A stretch of 64,000 bases of DNA from Gigantopelta aegis. Lineage: Eukaryota > Mollusca > Gastropoda > Neomphalida > Peltospiridae. The stretch is taken from NCBI RefSeq assembly GCF_016097555.1, contig NC_054702.1:111982171-112046170 (forward strand). Direction: 5' to 3'. The translations under genes were made by a program, and so were the position numbers. Of this stretch, positions 1 through 64,000 are shown piece by piece. Numbering within the stretch: the first letter of the stretch is position 1; each line of letters starts with the position of its first letter. Below the pieces are notes generated by a model. That model was not told the DNA's origin. It worked only from the letters and a program-made list of their open reading frames with translations, and made no database searches.

Positions 1-88
1 TACTGGCTGGAACAAGAAATAGCCCAATGGGCAAACCGACAGCACATCAAGCGAGTGCTTTACACTGGGCCATGTCCTGCCTCAAACA
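1..88 (-). mobile_element. SINE head fragment at the window edge
   Basis: Read on the minus strand, this carries a tRNA-like head (an A-box-like block near 60-75) followed by a body stretch matching the SINE at 33000-33153 (shared words around 'caagaaatag' and 'gagtgcttta'). The rest of the copy lies left of the window. The family call comes from comparison within the window; the tRNA origin is inferred from the head. Confidence 0.6.
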
Positions 89-205
89 AGGAAAAATTAC
101 AAAATATTTTGACAATTTTTATATTTTAAAAAGCCAGTGCTCATAATAAATAGTATGATGCCAACATATACAGATGGAAAGACATAAGGGAACAGACAGC
201 AAATG

Positions 206-312
206 GTGAGTTACCAAAACTTAACACTAGAGCACATTGATTTATTAATCATTGGACATAGTCTTAGAGAGGAAACCCACTACATTTTTCCATCTTTTAT
301 ATGCACCATCCC
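206..312 (-). mobile_element. SINE 3' fragment
   Basis: On the minus strand this matches the tail half of the SINE at 48600-48890: the 'tataaaagat'-like block, the conserved 'gtttcctct' region and the tail 'caatgtgctctagtg'. No tRNA head is attached, so it is a truncated copy. Confidence 0.55.
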
Positions 313-426
313 AGACGGGACTCGCCGATAATGTCAGCAAGTTAAAACCATGTTATTGACATTCAATCCCACATGACTGATTCAGTCCCACATTACGTTA
401 TTTTATAGTGGTTCACCACCAGTAGT

Positions 427-485
427 GGTACATAATGTGTTGTCTGGGACGAGGCTTGGGAGTCCCTGACAACACATTATGTACC
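427..485. repeat. Hairpin-forming inverted repeat
   Basis: Arms of 24 nt (427-450 and 462-485) pair with a single mismatch around an 11-nt loop; the outer 18 bp are perfect. It lies downstream of the ATP5PB poly(A) signal (in gene orientation), so it is probably outside the transcript. It may be the core of a short fold-back element, but I could not find its outer ends. Confidence 0.7.
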
Positions 486-644
486 CGAGGGTGGAATAGC
501 TCTGTCCCACATGGATACATAATGGAGGATTATTTTTCTCCCATCCAGTAGATGAAAAACAAGTATTATGGTCACATGATGATCATTAGAAAATCTGCAA
601 AATGTGTAATTAATAACAAAAAAAACAATCGCTGAAAGGACATA

Positions 645-650
645 TTTATT
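645..650 (-). promoter_or_regulatory. ATP5PB: Poly(A) signal of ATP5PB
   Basis: AATAAA on the minus strand, about 107 nt past the ATP5PB stop codon (757-759). It is the only canonical hexamer between the stop and this point, giving a short 3' UTR. Confidence 0.6.
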
Positions 651-756
651 TATCTTAATGTTGTCAGTAAAATGTCTATGATGACAATAATCTATTGTGC
701 TCGCAGCACACTAGAGTTGTCGGTATATCTGTACAAATCACATCACACTGTCAAGT

Positions 757-3700
757 TCAAGCACTAGCCATCTGCTTCAAATTTCCTATACACTTGCTAA
801 TACTCTCCTTCTCCTGTTAAATGAAAAACAAGAATAAAAATAAATCTGGAGATTCAACTACATATTACACTATAATAAAAAAAAAAAAAAAAAATAATAT
901 AAAAAAAAAAAAAAATCATTTTGAAACTGGCTAATAAATGGGTTTTATGTAGCTTTTCACCAAATAAATTTATCAATTTTTGTTTTGAAATGATTTTACC
1001 TTGGACTACATGCCCATAAAAATTATACAACCAAATAACTTCATTTATTTAAAGATTGTCTTATTTCTTTTACGTTCATCAGGGTATAAGCAAAAAAAAA
1101 GCCATGCTCGCATAAGTTTGCGAATATATATATATATATATATATTTTTTCATACCCAGATGAACCTAAAAGACATAACAGACAATACTTATAAATAAAT
1201 TTGAATAATACTTGCTAATAATAACATTAAAAGTTCATACTTTATTTTGAATTATTATTGGTCCAAAACAATAATACTCAAAACAAATTTCCAATATAAA
1301 ATGACGTCATTAGATATGACGATGTTATTTTTACATTCATCAAGAAATGAACAAACTCCAATTGCTATGTCTGGACCAATGGGATGACCTTACATTGTAA
1401 TGAATGTAACGGACATTTAATTATTTGTAAAACCCCAAACCCAATATAATCCTATACAAATATCTATACAGGATGACCAACAAATTAAATGTGTTTAGTG
1501 TGTTCTAGTTAAACAATAAGGAATTGGCTGCCATTTTCATGAATGCATGACATATTTCTGTTTATTTTTATCACAGATTCCTGTGGTGGAACAGTTTTAA
1601 TGTTTTCAAGTGAATTATACAAATATCATGTGTGAAATGGATTAATTGGTAGTAATTTATCACAAATAAAAGGGAAAAAAGAGGATCAAAATATGGCACT
1701 TGCAACTGATAATGCACCTTTAACTACCATAATTTACTTTATAAATGTTGTCCGATAATTGCAGACTATGAGCAGATGCTATACATACTTGTTGTGGCGT
1801 TATTCCCTTGATGACGTTGTTGACGATCCAGCGTACCATGTGATCCTGTTCAAACGATCTCTTCACCGACTGCAGCTCCAACTGGTAATCCTGGTACAAA
1901 CAAAACACCTTCAGTATCTATCGGCCAACATCTATGTATCAAAACACCTTCAGTATCTATCGGCCAACATCTATGTACCAAAACACCTTCAGTATCTATC
2001 GGCCAACATCTATGTACCAAAACACCTTCAGTATCCATCGGCCAACATCTATGTACCAAAACACCTTCAGTATCCATCGGCCAACATCTATGTACCAAAA
2101 CACCTTCAGTATCCATCGGCCAACATCTATGTACCAAAACACCTTCAGTATCCATCGGCCAACATCTATGTACCAAAACAACTTCACTATCCATCGGCCA
2201 ACATCTATGTACCAAAACACCTTCAGTATCCATCGGCCAACATCTATGTATCAAAACACCTTCAGTATCCATCGGCCAACATCTATGTACCAAAACACCT
2301 TCAGTATCCATCGGCCAACATCTATGTACCAAAACACCTTCAGTATCCATCGGCCAACATCTATGTACCAAAACACCTTCAGTATCAACATTCTCTTGTC
2401 AAAGTTTTAATTAGCGACAGATACTTCTTTTCACAGTTTTAGAATGTTTGTGCAGCGATGTTTGAAACTTAGTAAATGATAATGTGATATGAACAATGTT
2501 CCTTGTCGGTATTATATAAGTTGGATACATTAATATATATTATTGGATCGACTTTAGACTCTGAACTGTTTCTTATATCCTCTGTTTAAGAAATCATATA
2601 TCAAAATACAAATATACACAAAAGCTGAACACCACATATCTATCTCACAATAAATTTAATAAACCTTTTATGGTGTGTATTTGTTTGGCACTGAATATTG
2701 TAATACTGCAGTGAAACAAAACATGCCCTAGTTATGACATTCGTAAGTTGTAAAACCTGCTAATCATTCCTCATGACTAACAAGTGCTGCTTACCAGTCG
2801 TTTCTTTACGTCCGTATACACAGTCTGCAGTCTCTGACGATACAAAGATTCAAGCTGCAAGTCCACATTTTCCTGAAAGTAAAAGTACCAAATTTTTTCA
2901 AAATTAATAACGCACCAAAAAATTAGTTTTCACCTACTATGAACTTATATGGTGTTTCCCATAATTGCATCCATAGAGGTTCAACTCAGTGCATGTTAAC
3001 AAATATTTTTTTGCTACAAATAAAAAACACTAATAAATACAGTACACTTAGAACGAACTACTGCATAGAACAAACTGATCCTAAAGTCCCGTTTTATCTC
3101 CCAATATATTAACCAAATTATGCAAATGTGTACAACAAACTACTTCTATAACAAACAAACTATTATGGTCCCTTGTGGTTCATAGTACTTTACTGTAAGT
3201 AAATTTAAAACTATCACATTTTCAAGGCTTAAAAAAAAGGGACGAATTATAGCTAAGGTCGACCAATAGACGAAGATATATGGTACATCAGTTGGTGACG
3301 AGGTGAAGAAATGAATAAGCAGACTCGTAGAAAACACACCTTCTTAGCCTGAAAGATATATTTCTGGCCTTCCTGCTGCCAGATTTCCTTCTCGGCATCC
3401 TTAATTTCCTGCTTGTACATATCCTTCGCAGATTCAATTGGTTTCATAAAATCTGTTTGTTTAATTTTCTGAAAATAAAGCAAATCTTTAGCACTCTAAA
3501 GCAGGAATGGCATTAGGTTAACTTGTTTCGATTTATTACTTCGTATTAAAAAAACATCGGCCTATGCTAACAAATGTGTTTGAGTTATTAATGAAGTAGC
3601 AGAGTTAAGATCGGAGGTTAGTTAACAAATTGTAAATAATTGTGTTAACTTAAGTTTGCCAAAACAAAAAAACAAATCAATACAAAAAATTCCCAGTATC

Positions 3701-6700
3701 ACCAAAAACACATTTAGGGATGTACAGACAAAGCAAATTTCTCTCCGAATCAAAATTCCTAATGGAATGGCCATCCATTTGTAATGCCTGTCAAAAAAGC
3801 TCCCTTCTCATTCAGATGCTCTTGATAGAACGACTTTTCAAATGATCGAAACACTGGAATGGGATAAATAGTAGCATTGCACAGCAGATGACCAGCAGTG
3901 TTAGAGACAAAAGAAGTCATTTGTCCTGCTGGCAGACTCTTAACAACCACCTGTGAAGTGTCAGGTTCACTCTGATGAGGAAGGATCTGTGCTTTAAGGA
4001 GTCAGTGGCTTGATTAAGATGGCAGGTTGTCATACAAGTATGCTACAAAATCCTGTGTAATATCTTCTCCAATAGCAACATCATTGAGAAACATGAATCA
4101 CCTTCCAGCTGGCTCCAGCCAAGCACTAACTAAAGTCAAACAGTGGATCCACTAAGGGGGATACAACTCAATTGATCCCATGCATTAGAAGGGGAGTGCC
4201 ACAGAAGATGGGCACAAGACCACTACAGATCTATCTCAAGAGCATCTTGATCTGTCTGAAGACTTTGAACAGTGGATAACCACCCACCTAAATAAGAGAT
4301 CTCATTAATGTATGACATGGGGGAAACAACACACAAAATGCATCAAAAAAAAAAATCAAACAAAATAAATAAAACAAAAACAACCCAAAAACCCCAACAT
4401 ATACTACTCAAAAGAATTTAAGGGTCAGACGATATTTTCGACATTATTTTCTGAATGTCAATTATATTAGCTAGACCATAATGTCACGCATGGTATTGTT
4501 CCATTTTGACGAAAGTGGGTCTAAGCAACCCATAAATGAATTAAAATCCACTGTCATTGACACTGTCGACTAGTTCTAATGGCGAAAACATGCTTACATT
4601 TGCACGTAAATTAGGGCGAAAGCGAAAGGTCTGCTAAGTGCCCATAACTTGCTTTTTCACAAAGCGCTTCATTTGCACGCTTTGCATGTGTATTCCATGT
4701 TCCCAATGCTGAATTTCCGTATAATTGGAGCTTGCGTTCGTGTACGGTGCACACTCCAAATTCGACAGTGGTACGAGGAAGGGCTATTGCTTGGCTTCAG
4801 GATGGCAATACGCAAAGAAATGTTGCTCTGATACTTGGTGTCAGTCAGAGTGTCGTTGGCCGACTGCGGCAACGGTACCAAGCAATGAATTCTGTTCGAA
4901 ATCGTCCACGTTCGGGAAGACCCCGAAGCACTACAAATAGAGAGGACCGCTACATCACCAATATGGCTCTACGTCAACGCACAACCACTGCACACCGATT
5001 ACGTGACAATCTGCGGACTGCGACTGGAACTCGAGTGTCTGATCAAACCATACACAATCGTCTGAGAGCCAATAATCTACGCTGCCGTCGCCAGGCTGTT
5101 TGACCACCACTCCTACTACGTCACAGAACGGCCAGACGTCACTGGTGCACACTTCATCTGCGGTGGCAACGTTTTCAGTGGGGTCGAGTGATGTTCACTG
5201 ATGAGTGCAGGTTTAGTCTCCAGTTCAACAACGGTCGGGTTCGTGTCTACAGACGTCCTGGGGAGCGCTTCGCTGACGTTAACGTTAGACAACGTCACCG
5301 GTTCGGTGGTGGCAGCGTCATGGTGTGGGGCGGCATCTCTATTCACCACAGGACCCCCCTCTATGTGTTTTGCGCCAGGGGTGAATTCACACACTATTAA
5401 ACGAATGTTCTAATGTGTAAAATCCATGTTTGACAACCTTCAACTTTGACAGCATGTCATGTGACTTTCTTGTATACAGTGACGTTTATTTGTGGGTTTT
5501 TGTAAATATGAAACAATAAATTAAATTTTTGGTGTAGTTTACATCATCAATCTAATACACTCTGAAACTTATTTGGTTATAAATTTTTGACCCTTAAATT
5601 CTTTTGAGTAGTATATTTACCTCATTTGTTTCGTCAAAAGACTTTCCAAACATGGGTCCTAGTTTCTTAGTAAGCATCCAAAGGGCTAGGTAGAATCCTA
5701 TGACTTCAGAAAAGTGGGTATCTACAACCCAGATTTCCTTGGAGAAGAGATAGGCAACCAGTCCAGTTGTAAATAAGTATGGTCCTAGAATAAAGCATGA
5801 GTATTCATGTTTAAAAGTAAAGTATCAATATGTAATAAAAAACAGTATCCATTCATCATGTGTTGACATTAACAGGCTGTAGCTTCATATCAATATTGAA
5901 TTTATAACTTAACAATGCACTGTGGTGAAATTATTATTATATTGTAAACTACACAGCACCAAATATGTAATGCATTTATTTATAAATATTTTAAATAGCT
6001 AGTGGTTCTGCTAACAAACTGTGGTTCTGCTAACAAATTTAACTGAAAAAAGTGCATTATTTGGTATGGATTACCATTAACTAATTTCCTTGCAATATAG
6101 AGAAGTACAAATACTAAATACATGTACTTTAAAAGCCGAGTAATTATTCAGCACATTATATATTGTGATGTATGTTTTACCTGTGACTCCGGTTTTGGGG
6201 TAGAAGAACTGGAACCACTCATCTGGGATAAATCCTAGTCGGACTTTACCACTGTGCTCCGGCATTACCGGGTGTGGGAAGTTCTTCATGTCTCTCTCAG
6301 GGCCATAGAAAATGTTGTTTGCTTTATCCCAGTTCTCAATTTGCTTTACGGCATCACTTTTATGTCGGCATTGTATCACTGCCAAAATTCTAAAATGTCA
6401 AATAGACAACTAATAAACTGGCAAGCAATTATATATAAGTAAAGACAACAGCTACAATATATGCAGGCTGTGGAATTAATGATTTCATGCTTCCAAAAAT
6501 CCATGATTTTAGGTCAGTGGCGTAAGATTATAAAATGGAACTTACCAAAATATCTAGATTACATAATTTTAGAATCCTAATATATATATATATATATATA
6601 TATATTGTTTTTAAATCTCTAAAATCAATGCCCGATATGTGATGTTAAAAAGTTTTCAAAACAGCATTGTCTTTGCTAAAAGGAAAAACCCCACAAAACT

Positions 6701-7610
6701 GGGGGGAAAAAAAGTGTCCACTAAAGATAGCGTTTTGTTATTGGAACCGATTTTGAATATCAGTGATCATTAGTATCATGATGTGATAGTATTTGCCTGA
6801 GACTTCCCAGTCCACAAAAGCAAAGACAAATAACTGAGGAGGAAAGTAGGTTTCTACAATGCAATTTAAGTCAATAACTGAGGAGGAAAGTAGGTTTCTA
6901 CAATGCAATTTAAGTCAATAACTGAGGAGGAAAGTAGGTTTCTACAATGCAATTTAAGTCAATACTGCTGAAGTGACTGGTGTGATAATTAGCAAGTAAA
7001 CAAATCATTAGTTTACACTCTGCATTAAAGATTTTTAATTTGGTAAACTTTTTAATGAATGGCATGAAAAGTGTTATTTAACACTACAGTGTTACACTGT
7101 ATACTTGACTCACCTTTGTGTTGTTTGAGGTCTAACAACCGTGCTAAAAGCACCTGTTTTAAAACAAGAAATGAATAAATCTTAAAAAACATCTTGCATA
7201 AAAAAGTCAATATATACACATTTGTTTTACAATGGGAAATCACAAAAAAGGTAGACCACAATTTATCAACTCCATACACAAATTGCTATATTAATTACCA
7301 CATAATTTCTGCATATTTATCTCAGAAAAAAAAAAAATGCATGTCATTGACAAAAAACATAAATTAAAATGACATGCAATTCTTTGCTATTTTCAATCGT
7401 AAATGATTAACTTATAATGATACATTTACAATTGAAAACACATTCGTTGGATAAATATAAACAGCTAAGAATTGTGCACAAGTAACTTTAAAACATTTTA
7501 ATGCTTTCTTGAACTGCATGGTAATGCCTTTATCACTCTAAATTTAGCTTTACCAAGTGGTGCATGGACAGTGGTGTTTCTTTAAAGTTATACTTACGCC
7601 ATTCAAGCAT
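757..7610 (-). CDS. ATP5PB: Mitochondrial ATP synthase subunit b (ATP5PB), 8 coding exons
   Basis: Coding exons in gene order: 7610-7598, 7143-7114, 6378-6181, 5784-5621, 3468-3340, 2872-2795, 1890-1789 and 813-757. All junctions are GT/AG and phases agree, giving 256 aa, the length of human ATP5PB. Subunit b is part of the peripheral stalk that keeps F1 static against Fo in the inner mitochondrial membrane. Family landmarks seen: [26 protein letters not shown] just before the membrane segments; the hydrophobic stretch [16 protein letters not shown]; then the charged helical stalk containing [18 protein letters not shown] and the end [18 protein letters not shown]. The start exon encodes only MLEW plus one base, has a GTAAGT donor and an in-frame stop upstream. 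An alternative acceptor for exon 2 (coding from 7153) breaks the frame with that start, so 7143 was chosen. The first two exons are the least certain; the rest is secure. Confidence 0.93.
814..1788. other. Last ATP5PB intron, AT-rich
   Basis: No coding signal. It holds A-rich runs (about 880-915) and a TA dinucleotide run (about 1125-1146). I see no recognisable element. Confidence 0.6.
1902..2385. repeat. 39-bp minisatellite, about 12 copies, beside an ATP5PB 3' splice site
   Basis: The unit is 39 bp and highly regular, with single-base variants such as tatcta/tatcca. Because 39 is divisible by three, it stays open in several frames on both strands and produces spurious repetitive ORFs. The first unit starts about 10 nt from the AG (1892-1891) of the acceptor for the exon 1890-1789, so the pyrimidine tract of that intron is formed at the array edge. 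The exon itself is not copied into the units. Confidence 0.92.
2386..2794. other. ATP5PB intron remainder
   Basis: Unique-looking AT-rich sequence between the 39-bp array and the exon at 2872-2795. I see nothing in it. Confidence 0.5.
3759..4125 (-). pseudogene. Degenerate coding-like segment of unknown family
   Basis: Inside an ATP5PB intron. Two open stretches lie in different minus-strand frames. The upstream one (about 4095-4020) reads [20 protein letters not shown] and ends in a stop. The downstream one (about 3992-3759) contains [12 protein letters not shown] and ends GITNGWPFH. The SNTAG..LCN block resembles the catalytic-cysteine region of pyroglutamyl-peptidase I, but that is a short match from memory. 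It could be a decayed gene copy or a transposon ORF. Confidence 0.3.
4402..5613 (+). mobile_element. Tc1-like DNA transposon copy (1,212 bp), TA target duplication
   Basis: Terminal inverted repeats start TACTACTCAAAAGAATTTAA at both ends and are flanked by TA (4400-4401 and 5614-5615). Inside is a Tc1-type transposase that has lost its C-terminal half. The right end lies 7 nt from the ATP5PB exon edge: the intron begins GTAAA (5620-5616), then the TA duplication, then the element. The TIRs are near identical, which suggests modest age. It is non-autonomous. Confidence 0.93.
4735..5397 (+). pseudogene. Tc1-like transposase, truncated
   Basis: The plus-strand reading gives an N-terminal helix-turn-helix ([20 protein letters not shown]), a GRPR AT-hook-like linker, a second helical region ([10 protein letters not shown]), then after a stop codon at about 5101 and a frame change the DDE start ([11 protein letters not shown]) and [12 protein letters not shown]. 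The first catalytic Asp is present (FTDE). The second Asp (DN..) and the Glu (PDLNPIE) regions are absent because the reading ends near 5397. No in-frame ATG is evident upstream. It cannot encode an active transposase. Confidence 0.88.
6829..6962. repeat. 44-bp tandem repeat, 3 copies
   Basis: Three nearly identical 44-bp units starting 'taactgagga', in the ATP5PB intron between exons 7143-7114 and 6378-6181. The rest of this intron holds a TA run (about 6581-6604) and no other structure I can name. Confidence 0.85.
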
Positions 7611-8305
7611 CAGACGACAAGTATCTACTGTACAGACATGAATTTGTGACCCCTATTCAATTTCATAATGGATCTGCCCTGAAGTTAATCAGCTTTTAGG
7701 TTTTTCTCCTGGTTAAACTAAAGTACCGTATACACAAATATTTTCGTGGCTAAAATAATTCGCGATTGGGCCTTCATTTTATATTTTTGCGACTCTGTCC
7801 CCAATAATAAAATCAAAATTACCCAAATATTGCATTTGCCAAACCTCTTTCAATGACGATTTCATGCATACACTTGGACATTTTCATCATACTGTCAGCG
7901 GGAAGTCAGTGTTGTATACTAGTATGTATGTCTGATAGACATGTTATCGATGGGACATGCACATGCGATATAGAATGTTAAAAAATGCACATCAAATATC
8001 AGAAGAAATAACTTTTAATTATTAATGATTAATGCACAAATTTCCATTCAGGGTTACAAAAAAAACAAAAAAACAAAAAAAACAGAGTAGGTACCGACCG
8101 TAACAACAGACTTACATCCAATTGTCTGTCACTTCGATCAAATCCACGTGACCATGCAGGCGTATACAATTACGTGACCGTGCCGGTAATTTGGCGGTAA
8201 AAACAAAGTGCAATTGGTATTCATTTAACAGGCACCTCTGATTGCTTGGTTCTGATATGCGGCGGGCGTGAATTCACATTACAAGTGTAGAGATAAGAAT
8301 ATATA

Positions 8306-10709
8306 CAGTGTACCCTCGATTTATTACCCCCCGATTAAACGCCAACCTCGCATACCGTCATGTTTATTTCCCTCGATATAACGCCACCCTCGGTATCCGC
8401 CATCCGCCAGCGACGTTTTTGAACCAAACTCCATTTAGCCATTATAATTCCCTCGATTTTGCCACCAATGGTCTGGTCACAAAGTTGATTATAGTGACAT
8501 AATTACTAGTGATCTGTTGATTGTGGAAATCCTAATACCGTTGTACACTGGCAGTACACACTGAATCGGTTTTTGTTTATTGTGTAGCAATTAACGGATG
8601 TAAGTGCTAGAATTGTTTAGGCAGGCGCAGTGTTTGTGTCCAATCAACACTCGGTATAGAAAGAACAGCTGCTATAGTGATCACGTGACAAAGGGGTGCA
8701 TTAGATTCATTATTTCAATCGCGGATTGTTACGTCAGGTCTTTGAAGTGCTGGCAGCAACGACTCAAGTTTAATTACTAAACAAACTTTAGGTAAGTTTT
8801 ATTATGCTCTAGCATATTTTGACCATGGCCTCATGTTAAGTTGCTTTTTAGCTTTGGCATAAATACGACGACACCGGTAATGCATTTTATTACAGCAGAA
8901 TGGAAAACATATCGTATTAGACGCGGTTAAAAAACAGAGAAATTGTTTAGTACTTGATGATAAATTCAACTAAAAGTCAACAAGATATAGCCAATCACTT
9001 TTCAGCGTTGTAGGCCTATCCTGTAAAACGAAGGACAGTTGGCGATATTCTACTTCAAAAGGAAAGTGGGAAGATGAAAATGTTGAACCGGCCCGAAAAA
9101 TACACACCGATTTGGAAGAAGCTTTATTCTTATGGTTCAGCAATGCCCGTGCTCAAAATGTCCCTATTACAGATGAAATTCTGAGAGTTAAAGCCAGGTC
9201 CTTTGGTGATGAACTAAACATTTCCGACTTCGCGTATTCTAATGGGTGGCTGCAGAGGTTCAAGTCGAGACACAGCATCGCGCAGCATGTTATAAAGTGC
9301 CGGGGTTGACAAACAGCTGATTGCTAATGGGCGAACCGAGGCCAGTGACATTATCAAGAATTACGCATTAAAAGATGTGTACAACACCGATGAAACGGGT
9401 CTGTTTTATCGCATGTTACCTGATCGATCCCTCGACAACAAGGGGACCAAAAAATCCAAGGACAGGATAACAATTGTTTTATGTGCCAATGCCGACGGCT
9501 CTGATAAGCTAAAAGTGCTAGTGATAGGAAAATCAGCGAAACCTAGATGTTTTAAAAACTTTAACGTGAATTTGTACGTGGATTACGAGGCAAATAAAAA
9601 AAGCATGGATGAACGGAGAACTGTTTGCACGTTATTTAGCAAACATGAACACCATGATGAAATGACAGAAAAGAAAAATCTTGCTCCTCATGGACAATGC
9701 ACCAAGCCATATCATCCCAAAGAAACTGTCAAACATTAAAATTCACTTTCTGCCACCAACCACGATGAGCCATCTTCAACCACTCGATGCCGGCATTATC
9801 CAAGCTTTCAAGGGACAGTACAGGCGAATGCAACTTCAACGACTGGTACAGTGTATTGATGACAACAAGACCGGTAAAGATCTGCAGCTACCACTGAGTG
9901 ACGCCATTCGTTTTGTGAAATATGTTTGGGATATCGTCAGTGCCACCACCATCAAAAATTGTTGGATTCACACAGGGGTCATTCCTCGGGACCCTCATAC
10001 CGACTTGCACCAAGCACCAGCCAATGAAACGACAGTGTTGCGAGATCTGGTTGGTGATGTCACGGGCCGGCTTTCAATCAACGAACAGCTGAGAATGGAT
10101 GTTGACGAGTTTGTCAACATTGACAACGAAGCAGAGACATTTGCTAATATCAGCGACGACGAGCAGATTCTTGAAAGTGTTAAACAGATTCATGACGAAA
10201 CGACTGATGACCAGGAACAAGAGTCCGATGCTGAACCGGAGCCCATTCCGTGTCAGGGATGCCATGAACACGGTGATACGTTTTGTAGAAAGGAATCAAC
10301 ATTCTGTTGATTCAGATATTAACATTTTGACAGCCTTCCAAACACGACTGAATGAGATAATTCTATCAGATGCAGCAAAAAACCATTCTGAACTTTTTCA
10401 AAAAAGATTAAAGAACAAAAATAAATGTATTTCACAGATCGATTGAAACTCATACATGTGCGCATTTTACGTTTTAGTGTATTTACTTGCCATGTTTATA
10501 GACAAATAAAATAATAATGTTGTTACCTGGTTGTTGTTACTTTTGTTACTGTTATTTACATTTAAAACATGTCATATTCTTGAGATTCAGCAACTTCAAC
10601 AAAAAAAACGTTTGGTAGTAAACCCAAGGCACCCTCACTATACCGCCAACTCGATATAACGCCAACATTATTTTGGAACATTGGTTGGTGTTAAATTGAG
10701 GTTATACTG
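8306..10709 (+). mobile_element. Tigger/pogo-type DNA transposon (2,404 bp)
   Basis: The left end begins CAGTGTACCCTCG and the right end, reversed, CAGTATAACCTC, with TA duplications at 8304-8305 and 10710-10711. CAG ends and a TA target are typical of Tigger/pogo elements. Further inside, both ends carry related 'acgccaac' blocks. The transposase reads on the plus strand. The element sits inside the pogo-like element 7726-11860 and is therefore the younger of the two. Confidence 0.9.
8960..10309 (+). pseudogene. Tigger-like transposase (CENP-B HTH plus DDE_1), broken
   Basis: In order: a psq-type helix-turn-helix remnant (SQQDIANHFS, about 8980), a CENP-B DNA-binding domain (EEALFLWFSNARAQ and GWLQRFKSRHS, 9115-9290), then the DDE core with D1 in NTDETG (about 9390), D2 in LLMDNAPSH (about 9692) and D3 in LQPLDAGIIQAFK (about 9786). 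The reading crosses a stop after CENP-B (about 9307), a frame change in an A-run near 9597, and one stop (about 9663) before LLMDN. All three catalytic Asp are still recognisable. The acidic C-terminus ends at 10309. It is a recent but inactive copy. Confidence 0.88.
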
Positions 10710-10794
10710 TATATTATAATGTAAATAATGTAAATATTTTGAACATAAACATATATACACATCCATAGCCGCCGTCGACAGAAGAGTTTACTGT

Positions 10795-11354
10795 GTTTCA
10801 GCAGTACTGGTTGTATTCTTGGCTACAGGCCAAAGACACTCTGTAATCCCTGCTTTACGAAACCCAGTCACTACGTGATGAGGATTGTCAACGACATGCT
10901 GAAACGCTTTCATGAACCATATTGGGCAGAGGGGTTTTACCACGCTGGTATTCATGTTGACCTAGACAGCATTTGCCGCAGTTCCCTGATGTATTTGGTC
11001 TTTTACCTTGGCTCCATACCAATTAATGAACTCTTCTTTCATTACTCCCTTCATGGGTTTATTGATAGAAAGATCCATTGGCTGTAATTTATCAGTGCAG
11101 TTTGCAGGAACTTGAACTGGTAAAATTTCATTCCTGTCCAAATGTTCCTTACAAGTGTCAGTCCATTGGGCCCTGAAAACATCAAACAAGCAGACCATTT
11201 TTTGGTCTGCCTGTAGGCCAAGGTCCTTGGTCACCGTTTTCCTGTACGGAATCAAGACATTATCAAAGTAGGAAATCATTGACGCCTCGTTGGACCAGTG
11301 TTTAGCGTTATGAGCAATATGCAAGTCCTCAGGCCACTTCACTCCCTCGGGCAC
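10795..11354 (-). pseudogene. pogo-like transposase C-terminal half
   Basis: The minus-strand reading starts PEGVKWPEDLHIAHN and continues through HWSNEASMISYF, CLFDVFRAQ (second catalytic Asp), VPANCTDKLQPMDLSINK (third catalytic position) and, after a single in-frame TAG near 10965, NTSVVKPLCPIWFMKAF and VTGFRKAGI. These are hallmarks of the DDE_1 superfamily in invertebrate pogo/jerky-type elements. It belongs to the outer element 7726-11860. Confidence 0.85.
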
Positions 11355-11862
11355 AGTATTTTGGTGAATTTGTGTACGCTACATCGCAGAAAAAGTGGTG
11401 CACAGGGGCGCGAAGGTGGAATTTACTCTTACATGCAGATGATTTTTAGTAAATGGTTTACGGTACTAAACAAACAAAAAAAGAATAAATGTGTGTATTT
11501 TTAATAGAACTGGTTACAATTTACTTGAAACCCTTTTCAAAACACAAGTAACATCACCCATATACAATTTATTTATAATGTGAATAATGTCACGCTACAG
11601 TGTACTAAAGTAAGTGTCAAAGATGCACTCTTGTTATTGTCTATGACGCAACGCCATTGTTTTGCGAGACCTACTTTCTAAGTAGCCATGTCTTAACGTA
11701 ACACAATGTTCTGTATAAACTAATGTGTGATGTACCCTTAATGTCTTTTGCATCCATGCAAATTATGCTAAATCAGAAATAAGTTAGCGCGTAATTAAAT
11801 TCGCGGTACTAGCAATGTGTTTGCGGTATATTTTATTCGCGAAAATATTTGCGTATATGGTA

Positions 11863-12487
11863 AGTCTCAAGATGCGATGGCACTATTAAATTCTGTCATG
11901 CTACAAACTAATTCCATCACAGGGTGCTAAAATGCCCAACCTAACAAATATCAATAAACATTTTCATGGCTTCTAGATTATGGTAGACCCACTCCCATGG
12001 CTAGTGATATTCAATGTTGGGTTAGTAAAGAACTACTATTGCCATGCCCGATGGCAAGTGACACAAGAAAAATTGCCACTAGCTACATGTATGACTATGA
12101 GATGACAGCAACACAGAAAAATTTCATTATTCTAAAATTAAAGGCATATAAGATGGGGGTAACTTTAGCTGTGGCAGCTCCTAGTGACTAGGGACCTGGA
12201 CAAGATGCAAGTGATATATTTTAATATTTTTGCATTTATTTGTGATAAGTAACTTTATATTTATTGATTCCACACATAATCTCTGTAAAATGACCTAGAA
12301 AATTTCAAAATAGTAAAGTGCTGCCAATGAATGTAAAAGTGGTTTCTTCAAATGTGACGTCACAATTACCATGTTAGTTGTGATCCTCTACAAATGTTCC
12401 AGTTTGTATAATTCTGGCAGTAAATGCAATGACTGGGTTTGTTATTTTGTTATGGAGATGAACAGTTAGCTGTCTTTAGATCCACAT
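11863..12487. other. Non-coding stretch between two transposons
   Basis: No open frame of note, no repeat family I recognise and no splice-linked exon. Confidence 0.4.
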
Positions 12488-12495
12488 GTAAATAG

Positions 12496-13568
12496 CAGAC
12501 CTGTCAACCCTCCCGGATTCCGCGGGAGTCTCCCGGTATTTGATCAAATCTCCTTTCCCCTGTGCGGGAGACAGTTTCTCCTTTTAAATGACATTTTTGT
12601 AAGTATAAAAAAAAATCGATCCTCTTTTGTCAAAATAACAGAAGGGAAGTAACTCTGCCTTTTTTTCTCATTCGGCAAATGTCGACTACTTTCGGCTTCT
12701 GAGAATGTAACAGGCCGAATTGTCGACTGTTTAACCTTTGCCGAAGTGAAAATTGTGGGATAGCCTATTTATATTGTTAAAAAAGCACATGGAGTTTATA
12801 AAATGACATGTAATTATAATGTTTGTTGTCATCGTAATGGCTACAAAGCGTGTTGCCGCTAATTCAACAGGCTGTGTATTGACATTCAGTGTTGCCATAT
12901 AAAAAAAAAAAAACTATCCAATTTAGTTCTAATAACACCTCTGAATTGTAAAATGTCTTCCCACTGGATTACATAATGCAACTATGACGAATCTGAACTG
13001 CCAGACTCCGAGTTGACAGCGATACACACGATGCATGTTAAAATCACATGTCACAGCAAGACAACGAAAAGACCAATTAACTGTATAAACATACTTGTGT
13101 CAGTTAATTTTGTATGTTTGTGCAGTAAAATGTTGGTTATAAGGGTACACTTCAAGAAATTATTTTTGTACAATTAAAAAATGTTGTGTTTGACATTGAC
13201 ATAAAGTTACTCACGGAAATGGGTATAATTCCGGTATATTTCACACGATGTCCGTAATGAGGTTTTACTTATGATTAATGAAAATACAATGTTTTATTGC
13301 ATCATTATAATGATTTTAAATAAGTACCACGCCACCGTTCCTCATTATAGTAAAAAAACTGAATATTAATTTATAAGATTTATATAAATTTGTCTTTGGT
13401 ACTTAGGTACACTAACCACAAATGATAATGTAACGCAACCTGTAAGGCAGTGTAATACCGTAAATGTACTAATGAAAATTTTTATTTCTTGTTCATGTTC
13501 TTAACATTTTTGGATAATATTTTTTTTTTTTTTAAATATGTATTAAATCATAATAATATTTAAACTTT

Positions 13569-13599
<31 letters not shown>

Positions 13600-13812
13600 T
13601 TTTTTTTTTTTTTTAATGCCAAGATCTAAGGTTAAGAAGTATATATGACATTATAAAGTATTCATATAACTTATTGTAATAATGTTTTTTTTTAAATCTT
13701 GCGATTTTGGGTTAAATTGTGTGAATTTAAAAATCTCCTGCTTTTTGACAAAATCTCCTGCTTTTTCAACACACACCTCCTGCTTTCTCTTGTCTAAAGG
13801 TTGACAGGTCTG
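12496..13812 (+). mobile_element. hAT-type non-autonomous element (1,317 bp), 8-bp target duplication
   Basis: The ends are CAGACCTGTCAACC and its reverse complement with a small difference (GGTTGACAGGTCTG), flanked by the identical 8-mer GTAAATAG (12488-12495 and 13813-13820). An 8-bp duplication points to the hAT superfamily. No transposase is visible. The interior is AT-rich with long A/T runs near 13530-13615. A second, reversed copy lies at 30538-32154. Confidence 0.88.
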
Positions 13813-15635
13813 GTAAATAGTGGAGCTAATTTTAATTAGATTGACCCGAGTTGCAGACTAAATTTGTCGTAACTTACACTTTTTACTTTCTGTCAATTGT
13901 TTATTCTGCAACTGCTCACCCCTTAATTTTGACCAAGCGAGATCACCGAGCAGTGACTGGATGACAGTCAATTGAAAACCCTTAAAAAGTGTTAAACCAT
14001 CAAAATATAGTGTCCTTTTTATAGTGCACACAAACGTATTTCAGTTGAGCCACATGGAAGAAATGTTGGCATTCTACCCTATCTAATGATACCACTGTTT
14101 TAGAGTTTAAATTTGTCATCCATATCTCGATGACATGTTGATGACCAGAACAAAAAAAAACAGATTAAATATTTTTGCTTATTATTCAACTTTAAGATTG
14201 TCACTTCGAATTTTTTACCCAATACTTAAGTAAAAAAAAGAAAATCTAACTGAATCTAACCTAATTAAAAGCTTTGAACATGTAACACAAATATGTTAAA
14301 GTTTCAAATTTGTCATCCATGTCTTGCGATGATCAGAAAAACAAAACAAAAACTAGTCCAAAGGGATGTAAAATGTGTGGTTCCACATCCGAACCGTGTT
14401 ACATACCCATTATGTAGCTGGTATTTAAAACTTGTGGCATCATCGTGACCATGTTTCAAACATTTCTTAACCAAAATAGTGCAACAAATGGAAGCATAAA
14501 CTAAAAATGTATAACCTACCGTACTCACTAAATCCCAATTGAAATACTTGTGTTATTATTAACAAAATAGATCTTCCAACAACAACTGCTAAAAGTCCCC
14601 CCACCCACAACCCCAATTTTAAATATGCTACATAGAGGAAAGCAAATAGCCCCGCATGTTAAGAAAAGTATTGACATAATGATAATCATAATGTGCACAA
14701 AACAAAAACAGAATAAATATTTTTGCTCATTATCCGACTTAGAGTAGCGACCACCAAGCAAAGGGCCGCAACTCTAAACGCTTTTTATCATGTCGCCAAA
14801 AACGCGACCCCGAATACCTACATGTCGATTACGGCTTTACAGTCATTAACGACCGACTTAATCGTTAAACATCGGTAGTGTTCGTAAACTAGAATGATGA
14901 ATAAATTGGTTTACATGAGTCTAGCATCTTAGTTGCAAATTAAGTGGTAAAATTATTTTTCCAAATATAGGTTATCAATTTGTAACCCTTTATCAGCCAT
15001 AAACACCATTTATATTTTTATGTTATTATGTGCAGTATTTTAAAGAACCGATTTATGTCACTAACATAAATATAAACCACCGTAAGTAAAAGAATTGATT
15101 TAATAAAGTAATTATGATTGACCGGGATTTTTATACCAAGGGACATAACTTTTGAATTTCTCGCCACTAATTTTAAGATTGTTTCTTTCATAGCGCACAC
15201 AGAATCTCAAACTTGCATACATATTGCTATTATAAACAAGACTGATTGATGCCAAAAATAAAATAAATAAATTGCAAACAAGATTTAATAAGCATAAATC
15301 ATTTCCAGTCTAGATTTTGCCTAATATTTGACTAAATACAGTTATGGGCCAAAGGTTTTCAGTGTCACAGTGGTAAACCAAAAGTATAAATGTAATACAT
15401 AAACATGACAATTTGGTATATATATTTACAATGTGAAAATGAAAGACAAGTATGTACTTAAACTATACATTAAAAAAAGGTATTGCAATTTGTTCACATA
15501 TGAATATTTATAGTTCACATTTATTTACCTGTAAATTTATTTTCACCGACAGCCCATAACGACTCCATACTAACGTCTCAATGCTTTCTTTATGTCATAT
15601 TAAAAATACTCTACACCAAATAATTGGTTCCCTAC

Positions 15636-15893
15636 CCTGGGTTTCTGCTAGAGGGTACGCAGGTAGAGGGTACAATTACATGTATGTACTAAAAAATCTC
15701 GAAAATTAATGGATATGTTTTAATTTATTGATAGATTATAGTAAGATAATTGCTGTTTAAAATTTGTAAAAGTGCATTAATTAAAATGGTCCAATAAAAC
15801 ATTTCAAATTCATAACTACCCAATATATGCCTTTGAATATATTTTGTTTTTATTACGTAACCTCGAATTATGTTCTGGCAGAAAGCCTGCTAC
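15636..15893. mobile_element. Short MITE, related to the copy at 20921-21171
   Basis: The ends resemble each other in inverted orientation (GGGTTTCTGCTAGAG and CTCTGGCAG-like TTCTGGCAGAAAGCC). The same end motif bounds 20921-21171. No coding capacity. The exact ends are uncertain. Confidence 0.45.
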
Positions 15894-17409
15894 CTTTGAC
15901 AGAGGTTAAAACAATTGGTCGTCTAATTTTCGACTGTTACCATAAAGTAATATACTTAATCACTTTTAGCATCTAGCAATTTAAAGCAAATTTTACAATA
16001 GTTAGCACTTGGAATAAGCATCATATATTATTTTGTTTTGTTTTACCTGTAATATATTTTACCTGTAATATATTTTCACCAGGACTTCCTTCTTCCTCCA
16101 TGAATGATTAAAGAAAATAACACTGGATATATTGTAGTTATTTTTGTTTTATTCCAATATATAATAACAAATGTGTTTTATGTCAGTATGTGGAGCAAAC
16201 TAGCTGATACAGTTGGTTTGAAATCATGATTACAAAATCCTAAAGATAAAAGGAACTGGCTCCTAACGTCAGCCTCTACATATTGTCCACATCTGTAACG
16301 GCCTGTAGGAACGATATTTGAAGTGTGTGTGTGTGTGTGTGGGTATACAGTCTCTAGTGAGGGATACAAACTAGATTTTCATTTTTATATCATCTTTATT
16401 TATGTGGAGTAGTGAAAATTTTAAACATACATTTTTGTCCTCAAGTGTGGGATGGAGAACAAGCCCCTAGGCCCACCCCTCACACACCCACCCAACCCCA
16501 CCCCATCCCAGTTCCTACGGGCCTGATGTATGTTATATTAATAAATACAAAGACTACACAATGATATTGTCTACAGGACATATCAGGTGTAAAGTGATTG
16601 TCAGTATGTGACAACACTGTAATATTTTCCAACATTTCTGTGTTTCTGTGCCCGGCTGTGGACAGTTTTGGCAGACGGGTAACACATTTGCTTAATAATT
16701 AAAAATACACAGTTTAACCAAAAACATTAAAACTTGGAGGATAACTAGCTAAGATAACACAGAAAAGTGTGCTAATTTTAGTTTTTTGTTAAAGTATTAT
16801 ATCTTGCTTTGGTGAGGAGGGGACGCTTTTTAGCAAATTTGCGAAATTGGCCCCTGGAATATCCATTGACGTGTCATGTTTACATCTATGCTGGACAAGA
16901 TTTATGATAAAATGTTATTACATTTTGTGTGTTTTTCTTCTAATTAGGTCCATTAGCTTCAGTTTACATTATAAAAGTCATAAAAAAGTATGTTAAAAAA
17001 AATGCTTGTTGTATGCTACTTAGAGATTGTTACTTCAAATGTTTTGCCCAATACTTAAGTAAAATAGTTTTAAATTTTTTTTTGCTAATTAAAACTTTTG
17101 CACGTGTAACACAAATATGTTTTAAATGTCTAAATAAAATAAATACGATTAAACAACACCACGAAAACTGGTCAACGATACATAATACATAATGCATGGT
17201 GAAAACAATAGTTACAAATGCCTAATAATCCCCGCATAGCATTATAATTTAAGGAATACCTATTTATATTTTACAATTAATTCAACTACCTGATCTTAGG
17301 GCAATAGCCGACAACATTTGGAAACTTTTCTTTGCCCTTGAACATCCAACTAAAATGGAAGGTTGACTGTGGTCACAGTGCCGCAAATCAAACACTTCCG
17401 GGTCATAAT

Positions 17410-17540
17410 TTGAGGTTAGGATGAGGCGCAAAGGTAGAAGTACACCAGTCTGGAGCTTTAGTAATTGATAGGTCCTAGGTTCGTATCCCAGAATCATACC
17501 AAAGCAAGATTGAGTAATAACGGCAGAATGGGTAGTTGTA
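17410..17540 (+). mobile_element. Possible degenerate SINE
   Basis: A B-box-like GGTTCGTATCCC at about 17478-17489 with an A-box-like stretch about 35 nt upstream. There is no clear tail or target duplication. It could equally be chance. Confidence 0.25.
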
Positions 17541-17857
17541 ATTAAACCCATCACACTCTCTATAGACTATAGTATAGTTTCTGTAGATACAGGCTTTATT
17601 ATTGAAACTACTCGAAGCCCAGGTAACAGACATGTACTTGTGAGACCGTATTTTAATATTCTTAAGTGGTTCATGAGCACGACAATAAATTATGAAGAAA
17701 GAAAATCCAAATAAACTATACCCTTTATTCTTGTGGGGACACTCTTTGATGTTCATTGTGCAAAAATCGCCAATTGATTAAAGTGTCAGTATCGCTTGTT
17801 ATAATAATTTATTCTGCAATTATTGGACAGGTAAAATTATATATATTATATATTTCA

Positions 17858-18168
17858 TCATCGACAATACATCACTTGTCATGTCACTGATAATATATCA
17901 CTTGTAATGTCACTGACAATATATCACTTGTCGTGTCACTGACACTATATCACTTGTCGTGCCACTGACACTATATCACTTGTCGTGTCACTGACAATAT
18001 ATCACTTGTCGTGTCACTGACACTATATCACTTGTCGTGTCACTGACAATATATCACTTGTCGTGTCACTGACAATATATCACTTGTCGTGTCACTGACA
18101 ATATATCACTTGTCGTGTCACTGACAATATATCACTTGTCGTGTCACTGACAATATATCACTTGTCGT
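17858..18168. repeat. 26-bp minisatellite, about 12 copies
   Basis: Unit containing 'atatatcacttgtcgtg' and 'tcactgaca', period 26 bp, with few variants (caat/cact). Confidence 0.92.
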
Positions 18169-18287
18169 GTAACGTGTTTGACTAGGTTTTACATTGTATA
18201 CTGTACCTTTAATTACAAACATTATTTATTATTATTATTTCAATATACAATTAAGATTATACCTTGAATGACATGTCCATATAACAT

Positions 18288-19065
18288 GTGTCACACAGTT
18301 GGAAATGATGGTCCCTTTAATATATAAATGTGTCAAACAGTGGGAGATGATGGTCCCTTCAATGTATAAATGTGTTACACAGTGGGAGATAATGGTCCAT
18401 TCAATATATAAATGTGTCACACAGTGGGAGATGATGGCCCCTTCAATGTATAAATGTGTTACACAGTGGGAGATGATGGTCCATTCAATATATAAATGTG
18501 TCACACAGTTGGAGATGATGGTCCCTTCAATATATAAATGTGTTACACAGTGGAGGAGGATGGTCAATCTAATATATAAATGTGTTACACAGTGGGAGAT
18601 GATGGTCCCTTCAATATATAAATGTGTCACACAGCGGGAGATGATGGTCAATTCAATGTATAAATGTGTTACACAGTGGGAGATGATGGCCCCTTCAATG
18701 TATAAATATGTTACACAGTGGGAGATGATAGGCCCTTCAATGTATAAATGTGTTACACAGTGGGAAATGATGGTCCCTTCAATATATAAATGNNNNNNNN
18801 NNNNNNNNNNNNNNNNNNNNNNNNNNNNNNNNNNNNNNNNNNNNNNNNNNNNNNNNNNNNNNNNNNNNNNNNNNNNNNNNNNNNNNNNNNNNNNNNNNNN
18901 NNNNNNNNNNNNNNNNNNNNNNNNNNNNNNNNNNNNNNNNNNNNNNNNNNNNNNNNNNNNNNNNNNNNNNNNNNNNNNNNNNNNNNNNNNNNTAAATGTG
19001 TTACACAGTGGGAAATGATGGTCCATTCAAGGTATAAATGTGTTACACAGTGGGAGATGATGGCT
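18288..19065. repeat. 42-bp minisatellite interrupted by an assembly gap
   Basis: Period 42 bp. The unit includes 'cacacagtgggagatgatgg' followed by 'aatatataaatgtgt'. Being divisible by three it is open on both strands, which yields long false ORFs. The array continues on both sides of the N-run, so its true length is unknown. Confidence 0.92.
18793..18992. other. Assembly gap (200 N)
   Basis: Exactly 200 N inside the 42-bp array. A round size suggests a placeholder, so the missing length cannot be read from it. Confidence 0.98.
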
Positions 19066-19346
19066 GATACCTACTTATACACAATACAAAATTAAGAATT
19101 GTTTCATAATTCATGAGACTAGACTTTCTTCTAGTAATTTTTAAGAAACCTCCTACAAAAGGAAAGCAATGTTTGTTTCCTGCACACCAGCTCATTGTTT
19201 TGATGTGTGTCTGTAGAATGAGAGATGAAACCTGCTGGTGCCATGGCGACTACTAATTTTATTTGTTAAGTCTCGTTTATCGCACTCTCTCGCACATAAC
19301 AACACATACACTGTCTTTGATATGCAAATTGTGTTGCACTGATTTA

Positions 19347-19612
19347 ATGTGTTGTGTGCTCTCTGTGTCATATGTAACCAATACTACTAGAAGACTTCAA
19401 TGTGTTGTGTGCTCTCTGTGCCATATGTAACCAGTACTACTAGAAGACTTCAATCAGTTGTGTGCTCTCTGTGCCATATGTAACCAGTACTACTAGAAGA
19501 CTTCAATGTGTTGTGTGCTCTCTGTGTCATAGGTAACCAGTACTACTAGAAGACTTCAATGTGTTGTGTACTCTCTGTGTCATACGTAACCAGTACTACT
19601 AGAAGACTCTCC
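19347..19612. repeat. 53-bp minisatellite, 5 copies
   Basis: Unit with 'ttgtgtgctctctgtg' and 'ccagtactactagaagac', period 53 bp. Confidence 0.92.
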
Positions 19613-19744
19613 TGTTTGTCAGCTACCTCTTACAAGAGTAAACTGGAAACTGGAAAAGTCTGTAATATATTAAATTAAAATTATTAAACCAAATTAATTT
19701 AATAGATTTTTTTTAAATTGCCATTAATGCCTTGTGTTCAAATA

Positions 19745-19812
19745 GTGTTTTATTTTTAGGCCTGTACAACATGATGATGTCATCATGTTGTACAGGCCTA
19801 AAAATAAAACAC
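19745..19812. repeat. 68-bp perfect palindrome in a fold-back element
   Basis: Two 33-nt arms (19745-19777 and 19780-19812) are perfect reverse complements with a 2-nt centre. Weaker pairing extends outward (about 19700-19744 with 19813-19860), which suggests a palindromic MITE. It lies about 560 nt upstream of the JIP1 start codon. Confidence 0.92.
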
Positions 19813-20374
19813 CCTTTGAAATTAGACACAAGCAATAAATGCAATTAACATTAAACAACATATGAAGTATTGGTGGTTAAAAATATATTTAATTGGTAGA
19901 AGACATTACGTTATGACTACTGACAGTTGTGGTGATTAAAAATGTTTTTGATTGGTAGCAGACTTGATGTTATGACTACTGTGGTGGTCTATAAATGCTG
20001 ATTAGGGCACCAGTTTAAGACCTACAACTGATGCAGCACTGGTTTCCGAGTGTAGCCAATCAATATGAAACATGGACTGATCTGAGACAAGCATGAACCA
20101 TTTCAATAGAAAACAGTATTGATTGATTCCGCTTCACGGAGCTACAGAGACCTGTTCTGTGGTGCTTCCTGCGCGAACCATCCTTCCACTGTGTTCTGGG
20201 CTGCTTGCTTGCGTCAGAGGCAGCGCACTTGTAGCATAATTTATTCAGTCGCTCAATTGATGTTGTATCCATTGCTTCTTCATGGGAGACAAGATGGCTA
20301 CCATCGTCTGTTGGTCATGATGTTGGGTTGTGTGTGAGAAACAGTAAGGATTTCAGCTCGTTCCAGCAACAACC

Positions 20375-23300
20375 ATGTTAAAAATGCACTGTCCACTTGG
20401 GGTGGACACCACTTTCAGGTATTGTGTCCATGTCAGATGCCGTCACTGTTTTATCAAGTAGCAACATCTGTTCTCGTTCATAACCATTGTCTCTGTCTTT
20501 TGTGTTCATTATCACATGATTATTACAAATCTGGCTTCTTTTATCTAATTTCATCTGGTTCTCAAATTAAATTGTGAATTAGTAAAACATTATTGATTAG
20601 ATTGTAAATGATAAATAATTTATGAGGTTCATTATTATTTAGCAGTATGTTCCATTAATCCTCTTTGTCTTGTGGGTAAACCTGTGTTGTACACAGCCAT
20701 ATAATATTTTGGTATTTATGAATACTGCAATAATTTGTGATGTTTCAACATTCCTGTGCTTATATTCATTATGGTTAATTAAGAAACAAATTAACTGAAA
20801 TATTTTACTATTTTTTATTAGAAGTAAATATTTTTTATTAACTAAGACTCACCCCTTTAGTACACCAATAACCGATTGTTAATTTTTATACAGATTAACG
20901 ATGAAGAAAAGGTGTAAAGTCAGGGTTTCTGTCAGAGGGTAAAATGGGTATGGCGCCATACCCAAAATTTGGGAAGATTTTATATTTTTAAGTTAACTTT
21001 TTGACAAAATTAATTACTCTTATCATTACTGTATGATTTTCTTAACCCTAACCCTAAATGTAACCCATTTTCATCCTGGGGGATGTCCCCCATGACCCCT
21101 GTTGACTGTGATTGCATTCATTTCAATAGCGCCATCCACAAAAAATTATTTCTGGCAGAAACACTGAAAGCTAATAAAAGAAGCATAAATTACTGACTTG
21201 TCAATATTTTTTTAAACAAATATTGCTGAGTGAATTTCTTCAGTGAAGCAAACTGATTTCCATTATGACTGCTTAAAACAAGAAACTGGATGTACCTCAG
21301 AGCTGAACTATAGCGTTCATCTATACCTGCTTACAACTGAAATACATGTAGTAACAGAATTATATTTTGAGACTAACTAACGTTACATTAAGGACTAATA
21401 TAACATTGTAACCTTTAGTTACTAAAATGTATTGTGCAATTTTAATATATTATAGAGCTGACATAAATATTGAATTACAATAAAATTTATGACAGTTTCT
21501 AAATTTAACATGTTTTGTTCAGTTAAATGTTACAATTACTTGAGATGTCTTAACATCATACTTGATCACATTCTTTTATACTATTGCTGAATGTGGTTTT
21601 AATTGTACTGACGAGTGTTCATTGTAAGTAACAGATGTATACCCATAGTGGGTACAGTGTTGTGGGGGTTCATTTTTAATTGTACTGACGAGTGTTCATT
21701 ATAAGTAACAGATGTATACCCATAGTGGGTACAGTGTTGTGGGGGTTCATTTTTAATTGTACTGACGAGTGTTCATTGTAAGTAACAGATGTATACCCAT
21801 AGTGGGTACAGTGTTGTGGGGGTTCATTTTTAATTGTACTGACGAGTGTTCATTGTAAGTAACAGATGTATACCCATAGTGGGTACAGTGTTGTGGGGGT
21901 TCATTTTTAATTGTACTGACGAGTGTTCATTGTAAGTAACAGATGTATACCCATAGTGGGTACAGTGTTGTGGGGGTTCATTTTTATTACCAAAGGTCAA
22001 CTTTCATCAAAAATGCCTCACTCATTTGAAAATGATGCATTTGAAATAATATTAATAGTGCTTTTGGAATGGATTGATGAGTTTGCAACTCTTGCACCAT
22101 TGTTTTAATTGTGTCGGTGGTATTTTGTTTTTATCATGTTTGGAATATACAGAAGACAGTTTCAAAACAAGTTGACATTTTTGTCTGTGTCATATGCTGT
22201 CCTAAGCTGATAGCCTAGAACAATCATCAGTGGACTAGAGTAAGACAAGAAATCCATGAACATGGCTGCCACACATGAGTCACTCTTTACCATTCCATAA
22301 TTAATACAAGATGGATTGTATTGTGTGAATGGATATATTGTATGGATTATATTGGATCACAGGACTAGTTGTAATGGGGTGAATGAATGAATGAATGAAC
22401 GAATGAATGAACAAACGAATGAACGAACAAATAAATGAATGAATACAGGGCTTTAGATTGCACCAAAGCTGAGATGATAAAGGGTGTGGCCAGTATAAGT
22501 ATGCCCAAAATAAGCACGGTTGGAAGTGTAAGATTATAAGATGGAATCCCCAGATATCTATATTACATTCTTTTTACGATTGAGGTGAAATCCTAAAAAC
22601 AATTCCTAAATTCAGTGCCGGATATGCTACAAGAATCACATGATGGACACCAAATAGCCATGGTGTGAAATGTGGGGAGGTGTTATTCATCAAACATTGC
22701 TTTCCTTTGTGATGGTAAGGTCTGTACATTCTGGGATGTTGGTGACTCATTTTGGCCCTTTGATAGCACATTTTAGGGATCATCCTACTTGTGGTACATG
22801 CACTGTCAGTGTGTTCATTACTTGTTAAAGTAGGTGGTTATTTTAAGTGTCTTCCTACACAAGATTATCAATTAGTAATGTAGTCGGAGTATTTTTCTGT
22901 GGAGTATCGCCACTGCAAAGAGTGCAATAGCAGACCACGTTTACCAGCCACTGACTTACTAGTTCTTGGATAAGCCTACATTTGTGTGAACCACGCTTCA
23001 TGAAGACTCGCTGAATATGTGTGTCTGCTGGAAATTAATTGGAATTACAGTATTCTGTACATTCCAGATTTTAATGGTCATTTTGTAACATATTCAGTTC
23101 TTTAGAGGTTGTAGGTCTCTTAATTTAATTAAAAATGTGATGTGATTGTTATTTTATATTGTGCTGGTTCCTTTATAAGAGATGAATAATGTCCTTACAT
23201 CCATCAGTGTTCTCCTGTATATGGGTCAGCCATGTATTGGGTAGCTCTTGTGTTTACAATCACAAGTACACGATTTTATATATAGAAAATAACCAGTTAA

Positions 23301-26300
23301 TGATGTAGGGTATCGGCTTTATCCTGTGACGGTAAGAATGGGAAATTCAACGAGGATTGCCAAGCAGTATTTCCCATTCAATCTGAACAGGATAAAGCCG
23401 ATATCCTACGTCATTAACTAGTTATTATTTTTATCCTGCAGTCCATAAACATTATGGGGAAAAGATATCATTTTTGTTATTTCAGCTATATTGTATGATG
23501 ACCTAGAGTTCAAATGACCTATTTTGTAGTGTATCTATGCATACATGTGCACATGCGTGATGTCAAAAGTCATCTGTTTATAACAGTGGTTGCAGGATAA
23601 ATACCTTCCCACAGACAGGATACATGTACCATAGACTTTGATATTCCAGTTGCAGAATGCTGGTTGGAATGGGAAAAATATACATTTATTTATTAACAGA
23701 AAGATAAAAAAGGATATTGATTTGATCTATGGTTTCCAGTTACATATGACACGAGTTAATTTCAAGCCTGATGTCATTTGCTATAAGCTGTTGCTGGGGT
23801 GCAGACAACACTTGTCTGCTCGGTAAATGCGAGTAAAACTTCCATTGGACAAGTTAAAGAATGCAACTACCGGTGGAATAGTGATCTGTTTTCAGAAAAC
23901 AGAGTCGGCCAAAGGTCAATACTTCCTAGAAATTGTTTGTTTACATTCAAACTATGTTGCCAGTTTTGAATAAATTGTTCTGCTAAACACTTGTGAGATG
24001 TCACTTGAATTTTGTAAATCTATATGAAAGAAATGTGAAAATGTTTGTCTTCACCAGAATATATATTTTTTTAGTGATTTGTCAATCAAAGTCGAGCAGA
24101 CCTTAATTCTGACGGGCAAGTAAATTTTAGTTGGTTCTAGTCCAGCTGGCTAGTGAAATATTTTCCTCCATTTCTGCACCCTGCTGTTGTAAAGAAGTGA
24201 TTCAGAGGCCAATGCTTGGTAATGATGTCTCACTTTGAAATCATGCAAGTGACATTTGGTATATTATGCCAGTTTAACAAATCAATACCGTGCAAAAGAT
24301 ACAGACAGCATAATTGGTTTTTCTAACACACATGCTTAATTGTATGAGTCTATTTGAGACTGGTGCTGAGCCTGGTGTGTAGCTTGCAGCTACTTTCACC
24401 TTGGCAGTGCTGGTATTGACTTTCTACAGAGTCCATTGAGTACTGGCCTTCAAGGGCTTTCGTTAAAAGATGTCCTATTCAAACAGTGTTTAATTCAAGG
24501 TGACATCAATCTGTTGCCATTAATTTGAAGATATTTTCCCTTGAGACATGTTGCCAGTACTGAAGTCACAATTGTTTTGTTCCTGAACATTAACCAATAT
24601 CTGCAGTGTAGCAAACTGTCTGGAGTTATCTACAAGGTGTAAGTGGGTGTTACAGATCTGATACAATGAGAAAGGCAATGTCACTGTAGAGGTTGTTTTA
24701 TGGCACATCAGTGGATTCTTTAATATAACGGTTTAAGAGTCTTTGCCACACTTGTTTTAATGAGTGTAAAAATAAACCTACAACCACTATCTCGGTGTCT
24801 TCTTTGATGTGTGTGTTTAAGGGTTTAATGTGGTATCTGCCACACTTGTTTTACGCAGTGTAAAAATAAACCCTCTGCCACTATAGAGGTTGTTTTATGG
24901 CACATCAGTCTCTTCTTCAATATGTGTGTTTAAGGGTTTAATGTGGTATCTGCCACACTTGTTTTACGCAGTGTAAAAATAAACCCACTGCCACTATAGA
25001 GGTTGTTTTATGGCACATCAGTCTCTTCTTCAATATGTGTGTTTAAGGGTTTAATGTGGTATCTGCCACACTTGTTTTACGCAGTGTAAAAATAAACCTG
25101 CAGCAATGGTTTTTTCATGTATCATCCAGACAGAAAAGCATGTACGATGGTCTGTTAGATACCAGTGCTGGCTGGGATGGGAAATTATCTAATAAATCCA
25201 CCAATAGGAATTGATGCTTTGACCTATGACACCTAACATGAACTATATCCCACTTCTGTGGTAAGTACTGTCCTGTATGGTTTTCTCTCACTGAATCATC
25301 TAATCTCAATGACAAAACCAGTATCCATGATCAAACCATATATCTGCACAATGCAGTGTCGAATGAGTATTTGGCAAAATAGTGGATGATTCCATGAATC
25401 TCTATCTAGTGCCTCGTCTATAGGAGAACAGCCACTTCTGCGGAGATCCTCTACTGAATAATACATCATTCTTGCACTGCAACAAAGAGGACTGCCACTC
25501 CCAGATGTGGTGTGCCCACAATGTACAAAAATATACAGATATGTCCGTTATCTGGGAGGGTACCTATACAAATATTCTAATTAATTTTGCTACTATACAT
25601 TTAGATAGAGTAATTCATAAGCAGCACAAATGCAAATATTTTGAAGAAAAAAATCTAATTAGAAAACATTTGCTAAGATTTTGTTTGCACTTCTTCTGGT
25701 CCAAACACTTTGTGATGTAAAAATGTCTGAACGCAATGTTTATGTGTGGAATCAAATGTGCCCCAACAATCCTGAATGTATCATCTTGACTTTAGAGGTT
25801 GCAGCAGTTGTTTGTTTACTTTCACTTCTAATAGCATGTTAAAACTGTGAAAACTAAAAATCTAAACAAAAACCTGATGATAAAGATTTGATTTGATTTT
25901 TTTAATTTAGTTTTCGTCTATTTCAGAAAAAGACTCTGTTATTAGTGTTAATAAGTTATGAAGTAGTTTAGAATTCAATGACGTCATATGCTAGAGACAT
26001 TAACCTGCATTATTTTATGTTGGCACAACACAGATTTAACCTAGGTTATTTTTAACCCAGGTTAAAACACAGCCTGTATACTAGGTGTATAGACTCAGTG
26101 TGTGTATTTCAGGTACAAAGCTGACAGTCTTTTTAACCTGGAGTAAATGGGTTCTGTTCCCACTGGAAAACTTGAGATCTTGAATAATTTATAAACATCA
26201 AATGCAATTTTGTATGCAGTCAGTCAGTTTATACTGGCATTTATTGTGCTTGTGATAACTGTCATGTTCATTATTTTTAGACAAAGCCTGTTGAGGTATA

Positions 26301-26411
26301 TGGATTTGTTCTTGAACGTGAATATTAATATTAGTATGTTAAAGTTAGCTCTTTGTGTAAACTTTGACAATATACCTTTACTTTTTTTTCTTAGTACAGT
26401 TAATTGATTTT

Positions 26412-26447
<36 letters not shown>

Positions 26448-29400
26448 TTTAATTAATCAATTAATTTATTTATTTTAACTTCAGGCTTGCCCATGACATT
26501 AGTCCCGATATTCTTGGTGATGATGATGACGAAGATGACTACAAGATCAAGGAGTTTATCACTGAAACCTACAGCTGCTGGTATTCCAAGGAAAGTGTTC
26601 CCGAGGATTCCGTCATCAAGGACCGGGGCAGTGAGAAGGACAGCATTGCTGAGAGGAATGCTAAAAACCTGTATCTCAAGGACCAGGCGCCGAGCTACAC
26701 GGATGTTGTGTGTAGTAAGATCGAGGATTATGAGGCAGACGTCAAGTCCGAGAAGCAGACGGCGAAGTGTGCTCAAAACGAGGACTACTCAGACATCAGC
26801 GACCTCGACTCAAACAGGTCCTCACCAGATCAAGTGGTGAGTATCACTGGGACGTTTCATTAAGGCTCACTCTTTTGTCCAGATCTGTTGGTGAGTATCA
26901 CTGGGACATTTCATTAAGGCTCTCTCTTTTGTCCAGATCAGGTGGTGAGTATCACTGGGACGTTTCATTAAGGCTCACTCTTTTGTCCAGATCTGTTGGT
27001 GAGTATCACTGGGACATTTCATTAAGGCTCTCTCTTTTGTCCAGATCTGTTGGGGAGTATCACTGGGACGTTTCATTAAGGCTCTCTCTTTTGTCCAGAT
27101 CTGTTGGGGAGTATCACTGGGACGTTTCATTAAGGCTCACTCTTTTGTCCAGATCTGTTGGTGAGTATCACTGGGACGTTTCATTAAGGCTCACTCTTTT
27201 GTCTAGATCTGTTGGTGAGTATCACTGGGATGTTTCATTAAGGCTCACTCTTTTGTCCAGATCTGGTGGTGAGTATCACTGGGACGTTTCATTAAGGCTC
27301 ACTCTTTTGTCCAGATCTGTTGGTGAGTATCACTGGGACGTTTCATTAAGGCTCACTCTTTTGTCCAGATCTGTTGGTGAGTATCACTGGGATGTTTCAT
27401 TAAGGTTCTCTCTTTTGTCTTGTCCAAAACATTTGATTTATTGTAAATCATTTTAATGTAAAAACATAAAGCTATATATTCTGGAGTAATCAATAGTCGA
27501 ACACATAAGAACAAACATTAAAGTAAGCATGTGTAACTGAAAAGAAATAAAACAAATATTATTTATCCAACTAGTTGGTCCTTTGCTATATATATGTAAT
27601 ACACTATTTGTTATTAATATTTACTGCCGAATTCATTTGCCAAAGCAAGTTTTTAAATAGAACCCACTTTATTCTTGTAACGTGTTTGGCAATTTTCATC
27701 TCTGAACCATTGTATTTTGTATCAGAGAAAACAGACTTTTCATTGATGAAAAAACACAAATGATGTAAATCACTTCTGATCACTTCACAAGCCATATTCT
27801 GTTAACGGACCAGAAAATGTTGATAAATGTAACATCACTGGTTTGCTCGTGCTCACGAGCTTTAGAACAAATATGACATGTGCGATTATTGATTATTACT
27901 TTATGATGCACAGCACTGGGACAAGGAATAGTTACTACATTACAAGTTCGAATCATTGGTTTAGCTGTAAAATTATTAGCAATAAAACTGAACGACAAAG
28001 CCATAATATGTGATCAGGGCCCTATCTCTACACAATGCAGAGTCGAATGGGCATTTGGCAAAATAGTGGAATATTTAATGAATCTCTATCTAGTGCCTCG
28101 TCTATAGGAGGACAGCCACCCCAGAGGAGATCCTTCCTTCCTGCTGCTCCCAGACTAGTTTACTAAATCAGAACTAGCACCTGACAGAGCTCACTGGAAT
28201 AAGTACAGTTGTGATGACATGCACTCATGAATCACTGTCATAACAGTGATGATATCAGGTGTTCATGAAATGTGAGCATATCCTGCCCCACTTGTGTTAC
28301 CCGTCATGAGTACCACGACCACAAGTTCCAAATGGAACAAAAAGGAGACCCTTATATAAAAAGGCCCTATTTTCAGTGGAGAAAACGTCATTTTCAGTGG
28401 AGAAAACATCATTTTCAGTGGAGAAAACATGATTTTCAGTGATTAAACTCTAAGACGAGGATATAGTTTCCTTATTCAGAACACCCCTCCAAGTCTTTGT
28501 TACTTTTGTACAGACTTGCTCTGAAGAAAATGTATTTCATGTAAAACAAAATTGAATATAGATAAAACAATTTATATAATGATTTATGTATGCATTCATC
28601 TTGTACTTCACTGTTTGCCAAACTCACCAATCTGTCCCTTGTTAACTCCACCAGGCTTGCTCACCCATCCATCTGACCCATCTACCTAATTATTCACCCA
28701 TCCAACCATCCACCCACCCAAATCTACTTTACCAACCCATCCATCCATCCACTGAACCAACTGTCCATCCATTCATCCATCCATCCACCGAAAGAACTGG
28801 TCTTCCATCCATTGAACCAACTGTCCATTCATCCATCCATCCATCCACTGAACCAACCGTCAATCTATCAATTCATTGACCCAACTGTCCTTCCTTCCAT
28901 CCATCCATCCACCCATCCATCCATCAAAGAACCATCCGTCCATCCATCAATTCATTGAACCAACTGTTCATTCATCCTCCCATTTACTTGACCATCCATT
29001 CATATGTCCATCAATTCATCCATCTATCCTACCATCCATATCATCCATCCATCTGACCGGCCTCAGTGGCGTCGTGGTTAGGCCATCGGTCTACAGGCTG
29101 GTAGGTACTGGGTTCGGATCCCAGTCGAGGCATGGGATTTTTAATCCAGATACTGACTCCAAACCCTGAGTGAGTGCTCCGCATGGCTCAATGGGTAGGT
29201 GTAAACCACTTGCACCGACCAGTGATCCATAACTGGTTCAACAAAGGCCATGGTTTGTGCTATCCTGCCTGTGGGAAGCGCAAATAAAAGATCCCTTGCC
29301 ACCTGTTATAAAAGAGTAGCCTATGTGGCGACAGCGGGTTTCCTGTAAAAATTTGTGTGGTCCTTAACAATATGTCTGACACCATATAACCGTAAATAAA

Positions 29401-32400
29401 ATGTGTTGAGTGCGTCGTTAAATAAAACATTTCTTTCTTTCTTTCCATCCATCTGTCCACTTGATCATCCATCCATCCATCCATCCATCATCTGTCTGTC
29501 CATGTGTCCTTTCTCCCCATCCATCTATCTACACATTTAGCTATCCATTCCTCCATCCATCCATCCAGTTTCAACATGTATATGTGTGTATAAATAAATG
29601 TTTGACAGATATGAAATAAGAGATAATGATAGTATTGATAATCAATACAAGTTGCTAAAAATATAAATAAATTATTCTATGTTTACTGTGAAAAAAAAGC
29701 TTGCTTCGACACTGTTTAATATTCCACAATTTGCATCAGTTAAATTTACCTTTGCTTCTCATCTTAAGAGATTAGTTTAGACAAGGAATATAAAAGGAAA
29801 CTAAATGAAAGGTCTTGTCTACATTGCATATAAATTTACATGTGTGATATCCCGCTAGTAAAGATGACCGTATTGTGGTGCAGTAATAGGCCAGCCTTTC
29901 TCAAACAGTCTTTAATGTGCGGGTCTAAACACACTCAGGGGGTTTAGCCGAAGACAATAAATGGGAAGAAATGGTGTAAGAAAAATCAATATTGATCAGA
30001 CGTGGTGAATGCCTCTCTCTGAACACAATCAGATGGATGTGTGATAAAGGCGGCCATTAAGTATAAAGATAGATTTGTGCCAATAATAAAGTAAAGTTTG
30101 TTTTAATTAACAACGCCACTAGAGCACATTGATTTTTTATCTTATCATCGGCTATTGGACGTCAAACATATGGCATTCTGACACTGGTTTTTAGAGGAAA
30201 CCCGCTGTTGCTGCATAGGCTACTCTTTTACAACAGGCAGCAAGGGATCTTTTATTTGCGCTTCCCACAGGCAGGATAGCACAAACCATGGCCTTTGTTG
30301 AACCAGTTATGGATCACTGGTCAGTGCAAGTGGTTTACACCTACCCATTGAGCCTTGCAGAGCACTCACTCAGGGTTTGGAGTCAGTATCTGGATTAAAA
30401 ATCCCATGCCTCGACTGGGATCTGAACCCAGTACCTACCAGCCTGTAGACCAATGGCCTAACCACGACGCCACCGAGGCCGGTACCAATAATAAAATACA
30501 CATTGTAATGGTGTGTCCACATTGATACAGCACAGTGCTGTGTACCTAAGTACCAAAGACAAATTTATATAAATCTTATAAATTAATATTCAGTTTTTAC
30601 TATGAGGAACGGTGGCGTGGTACTTATTTAAAATCATTATAATGATGCAATAAACATTGTATTTTCATTAATCATAAGTAAAAGCTCATTACGGACATCG
30701 TGTGAAATATACCGGAATTTAGCCCGAGTACTCTGACTGTAAGAGAGCTAGACGGACATTTGGACATAAACACGCTCTCTTTACAGTCAGAGACCAACCT
30801 ATGTCTTTTTTTGGCAATTCCTGACTACCAAACGGTAGGCAACGAGTCCCGCTCTAATACCACAACAATCCTATGTTTGACGTCAAATACCTTTACATCA
30901 ATCATTTTCGAGTTAAGTGATACAAAAAAATCCACATATTAATCACTAATACACATACTACAGAAAGAAACCTGACAGCACCCACATTCAGCTACGCTTC
31001 GTGACACTCCGTCGCAACAATTGCAAAGCTCGGCGATCTATTTCGAGACGTAGACCACGTGATCGCGCACTGGGCGATTCCGCCTTGTGCAGCAGTTACA
31101 GGGGCCGTCTCATATCAAGCGAAGTTACAACATGGAAGAGTTGGCTAATGCCGTTTTGGATGAATTTGGATTTCATTACGTCATTAAACTAAAACAATTA
31201 CACATTATTGATTCCATTTTGAATTTGAAGGATACATTTGGGGTGTTATCGACAGGATACGGCAAAAGTATGTGCTACGTACTGCCTCCTCTTATGAGAC
31301 GACCCCTGTAACTGCTGCACAAGGCGGAATCGCCCAGTCTCGAAATAGATCGCGAGCTTTGTAATTGTTGCAACGGAGTGTCACGAAGCGTAGCTGAATG
31401 TGGGTGCTGTCGGGTTTCTTTCTGTAGTATGTGTATTAGTGATTAATATGTGGATTTTTTTGTATCACTTAACTCGAAAATGATTGATGTAAAGGTATTT
31501 GACGTCAAACATAGGATTGTTGTGGTATTAGAGCGGGACTCGTTGCCTACCGTTTGGTAGTCAGGAATTGCCAAAAAAAAGACATAGGCTGGTCTCTGAC
31601 TGTAATGAGAGCGTGTTTATGTCCAAATGTCCGTCTAGCTCTCTTACAGTCAGAGTACTCGGGCTAAGTTGCATTATGTAATCCAGTGGGAAGACATTTT
31701 ACAATTCAGAGGTGTTATTAGAACTAAATTGGATAGTTGTTTTTTTTATGCAACACTGAATGTCAATACACAGCCTGTTGAATTAGCGGCAACACGCTTC
31801 GTAGCCATTACGATGACAACAAACATTATAATAACACGTCATTTTATAAACTCCATGTGGGTTTTTTAACAATATAAATAGGCTATCCCACAATTCTCAC
31901 TTCGGCAAAGGTTAAACAGTCGGGACAATTCGGCCTGTTACATTCTCAGAAACCGAAAGTAGTCGACATTTTCCGAATGAGAAAAAAAAGGTAGAGTTAC
32001 TTCCCTTATGTTATTTTGACAAGAGAGGATCGATTTTTTTTTTATGCTTACAAAAATGTCATTTAACAGGAGAAACTGTCTCCCGCACAGGTAAAAGGAG
32101 ATTTGATCAAATACCGGGAGACTCCAGCGGAATCCGGGAGGGTTAACAGGTCTGACTGATACCAGTGTGTCTCCAGTCACATTCCCATTGGTGGGCCCAT
32201 TGGGCTATTTCTAGTTCCAGCCAGTGCACCACGACTGGTATATCAAAGGCCGTGGTATGTACTAACCTGTCTATGGGATGGTGCATATAAAAGATCCCTT
32301 GCTGCTAATCGGAAAGAGTAGTCCATGAAGTGGCGACAGCGGGTTTCCTCTCTCAATATATGTGTGGTCCTTAACCATATGTCTGATGCCATATAACCGT

Positions 32401-35400
32401 AAATAAAATGTGTTGAGTGCATCGTTAAATAAAACATGTCTTTCTTTGTTTCCAATCACACTCAATGTACACTCTAACACACAAGATAAATACATTGATA
32501 CTAGGGTAATAACAGTTATACAAAAACAACACTTTAAACATTTGTATACATTAATTCTAAAGTGTGTTCACAATCACAGTCATACAAAAACAATGCTCTT
32601 AATATTTATATAAATTATACACTAAGGTCTCACTGCACAGTTCACTTCCAGGTGAGAGTCCACTGTAGTTCCTAATTGTGACACGTTACGGTTCACATAT
32701 TCACTTCTAGGAATTGGGGAAGAATTAAAACAATATGTATATTTAATATTAAGCTTTTTGGCTGTATTTTGCCCATGTTATTTTGTAATATTGTACATTG
32801 ACTTTTTGAGACATGGGTGTATAGTGCAAGAGACAGCCAGAGTGAATCGGTTTAATGAACCACCTGTTTAGACCGGTACTACAGCCAGATGCTGTTATAT
32901 AGCAAACAACTAAGACGGAAATGTTCTCAATTTTGGAGAGAAAATAAATCCTTATATAATGTATGTTCGTAATGGTGTATGTTGTTAGTGCCAACAGACA
33001 TCCCACAGACAAGACAGCACATACCACAGCCTTTGATATACCAGTCATGGTGCACTGGCTGAAACAAGAAATAGACCAATGGGCCCACTGATGGGGATCG
33101 ATTCTAGCACTCATTAAGCGAGCACTTTACCACTGGGCTAAGTCCCATCCCTATTTTACTGTTAACCAATCCACAATCCATATATTACACAAAATAAACT
33201 AGTATTAATAAATATACATGATTTTAAATTATTTAAACAAATTGTTATTTCTGATTTTGGTCATTGATTGAACATTTAAAAAATAATTTCGTTTACCATA
33301 GAACTCATGTATACAGAGTATCTTGTTATGAAAATAATATACAGTAAAATAGATTCTACATTATTGTTTGTAACACTTAACATTATTTATATTTCAGATA
33401 TCCTGTACAAAGCAATCTAGTAAACCTGGTTGCCAAGCAACATACAGTGCCAAAATTCATGAAAGTGGTGGTAACCATGCTCGGAGACCGAGAAAACTTC
33501 CTGACATTCCCATAAATCATGAAGGTAAGTTGATATCACAGGGAGAAAAAATAGGTTTTTAAAAAATAGATATTTTTTATAAGTTAATTTTTTTGTTATT
33601 TATTTAATAAATATATTTATCAATATAATAATACATGTTTGGAATCTAGTTAATATTAGTATTGACTTTTGCATTTTGATTTATATATGTATTGCTTGGC
33701 AGTTAACAATATTACATATATTATACTACAGTCCATTCTGTGTGTTTAGTTAGTGTGGCGTGCCCAGCATTACATATATTATACTACAGTCCATTCTGTG
33801 TGTTTAGTTAGTGTGGCGTGCCCAGCATGGTGGTGAACACGAAGTCTCTGATATATTATACTACAGTCCGTTCTGTGTATTTAGTTAGTGTGGCGCGCCC
33901 AACATGGTGGTGAACACGAAGTCTCTGATATATTATACTACAGTCCGTTCTGTGTGTTTAGTTAGTGTGGTGCGCCCAGCATGGTGGTGAACACGAAGTC
34001 TCTGATATATTATACTACAGTCCGTTCTGTGTGTTTAGTTAGCGTGGCGCGCCCAGCATGGTGTTGAACACGAAGTCTCTGATATATTATACTACAGTCC
34101 GTTCTGTTTGTTTAGTTAGCGTGGCGTGCCCAGCATGGTGGTGAACACGAAGTCTCTGATATATTATACTACAGTCCGTTCTGTGTATTTAGTTAGCATG
34201 GCGCGCCCAGCATGGTGGTGAACACGAAGTCTCTGATATATTATACTACAGTCCCTTCTGTGTATTTAGTTAGCGTGGCGCGCCCAGCATGGTGGTGAAC
34301 ACGAAGTCTCTGATATATTATACTACAGTCCGTTCTGTGTATTTAGTTAGCGTGGCGCGACCAGCATGGTGGTGAACACGGAAGTCTCTGATATATTATA
34401 CTACAGTCCGTTCTGTGTATTTAGTTAGCGTGTCGCGTCCAGCATGGTGGTGAGCACGAAGTCTCTGATATATTACACTACAGTCCGTTCTGTGTATTTA
34501 GTTAGTGTGGCGCGCCCAGCATGGTGGTGAACACGAAGTCTCTGATATATTATACTACAGTCCGTTCTGTTTGTTTAGTTAGCGTGGCGCGCCCAGCATG
34601 GTGGTGAACACGAAGTCTGATATATTATACTACAGTCCGTTCTGTTTGTTTAGTTAGCGTGGCGCGCCCAGCATGGTGGTGAACACGAAGTCTCTGATAT
34701 ATTATACTACCGTCCTTTCTGTTTGTTTAGTTAGCATGGCGTGGCCCAACATGGTGGTGAACACGAAGTTTCTGATATATTATACTACAGTCCGTTCTGT
34801 GTATTTAGTTAGCGTGGCGCGCCCAGCATGGTGGTGAACACGAAGTCTCTGATATATTATACTACAGTCCGTTCTGTGTATTTAGTTAGCGTGGCGCGCC
34901 CAGCATGGTGGTGAACACGAAGTCTCTGATATATTATACTACAGTCCGTTCTGTGTGTTTAGTTAGCGTGGCGCGCCCAGCATGGTGGTGAACACGAAGT
35001 CTCTGATATATTATACTACAGTCCTTTCTGTTTGTTTAGTTAGCATGGCATGGCCCAACATGGTGGTGAACACGAAGTCTCTGATATATTATACTACAGT
35101 CCGTTCTGTGTATTTAGTTAGTGTGGCGCGCCCAGCATGGTGGTGAACACGAAGTCTCTGATATATTATACTACAGTCCGTTCTGTTTGTTTAGTTAGTG
35201 TGGCGCGCCCAGCATGGTGGTGAACACGAAGTCTCTGATATATTATACTACAGTCCATTCTGTGTGTTTAGTTAGTGTGGCGCGCCCAGCATGGTGGTGA
35301 ACACGAAGTCTCTGATATATTATACTACAGTCCGTTCTGTGTGTTTAGTTAGCGTGGCGCGCCCAGCATGGTGGTGAACACGAAGTCTCTGATATATTAT

Positions 35401-38400
35401 ACTACAGTCCTTTCTGTTTGTTTAGTTAGCATGGCGTGGCCCAACATGGTGGTGAACACGAAGTCTCTGATATATTATACTACAGTCCGTTCTGTGTATT
35501 TAGTTAGCGTGGCGCACCCAGCATGGTGGTGAACACGAAGTCTCTGATATATTATACTACAGTCCGTTCTGTGTGTTTAGTTAGTGTGGTGCGCCCAGCA
35601 TGGTAGTGAACACGAAGTCTCTGATATATTATACTACAGTCCGTTCTGTGTGTTTAGTTAGCGTGGCGCGGCCCAGCATGGTGGTGAACACAACGTCTCT
35701 GATATATTATACTACAGTCCATTCTGTGTGTTTAGTTAACGTGGCGCGGCCCAGCATGGTGGTGAACACAAAGTCTCTGATATATTATATTACAGTCCAT
35801 TCTGTGTGTTTAGTTAGCGTGGCGCGGCCCAGCATGGTGGTGAACACGAAGTCTCTGTTTGAGGAGCTGCAGGAGGCGCGGGACCGACAGGTGGAGGAGG
35901 GGGGCGGGGCTGACGACGTGTTCCTCACCAACTCGCTCGGCACATACACCGGCATCCGCAAACGCACCACCGACATCCTGGAGCGCAGCATCAACTTCCA
36001 TTCAGTCCCGCGCAACAGCACGACCTTCACCAACTGTGACAACCCGTTCATCACGGAGGATTCGTCAACACGCAGACACAGTTCGCGGCACTCGTCATCA
36101 GGCTCTGATGGATGTGGTACGTGTCATTTTCACCTCATTGCCACCTTTCCTTTCTTTCATTTTAATTCAATCTCTTTTTTTTCAGTTTGGCAACTCTTTC
36201 TATTTTTTTAAAGAGTTCACTTCACAGTGACCAATGTGTTAAATTAATTTGTTTATACATCCCACCACTTCCAGTATAATGATGGGCCTGTTTTTATCTA
36301 GAAATAAACCTATCATTCATACCTAGAGACAGACAGGTGACTGTCACAAAATGACATTATTTAGCAGTTGTATTTCTCAGGATAGGATTTCCCCATCTTC
36401 AGCACTCTTCACTGGTTTCACTGTATATTCAACAACATTTTAATCTTAGTTTTGTTTACACTTATTATATACTACCGTACCAGTATACAACAAATTAGTC
36501 ATTTTGAATGCCATTAATTTTTGTGTTTATTGAATTATCAATCTTTTAATAGGCACATTTAGACAGTCTATTTACTGAAGTAATTTGATCATGTTAAAAT
36601 ATATGATTGAAAATATTCACATTTCTTTTGTGGTTCATTATATTTATTAAACCAAACAGTCATTGTTACTACACTTATCTTGACTGTCTCCACATTTAAT
36701 AGTGACAATCACTAAATTAGTGATTAGCATTGCAGTCTCCTTGTTCTACTTTAGGTTCCAAGAAATCATCTACCTCCAGTTTATGCTATGTGGCATCATC
36801 ACTGCGTACAGAGATGAATGTCACACACCGCGGCATGCACCACTTCATACCACGGCATCCTGATGAAATGATCATAGAGATCGGTGATCCAATCCACGTG
36901 ATCACAGAACATGATGACTTGTGGTGTGAAGGTCAGTGTAGAGGTCATACTAATGATGTGTGGTGTGAAGGTCAGTGTAGAGGTCATACTAATGATGTGT
37001 GGTGTAAAGGTCAGTGTACGGTTGTACTAATCATGTGTGGTATGAAGGTCAGTGTGAAGGTCATAGTAATCATGTGTGATGTGAAGGTCAATGTAGAGGT
37101 CATACTAATGTGGTGTGAAGGTCAGTGTAGAGGTCATACTAATGTGTGTGGTGTGAAGGTCAGTGTAGAGGTCATACTAATGCTGTGTGGTGTGAAAGTC
37201 AGTGTAGAGGTCATATTAATGATGTGTGGTGTGAAGGTCAGTGTAGAATTCATACTAATAGTGTGTGGTGTGAAGGTCAGTGTAAGGTCATACTAATGGT
37301 GTGTGGTGTGAAGGTCATACTAATGATGTGCAGTGTGAATGTCATTGTAGAGGTCATATAAATAATGTTTGGTGTGAAGATCAGTGTAAAAGTCATATTA
37401 ATGATGTGTGGTGTGAAGGTCAGTGTAAACGTCATACTAATGATATGTGGTGTGAAGGTCAGTGTAGAATTCATACTAATAGTGTGTGGTGTGAAGGTCA
37501 GTGTAAGGTCATACTAATGGTGTGTGGTGTGAAGGTCATACTAATGATGTGCAGTGTGAATGTCATTGTAGAGGTCATATAAATAATGTTTGGTGTGAAG
37601 ATCAGTGTAATACAAATGACTTGTGGTATGACAGATTTGTTAATTAATGCTTACAAGTATGGGTTTTTTCATAGATAATACTTTAATTAATTGGTACAAG
37701 TTTTTTTGTTGTGTGTGTGTGTGTTCAGAAAATTGTTCTTTTTGGTATATTTGTTGTTTATTAAATGCTTGGTTTCTTTCAATTGTCGGTGGATGACATT
37801 TTGATGTTCATATAAAAATGTGTGGCATTTTGTGATAATGAAAAGAAATGACTAATATTATATTATAAGTTTTCTTTCTTTGACAGGTGTGAATCTTAAA
37901 ACCGGTCAGAAAGGAATCTTCCCTGCAATGTATGCCATAGATCTTCACTTCTTAGAAGAAGAATCTGGTACGTAATTCACAAACACAATCTTTCCAGTTA
38001 AGTCAAAATTATTACTTTAACAAAGGTGTCTTTTATCATGAAATCACTGGACAGACATCAGAAAATGGATTGGTTGATTTTGGGTGAAAACATTGTGTTA
38101 TTGTTGTGATTGTATTAGTAGATAAAATGTTTTTTTTTTAACTTTCACCTCATTTGCTTGTTAATCCTGTGAGGATTGAGTGGCATATTTGTGCATTTTA
38201 GAATTATATCCAATCATTAAATATATAAAATAAAATGCATTTCTCAGAAAAACAATTGTGTAAAAAATTTGAATCTCAAGGATGTTTTTGTGGACCAAAC
38301 TTACAAAATCAAATCTTATGAAAGCGAGACAAGGAAAAACTGTGGGACACTTAAGAAATGACTTATATGTAGCATGAAGTGTGTACTCCCATATTAAAAT

Positions 38401-41400
38401 GTATTAGGCCACACCAAAATATGCTGTCCCAGATCACAATGTACAATGCCCTATCAATATGGGTAATCCTATATCTTAAACCAAAATGATTAAGCCTGGA
38501 TTTAAAGGCCAAATTTATGAAAGGTAATTTGTTACTTAACTAAAAAGCTGTGTATATTTAATAATTTATCATAAATGGTGTTTATTCTTGGGTACATGCC
38601 ATATTTTATCTGTTTAAAATTCATAAATGTGGCCCAAAATATGGAACCCTACAAAACAACATGTTGTTTAATATCAAAATATGTAGACCCAATAAAAAAA
38701 AAATGTAGATGCCCTTTACCATAATATGTCATCCAATATTAAACTACATAAACTACATGAAGATTTATTGTCATATGCCTAAATATGGAGCAATGCATTT
38801 TTACACTATTAAGGTCTCAATGGGAGAGTATTTTTGGTTTCATTATATTTTTGTGCAGTTATTGTATAAGTAATGTTTTATTTCAGATGAAGAAGATTGT
38901 CAAAAGTTCAATATCAAGTTCATGGGTTCTGTTGAAGTGAACAGTCACAAGGGTGATGATGTTCTATGTCAGGCCATTAATAAGGTGATCATTGTCATAT
39001 TGCTTGTACCGAGTATTACTTTATAACGTGTGTTCTATATCAAGTCACAAGGGTGATGATGTTCTATGTCAGGCCATTAATAAGGTGATCATTGTCTTAT
39101 TGCTTGTGTCGAGTATTACTTTATAACGTGTGTTCTATATCAAGTCACAAGGGTGATGATGTTCTATGTCAGGCCATTAATAAGGTGATCATTGTCATAT
39201 TGCTTGTACCGAGTATTACTTTATAACGTGTGTTCTATATCGAGTCACAAGGGTGATGATGTTCTATGTCAGGCCATTAATAAGGTGATCATTGTCTTAT
39301 TGCTTGTACCGAGTATTACTTTATAACGTGTGTTCTATATCGAGTCACAAGGGTGATGATGTTCTATGTCAGGCCATTAATAAGGTGATCATTGTCTTAT
39401 TGCTTGTACCGAGTATTACTTTATAACGTGTGTTCTATATCGAGTCACAAGGGTGATGATGTTCTATGTCAGGCCATTAATAAGGTGATCATTGTCTTAT
39501 TGCTTGTACCGAGTATTACTTTATAACGTGTGTTCTATATCGAGTCACAAGGGTGATGATGTTCTATGTCAGGCCATTAATAAGGTGATCATTGTCTTAT
39601 TGCTTGTACCGAGTATTACTTTATAACGTGTGTTCTATATCGAGTCACAAGGGTGATGATGTTCTATGTCAGGCCATTAATAAGGTGATCATTGTCTTAT
39701 TGCTTGTACCGAGTATTACTTTATAACGTGTGTTCTATATCGAGTCACAAGGGTGATGATGTTCTATGTCGGGCCATTAATAAGGTGATCATTGTCTTAT
39801 TGCTTGTACCGAGTATTACTTTATAACGTGTGTTCTATATCGAGTCACAAGGGTGATGATGTTCTATGTCGGGCCATTAATAAGGTGATCATTGTCTTAT
39901 TGCTTGTACCGAGTATTACTTTATAACGTGTGTTCTATATCGAGTCACAAGGGTGATGATGTTCTATGTCGGGCCATTAATAAGGTGACATTGTCTTATT
40001 GCTTGTACCGAGTATTACTTTATAACGTGTGTTCTATATCGAGTCACAAGGGTGATGATGTTCTATGTCGGGCCATTAATAAGGTGATCATTGTCATATT
40101 GCTTGTACCGAGTATTACTTTATAACGTGTGTTCTATATCGAGTCACAAGGGTGATGATGTTCTATGTCGGGCCATTAATAAGGTGATCATTGTCATATT
40201 GCTTGTACCGAGTATTACTTTATAACGTGTGTTCTATATCGAGTCACAAGGGTGATGATGTTCTATGTCGGGCCATTAATAAGGTGATCATTGTCATATT
40301 GCTTGTACCGAGTATTACTTTATAACGTGTGTTCTATATCGAGTCACAAGGGTGATGATGTTCTATGTCGGGCCATTAATAAGGTGATCATTGTCATATT
40401 GCTTGTACTGAGTATTACTTTATAACGTGTGTTCTATATCGAGTCACAAGGGTAATGATGTTCTATGTCAGGCCATTAATAAGGTGATCATTGTCATATT
40501 GCTTGTACCGAGTATTACTTTATAACGCGTGTTCTATATCGAGTCACAAGGGTGATGATGTTCTATGTCAGGCCATTAATAAGATGATCATTGTCTTATT
40601 ACTTGTATTACTTTATAGTGTGTGGCACCCTTTAACTCAAACCCTGGGAGATTTTGAAGATCCATTTAAGATAAAACTGACATGATTTTACTGTCACCTG
40701 AATAAAGATAGGCCGCCTACTAATAACAGATGATGATTTAATGATTTAGAAAAAGCAAAGGCAAAGTAGATATCACAGTTGTACAAACTTAGCAAAGTTT
40801 AGGGGCGTAAAGTGACTATTTTGCCTGAACTGCCCCCAAGTTTGAACCCTACAGATATGACAGATAGTGTAAACATCCAGGAGGGGTTAAAAATTAAAAA
40901 TTAATACATTGCACATGTAATTAACGTGTTTCAGGTTGCATTGACTCGTCGCACCACAATCAACGATCTTCCGCCACCAATGTGTACCATAGAGGTCAGT
41001 CAGTACGGGATCCGCATGGTCGAACACAGCAAGGATGGGGTGAGTCTTTTAGAGAGAGGAAGTGGGTAAACATGGTAGAACACAGCAAGGAGGGGTGAGT
41101 CTTTTAAAGAGACAGGAAGTGGGTAAACATGGTAGAACACAGCAAGGATGGGGTGAGTCTTTTAGAGAGAGGAAGTGGGTAAACATGGTAGAACACAGCA
41201 AGGATGGGGTGAGTCTTTTAGAGAGAGGAAGTGGGTAAACATGGTAGAACACAGCAAGGATGGGGTGAGTCTTTTAGTGAGAGGAAGTGGGTAAACATGG
41301 TCGAACACAGCAAGGATGGGGTGAGTCTTTTAAAGAGACAGGAAGTGGGTAAACATGGTAGAACACAGCAAGGATGGGGTGAGTCTTTTAGAGAGAGGAA

Positions 41401-44400
41401 GTGGGTAAACATGGTAGAACACAGCAAGGATGGGGTGAGTCTTTTAGAGAGAGGAAGTGGGTAAACATGGTAGAACACAGCAAGGATGGGGTGAGTCTTT
41501 TAGTGAGAGGAAGTGGGTAAACATGGTCGAACACAGCAAGGATGGGGTGAGTCTTTTAAAGAGACAGGAAGTGGGTAAACATGGTAGAACACAGCAAGGA
41601 GGGGGTGAGTCTTTTAGAGAGAGGAAGTGGGTAAACATGGTAGAACACAGCAAGGATGGGGTGAGTCTTTTAGAGAGAGGAAGTGGGTAAACATGGTAGA
41701 ACACAGCAAGGAGGGGGTGAGTCTTTTAGAGAGAGGAAGTGGGTAAACATGGTAGAACACAGCAAGGATGGGGTGAGTCTTTTAGTGAGAGGAAGTGGGT
41801 AAACATGGTCGAACACAGCAAGGATGGGGTGAGTCTTTTATAGAGAGGAAGTGGGTAAACATGGTCGAACACAGCAAGGATGGGGTGAGTCTTTTAGTGA
41901 GAGGAAGTGGGTAAACATGGTCGAACACAGCAAGGATGGGGTGAGTCTTTTAAAGAGACAGGAAGTGGGTAAACATGGTAGAACACAGCAAGGATGGGGT
42001 GAGTCTTTTAGTGAGAGGAAGTGGGTAAACATGGTCGAACACAGCAAGGATGGGGTGAGTCTTTTAAAGAGACAGGAAGTGGGTAAACATGGTAGAACAC
42101 AGCAAGGAGGGGGTGAGTCTTTTAGAGAGAGGAAGTGGGTAAACATGGTCGAACACAGCAGGGGGGGGTGAATCTTTTAGTGGGAGGAAGTGGGTAAACA
42201 TGGTTGAACACAGCAAGGAGGGGGTGAGTCTTTTAGAGAGAGGAAGTGGGTAAACATGGTTGAACACAGCAAGGATGGGGTGAGTCTTTTAGTGAGAGAG
42301 GAAGTGGGTAAACATGGTTGAACACAGCAAGAATGGGGTGAGTCTTTTAGAGAGAGGAAGTGGGTAAACATGGTTGAACACAGCAAGGAGGGGTGAGTGT
42401 TTTAGTGAGAGAGGAAGTGGGTAAACATGGTTGAACACAGCAAGGAGGGTTGAGTCTTTTAGTGAGAGGAAGTGGGTAAACAGAGTTAAACACAGCAAGG
42501 AGGGGGTGAGTCTTTTAGAGACAGGAAGTGGGTAAACATGGTAGAACACAGCAGGGGGGGGGTGAATCTTTTAGTGAGAGAGGAAGTGGGTAAACATGGT
42601 TGAACACAGCAGGGGGGTGAATCTTTTAGTGAGAGAGGAAGTGGGTAAACAGGGTTGAACACATCAGGGGGGTGAATCTTTTAGAGAGGAAGTGGGTAAA
42701 CATGGTTGAACACAGCAGTGGGGGGTGAGTCTTTTAGTGAGAGAGGAAGTGGGTAAACAGGGTTGAACACAGCAAGGAGGGGCGAGTCTTTTAGAGAGAG
42801 GAAGTTGGTAAACATAGTTGAACACAGCAGGGGGGTGTGAGTCTTTTAGTGAGAGAGGAAGTGGGTAAACATTGTTGAACACAGCATGGATGGGGTGAGT
42901 CGTTTAGAGAGAGAGGAAGTGGGTAAACACGGTGGATCACAGCAAGAAGGGGGAGTCTTTTAGAGAGGAAGTGGGTAAACACATTTGAACACAAGGATGG
43001 GGAGAGTCTTTTAGAGAGGAAGTGGGTAAACACATTTGAACACAACAAGGATGGGGGGAGTCTTTTAGAAAGAGAGGAAGTGGGTAAACACATTTGACCA
43101 CAACAAGGATGGGGTGAATCTTTTAGAAAGAGAGGAAGTGGGTAAACACATTTGAACACAAGGATGGGTGAGTCTTTTAGAGAGAGGAAGTGGATCACAG
43201 CAAGATCACGGTAATGTTTGTTTGATAGAGAGGATGTGGCTAATATAGTTGAAATATTGATAGGAATGATTTGGAAGGGTAGGGAAAGTTTTTTCACAAA
43301 GAGGGCAAGCACGTAGGACTTTGTTGGGAAAAGAAATAATTGAATGACATGTATTTTTAAATATAATAATACTTGACCTGTGTGGTTTGTTTTTCAGTAT
43401 GCATGTGACGCCCCCTCTCACTTCTTCGCACTGAAGCATATTTCATACTGTGGAACCCACCCCAGGAATGACAAGTATGTAATTATTAATTTGTTTTCGT
43501 GGTGTACAAATTATAGGAAGGACTTTAAAACTAAAACTACTGATGTGATTATTCTATATTGTTTTGTTCCAATACATAGTTAAATTCTATAGGTAACCAA
43601 AACTTAACATGCTAATTTATGATTTGTATAAAATAGGTATGACCTGATAACAAAGTATCAAAAATATTTATAATCCTGTATGATAAATATTACACTTCTT
43701 GTAATGTATCCAACTTGCCACACAATGAGTGTTAAATGAATGAAAAGTTTTCTTGTTTTTCAGATATTTTGCATTCATAACAAAACACCCCAAAGACTAC
43801 CGATTTGCCTGCCATGTGTTTCTGGGTGAGCGAACGACACGTGCAGTCAATGATGCCCTCAGGTAAACCAGTCTATGGGAAAATTCACCAGATACTGTGT
43901 TATTATGCCCTACTTCTGTTCTTTCTCTATAAACATAGGGTGGTGGGGGGTCATGGCATGGCAGAAGCAAATAGACATTGGGGGTTTGGGGGGTATGCTC
44001 CCCCCTTAAAATTTTGAAACCCGGATGTCCTGAAATGCAATTTCCTGCATTCTACAAGTAAAATTCATCTGTGCCGTAAGATTTACTATCAATAATATTT
44101 ATTTATTTATTGGAAGGGGGGGGGGGGGGGGGGGACTGGAATCACAAGAATGTTACATCCTTCTTTGAAGTGTCTGGTTTTAATGTGCTTGGCTTTCGTT
44201 GGTCATATTATAAGCTATTTTCTGTTTAGTCTTTAAGACTGGTCTCCATTAACACATTGATCTTAAGGTTGGGTGGCACTGTGTTGACATATCAGTACCA
44301 GTTGCCAGTCAACAGAAAGAAAGAAAGAAAGAAATGTTTTATTTAACGACGCACTCAACACATTTTTATTTACGGTTATATGGCGTCAGACATGTGGTTA

Positions 44401-44914
44401 AGGACCACACAGATTTTGAGAGGAAACCCGCTGTCACCACATAGGCTACTCTTTTACGACAGGCAGCAAGGGATCTTTTATTTGCACTTCCCACAGGCAG
44501 GATAGCACAAACCATGGCCTTTGTTGAACCAGTTATGGATCACTGGTCGGTGCAAGTGGTTTACACCTACCCATTGAGCCTTGCGGAGCACTCACTCAGG
44601 GTTTGGAGTTGGTATCTGGATTAAAAATCCCATGCCTCGACTAGGATCCGAACCCAGTACCTACCAGCCTGTAAACCGATGGCCTGCCACGACGCCACCG
44701 AGGCCGGTCCAGTCAACAGGTGCGAGGATACTACACTAAATCCAAAATTAGCTAAGTGTTGGGTCTCTTTCTGCTTTTTGTGCGTGACCTTTTTGACCTG
44801 TTTCACAGTAATTTTATATTAATGTATTTTGTTTTTCACAGAGTGTCATTCAAGCGGTTCTACCAGGAGTACATGGCCTTCACTCACCCCACGGAAGACA
44901 TCTACATAGAATGA
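20375..44914 (+). CDS. MAPK8IP1: JNK-interacting protein 1 / APLIP1 scaffold, 11 coding exons
   Basis: Exons: 20375-20418, 26485-26836, 33398-33524, 35814-36116, 36755-36931, 37887-37967, 38887-38984, 40935-41039, 43398-43474, 43764-43862, 44842-44914. All are GT/AG, the phases fit, and the sum is 1,536 nt (511 aa). JIP1 assembles the MLK-MKK7-JNK module and links cargo to kinesin-1. Landmarks: TTFRLAHDIS then an acidic run (about 13-30), as in vertebrate JIP1 (FRLTHDIS); RRPRKLPDIPI (161-171), a possible JNK D-site; an SH3 domain (about 296-355: HHFIPRHPDEMIIEIGDPI, DLWCEG, GIFPAMYAIDL); a PTB domain (about 362-505: FNIKFMGSVEV, RRTTINDLPPP, HFFALKHISYCG, FAFITKHPKDYRFACHVF); and the tail PTEDIYIE, the kinesin-light-chain binding end. 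The start ATG has an in-frame TAA upstream (20345). Exon 1 has a weaker GTATTG donor. Exons 2, 4, 5, 7 and 8 each border a minisatellite that copies their splice site. Confidence 0.95.
20921..21171. mobile_element. Short MITE in JIP1 intron 1
   Basis: Ends CAGGGTTTCTGTCAGA and, reversed, CAGTGTTTCTGCCAGA. The same family as 15636-15893 by its ends. I could not confirm a target duplication. It contains a short telomere-like 'aaccctaaccctaa', which looks incidental. Confidence 0.55.
21599..21985. repeat. 77-bp minisatellite, 5 copies, in JIP1 intron 1
   Basis: Unit with 'ttgtactgacgagtgttcat' and 'cagtgttgtgggggttcatt', period 77 bp, almost identical copies. Not next to an exon. Confidence 0.93.
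22380..22445. repeat. (GAAT)n-like microsatellite
   Basis: Imperfect gaat/gaac tetranucleotide run in JIP1 intron 1. Confidence 0.8.
23286..23427. mobile_element. Palindromic MITE in JIP1 intron 1
   Basis: Arms of about 40 nt (23288-23327 and 23387-23426) pair with few mismatches. They share 'atcggctttatcctgt' and its complement. A second inner pairing ('gaatgggaaat' with 'atttcccattc') makes the whole unit nearly self-complementary. Directly after it, 23429-23602 is bounded by TTTATCCTGCAG and its near complement, suggesting a further short element. Confidence 0.7.
24735..25100. repeat. 113-bp tandem repeat in JIP1 intron 1
   Basis: Blocks containing 'tgccacacttgttttacgca' repeat at about 24839, 24952 and 25065 (113 bp apart), with a diverged first copy 95 bp earlier (about 24744). 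Confidence 0.85.
25350..25455. repeat. Dispersed repeat, copy 1
   Basis: Shares about 100 bp with 28030-28130, including 'atttggcaaaatagtgga' and 'ctagtgcctcgtctatagga'. Family unknown. Both copies lie in JIP1 introns (1 and 2) in the same orientation. Confidence 0.7.
26837..27425 (+). repeat. 54-bp array of duplicated 5' splice sites after JIP1 exon 2
   Basis: It starts at the exon 2 donor (GT at 26837). Period 54 bp, about 11 units, each carrying an exon-edge-like 'ccagatct/ccagatcagg' followed by 'gtggtgagtatcactggg'. The unit at about 26935 keeps the closest copy of the exon end. Most units retain GTGAGT; two read GGGAGT (near 27053 and 27107) and have lost the donor. In the JIP1 frame, use of a downstream donor reaches TAA at 26861 after eight extra codons. 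Confidence 0.92.
28030..28130. repeat. Dispersed repeat, copy 2
   Basis: Second copy of the block at 25350-25455, in JIP1 intron 2. Just upstream, 27604-28004 has open minus-strand stretches I cannot assign. Confidence 0.7.
28371..28440. repeat. 21-bp tandem repeat, about 3-4 copies
   Basis: Unit 'attttcagtggagaaaac' plus 2-3 variable bases, in JIP1 intron 2. Confidence 0.8.
28640..29570. repeat. (CCAT)n microsatellite split by a SINE
   Basis: Imperfect ccat/ccatcc repeats run from about 28640 to 29055 and resume from 29445 to about 29570. The SINE at 29056-29444 interrupts them. Confidence 0.88.
29056..29444 (+). mobile_element. Full-length tRNA-headed SINE
   Basis: The head contains an A-box-like 'gtggcgtcgtggttaggcca' and a B-box-like GGTTCGGATCC (about 29111-29121). 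The body contains 'aaataaaagatcccttgc', and the tail ends in (TTTC)n. The 11-mer CCATCCATCTG flanks both sides (29045-29055 and 29445-29455), although inside a CCAT repeat this duplication is weak evidence. Other copies: 30091-30484 and 44316-44708 (reverse), and a partial at 32180-32450. Confidence 0.88.
30091..30484 (-). mobile_element. Mosaic SINE (head of one family, tail of another)
   Basis: On the minus strand the head and body match 29056-29444. The 3' part instead matches the tail of the 48600-48890 family ('gacgtccaatagccgatgat', 'caatgtgctctagtgg'). An identical 11-mer CCAATAATAAA flanks the whole (30080-30090 and 30485-30495), so the chimera inserted as one unit. Confidence 0.85.
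30722..31664. mobile_element. Fold-back DNA element with about 0.38-kb inverted arms
   Basis: The ends GCCCGAGTACTCTGACTG and its complement are flanked by TA on both sides (30720-30721, 31665-31666). The arms run about 30722-31113 and 31294-31664 and are nearly identical. The left arm carries a 21-bp insertion (near 31055-31075). The roughly 180-bp centre holds a RecQ-like helicase fragment. It has no transposase, so it is non-autonomous. High arm identity suggests recent spread or arm correction. Superfamily unassigned; a TA target fits Tc1/mariner-like or other TA-specific elements. Confidence 0.9.
31132..31311 (+). CDS. RecQ-like helicase N-terminal fragment inside the fold-back element
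   Basis: A 59-aa open frame from ATG (31132) to TAA (31309-31311). It shows the RecQ motif 0 pattern (FGFHYVIKLKQLHIIDSIL) followed by motif I with a Walker A (GVLSTGYGKSMCYVLPPL), where GYGKS is the nucleotide-binding loop. It stops right after motif I, where the right arm begins (the last codons, MRRPL, come from the arm), so motifs II-VI are missing and it cannot be a working helicase. It is either a capture from a host RecQ gene or a remnant of a larger parent element that carried a helicase. Confidence 0.8.
   Translation: MEELANAVLDEFGFHYVIKLKQLHIIDSILNLKDTFGVLSTGYGKSMCYVLPPLMRRPL
32180..32450 (+). mobile_element. SINE, head missing
   Basis: Matches the body and tail of the SINE family ('gcatataaaagatccctt', 'gtgtggtccttaaccatatg', 'gcatcgttaaataaaacat'). 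The promoter head is absent. It lies 26 nt from the end of the hAT copy. Confidence 0.8.
33000..33153 (-). mobile_element. SINE head portion
   Basis: On the minus strand it begins GGGATGGGACTTAGCCCAGT (A-box-like), then a B-box-like 'atcgatcccc', then 'tttcttgtttcagccagtgc'. The tail is missing. The same family as 1-88. Confidence 0.75.
33722..35857 (+). repeat. 77/78-bp array of duplicated 3' splice sites before JIP1 exon 4
   Basis: About 27-28 units. Each has a pyrimidine-rich stretch and acceptor (ccgttctgtgtgtttag) followed by the first 43 nt of exon 4 (from TTAGCGTGG through 'aacacgaagtctctg'), then the spacer 'atatattatactacag'. The last unit runs on into the real exon (35814). Most units are 77 bp; the two next to the exon (starting 35658 and 35736) are 78 bp, so acceptors there would extend the protein in frame by 26 or 52 aa (SMVVNT.SLIYY.TVHSVCL type). 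Confidence 0.93.
36117..36754. other. JIP1 intron 4
   Basis: AT-rich single-copy sequence. I see nothing beyond the splice sites. Confidence 0.5.
36921..37615 (+). repeat. 39-bp array of duplicated 5' splice sites after JIP1 exon 5
   Basis: It starts at the exon 5 end (native donor GT at 36932). Units repeat 'tgtggtgtgaaggtcagtg' every 39 bp, copying the last exon codons (WCE) plus the GTCAGT donor. At least the first two downstream copies (GT at about 36971 and 37010) are in frame and open, adding 13-aa repeats GQCRGHTNDVWCE. A larger block of about 150 bp near 37245-37390 recurs at about 37465-37610, showing higher-order duplication. Confidence 0.9.
37968..38886. other. JIP1 intron 6
   Basis: No coding or repeat structure that I can name; AT-rich. 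Confidence 0.5.
38943..40590 (+). repeat. 100-bp array of duplicated 5' splice sites after JIP1 exon 7
   Basis: The last 42 nt of exon 7 (AGTCACAAGGGTGATGATGT onward to AATAAG) plus the GTGATC donor are repeated about 16 times at 100-bp spacing (donors at 38985, 39085, 39185 and on). One unit is 99 bp (near 39988) and the last has AAGATGATC. Copies differ by only a few bases, so the array is young or homogenised. Reading past the native donor meets TAA within about 14 codons. Confidence 0.93.
41016..43205 (+). repeat. About 56-bp array of duplicated 5' splice sites after JIP1 exon 8
   Basis: About 38 units of 55-58 bp, increasingly degenerate rightward. Each carries the exon 8 end (catggtcgaacacagcaagg, then atggg) and the donor GTGAGTC, followed by 'ttttagagagaggaagtggg'. 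The native donor is at 41040. In frame, readthrough meets TAA ten codons later. Variants aaggaggg/aaggatgg alternate in blocks, showing multi-unit duplications. Confidence 0.93.
44117..44135. repeat. Poly-G run
   Basis: About 18 consecutive G in JIP1 intron 10. A similar run lies near 61240-61260. A G-quadruplex is possible on the plus strand. Confidence 0.85.
44316..44708 (-). mobile_element. Full-length SINE in JIP1 intron 10
   Basis: Minus-strand copy of the 29056-29444 family with a (GAAA)n tail on the plus strand. It is flanked by the identical 11-mer CCAGTCAACAG (44305-44315 and 44709-44719), a clear target duplication, so a recent retroposition. The B-box reads GGTTCGGATCC on the minus strand. 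Confidence 0.92.
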
Positions 44915-46440
44915 CTGGCAGTCAGGCGGTGGATTCTGCAGGAACACTCTCAAACGAAAACTAATAACTGTTGTAACATTGTATTGTCATCAACACTTGA
45001 CAACTAACAGATTTCCTACAGAAAACCATAGTATCAGGCATCTGTCCGTCTTTTACAGATGATTCACTTCCTGTCATGAAGAAGAGTGACAGATAAAAAC
45101 CCATGATATCCAAGATAGATTCTATGGTGACATTAATGTATTATACTATCGGCTCAAAGATGACATGACACAACAGACTACAACGTGACAGTATACCATG
45201 TCGTCGTGCAGACTAGAACATGTCAGTTAACTATGGCTTTGTCTGAACTATGACATCATTGCCATCTGCTACAACTATAGTAACAAACTTACACACACAG
45301 TGCTCTTGTTTACTTGCAGAAGTGAGATGAATTAGCAGTTTCAAAACAAAACTAACTGTGGTCTGAGACAGATTAAAAATAAATTGGAGTTGAGGTGCAT
45401 CAGTTTTTGCCCACCAGAAATACAAGGAGCCATCTTTGATGGCATTATTCTGGCACCAGAGATACGTCTTTGGTTTTCTGGAACATGAGGAATATCAAAT
45501 ATGAATTAAGTCTGTTTAAGTGTTACCATTATACAACACTAACCACACCAAATACTATGAACATTCAATCATACATAACCTAAACCATTATTACTGTAAA
45601 AATATTAAACTGTAACCAAAACATGTTGTAGCTGTGATCAGGTACCAGTAGTTAAAATGTAAGACTGGTAAGTTGTAGAACATTAATCAAGAGTGTTCTA
45701 CAGGACAGTTTAACTAATATCATCTAACCACCATTAATGTAGTTTGCCCCATTTAAGATCCAGTATCATTGTGAACTAGGCAGCTAGTTGGCTCATTTTG
45801 TTCAAATGCATCTTCCCTTCAGTAAGAGTTGTCTAACTTGACCCTTTTAGTGCTTCTTGAAGACTAACTGTAAGTGTACACTTGCAAATGTATTTTCCTT
45901 CTATATCTTTTATTTGATGTTGTCATCTGCGATATGTAAATTCTTTTGTTAGTGCGTCACGTTCTTGATTCTTATCTCATAGCTTGCTTTGTATTCTTTA
46001 ATGAAAATTCTTGTATTTTTTCTATTATCTTTTTCAATACTGATAATGGTTGAAACGTAGTAATTCTGACACTTTAATATCCAGGATCCACTCATTCATT
46101 ACGTGTGAAGGAACATCATGCTAACTTAAACACCATTTGTATCCAGGTTTTATAAAAAGTTTTACAAATTGTAGTCTTTCTTTGTGTCATCACAAATAAA
46201 CATGATTTCTGGCTGGTAATATGTATAAATAGCAAGTAAAAACAATAATTATGTCTAATTGGATAAATTACATAAAGCCTTATTGTTTATGACATGGTAA
46301 TACAGTAGGTCTAAGCTGTATGTTGCAGTTGTTCATTTCAAGGGAAAACTGGACGTTATTAATAGTTTGTGTAATGTGTAACATGTAAATAATGCATAGA
46401 AGTGTAACAAAAACAGAGTAAATATTATTGATGTCTTTCC
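44915..46440 (+). other. MAPK8IP1: Probable JIP1 3' UTR
   Basis: Follows the stop codon with no open frame of note. AATAAA hexamers occur at about 45378 and 46195. Which one is used cannot be read from sequence. Confidence 0.45.
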
Positions 46441-46689
46441 ATATTTTCTTGTTGATTTACTTCTCTTTGTGATTGTATGTTTGCCAGTGACTTCTGTTGT
46501 TATCGAGCACCAAGACTAAATGTATGTCTTGCATTTAAATAATATTTACCCATAATTGGTATATTATTCTAATTTGAAATCATTGTTATTGGTATATTTT
46601 GTTAAAACCACACCTAACTGGTGATCTTTCAAAGCATTTTTCTTTGTTAACTGCAGTCAACCACCTTGATTGTGGAATGATAATGAATT

Positions 46690-47060
46690 TGCGTTATTCA
46701 CTATGGATGTTTATGTTAGATACACGCTACACCAGGAATTGGTTATTTTGGACTGGCTGACTGACGTTATCCACTATGGATGTTTATGTTAAATACACGA
46801 TACACCAGGAATTGGTTATTTTGGACTGGCTGACTGACGTTATCTCCTATGGATGTTTATGTTAGATACATGCTACACCAGGAATTGGTTATTTTGGACT
46901 GGCTGACTGACATTATCCACTATGGATGTTTATGTTAGATACACGCTACACCAGGAATTAGTTATTTTGGACTGGGTGACTGGCGTTATCCACTATGGAT
47001 GTTTATGTTAGATACACGCTACACCAGGAATTGGTTATTTCGGACTGGGTGACAGACAAT
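46690..47060. repeat. 73-bp minisatellite, 5 copies
   Basis: Unit with 'ctatggatgtttatgtta' and 'acaccaggaattggttattt', period 73 bp, downstream of JIP1. Confidence 0.93.
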
Positions 47061-50000
47061 CAGATGTGTACCCCTGTACCTGTCTATTTATGTTGTTTTG
47101 TGGTTGCTTTTTATTTTTTTAAATACCACTTTGTTATTCCAATTGTTTGTTAATACTGCTGTCGTGTCATGCGTGTTGCAAATATTTACAGTAAAACTCT
47201 GCACTAAAATATTTTGGTATGAAAGGCCTGTACACTGTACACAATCTGAAAGTTTGTTCTGTGAGACAGTTCTGTGAGATAGTTCTGTGAGATAGTCCTG
47301 TGAGATCCAGTCCTAACTAAGTATTCCCTCAGATCCATGTTCCTCAGGATCTCTGTTGTCTCAGCTACCGGTGTGTATTCCCTCAGCTATATGTTCCCTC
47401 AACTCTATGTTCCCCTAGTTCCAGGTTCCCTCAGCTCTGTGTATGATCTCTGTACATAAGAATAGAGCGCCAAGGAACAAAAGCTGAAACTGGTTTCGAG
47501 AAGTTACCAGATTCTCATGACTATTTCAAAAGCATTAGCTTTAAAAAAAAAAGGCATAAGATCTTGTAAAGTTGTGGAGATTCATTCAACTGGTGCCTTC
47601 ATCAGTATAATCAAAATAATATTTCTAGTAATTTATCAAATTCAATTGACTTTTTACACAGATTCACATTTTGTTTTTGTTTTTGTTTTTATTTGTAATT
47701 TTGTTTTTAATGGACCACATTAAAAGTGTACCAAGTAACTCACTGGTAAAATGATGCCTTGGTTTTTAGCAAGCTATATTTTCATTAAATCGACAAGTCT
47801 TAAAAAGAAACAAGGTGTTTTTTTAGTTGTCTTCATTGAACGTATGTGTGTGTTATTAAAACTCAGTATGTTACATCTGGCCAATAACGGCGAGGTGAAT
47901 TGTCCACATTATATGTGGCAACATGTCTGTGTGCCATTGTAAACTTTTAGAGATGCAGACCATGACATTGATTGGTTGTATCTTTCTTGACAAAGATAGA
48001 AATGTATACTGGGAGAGGTGGTGTGATAAAATGTGATATATATTCATGTACTTACATGCTCATTGCAATACTTTGTTCAGTGGCTAAAATGTATTTAAAA
48101 TAGATGTACTGTATACAGGAATATTACCCACTGATTTAAAAAATATATTTTAGCTTACATCATTTGCACAGTTGAATATTTTATTGCTTATGTATATATT
48201 GTGTGCATAAATGTTGTATTGTATTTGTAAATACATGTATGTAAGAATGTGTTCTAAGTCAACATATAACAGTGTTGTAGCAAGTGTCATACAAAAGTTG
48301 TCCATGTAATATTCACACATTTTTTAGGTTCCGTTTTCTCTACACCCATAATGAACTGACCTGCTCCAAAGTGGCAGAACGATCACTCAATTTTTATTTA
48401 CAACTTATTATTAAATTGTAGTGATTGTTTGGATATGTGCAGTAAACACAGTATTACTGGCCTACTCCAACATGGAAATATAAACTAAATTGGTAATTTA
48501 CACCTTTATTATTATTTAATTATAGATTGACAAATTAAATATTGTTAGGTCTGTTAGTTGATATTTGTATTATCACTCTTGCATTAGTAGTAACAGGATT
48601 AGGTCAGTCGGTTGAGTGTACGCTCGAGGTGCATGCTTCGCAGGATCACCTCGGTGGATCCATACTGCTGACTGGGTATTTTTTTGTTACAACCAGTGCA
48701 CCACAAATGGACAAAGACCGTGGTATGTGGGAAAGTGCATATAAAAGATCCCTTGCTGTGTTAGGAAAAATGTAGTGTGTTTCCTCTGATGACTACGAGT
48801 CAGATTTACCAAATGTTTGACCTCCAATAGCCGATGATTAATTAATCAATGTGCTCTAGTGGTGTCGTTAAACAAAACAAACTTTCTTCTTTTTTCTTAC
48901 ATTAGTATAACAAGTTTACAAACTGACAACATTGGGTTTAAACTATAGAGCAAAAGCTTCTGATATCATTCGGTGTTGGTACAAAATGCGTATAAATACC
49001 TAGCTTCTTTTTTTTAAATGATGTCAAACCACAACTAGTGTAGTATTTTATATCTATTGTATACCAGAAAACAAAAACAAAAATTTCACATGGACAGATG
49101 TGAATATTTTTCAATTAACAAAAAAGATAGGAAGGATCTGTAATACATATTGGTTTCACCTTTATTTATTGCACTGCTATTACAGTCGTCTGTAAACTGT
49201 GGATGTAAGCGCATGTCAAATGCATTGGCAGCATAGCCAGGAGGAGGGTCCATGTTGTCATAGCCCCCAACCCAATTATCTTTTCTCCCCCACCACCTTT
49301 TATTTTTGCCTTTTGCCCCATAACTTGACTCATGGATGGTGTTGGTGGCCCAACCCCAATATATAATCGTGGCTACGCCACTGGTCAAACAGTGCAAAAC
49401 ATTATTATAATGTTCCTTATATGTATAACCTATGCTCATGCACAAAATTAACATTTAAAAAAGAGCTGTTATGTAGATATATATTGTTTGTACATATTGT
49501 AAAATACAAACCATTATACTAGGTTGATGTTACACTTGTTGCCGAACGTGATAATATAATATATAACATCACCACATTTCAGTTGTTCTGTCGGTTTACC
49601 AAATGAATATGTACAATTAAAAACAAGCGACAGTGTTATATCAAGGTCTGTGAAAATGGACAAATCAAAATATGTTACATATATTACCACAAAAAACACA
49701 TAACAGATTTGAACGTACTTAAAATTATTTTACCATTCCAAGTTTACATTTTGGTATATTTTAACTAATTAATTTTAGATTGAAAGGAAATGGTTTATTT
49801 AACGACGCATATTTTAGATTGAAAAAATAATTGAATATTCTAGTACGGTAACCATTATATGTACTGTGAATTAAAAAAGGAAGTTTATTTTAACAAATTA
49901 ATTTTAAACTATGACATATTCTAGCAACAGTCACTGTGAATAATTTTTTATTTTAATCCTCAATTGAAATATTTTGTTACTCTAGTGTATACATTTACAG

Positions 50001-50204
50001 GTGTTACAACTGAAAATTGGTGACATAAAATAGCTTACTGTGAATTCGTGAAAAAAACACTTTTTTCATTTAAAACATTCAGTCTTTCTATGGTTAGTGC
50101 ACTGCACAATGTTGTTCAAATAAGTTAATATAAGTATTATGTAAATATGTTATAAATGATCATGAGAATAAAAATTGAAAACGCCTCGTTTTGTTTAATC
50201 TTTT
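47061..50204. other. Intergenic DNA between convergent JIP1 and TMEM9
   Basis: No gene recognised. It contains a 'cctcag..tgttcc' loosely repeated stretch (about 47320-47440), the SINE at 48600-48890, a degenerate repeat-like stretch at about 49190-49390 ending 'gtggctacgccactg', and a short SINE-tail fragment near 49790. Confidence 0.45.
48600..48890 (+). mobile_element. SINE of a second family
   Basis: The head 'ggtcagtcggttgagtgtac' is tRNA A-box-like; the body has 'gcatataaaagatccctt' and the tail 'aatgtgctctagtggtgtcg'. This is the source type for the tail in the mosaic SINE 30091-30484. Confidence 0.78.
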
Positions 50205-50755
50205 ACTAAGATGTGAACTTGATAAACTCACTAGTGCATGTGACATACAGAATACTACAAGATGTTAACTTGATAAACTCACTGGTGCATGTGACATACA
50301 GAATACTACAAGATGTTAACTTGATAAACTCACTGGTGCATGTGACATACAGAATACTCACTGGTGCATGTAACATACAGAATACTTCAAGATGTTAACT
50401 TGATAAACTCACTGGTGCATGTGACATACAGAATACTACAAGATGTTAACTTGATAAACTCACTGGTGCATGTGACATACAGAATACTACAAGATGTTAA
50501 CTTGATAAACTCACTGGTGCATGTGACATACGGAATACTCACTGGTGCATGTGACATACAGAATACTACAAGATGTTAACTTGATAAACTCACTGGTGCA
50601 TGTAACATACAGAATACTACAAGATGTTAACTTGATAAACTCACTGGTGCATGTGACATACAGAATACTCACTGGTGCATGTAACATACAGAATACTACA
50701 AGATGTTAACTTGATAAACTCACTGGTGCATGTAACATACAGAATACTACAAGAG
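50205..50755. repeat. 51-bp minisatellite with short variants
   Basis: Unit 'aagatgttaacttgataaac' plus 'tcactggtgcatgtgacata', period 51 bp. Some units are shortened by loss of the first half. Divisible by three, so it mimics a repetitive ORF. Confidence 0.93.
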
Positions 50756-53329
50756 TAGCCAATGCATACAATTTATTTTACAAGATGTTTGAATTTTTTC
50801 TTCTAATAAGCGAAAAACAAATTGCATACAGTTTTAAATCAGTTGTAAGACAAATGATGTCTAACAGACAATGTAGTACATGTATTCTTCTTCTATATTT
50901 TTTTTACATATCCTCAAAAACCAGGTTAAAAATAAATTTAAACATCTTTTCCAGCTAAAACTAGTCTTGTTTCCTGCATAAGTAACAGATACATCACAGG
51001 GTATCCCATTTCAGGTTACATTAATCATCACAGAGCAATCAATTTTGGTCGTCTTTATTTTATTGTGTGGTATGGTTATCGTGACTGGGTCATCACCGTG
51101 GAGTGACCAATCACAAGTTTCAAATGTGATCATGACATTGATCTACAACAGGTCATCTCTTACACAGGATGTATGCAAAAACCAACAGACTGGAAACCTG
51201 CTCAAGTAGCTATCCTGATTATCAGCCATGAGACTTTTTGTACCACAATGTGGGTTTCGTGTATCATCAAAGTATAAATCCTAAAATATTAGCAATCTTA
51301 AAATTTAGTGAAATCCAAATAAGTGATGTATTAGCAACATAACATTTTAGCGAGGTCGTCGTATCATAAACTGAAAAAAAGAAAACGCTGAAGTTGTAGG
51401 ATCATCTGAAATGTTTTTGATGAATCTTGATGTTAAGCAGCATACAAACAACTTAAATTTAGTAGAAAATTGCAGTAACATGCATGCTACTAACTGTTGT
51501 TGTTTGCTATCCTTTTATTTTAATCAGTTGCATGTAACCATTATTGCGAGTTCAGTTAAACACAGACAAAACAATTGTACAAAAGTGTTTTAGCATCGTG
51601 AAATATTAGCGTCACTTACAAAAGGAAATATCTGATACAGTCAAGTTTATTATTTATTATACGGCTCACTTCTTTGCACTAAAGCTTATTTAATGTCGGG
51701 CCATTCCCTTTTTTTTTGACATCTATGAATGCAATTAAGAAAACCAGTTGAATCTTAGACATCCAGCTTTCCAACTAATAATGAACTTGAAATAAGAAAA
51801 TGACTGAGTGTATCAATACAGCCATGGTGTATCAGTATACCAATAATACCGTGTATCCCAGTAATGCACAATGTCCTCATCTCTTAATAGTATTGTGAAA
51901 TGGATCAGCTTTCATTAATCTTTATTAACAGTCAGGTAAATAATTTGTAGTTTAACAGATATGACTATTTTTAATACTGTAACATATTTTGTGGTTAACT
52001 CCATAAAAACTGACACCCCCCCACCATAAAACCTGTCATGTTAAAATTCAACGATCAATAATTCACGAAAGTACAACAATAATTTATTACTGATTCAATG
52101 TACAGCAAAAATTCTAATTATATTTCAAATACAGACACACAAATCATATACAAATATACAAAAGATTTATAGTTCTGCGAGTGTAATGTAATAACCATCA
52201 CATTGCAAACATGTTATAATGTGAACTCTGATCTAGCTCTCAACAGTATGCAGTGTATGTTTTTCATTTTACACATATTCACAAAAGGTGTATACTGTAT
52301 CCCATGATAATTCTATTTTGTTATCTAGAAACTAAACCTGCCAAGATTAGTGGATATTGGTAAATAGTTTTTACCTCATTTTTATTTAGGTATATATCTC
52401 CATTTCCTCATGGAAGAATGACATTTATTATTCAGATCCCTCCACTCCTCCCCCACCCCCCACCCAAACTACATATTCATCTGCTAATTAAATGGAACTA
52501 AAATTAATGTATTCATGTCAAAATAATATTAAGAAAATGAAACAATGCCAGTCATCAAACACAGTCCAAACAATGGAGTCTTTTTCTGTAGTAAATGGTT
52601 ATGTTTGTGGACAATTGTGTAGCAAGCAAACACTAACAAAACATAAAACATCATAAATAATAGAATAAATCTACTAAAAGATATATTTTAAAAAGCCAAT
52701 ATATTTTTCTTATTAGTTTACTGGTACTGCATGTTTGATTCTGATTAGATTAACAGACGATCAACACATGACTAGAACTGCAGGTAAAATAACATGAAAA
52801 TATTTCATTTACCAAACAACATTACGTAAAAACACCATCATACTACTATTTTGGGCTAAACAGTTCCAGTGAAACTATCCATTTTATTAAGTTAACTAAA
52901 TTACACTAGCTATACATTCTTTACAATATTTTTAGATTTCAACCTCAAGCAGTTGGCATGAAGTTGAAGACTCCAGACAAACCTATGTCAAATATTTATC
53001 TTAAGAATATTTGTGTACATGTGTACACAGCTGCAAATTAACTATCCTACAAAACAGATGGAATGTAAACACATTAAAAAATACACATACATATAACTGT
53101 GGAACTACACCTAGTCCCTATCTGGCTAAATTTGATTACTACTCCTCTAGAATAAATATTGACCTCTTACTTTTGCCGCAAATATTTTGATGTTAAAATA
53201 TTTTATCCGGACTCGGATGTGAAGTGACCATGAAGTAAGACATACAACAATTTTAAAAGAAGAGTAACATCTGTAGACATTTAACCGAAATCAGGCAGAC
53301 ATGTAGCTGAAAATTGCACACAGGTAGCT
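50756..53329. other. Intergenic DNA and probable TMEM9 3' UTR
   Basis: No gene recognised. Minus-strand AATAAA hexamers occur (for example about 52883-52888), so the left part of the TMEM9 transcript probably lies here. Confidence 0.4.
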
Positions 53330-53490
53330 GAAATATATATCAACATAACTGAAATCTGCTGACACATAGCAGAAATTTGCTGACACATAGCTGAAATCTG
53401 TATAGACACATAGCTGAAATCTGTATAGACACATAGCTGAAATCTGTAGACACATGACTGAAATCAGCAGTCACCTGACTGAAACCTGCA
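53330..53490. repeat. Short degenerate tandem repeat in TMEM9 3' UTR
   Basis: About 20-24 bp units 'acacatagctgaaatctg' with length variation, just downstream of the TMEM9 stop (gene orientation). Confidence 0.75.
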
Positions 53491-53505
53491 GACAGATGTC
53501 ACAAC

Positions 53506-56500
53506 TCAGTTGAGCATGGAATGTCGGTCGTAGATATTTCTTCTCTGCTCCTGGACGGTTCCCTTCCAGCGCTGCTGTTCGTCGGTGACGCGGTTCAGGA
53601 TCGATCTCTGTCGCAGTAGCTGTGCTGATGTCTCCATCTGCGGTAGTCGCCTTGCCGACAGGTCCTCCTGACAATCACAAGGTACACCATCAAAGATACT
53701 AATTTCTTTACAAATAATCATGACAATTTAAACAACAAACTTAAGATACATTATAAAATATACTACTTTTCTTCTTCTTTTTTTACAAATAATGATTATC
53801 ATTTAAAAAACAAACACAATGTACTTCATCAAAAATGTAACAGGGATAACATATATTGAGACTGACATTTTCAGACATCTCCCTCACAAAAACAGAAAAA
53901 ATATATCTCTACTTGACAACTAAGAAGAACAACAATTATTTGTTTTACCACAAACGTCACTTTAAGTAGATCTAACTCGACAGCTAGCATTGGGAAATTG
54001 TATTTGATATGCCTACTAGTTATCTCATAAGATATATTTATATTTAGGTTTGTAGTGAATATGCCTCAAAGTACTCTTCTTCAGCCACCCACTCCCAGTT
54101 AGATTTTACTAGCTCCATGTTTTCTTGTTTATCTTTGATGTAAGTGTCAAATTGACATGTCAAGTGAGGATCAAATTAAAATGATCTGTAATAAGACTTT
54201 GTACATTGTTACATGTATTGCAAGAATACAAAAGAAACCTTTCAAATTTACATATATAATTGTGACATTAATCTACCTAATACTTCTACGAGGATCAGTG
54301 ATTGTCAATAACGTTAGTGGATCACTGCAAGCTGAATACACAGAGGATACTTAATATCAGCTTTATATAGCTTATCCAGCATCTTGTATAAAATTACTTT
54401 CTAGTTTGACTGTATGCAAGCAAATACCAAGGAGCTATAACCTATAAACAAGGTTAGAGTCAAACTGTGTTTTCTTCTGGGCCCCATTCCACAAATACCA
54501 AGGAGCTATAACCTATAAACAAGTTTAGAGTCAAACTGTGTTTTCTTCTGGGCCCCATTCCACAAATACCAAGGAACTATAACCTATAAACAAGTTTAGA
54601 GTCAAACTGTGTTCTCTTCTGGGCCCCATTCCACAAATACCAAGGAGCTATAACCTATAAACAAGGTTAGAGTCAAACTGTGTTCTCTTCTGGGCCCCAT
54701 TCCACAAAACAATCTTAGTGCTAACACCCTTAATTGGGCTGCGTGTACTCCCTTATATTCGCCAGTCTGAGTGTGCGAACCCCTCCCTCTCCCTCCTCAG
54801 CTATCCTCCTGTACTCCCTTATATTCGCCAGTCTGAGTGTGCGAACCCCTCCCTATCCCTCCCCAGCTATCCTCCTGTACTCCCTTATATTCGCCAGTCT
54901 GAGTGTGCGAACCCCTCCCTCTCCCTCCCCAGCTATCCTCCTGTACTCCCTTATATTCGCCAGTCTGAGTGTGCGAACCCCTCCCTCTCCCTCCCCAGCT
55001 ATCCTCCTGTACTCCCTTATATTCGCCAGTCTGAGTGTGCGAACCCCTCCCTCTCCCTCCCCAGCTATCCTCCTGTAATCCCTTATAGTCGCCAGTCTGA
55101 ATGTACGAACCCCTCCCTCTCCCTCCCCAGCTATCCTCCTGTACTCCCTTGTACTTGATGCCAGACTTTGAGACAAGGTCTGGGAAGTGGACTTTATAAC
55201 ACGGGGTCCTGTCACAACAGGAGGATATGGGATATCATATCATATCATATCATATCATATCATACCCCATACCATACCATACCATATATCATACCATATC
55301 ATACCATATCATATCATATCATATCATATCATATCATATGTGAACACTAAAACAACCTATGGTCAGTGATTAATGTTTCCTACAGATTATTTTAAGAGTT
55401 ATGAATACATATCTACAGATTTTCTCAAAGTTATTTACAAACACATATGAGTAATTAAATATATATTTATAAAAGATATATGGCTTAAGTTACAAGATTA
55501 ATACTCTGCAAGGACAAACACACTCACAGACATGCACACACACACACACACAAGCTAAGCAATTAATGATAATATTCACCCAACCACAGTATTAACATGT
55601 ACAAATAGACAAACAAACAAACATACATATTACACACCTTTCACCAGTGAAAGCAGGCATACTGAAGTTTATTTTTATTTAAGATACCCTGAACCAGCAG
55701 TTTTATAGGCTCAATGACCAGTTTGTCAACCTTAACCAGAATCTAACCAGAATCTAACCACAATCTGGCTAACCTCAAACAATCAATCTTAAGTCTAAAA
55801 TCTTCAAATTGCAGCACAATCAGTGATTATAGATGCTTTGTATAAATGATACAGCAAACAAACTGGGAGTAAGTACAAGCGGAGTAAGTTATGTTAATGT
55901 GGTGTATAGAAGGCGAGCCATGTTAGTCATGTTATAAAGGTTAGAAGAAGCTGCCACCAGCCAAAGATTGTTACCATATTCACCTCCTCGTTGGTGTGTT
56001 CGGCGTAGTGCGACGGCCGCCACGCGATCAGCGGGTCCAGGCACAGGAGGAACAGCATGTACACAAACAACATGGCCACCACACAGATGATGAACACCAC
56101 CACAACCTGGAGAAAAACATACGTTCACAGTTAACAGTTTATGAGAATTTCATACAAGTCACAAACACAAAATAAGTCTCTCAAAATTGTGAAGGGTCCG
56201 GATAAGCACAGTAACAGAACACTTGCCTCGTGTATGATGTCATGTCTATGGGAAAGTGCAAATTATTCTGGTTTTATTTTCAATCAGTTGATTTGTGTAC
56301 TTTGCACAGCAATTGTATACTTAATATATGTATATTAATTTATTGGGAATACTATAGACCTTCCCAGCAGGGAATATTGTTTTCTTACTATGGTATTTAT
56401 TTCTAAACCGATTGGGTTTTTTTAAATTGCACACACAAAAAAGTGGGGTTTTTTTTTATTATTTCCAAAACACTTCTACTTTTCTTTTTCTGTCAAATGT

Positions 56501-59402
56501 AAAACTGAAATTATTTACAAAACAATGTTCATAGAGGCCGAGAAGGATATACTGTAGTAGATAATGGTATCTGCACAAATAACATTACAAGTTACATGTC
56601 AATAATTATAGTCATCATAGAGCATTTTTGATCATATTTACAAATGTATGTTACCATACAGAAATAGGGCTAGCAGACTTTTAACTAAGGCTATTGAATT
56701 TTGAAAATCACTGATTCCATGGCTAGAGAGTTTCGAGTAAAATGCTAGAAGCCCTGCATCGACATATATACTAGCCCAACATCTGAGGCTAGTGCTTTTT
56801 CAACTTAGGCTAGTTTCAAATGCTAACTTATTAGCCCAATGAGGCTGTTCTTAAAAAAATTAAAACAAACGTTACAGAGCTTAACTACTGAATATTTAAC
56901 CACCAATAAAGTGTGATCTACCTACCAGTATAATTTTCTCAGTCTAATTTACACAGTAAACAGGGCTTTAATTTGGGCACAACACTATTGTTTTTATCCA
57001 CTGTCAACTGTCATGCATTTTTTACTTCTCCTATACTAAACTATTTGACAAATTTCTAACCGAACTTTGTGGGAAGCTTTCTTGGCACATTAGCAAAAAC
57101 GAAGAAAATTAAGCCAATTAAAACAAAAATCATATTATCTACTTTAAATTTGTCTTCAAATATGTAAAGGTCAATAAATTGTTTATCTAATTTTGTGAAC
57201 TTCATTAATGTTGAGTCCCTATTTGTCCCCATAGTGGGTTTGAAGTTTTCAATTTAGTTACATACAGAAATTATTTTAGAGCATCCAGTTTTGTTTTCAA
57301 TATTTAATTAGTCGGGAATTTGGACTAGTGGTTTAGTTCACTTTAAAACACAAACACACTAGGTCCTTGTCTTACAATTTTTTGTCAAACACCGAGTATT
57401 GTTAAATAATGACTGCCAAATTAGTTTTATGAAGAAAGCAATAATCTTAATTTACTGTTTTCACTAATTCTCAAATGAATGTGTAAAAAAATTCTGCAAT
57501 AAAAATATAGTTGAAAACATCCATATAAATTTATTTTTCCAAAACATAGTCAGTGATAAAACATACACATAGTTCATCTTTTTGTTCTGTCAACACTTAA
57601 CAACAAAATATAGTCAGTGATGAAACATACACATAGTTCATCTTTTTGTTCTGTCAACACTTAACAACAGAAGTACAAGCCCTAGACACTAGCTCTATTA
57701 ATGTTATTGGTAGAGACCATAATTCAATAGTAAAAAATAAGTAATTTGTCTGGCTTAAAGGAAGGGACAATTAAGGCATTTGACCTGGTATGCATATTCA
57801 ACGATATATAATGCACATTATTGCTTAATATAAACAAGTATAATCGTATAGTTAATTTATAAAACGGTTAAATGTGACGGCTATTATATGTAACGGGCGC
57901 AGCCATTTTGTATCATCCCAGTGAATGCGTCCTCTGGCGAGCTGGTGGTTACATAATACCTAATGTGTCACGTCAGGAATTAGTCTTCGAACTGAAGAAA
58001 CAAAACATACCTGATTTTTGTGGATGCATCGCAATATTCTGTAATAATAGTCATCCCAGTAAGCCAGCAACAATTATATATTATTTTTAATACAAAATAA
58101 ACCATGTATTATGTTTTGTACATAAATTAACCCACGTCCTGAAATAATAATCAGAGTGTTTTCTTAGTTAATTGGTCTTTTCTTTCCATGGCCTGTACCT
58201 GTGGTTCCTGATTAGCAGGTGTATATTTAGACGGTCCCCAGACACTGTGTCTAGACACACTAAAAAGATGTGCCTCTTTTATTAAGATCACAGGGTATTG
58301 TGTGTTAACCGCACGGACACCCCTCTAATTGTAATCGATCAGCCGTCAGGCTTTATTACTGTAAGTAATTCTGTAAAACCCTTGATTAAGTAGACTTTCC
58401 CATCTAAAATCACAAAACTAACCAATTACGCAGTCCCAAAGAAAAGAAAATTATTACTTGGGTATCTTGAGTGGTTGTTTTTTGCTCGAATGTAGCATAC
58501 CAATAGGCCTAATAATATGCATTTTTTTCTTTGGATTAAATTTTTTTTTTTTTTACTATAACTCCATTTCATTCTATTGATGCAAATTGAAATATATTTA
58601 GTTAAATAGTTTATTATACTATCAAGTCATTTATGTTGTTTTACAAGTCAGGTTGATGAAAACGAAGCACCTTGTCGTAAATTAGAGCGTTTGTTTGCAC
58701 TGTGCATAGAGGAGATAGACGAAGCTGACGTCACTTCGCCCCAAGCTATACCACCGGATGTCACAAAAATAAAACAAAATGGCTGCCCCCAGGAATAATC
58801 ATGTTTTTTTTATTAACTCTAAAATTACGCGTTTTTCATTTGTTAAAGTGTAAGTATGTATTGGTGGTCAAGGTATGCATCTTTTCAACACATAAAGCTC
58901 TTGTTTGAGTTTACTCTACCTTTAAGGTATTCCTTTTAGGCACTTCTCTACATTTATCACAGATTCTGTCAAAAATCCTGTCCCCAGCCGATGTTTTTTT
59001 GTTGTTTACCCCTTACCTTTATAGTAGTTGTATTCCTTCTGTCATATTTGCACTCACACCTGTTGCAAAAATCTGGCGACTCAGGCTTTATAACATATTT
59101 ACATTTGCTGAAAATAGAAATAACTGTTTGTTGAGAATGTACATATATGTATTTGAATTGTGAATTAATTAAAATACCATAAAATACATAAATGACATAC
59201 ACCAAATTAAAATACATTGTAAAAATGTAATACAAATTACATAAACATGGATCAGACCCAAAGAAACAATCCTAACACGAATGATAAATCAAACAAACCA
59301 CTGATTATGCTCGATGTCCTTTCCTCCAATATACACCGACCGAGCTGTGGTATTCTTCTCTAGAGAACAAACACATTTACAGCGGAAATCTTCAAAGCTT
59401 GC
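53506..59402 (-). CDS. TMEM9: TMEM9 family lysosomal membrane protein, 4 coding exons (5' exon not found)
   Basis: Exons in gene order: 59402-59299, 59107-59017, 56106-55984 and 53667-53506, giving 159 aa and a stop with matching phases and GT/AG sites. TMEM9 is a small type I membrane protein of late endosomes and lysosomes, reported to act with the v-ATPase. Seen: a cysteine-rich luminal part (SFEDFRCKCVCSLEKNTT with an NTT glycosylation site, then CKCKYVIKPESPDFCNRCEC), the family signature KYDRRNTTTIK (human YEERSTTTIK), a membrane helix (VVVVFIICVVAMLFVYMLFL) followed by LDPLI, and a cytosolic end QQRWKGTVQEQRRNIYDRHS-MLN, very close to the vertebrate terminus. The signal-peptide exon should lie upstream (above 59402), but I could not identify it. 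Human TMEM9 is 183 aa, so about 20-25 aa are missing. Confidence 0.93.
54421..54715. repeat. 71-bp minisatellite, 4 copies, in a TMEM9 intron
   Basis: Unit 'caaataccaaggagctataa' plus 'cttctgggccccattcca', period 71 bp. Confidence 0.92.
54744..55152. repeat. 66-bp minisatellite, 6 copies, in a TMEM9 intron
   Basis: Unit 'tgtactcccttatattcgcc' plus 'cagctatcctcc', period 66 bp. It starts 29 nt after the 71-bp array. Divisible by three, so it gives false ORFs on both strands. Confidence 0.93.
55231..55340. repeat. (CATAT)n microsatellite
   Basis: 'catatcatat' and 'cataccatac' pentamer runs. Confidence 0.9.
57541..57669. repeat. 64-bp direct duplication
   Basis: Two copies of a block starting near 'tagtcagtga' and including 'tttttgttctgtcaacactt', in the TMEM9 intron. 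Confidence 0.88.
57759..58921. mobile_element. TTAA-flanked non-autonomous element (1,163 bp)
   Basis: TTAA at 57755-57758 and 58922-58925. Ends are AGGAAGGGACAATTAA and, reversed, AGGTAGAGTAAACTCA, only partly alike. 'gcagccattttgt' occurs near both ends in inverted orientation. A TTAA target fits the Kolobok or piggyBac superfamilies. No transposase seen; a 60-aa open frame at 57908 has a CIAIFCNNS stretch that only weakly recalls a THAP zinc site. Confidence 0.6.
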
Positions 59403-59654
59403 CTGCAACAAGATTCACGAAGTATAGTACCAAGTATTCTCAAGCATGTTGTACTTAGCTAGACAGACTTTCTACAACAATGTGCTTTATATAAAATAGA
59501 CTAATTTAAAAGACAAAAACAAAGAAAACCGACCACAAAAACCCCAAGATATCAATTGATACACAAATAAGTTTTCTAAATGGTTTTTAACCTTGTCTGC
59601 TACAAAATGAACTGTACAATCTATGCTTGAGTTCATTGCATTATCCACTGCATC

Positions 59655-59790
59655 AAATATATAAGATGATGGTACTTGAAGTAATATATAAGGTGATGAT
59701 ACTTGAAGTAATATATAAGATGATGGTACTTGAAGTAATATATAAGATGATGGTACTTGAAGTAATATATAAGATGATGGTACTTGAAGT
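59655..59790. repeat. 27-bp minisatellite, 5 copies
   Basis: Unit 'gatgatggtacttgaagtaa' plus 'tatataa', upstream of TMEM9 exon 59402-59299. Confidence 0.92.
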
Positions 59791-60911
59791 AAATAAACAC
59801 TGTCCACTTCCATCAAGTTCATTCTCGCACTTCTCTACTGAATGCTAGGGTCACTTTTTAAAGAAGAAAATTAGAACTTCCACATAATTTATAAATACTT
59901 ATAGATACAACTATATGTACAAATGTTAGTGGATGCAGTTTCACCAATTGTGCCTTTGAAATGAATTACATAAAGACAAACTGAGGGTGAAAGAACCCGT
60001 ACCCATCTTTACTGATTAATAACTTGGAGAATTTTAAAATTAATATTATAATAATATTTTGCACCTGATATTATACGAGTATTACCAATTTGTGGTAAAA
60101 ATTTCACATATTAAGCTTGTTTTAATAAAATAAAAAAAAGGATGGGGAGCAAATTATACATTGAAATAATTTTCTGGAATACAATGGAAAATTAGTCCTG
60201 TAACCTGGCTATCTTATAAGAACTTAAAGACCCAGAATCAACAAGAGGCTGAAGCAAGTGTGTGAACAAGAATTGGGACACACCAATAATCTTTTTAAGG
60301 AACCTAACATGTATGTGGTACCAGTAAGTCAAACATGAATTAGCTTTCTGGCATAAACAATATTGATATGCACCATGCACTTTTTATTCTTTCACTACTC
60401 GATTTGCAAACTTAAAATTTTGATCACAAAGGGGTAAAACCAATATATGACAGCTTTTCAGGGTCCACCCAACATAATTTATGGTGTGCAGTGTATGGTA
60501 GGTATGTAGGTAGTCAGAGATTTTGTCTTCTTCAGAAGTGGTTAGAATATATCTTGTGAAAAGGTCAGATGTCATTTTAAGTGAGTAAATAATCAATACT
60601 TTCACAAATGAACAATAAATGCTAATTTACTTGTTTGTTCAATATAGATAGTTGATATTATTTTGTAAACTATAATTTGACTGCCAGTGAAAAATAACCT
60701 GGGACTGACTTATGGTCTAGTTTGGATTTCAGTTGGCAGCAAATACTGAAATAGTCTTGATAATATCAGATGTTTGTTAGAATAGACATCACAGCTAAAT
60801 AAAGAAATATATGCTTTGATATAATAATAAAAATGCACATACATGTTGTATTTTGAAAAATAAATTTGTTCTTCAGTTTCTTGATTTCATTTGGTACCCC
60901 TTGAATTATAT

Positions 60912-61518
60912 GACTAGAGCTGGGCAGTATACCATATATATCGTTCGTTATCAGTATCATGTCAATACCGATTTACCATACCAAGCAAATTTCAAAATAC
61001 TGAAATTTTGGTATCGAAAAATGTTTCATGCAATTTAGTAAAGCACTAACAATATATCTAACGAACGCAAAATGGGTTGGGTATAAATCAGACAAGAGCC
61101 TTGTGTCTGGAATTTAATTTTATTTAGATGAAATTAGTGGGTGAGACTTAACTCAGGCATGCATTTAAAGCCGAGTATGTATAACCAAAATACTGCTTCA
61201 TATCCATGGACGTAGAGCTCTAGGAGTTTTTGTTTACGGGGGGGGGGGGGGGGGGGGGGGCACTGAGTAGTTAATAGTCTAAAACTCCTTAAACAGTTAA
61301 GAAGAGAATTTTCTTTAAGTTTCTATGCTTTCCGGATTATTAGCTGGGGGGGGGCAACTACCCCCCCTTGACACACACACACACACACACCCCCCAGCTA
61401 CGGCCCTGATATCAGTATCGGTATTGTGTCAATACTGAATACTGTACCAATACTGAAGTAAATCACTCCCAAAATACTGATACCGAACCTCAACTTTCAA
61501 TACCGCCCAGCTCTATAT
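60912..61518. mobile_element. MITE with AGAGCTGGGC ends and a G-rich insertion
   Basis: Left AGAGCTGGGCAGTATACC and right (reversed) AGAGCTGGGCGGTATTG, with internal 'tatcggtattgtgtcaatac'-type blocks mirrored in both halves. A separate G-rich piece (about 61205-61410, with runs of G and C and 'cagctacggccctg') sits in the middle, probably a second insertion. The ends suggest a hAT-like family, but the 8-bp flanks are not identical. Confidence 0.65.
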
Positions 61519-61734
61519 AATCAATAAAAACAACAGGTGCATGTGCAGACATTTTAGCTGGCAAGCAAAGTTTATAGGGGTTGGGGTAGTCATGCTCACC
61601 CCAAAAATAAAATTTAACAAAAATTAAATTTACTTGAGCAGTCTGAACCCCTGCAACCCTATCCCCTGTACACCTGAGTAACTGTTTTATAATTTAACAT
61701 TTTGGCCATTTTGAAGTGCGATAGTACTAATTTT

Positions 61735-61925
61735 GACAGGGCAGGATGTAGATCTGTGGTACAGCAATCGCCTATCATGTGATGAGTTTTAGGATGATCA
61801 CCTTCTATATTTCCCCATTCCAATGAGTGCACCACGACAGTCAAGTATCATCAACAGTCATATATCATCCTGCCCATGGGGAAGTGCATCCAAAAGATTC
61901 CTTGTTAAAGTTGTTGCTTCATTAC
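61735..61925 (+). mobile_element. Old degenerate SINE
   Basis: Retains 'aatgagtgcaccacgac', 'tcctgcccatgggg' and 'gtgcatccaaaagattcctt', recognisable against the other SINE bodies but diverged. Head and tail unclear. Confidence 0.55.
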
Positions 61926-63177
61926 CTGATTTGTATTTAATAACTATAAGTAGCTTATGATGTAACACTAAGGTCAATGACAGTCACTTTTTGCACCCTT
62001 GTTTTGGCTTCGTACATAGTAAATAAAACATATCCAACGGTAATTTTTGGATATGATATATTTGACAAAAGGTACTTTTTATTTCTTTCATCTTTTGAAA
62101 CTTAAAATTAATATTTTGTCCAGAATTATGAAAAATAACAAAATATCAACCTGTAAACAACATTGTCCGCTTGTTATAGAAATTTGACAGGGTTAGTAGA
62201 CCAGTTTTTATTTTAATGTGGCGAAGCATTGTAATAATATAGCTAATTTTGAATTTGAAGGATGTCAGTATTCCAATGACATCACTTTGAATCGCCTTAC
62301 AATAACCATACACTGGGTACATGACATTTCCGTTTTAAGAATGCTGGAAATATTCCAATGCAAACTTGCTATTGAAATTTTTTTGTTTGAACATTACTAA
62401 TGCATCTGAATGTTTGAAGAAAATCTTGTGATTAAAAAATTGTACCTTTTACGAAATATGGATTTCAAGTGAAATTACAAATCCATTCTAGTAAAAAAAA
62501 GTGAAACACCCTACGATAAACAGGAAAAAGTGTGACGTTTCTAACTGCGTTCAGGCGCATGCATTTGCAAAAAGTATCGTAATGCGCATGTGCAGTTCGT
62601 CATTTTCCATTTTTAAGACAACTACATGAAAAAATATATGTTTCTTAATTATGCACAGTTGCTGAACACTTAATTTATTTTTTAAAATTTAAAGGAAAAA
62701 TTCAATCTGTCAAGCGTTCTGGTCCGGTCCGCGTTTTATCAACACACATAGCTCACACTTGATGTCAATACTGATAGGCATTACGTTCATACCTGCGAAT
62801 AGTTTGTAAAATATAAAAAAAAATAATGAATTGATTCTAAATTAATAAAATTTATATACTCAAAATTATTTACAACTGTTATGAATGGATTATGAATACT
62901 ATTCACTACAATAGAGGCACAAAAATGTAGCATACCGTTTGCAGATCGAATATAATAATTGAAAACAAATTCTAACAACAGGGGTCTTAAAAATCGTAAA
63001 AATTTAATTCTTTGGCCTTGTTGATCATCTGGCATGTGTGAGGTTATGTGACACACACCGAATGTTAATTCATCTTTCTCCATTTTAAGTCAATTTCTAC
63101 GAATCATGTGGACCCAATATCGGTAATTTTAAGGAATAAACAAAAACGACTTAGTAAAATTAATCATCATAAATTAA
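61926..63177. other. Gene-free stretch upstream of TMEM9
   Basis: The region where the missing TMEM9 first exon might lie. I checked minus-strand ATG plus hydrophobic stretches (for example near 62608 and 63083) and found none with a usable donor. Confidence 0.35.
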
Positions 63178-63970
63178 AGGGACACACCCTAGTTACGGCT
63201 AGTTGTTAACCATTATGGCATTGTTTTTCGCTATTAAACCCATTTTTTTACAAATAAAATTGCACTTTACTAACAGTTTATTATTTAGAATATACATTTC
63301 CATTCACCTGAAGTGTTTTTTGGTAATCCTGGTAATCCTGGTGTTTGTAATACCACAAAATGCATTTTTCGTATTTCTGAAAAACGGACGCACGTTTGAG
63401 AAAAAACCGTTGAGCAGACAAGGTCTAATCTATTTTTAGACAGGATATTTCAGTTTCAATGTCACAGACGTTGGTATACCACGTGACCGTTATCATTTTG
63501 GTTCGGTTTGTTTTCTCGTGCACGGTTCGCGCAATCAACATCCAATTTGTTGTTGTTTATTTGTGAGATTTTTCTTCACAGTTCGTGAACATTTTCAGTA
63601 ACAATAAAGTTCAGACAAGTAAGTATAACCAAATAATTTTGCTACGTCCTACGATATCTGGAGAGGGGATACAACAGAACAGGACAGTTGGAACATGTCC
63701 AGGAGAGGTGAAAAGAACGCATCCCAAGTTTGTGAAATTTGTCGTGACGTAGGCATTGTTGTGCTTCGAGCGACGTCTACCGGTGACATCAGAATACAAA
63801 CTTTCAAAATTATTTCAAGCAATTGGGACATAGGGATTCCCATGGTATTTATCGATATAAAACCTGCTTTTTCATTCCATTTGATAAAAACGTGATCTAA
63901 GTGTGATACAGGTTTGTAGATTAACCAAATTATAATTTATTTTCGCTGGATGGAACTAGGGTGTGCGGCT
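63178..63970. mobile_element. TTAA-flanked non-autonomous element (793 bp)
   Basis: TTAA at 63174-63177 and 63971-63974. Terminal repeats AGGGACACACCCTAGTTAC and, reversed, AGCCGCACACCCTAGTTCC. Kolobok/piggyBac-type target. A 66-aa open frame (63695-63895, MSRRGEKNASQVCEICRDVG) inside has no family I recognise. Confidence 0.72.
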
Positions 63971-64000
63971 TTAATGGTTTTAGGGATTTGTAAAGTTTCG

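Follow-up and report, generated by a model that had tools for sequence, protein, structure and literature searches.

The JIP1 orthologue of the vent snail Gigantopelta aegis (RefSeq P0001), which lies in the 64,000-nucleotide stretch of DNA analysed here (hereafter the window), raises the question of whether tandem arrays sitting on exon edges are directed there by the splice site, or arise anywhere and are tolerated there. We placed the exon edges by spliced alignment of P0001, and delimited the arrays using TRF combined with unit-by-unit reading (Table 1). The five separate minisatellites of the original prediction, each repeating part of an exon together with its splice site, are borne out by the two approaches, with ~12–44 nt of exon per unit. 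The accompanying claim that they begin exactly at the exon boundary does not hold, because the annotated edges of exons 4, 5, 7 and 8 lie clearly within the arrays that TRF reports, and the exon 2 units repeat the end of that exon (here the edge is at the array start, TRF beginning one base before it, and the exon portion was added by eye). The exon 2 unit comprises the last ~12–14 nt of the exon, GTGAGT and ~40 nt of intron, and the exon 4 unit a TTTAG acceptor followed by 44 nt of the exon start. By reading, the five units have no common length and no evident common sequence. Origin from a dispersed repeat finds no support in the one unit of the five that was searched, the 100-bp unit of exon 7, which matched its own locus alone (a 166-base query placed 17 of 17 matches in its own array, in a search that skips common words).

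Table 1. Exons of G. aegis JIP1 and the tandem arrays at their edges (positions within the window).
Feature	Position	Strand	Unit and copies	Reach into exon, per unit (nt)	Remarks
Exon 1	3' end 20418	+			start codon; P0001 alignment
Exon 2	26485..26836	+			P0001 spliced alignment
Exon 2 donor array	26823..27419 (TRF from 26835)	+	54 bp x ~11 (TRF 10.8)	~12 (by eye)	
Exon 3	33398..33524	+			edges without array
Exon 4 acceptor array	33711..35857 (TRF from 33774)	+	77/78 bp x 27	44	78 bp in last three units, 77 in most others
Exon 4	35814..36116	+			annotated acceptor is the last copy
Exon 5	36755..36931	+			within SH3 domain region (part)
Exon 5 donor array	36920..37610	+	39 bp x 18.5	12	higher-order period of 221 bp
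Exon 6	37887..37967	+			edges without array
Exon 7	38887..38984	+			P0001 spliced alignment
Exon 7 donor array	38943..40607	+	100 bp x 16.7	42	
Exon 8	40935..41039	+			within PTB domain region (part)
Exon 8 donor array	41015..43193	+	56 bp x 38.9	25	units increasingly degenerate toward 3' end
Exon 9	43398..43474	+			edges without array
Exon 10	43764..43862	+			edges without array
Exon 11	44842..44914	+			edges without array; stop

At every array, the annotated JIP1 protein of the RefSeq model is built with the exon-attached copy alone, the first donor or the last acceptor, such that exon 4 is joined at the last of 28 acceptors, downstream of 27 decoy TTTAG sites. The GT is intact in 8 of 10 decoy donors at exon 2, 14 of 15 at exon 5, all 14 aligned copies at exon 7 and 33 of 38 at exon 8 (69 of 77 overall), and the “roughly 100” decoy sites originally estimated for this transcript come to 96 when counted (69 donors and 27 acceptors). 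The reading frame stays open for two of the 27 decoy acceptors of exon 4, for none of the matched decoy donors of exons 2, 7 and 8, and for six of 29 loosely matched donor sites at exon 5; loose matching inflated the frame-test counts at exons 5 and 7 (29 each), and aligned copies are used for the donor counts above. Translation of the repeats is thereby rejected for the matched decoys of exons 2, 7 and 8, with few frames open at exons 4 and 5. Since almost every JIP1 decoy put to this test would disrupt the frame, the outer copy is required for the protein as annotated.

Chance placement was assessed by permutation, each array being collapsed to one unit and placed at random on the introns (20,000 runs). 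Across the ten introns of JIP1, four donors are spanned against 0.33 expected, a count reached in 3 of 20,000 permutations, and one acceptor, also with 0.33 expected, a result that 5,698 of the 20,000 permutations equal or exceed. JIP1 is the discovery locus, and the independent test therefore lies in other genes. In nine myosin genes, arrays span 11 of 83 donors where 1.61 would be expected (0 of 20,000 permutations), and 2 of 82 acceptors, also against 1.61, which is the random rate; of the 22 arrays with a period of at least 20 and at least four copies, nine lie on a donor against 0.88 expected (0 of 20,000). The array phenomenon extends beyond JIP1. The 11 spanned donors are spread over seven of the nine genes, one gene giving four of them, in a permutation that takes no account of between-gene differences; for 14 of the 82 complete introns, placement relied on a paralogue or an abalone orthologue rather than the gene's own protein. 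The donor bias was first noticed in 53 introns (for which an early simple formula, superseded by the permutation, expected 3.6 edges) and holds weakly in later additions, at 3 of 30 donors and 1 of 29 acceptors.

Units at the donors examined measure 35–126 bp, and the points at which arrays begin are clustered between −78 and +17 relative to the donor. Four further arrays begin no more than 15 nt downstream of a donor, and four array ends fall within 16 nt of an acceptor, so that acceptors may share the effect. The claim that arrays occupy exon edges above chance stands for donors, in JIP1 and in the myosins; acceptors are unenriched, so “exon edges” is better read as “mainly donors”.

A second exon set, built from conserved domains by HMM with edges placed by splice score, has one spanned donor among 59 and three spanned acceptors among 58. 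Once loci re-used in the permutation are removed, none of the 49 remaining donors is spanned, and two of the 47 remaining acceptors are; chaperonin genes supply 27 of these 49 donors, and the chaperonin loci, fetched as a replicate, did not reproduce the donor excess. The spanning rate varies among genes or exons, since 11 of 83 and 0 of 49 donors differ (Fisher p = 0.007). Pooled without JIP1, 11 of 132 donors are still in excess (Poisson p = 7.6e-5); the pooled comparison of donors with acceptors (11 of 132 against 4 of 129) gives p = 0.11, and 0.035 only if JIP1 is included. A scan of other genes, proposed for the whole genome and carried out here on a sample, thus found edges above chance for the donors of the contiguous myosin set, and not in the second exon set.

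These counts bear on a simple account in which arrays arise everywhere in a repeat-rich genome, those at edges survive since one splice-site copy suffices, and some genes are merely rich in arrays. Tandem arrays do make up ~17% of the sequence examined (17.5% of 200 kb; 17.4% of 337,565 nt), acceptors carry arrays about as often as random placement gives, and no excess is seen in the second exon set, all of which such tolerance alone would accommodate; yet it cannot make donors richer in arrays than intron interiors (11 spanned where 1.61 are expected, and nine of 22 long arrays against 0.88), and we judge it a serious but unlikely explanation. The original prediction had left open whether splice-junction sequence seeds the arrays or tolerance lets them persist. 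Because tolerance predicts no edge excess and myosin donors nonetheless stand at ~7 times expectation, we favor an account in which the 5' splice site in some way seeds arrays or lets them grow preferentially; with acceptors unenriched, this part of the proposal extends to donors only.

The reading we prefer, to which we assign a probability of roughly 0.6, is that these are minisatellites of the “mirage” type described in amphioxus, founded by a tandem duplication centered on the 5' splice site and tolerated as splicing keeps the exon-attached copy. A short tandem duplication would arise around the exon–intron junction, usually centered near the 5' splice site, and the duplicated unit would then expand into the intron through unequal exchange or slippage. 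The donor excess would stem from more frequent duplication (or faster growth) at 5' splice sites that are in use, and persistence would be an effect of splicing: after duplication of a donor the exon-attached copy stays first in line, which may explain why arrays persist there, and a duplicated acceptor differs because up to 27 decoys precede the correct one.

Splicing could also favor the arrays more directly. U1 snRNP bound at 5' splice sites blocks premature polyadenylation (telescripting), and selection might keep rows of donors as U1 landing sites, or because they strengthen exon definition. Two observations lean this way: donor-like sites in intronic arrays that touch no exon edge are strand-biased (a strong site in 9 of 30 units sense and 2 of 30 antisense, against 12–13% of random intron windows on either strand), and the decoy GT, counted in 13 donor arrays out of 15, is intact slightly more often than mean identity predicts (201 of 219 against 188.6). 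Both also count toward the preferred reading. In the same 13 arrays, however, GT columns are no different from the remaining columns of the unit; the donor is free of arrays in the majority of introns examined; and array-bearing donors are not weaker than others (median score 9.2 against 7.7, p = 0.32), which also led us to reject a rescue of weak donors by their copies. Selection of this kind is, in our estimation, improbable. Comparison of the 15 spanned with 74 other donors finds no difference in donor score, exon length or GC. Purging of decoys is likewise not seen in the 13 arrays, and the decoys look like passengers, their GT decaying at about the same pace as other positions of the unit.

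A further possibility is that the units function in splicing, an acceptor-like tract ahead of each donor making them recursive splice sites or tiny exons. The JIP1 exon 2 unit contains TTTTGTCCAG with GTGAGT 8 nt further on, and a myosin-Id unit reads TTTGTCAG AAAG GTAAGT; nevertheless, a sense acceptor-like score of at least 6 is found in 3 of 15 donor-spanning and 5 of 30 other arrays, and all inner copies are skipped in the annotated proteins, making such a role very improbable. That the arrays are artefacts of assembly, with repeats collapsed or over-expanded, we consider extremely improbable. Undetermined bases do adjoin a 42-bp array at ~18790–19000 of the window, and the assembly was made, according to the available part of its description, from PacBio reads with Canu correction and wtdbg2 (PMC7895826), so that array copy numbers may be wrong; against an artefact, substitutions are patterned among the units of a single array, the arrays are anchored on the exon side in unique coding sequence, and 11 donors of other genes show a like anatomy.

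Returning to duplication at the 5' splice site, the sample of other genes suggests that such repeats have a hot spot at intron starts in the G. aegis genome. More tentatively, and with the odds in our view against it, the used 5' splice site itself could be prone to mutation by tandem duplication wherever it is transcribed, by which thousands of introns may have been lengthened; a hot spot of that description would be tied to transcription or splicing and not to a DNA motif. In favor of the preferred reading, CAGGTGAGT recurs genome-wide after 25–55 bases 1,699 times (899 + 800) and the reversed motif 189 times (19 + 170), counts that are clustered (~100 listed places correspond to about five arrays) and not normalized for the frequency of the single motif. 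Outside arrays, 338 kb hold too few sites to use: five of CAGGTGAGT against one reversed, three of AAGGTAAGT against eight, and 10 of [AC]AGGT[AG]AGT against 15 reversed, this relaxed motif being no commoner than its reverse. Should the sampled rate outside JIP1 hold, splice donors would be preferred sites of tandem duplication, introns could lengthen from the 5' end, and dozens of decoy sites would have to be ignored by the spliceosome in many genes. Two questions, which feature renders a splice site fragile and how the correct site is chosen among near-identical copies, would become addressable in one animal.

Exon-edge arrays are already known in kind from amphioxus, a precedent absent from the original prediction; what is new here is their scale and the donor bias. 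The available text on the amphioxus “mirage” minisatellites, found in Adh3 and the globin genes BflGb6 and BflGb9, describes units of 10–160 bp that span an exon–intron boundary at either donor or acceptor, retain AG/GT in many but not all copies, leave regular splicing reportedly undisturbed, and have boundary units left out of homogenization (PMC3087553). A unit lying across the boundary is found here in the five JIP1 arrays and at 11 donors and two acceptors of the myosins, and AG/GT signals are retained, as an intact GT in most copies of the 13 donor arrays counted above and as the AG of the 27 exon 4 decoys. Mirages, as far as that text goes, concern a few single cephalochordate genes, with six and three units in two globin haplotypes, whereas G. 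aegis has five arrays in one gene, up to 39 units, and a donor excess across nine further genes. An amphioxus huntingtin paper (PMC2206037), as far as its accessible portion goes, proved not relevant, and with the search terms used we found no report of such arrays in molluscs in the open-license literature.

Internal tandem repeats at exon–intron boundaries also occur in human segmental duplications and can alter splicing; in the sections available, they form new introns in recent paralogues, the repeat often being retained in an alternative transcript (PMC2812944). In JIP1, by contrast, decoys are nearly all frame-breaking where tested, and the protein as annotated shows no change. Intron gain through tandem AGGT duplication (Rogers 1989; Gao and Lynch 2009; both as cited in the accessible text of PMC3087553), reportedly including a potato case (PMC4974935), resembles the present arrays in that tandem duplication copies splice signals. 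There, the new intron forms inside an exon, whereas in G. aegis introns would be lengthened at their ends: each JIP1 array occupies one end of an intron, and P0001 joins the exons on either side of that intron.

The window maps to C4:111982171–112046170 (C4 being contig NC_054702.1) of the 1.149 Gb assembly of Gigantopelta aegis (Neomphalida, Peltospiridae), and the JIP1 protein read from it is a 100% match, over the query, to P0001 (the G. aegis RefSeq protein, LOC121371793), which contains SH3 and PTB domains. Spliced alignment divides JIP1 into 11 exons and 10 introns, all GT-AG. The original prediction held that five minisatellites, at the donors of exons 2, 5, 7 and 8 and the acceptor of exon 4, each duplicate an exon edge together with its splice site; TRF and cutting at anchors bore this out. 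Every unit joins roughly 12–44 nt of the exon to the splice site and a piece of the intron; no two of the five units are related. The annotated donor of exons 2, 5, 7 and 8 is the first copy of its array and the annotated acceptor of exon 4 the last, both still joined to the exon. Among the decoys (array copies other than the annotated site), GT is intact in 8/10 for exon 2, 14/15 for exon 5, 14/14 for exon 7 and 33/38 for exon 8. None of the matched decoy donors of exons 2, 7 and 8 would keep the frame open; of the 27 decoy acceptors before exon 4, only the two closest to the exon would, as the array ends in three 78-bp units.

These arrays are further cases of the amphioxus “mirage” kind, a known class of exon-edge array (PMC3087553); repeats at exon–intron boundaries are likewise described in human (PMC2812944). 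The open-licence literature searched yielded no mollusc report of such arrays. The G. aegis genome paper describes an assembly built on PacBio data and a genome rich in repeats, and the term “tandem repeat” is absent from its main text (PMC7895826).

Exon-edge arrays are not special to JIP1. As genes away from the discovery locus we used myosins, chosen by a Pfam genome search blind to repeats (80 matches), taking 200 kb around part of the matches and later shorter pieces; the sample is mostly one gene superfamily. Exon edges came from seven G. aegis RefSeq myosins, giving a contiguous set of nine genes with 82 complete introns plus one extra donor. Fourteen of the 82 introns were placed by a proxy protein (nine by a paralogue, for the muscle myosin on C4, and five by the abalone orthologue, for myosin V), and the remainder by the gene's own protein. 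Because units that arose by expansion are not separate targets, each array was reduced to one unit and placed randomly on collapsed introns, with overhang permitted at either end. Donors were spanned by 11 of 54 arrays against 1.61 expected, a count reached in 0/20,000 permutations, whereas acceptors were spanned by 2 of 54 (1.61 expected; reached in 9,702/20,000). Restriction to periods of at least 20 and at least 4 copies left 9 of 22 arrays spanning a donor (0.88 expected) and one an acceptor. Four more arrays begin no more than 15 nt downstream of a donor, and two have their end at most 15 nt from an acceptor. The 11 are held by seven of the nine genes (myosin VIIa-like, four; Id, two; Ic, V, XVI, striated-muscle and its paralogue, one each), with none in the non-muscle myosin and VI genes of this set. 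The striated-muscle array carries 23 nt of exon with GGTGAGT in eight repeats, and the 35-bp unit of myosin Id reads TTTGTCAG AAAG GTAAGT. The bias was first spotted in an initial 53 introns (8 donors and 1 acceptor spanned); introns added afterwards gave 3/30 donors and 1/29 acceptors.

Myosin genes without a protein entered only a second set, in which exons came from HMM matches alone and edges from splice score. Here 1/59 donors and 3/58 acceptors were spanned; removal of the ten donors and eleven acceptors shared with the permutation-test loci left 0/49 and 2/47, and the chaperonin part gave 0/27 and 1/28. The two sets differ (p = 0.007), and the rate of edge arrays therefore varies. Pooling both gave 11/132 donors, above expectation at the per-edge rate of the permutation test (Poisson p = 7.6e-5), and 4/129 acceptors, not above expectation (p = 0.24); donors compared directly with acceptors gave p = 0.11, or 0.035 with JIP1 included. 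At four places an array ends no farther than 16 nt from an acceptor. Genome-wide, CAGGTGAGT followed after 25–55 bases by CAGGTGAGT gave 899+800 matches against 19+170 for the reversed pair pattern, which served as control; these are clustered matches, not scaled to single-motif frequency (about 100 listed places came from about five arrays), and because one array may contribute dozens the excess hints at a donor bias and is supportive, not decisive. The donor-biased excess across genes is, provisionally, an addition to the known mirages.

Together the loci show exon edges duplicated and expanded, the exon-attached copy used in annotated models, and a donor excess in the myosin set. Across 13 of the 15 donor arrays, decoy GT is intact in 201/219 copies, where 188.6 would be expected; it decays at much the same pace as the remainder of the unit, and decoy donors therefore look like passengers. 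Array starts fall from −78 to +17 relative to the donor and then thin out. In arrays spanning no edge, strong donor-like sites occur in 9/30 on the sense strand and 2/30 on the antisense (small numbers, and some of these arrays may flank unannotated exons), a bias suggesting that what matters is use as a donor, not the bare DNA motif. Duplication may start at 5′ splice sites that are in use, possibly through breaks linked to transcription or splicing. Splicing would then tolerate extra donors more readily than extra acceptors, since the correct site heads the row of donors but closes the row of acceptors.

At L013 (the striated-muscle myosin locus), a diverged second exon end with its own GGTGAGT lies at 8955–9035, 3′ of the 80-bp donor array, and is perhaps an alternative or dead exon; at 5239–6803 a 43-bp array of 36 copies ends 5 nt short of an acceptor and forms its polypyrimidine tract. 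At L016 (myosin VIIa-like, 4309–5500), GT is lost (GATGAGT) in 6 of 16 decoy donors, the five nearest the exon and one farther, and kept in ten.

Coding and transposase features in the window outside JIP1
Feature	Window position	Strand	Remark
Mitochondrial ATP synthase b subunit exon	5597–5824	minus	Pfam PF05405; upstream of JIP1, opposite strand
Transposase fragment, Tc3/HTH type	4648–5100		
Transposase fragments, Tc5 DNA-binding + DDE_1	8974–10307		
Transposase fragment, DDE_1	10965–11378	minus	

Adjoining ATP synthase b subunit exons at about 3.2–6.4 kb of the window are a guess by eye. A 42-bp array at 18279–18792 enters undetermined bases (about 18790–19000) and seemingly resumes beyond them (to 19015), so it may be longer than that first span. 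Within JIP1, also by eye, intron 2 holds a long inverted repeat (30700–31680, nearly 1 kb overall, arms near-identical) that looks like a foldback element, and one SINE-like element is copied in the introns in both orientations (29055–29440, 30100–30485 and 44320–44710).
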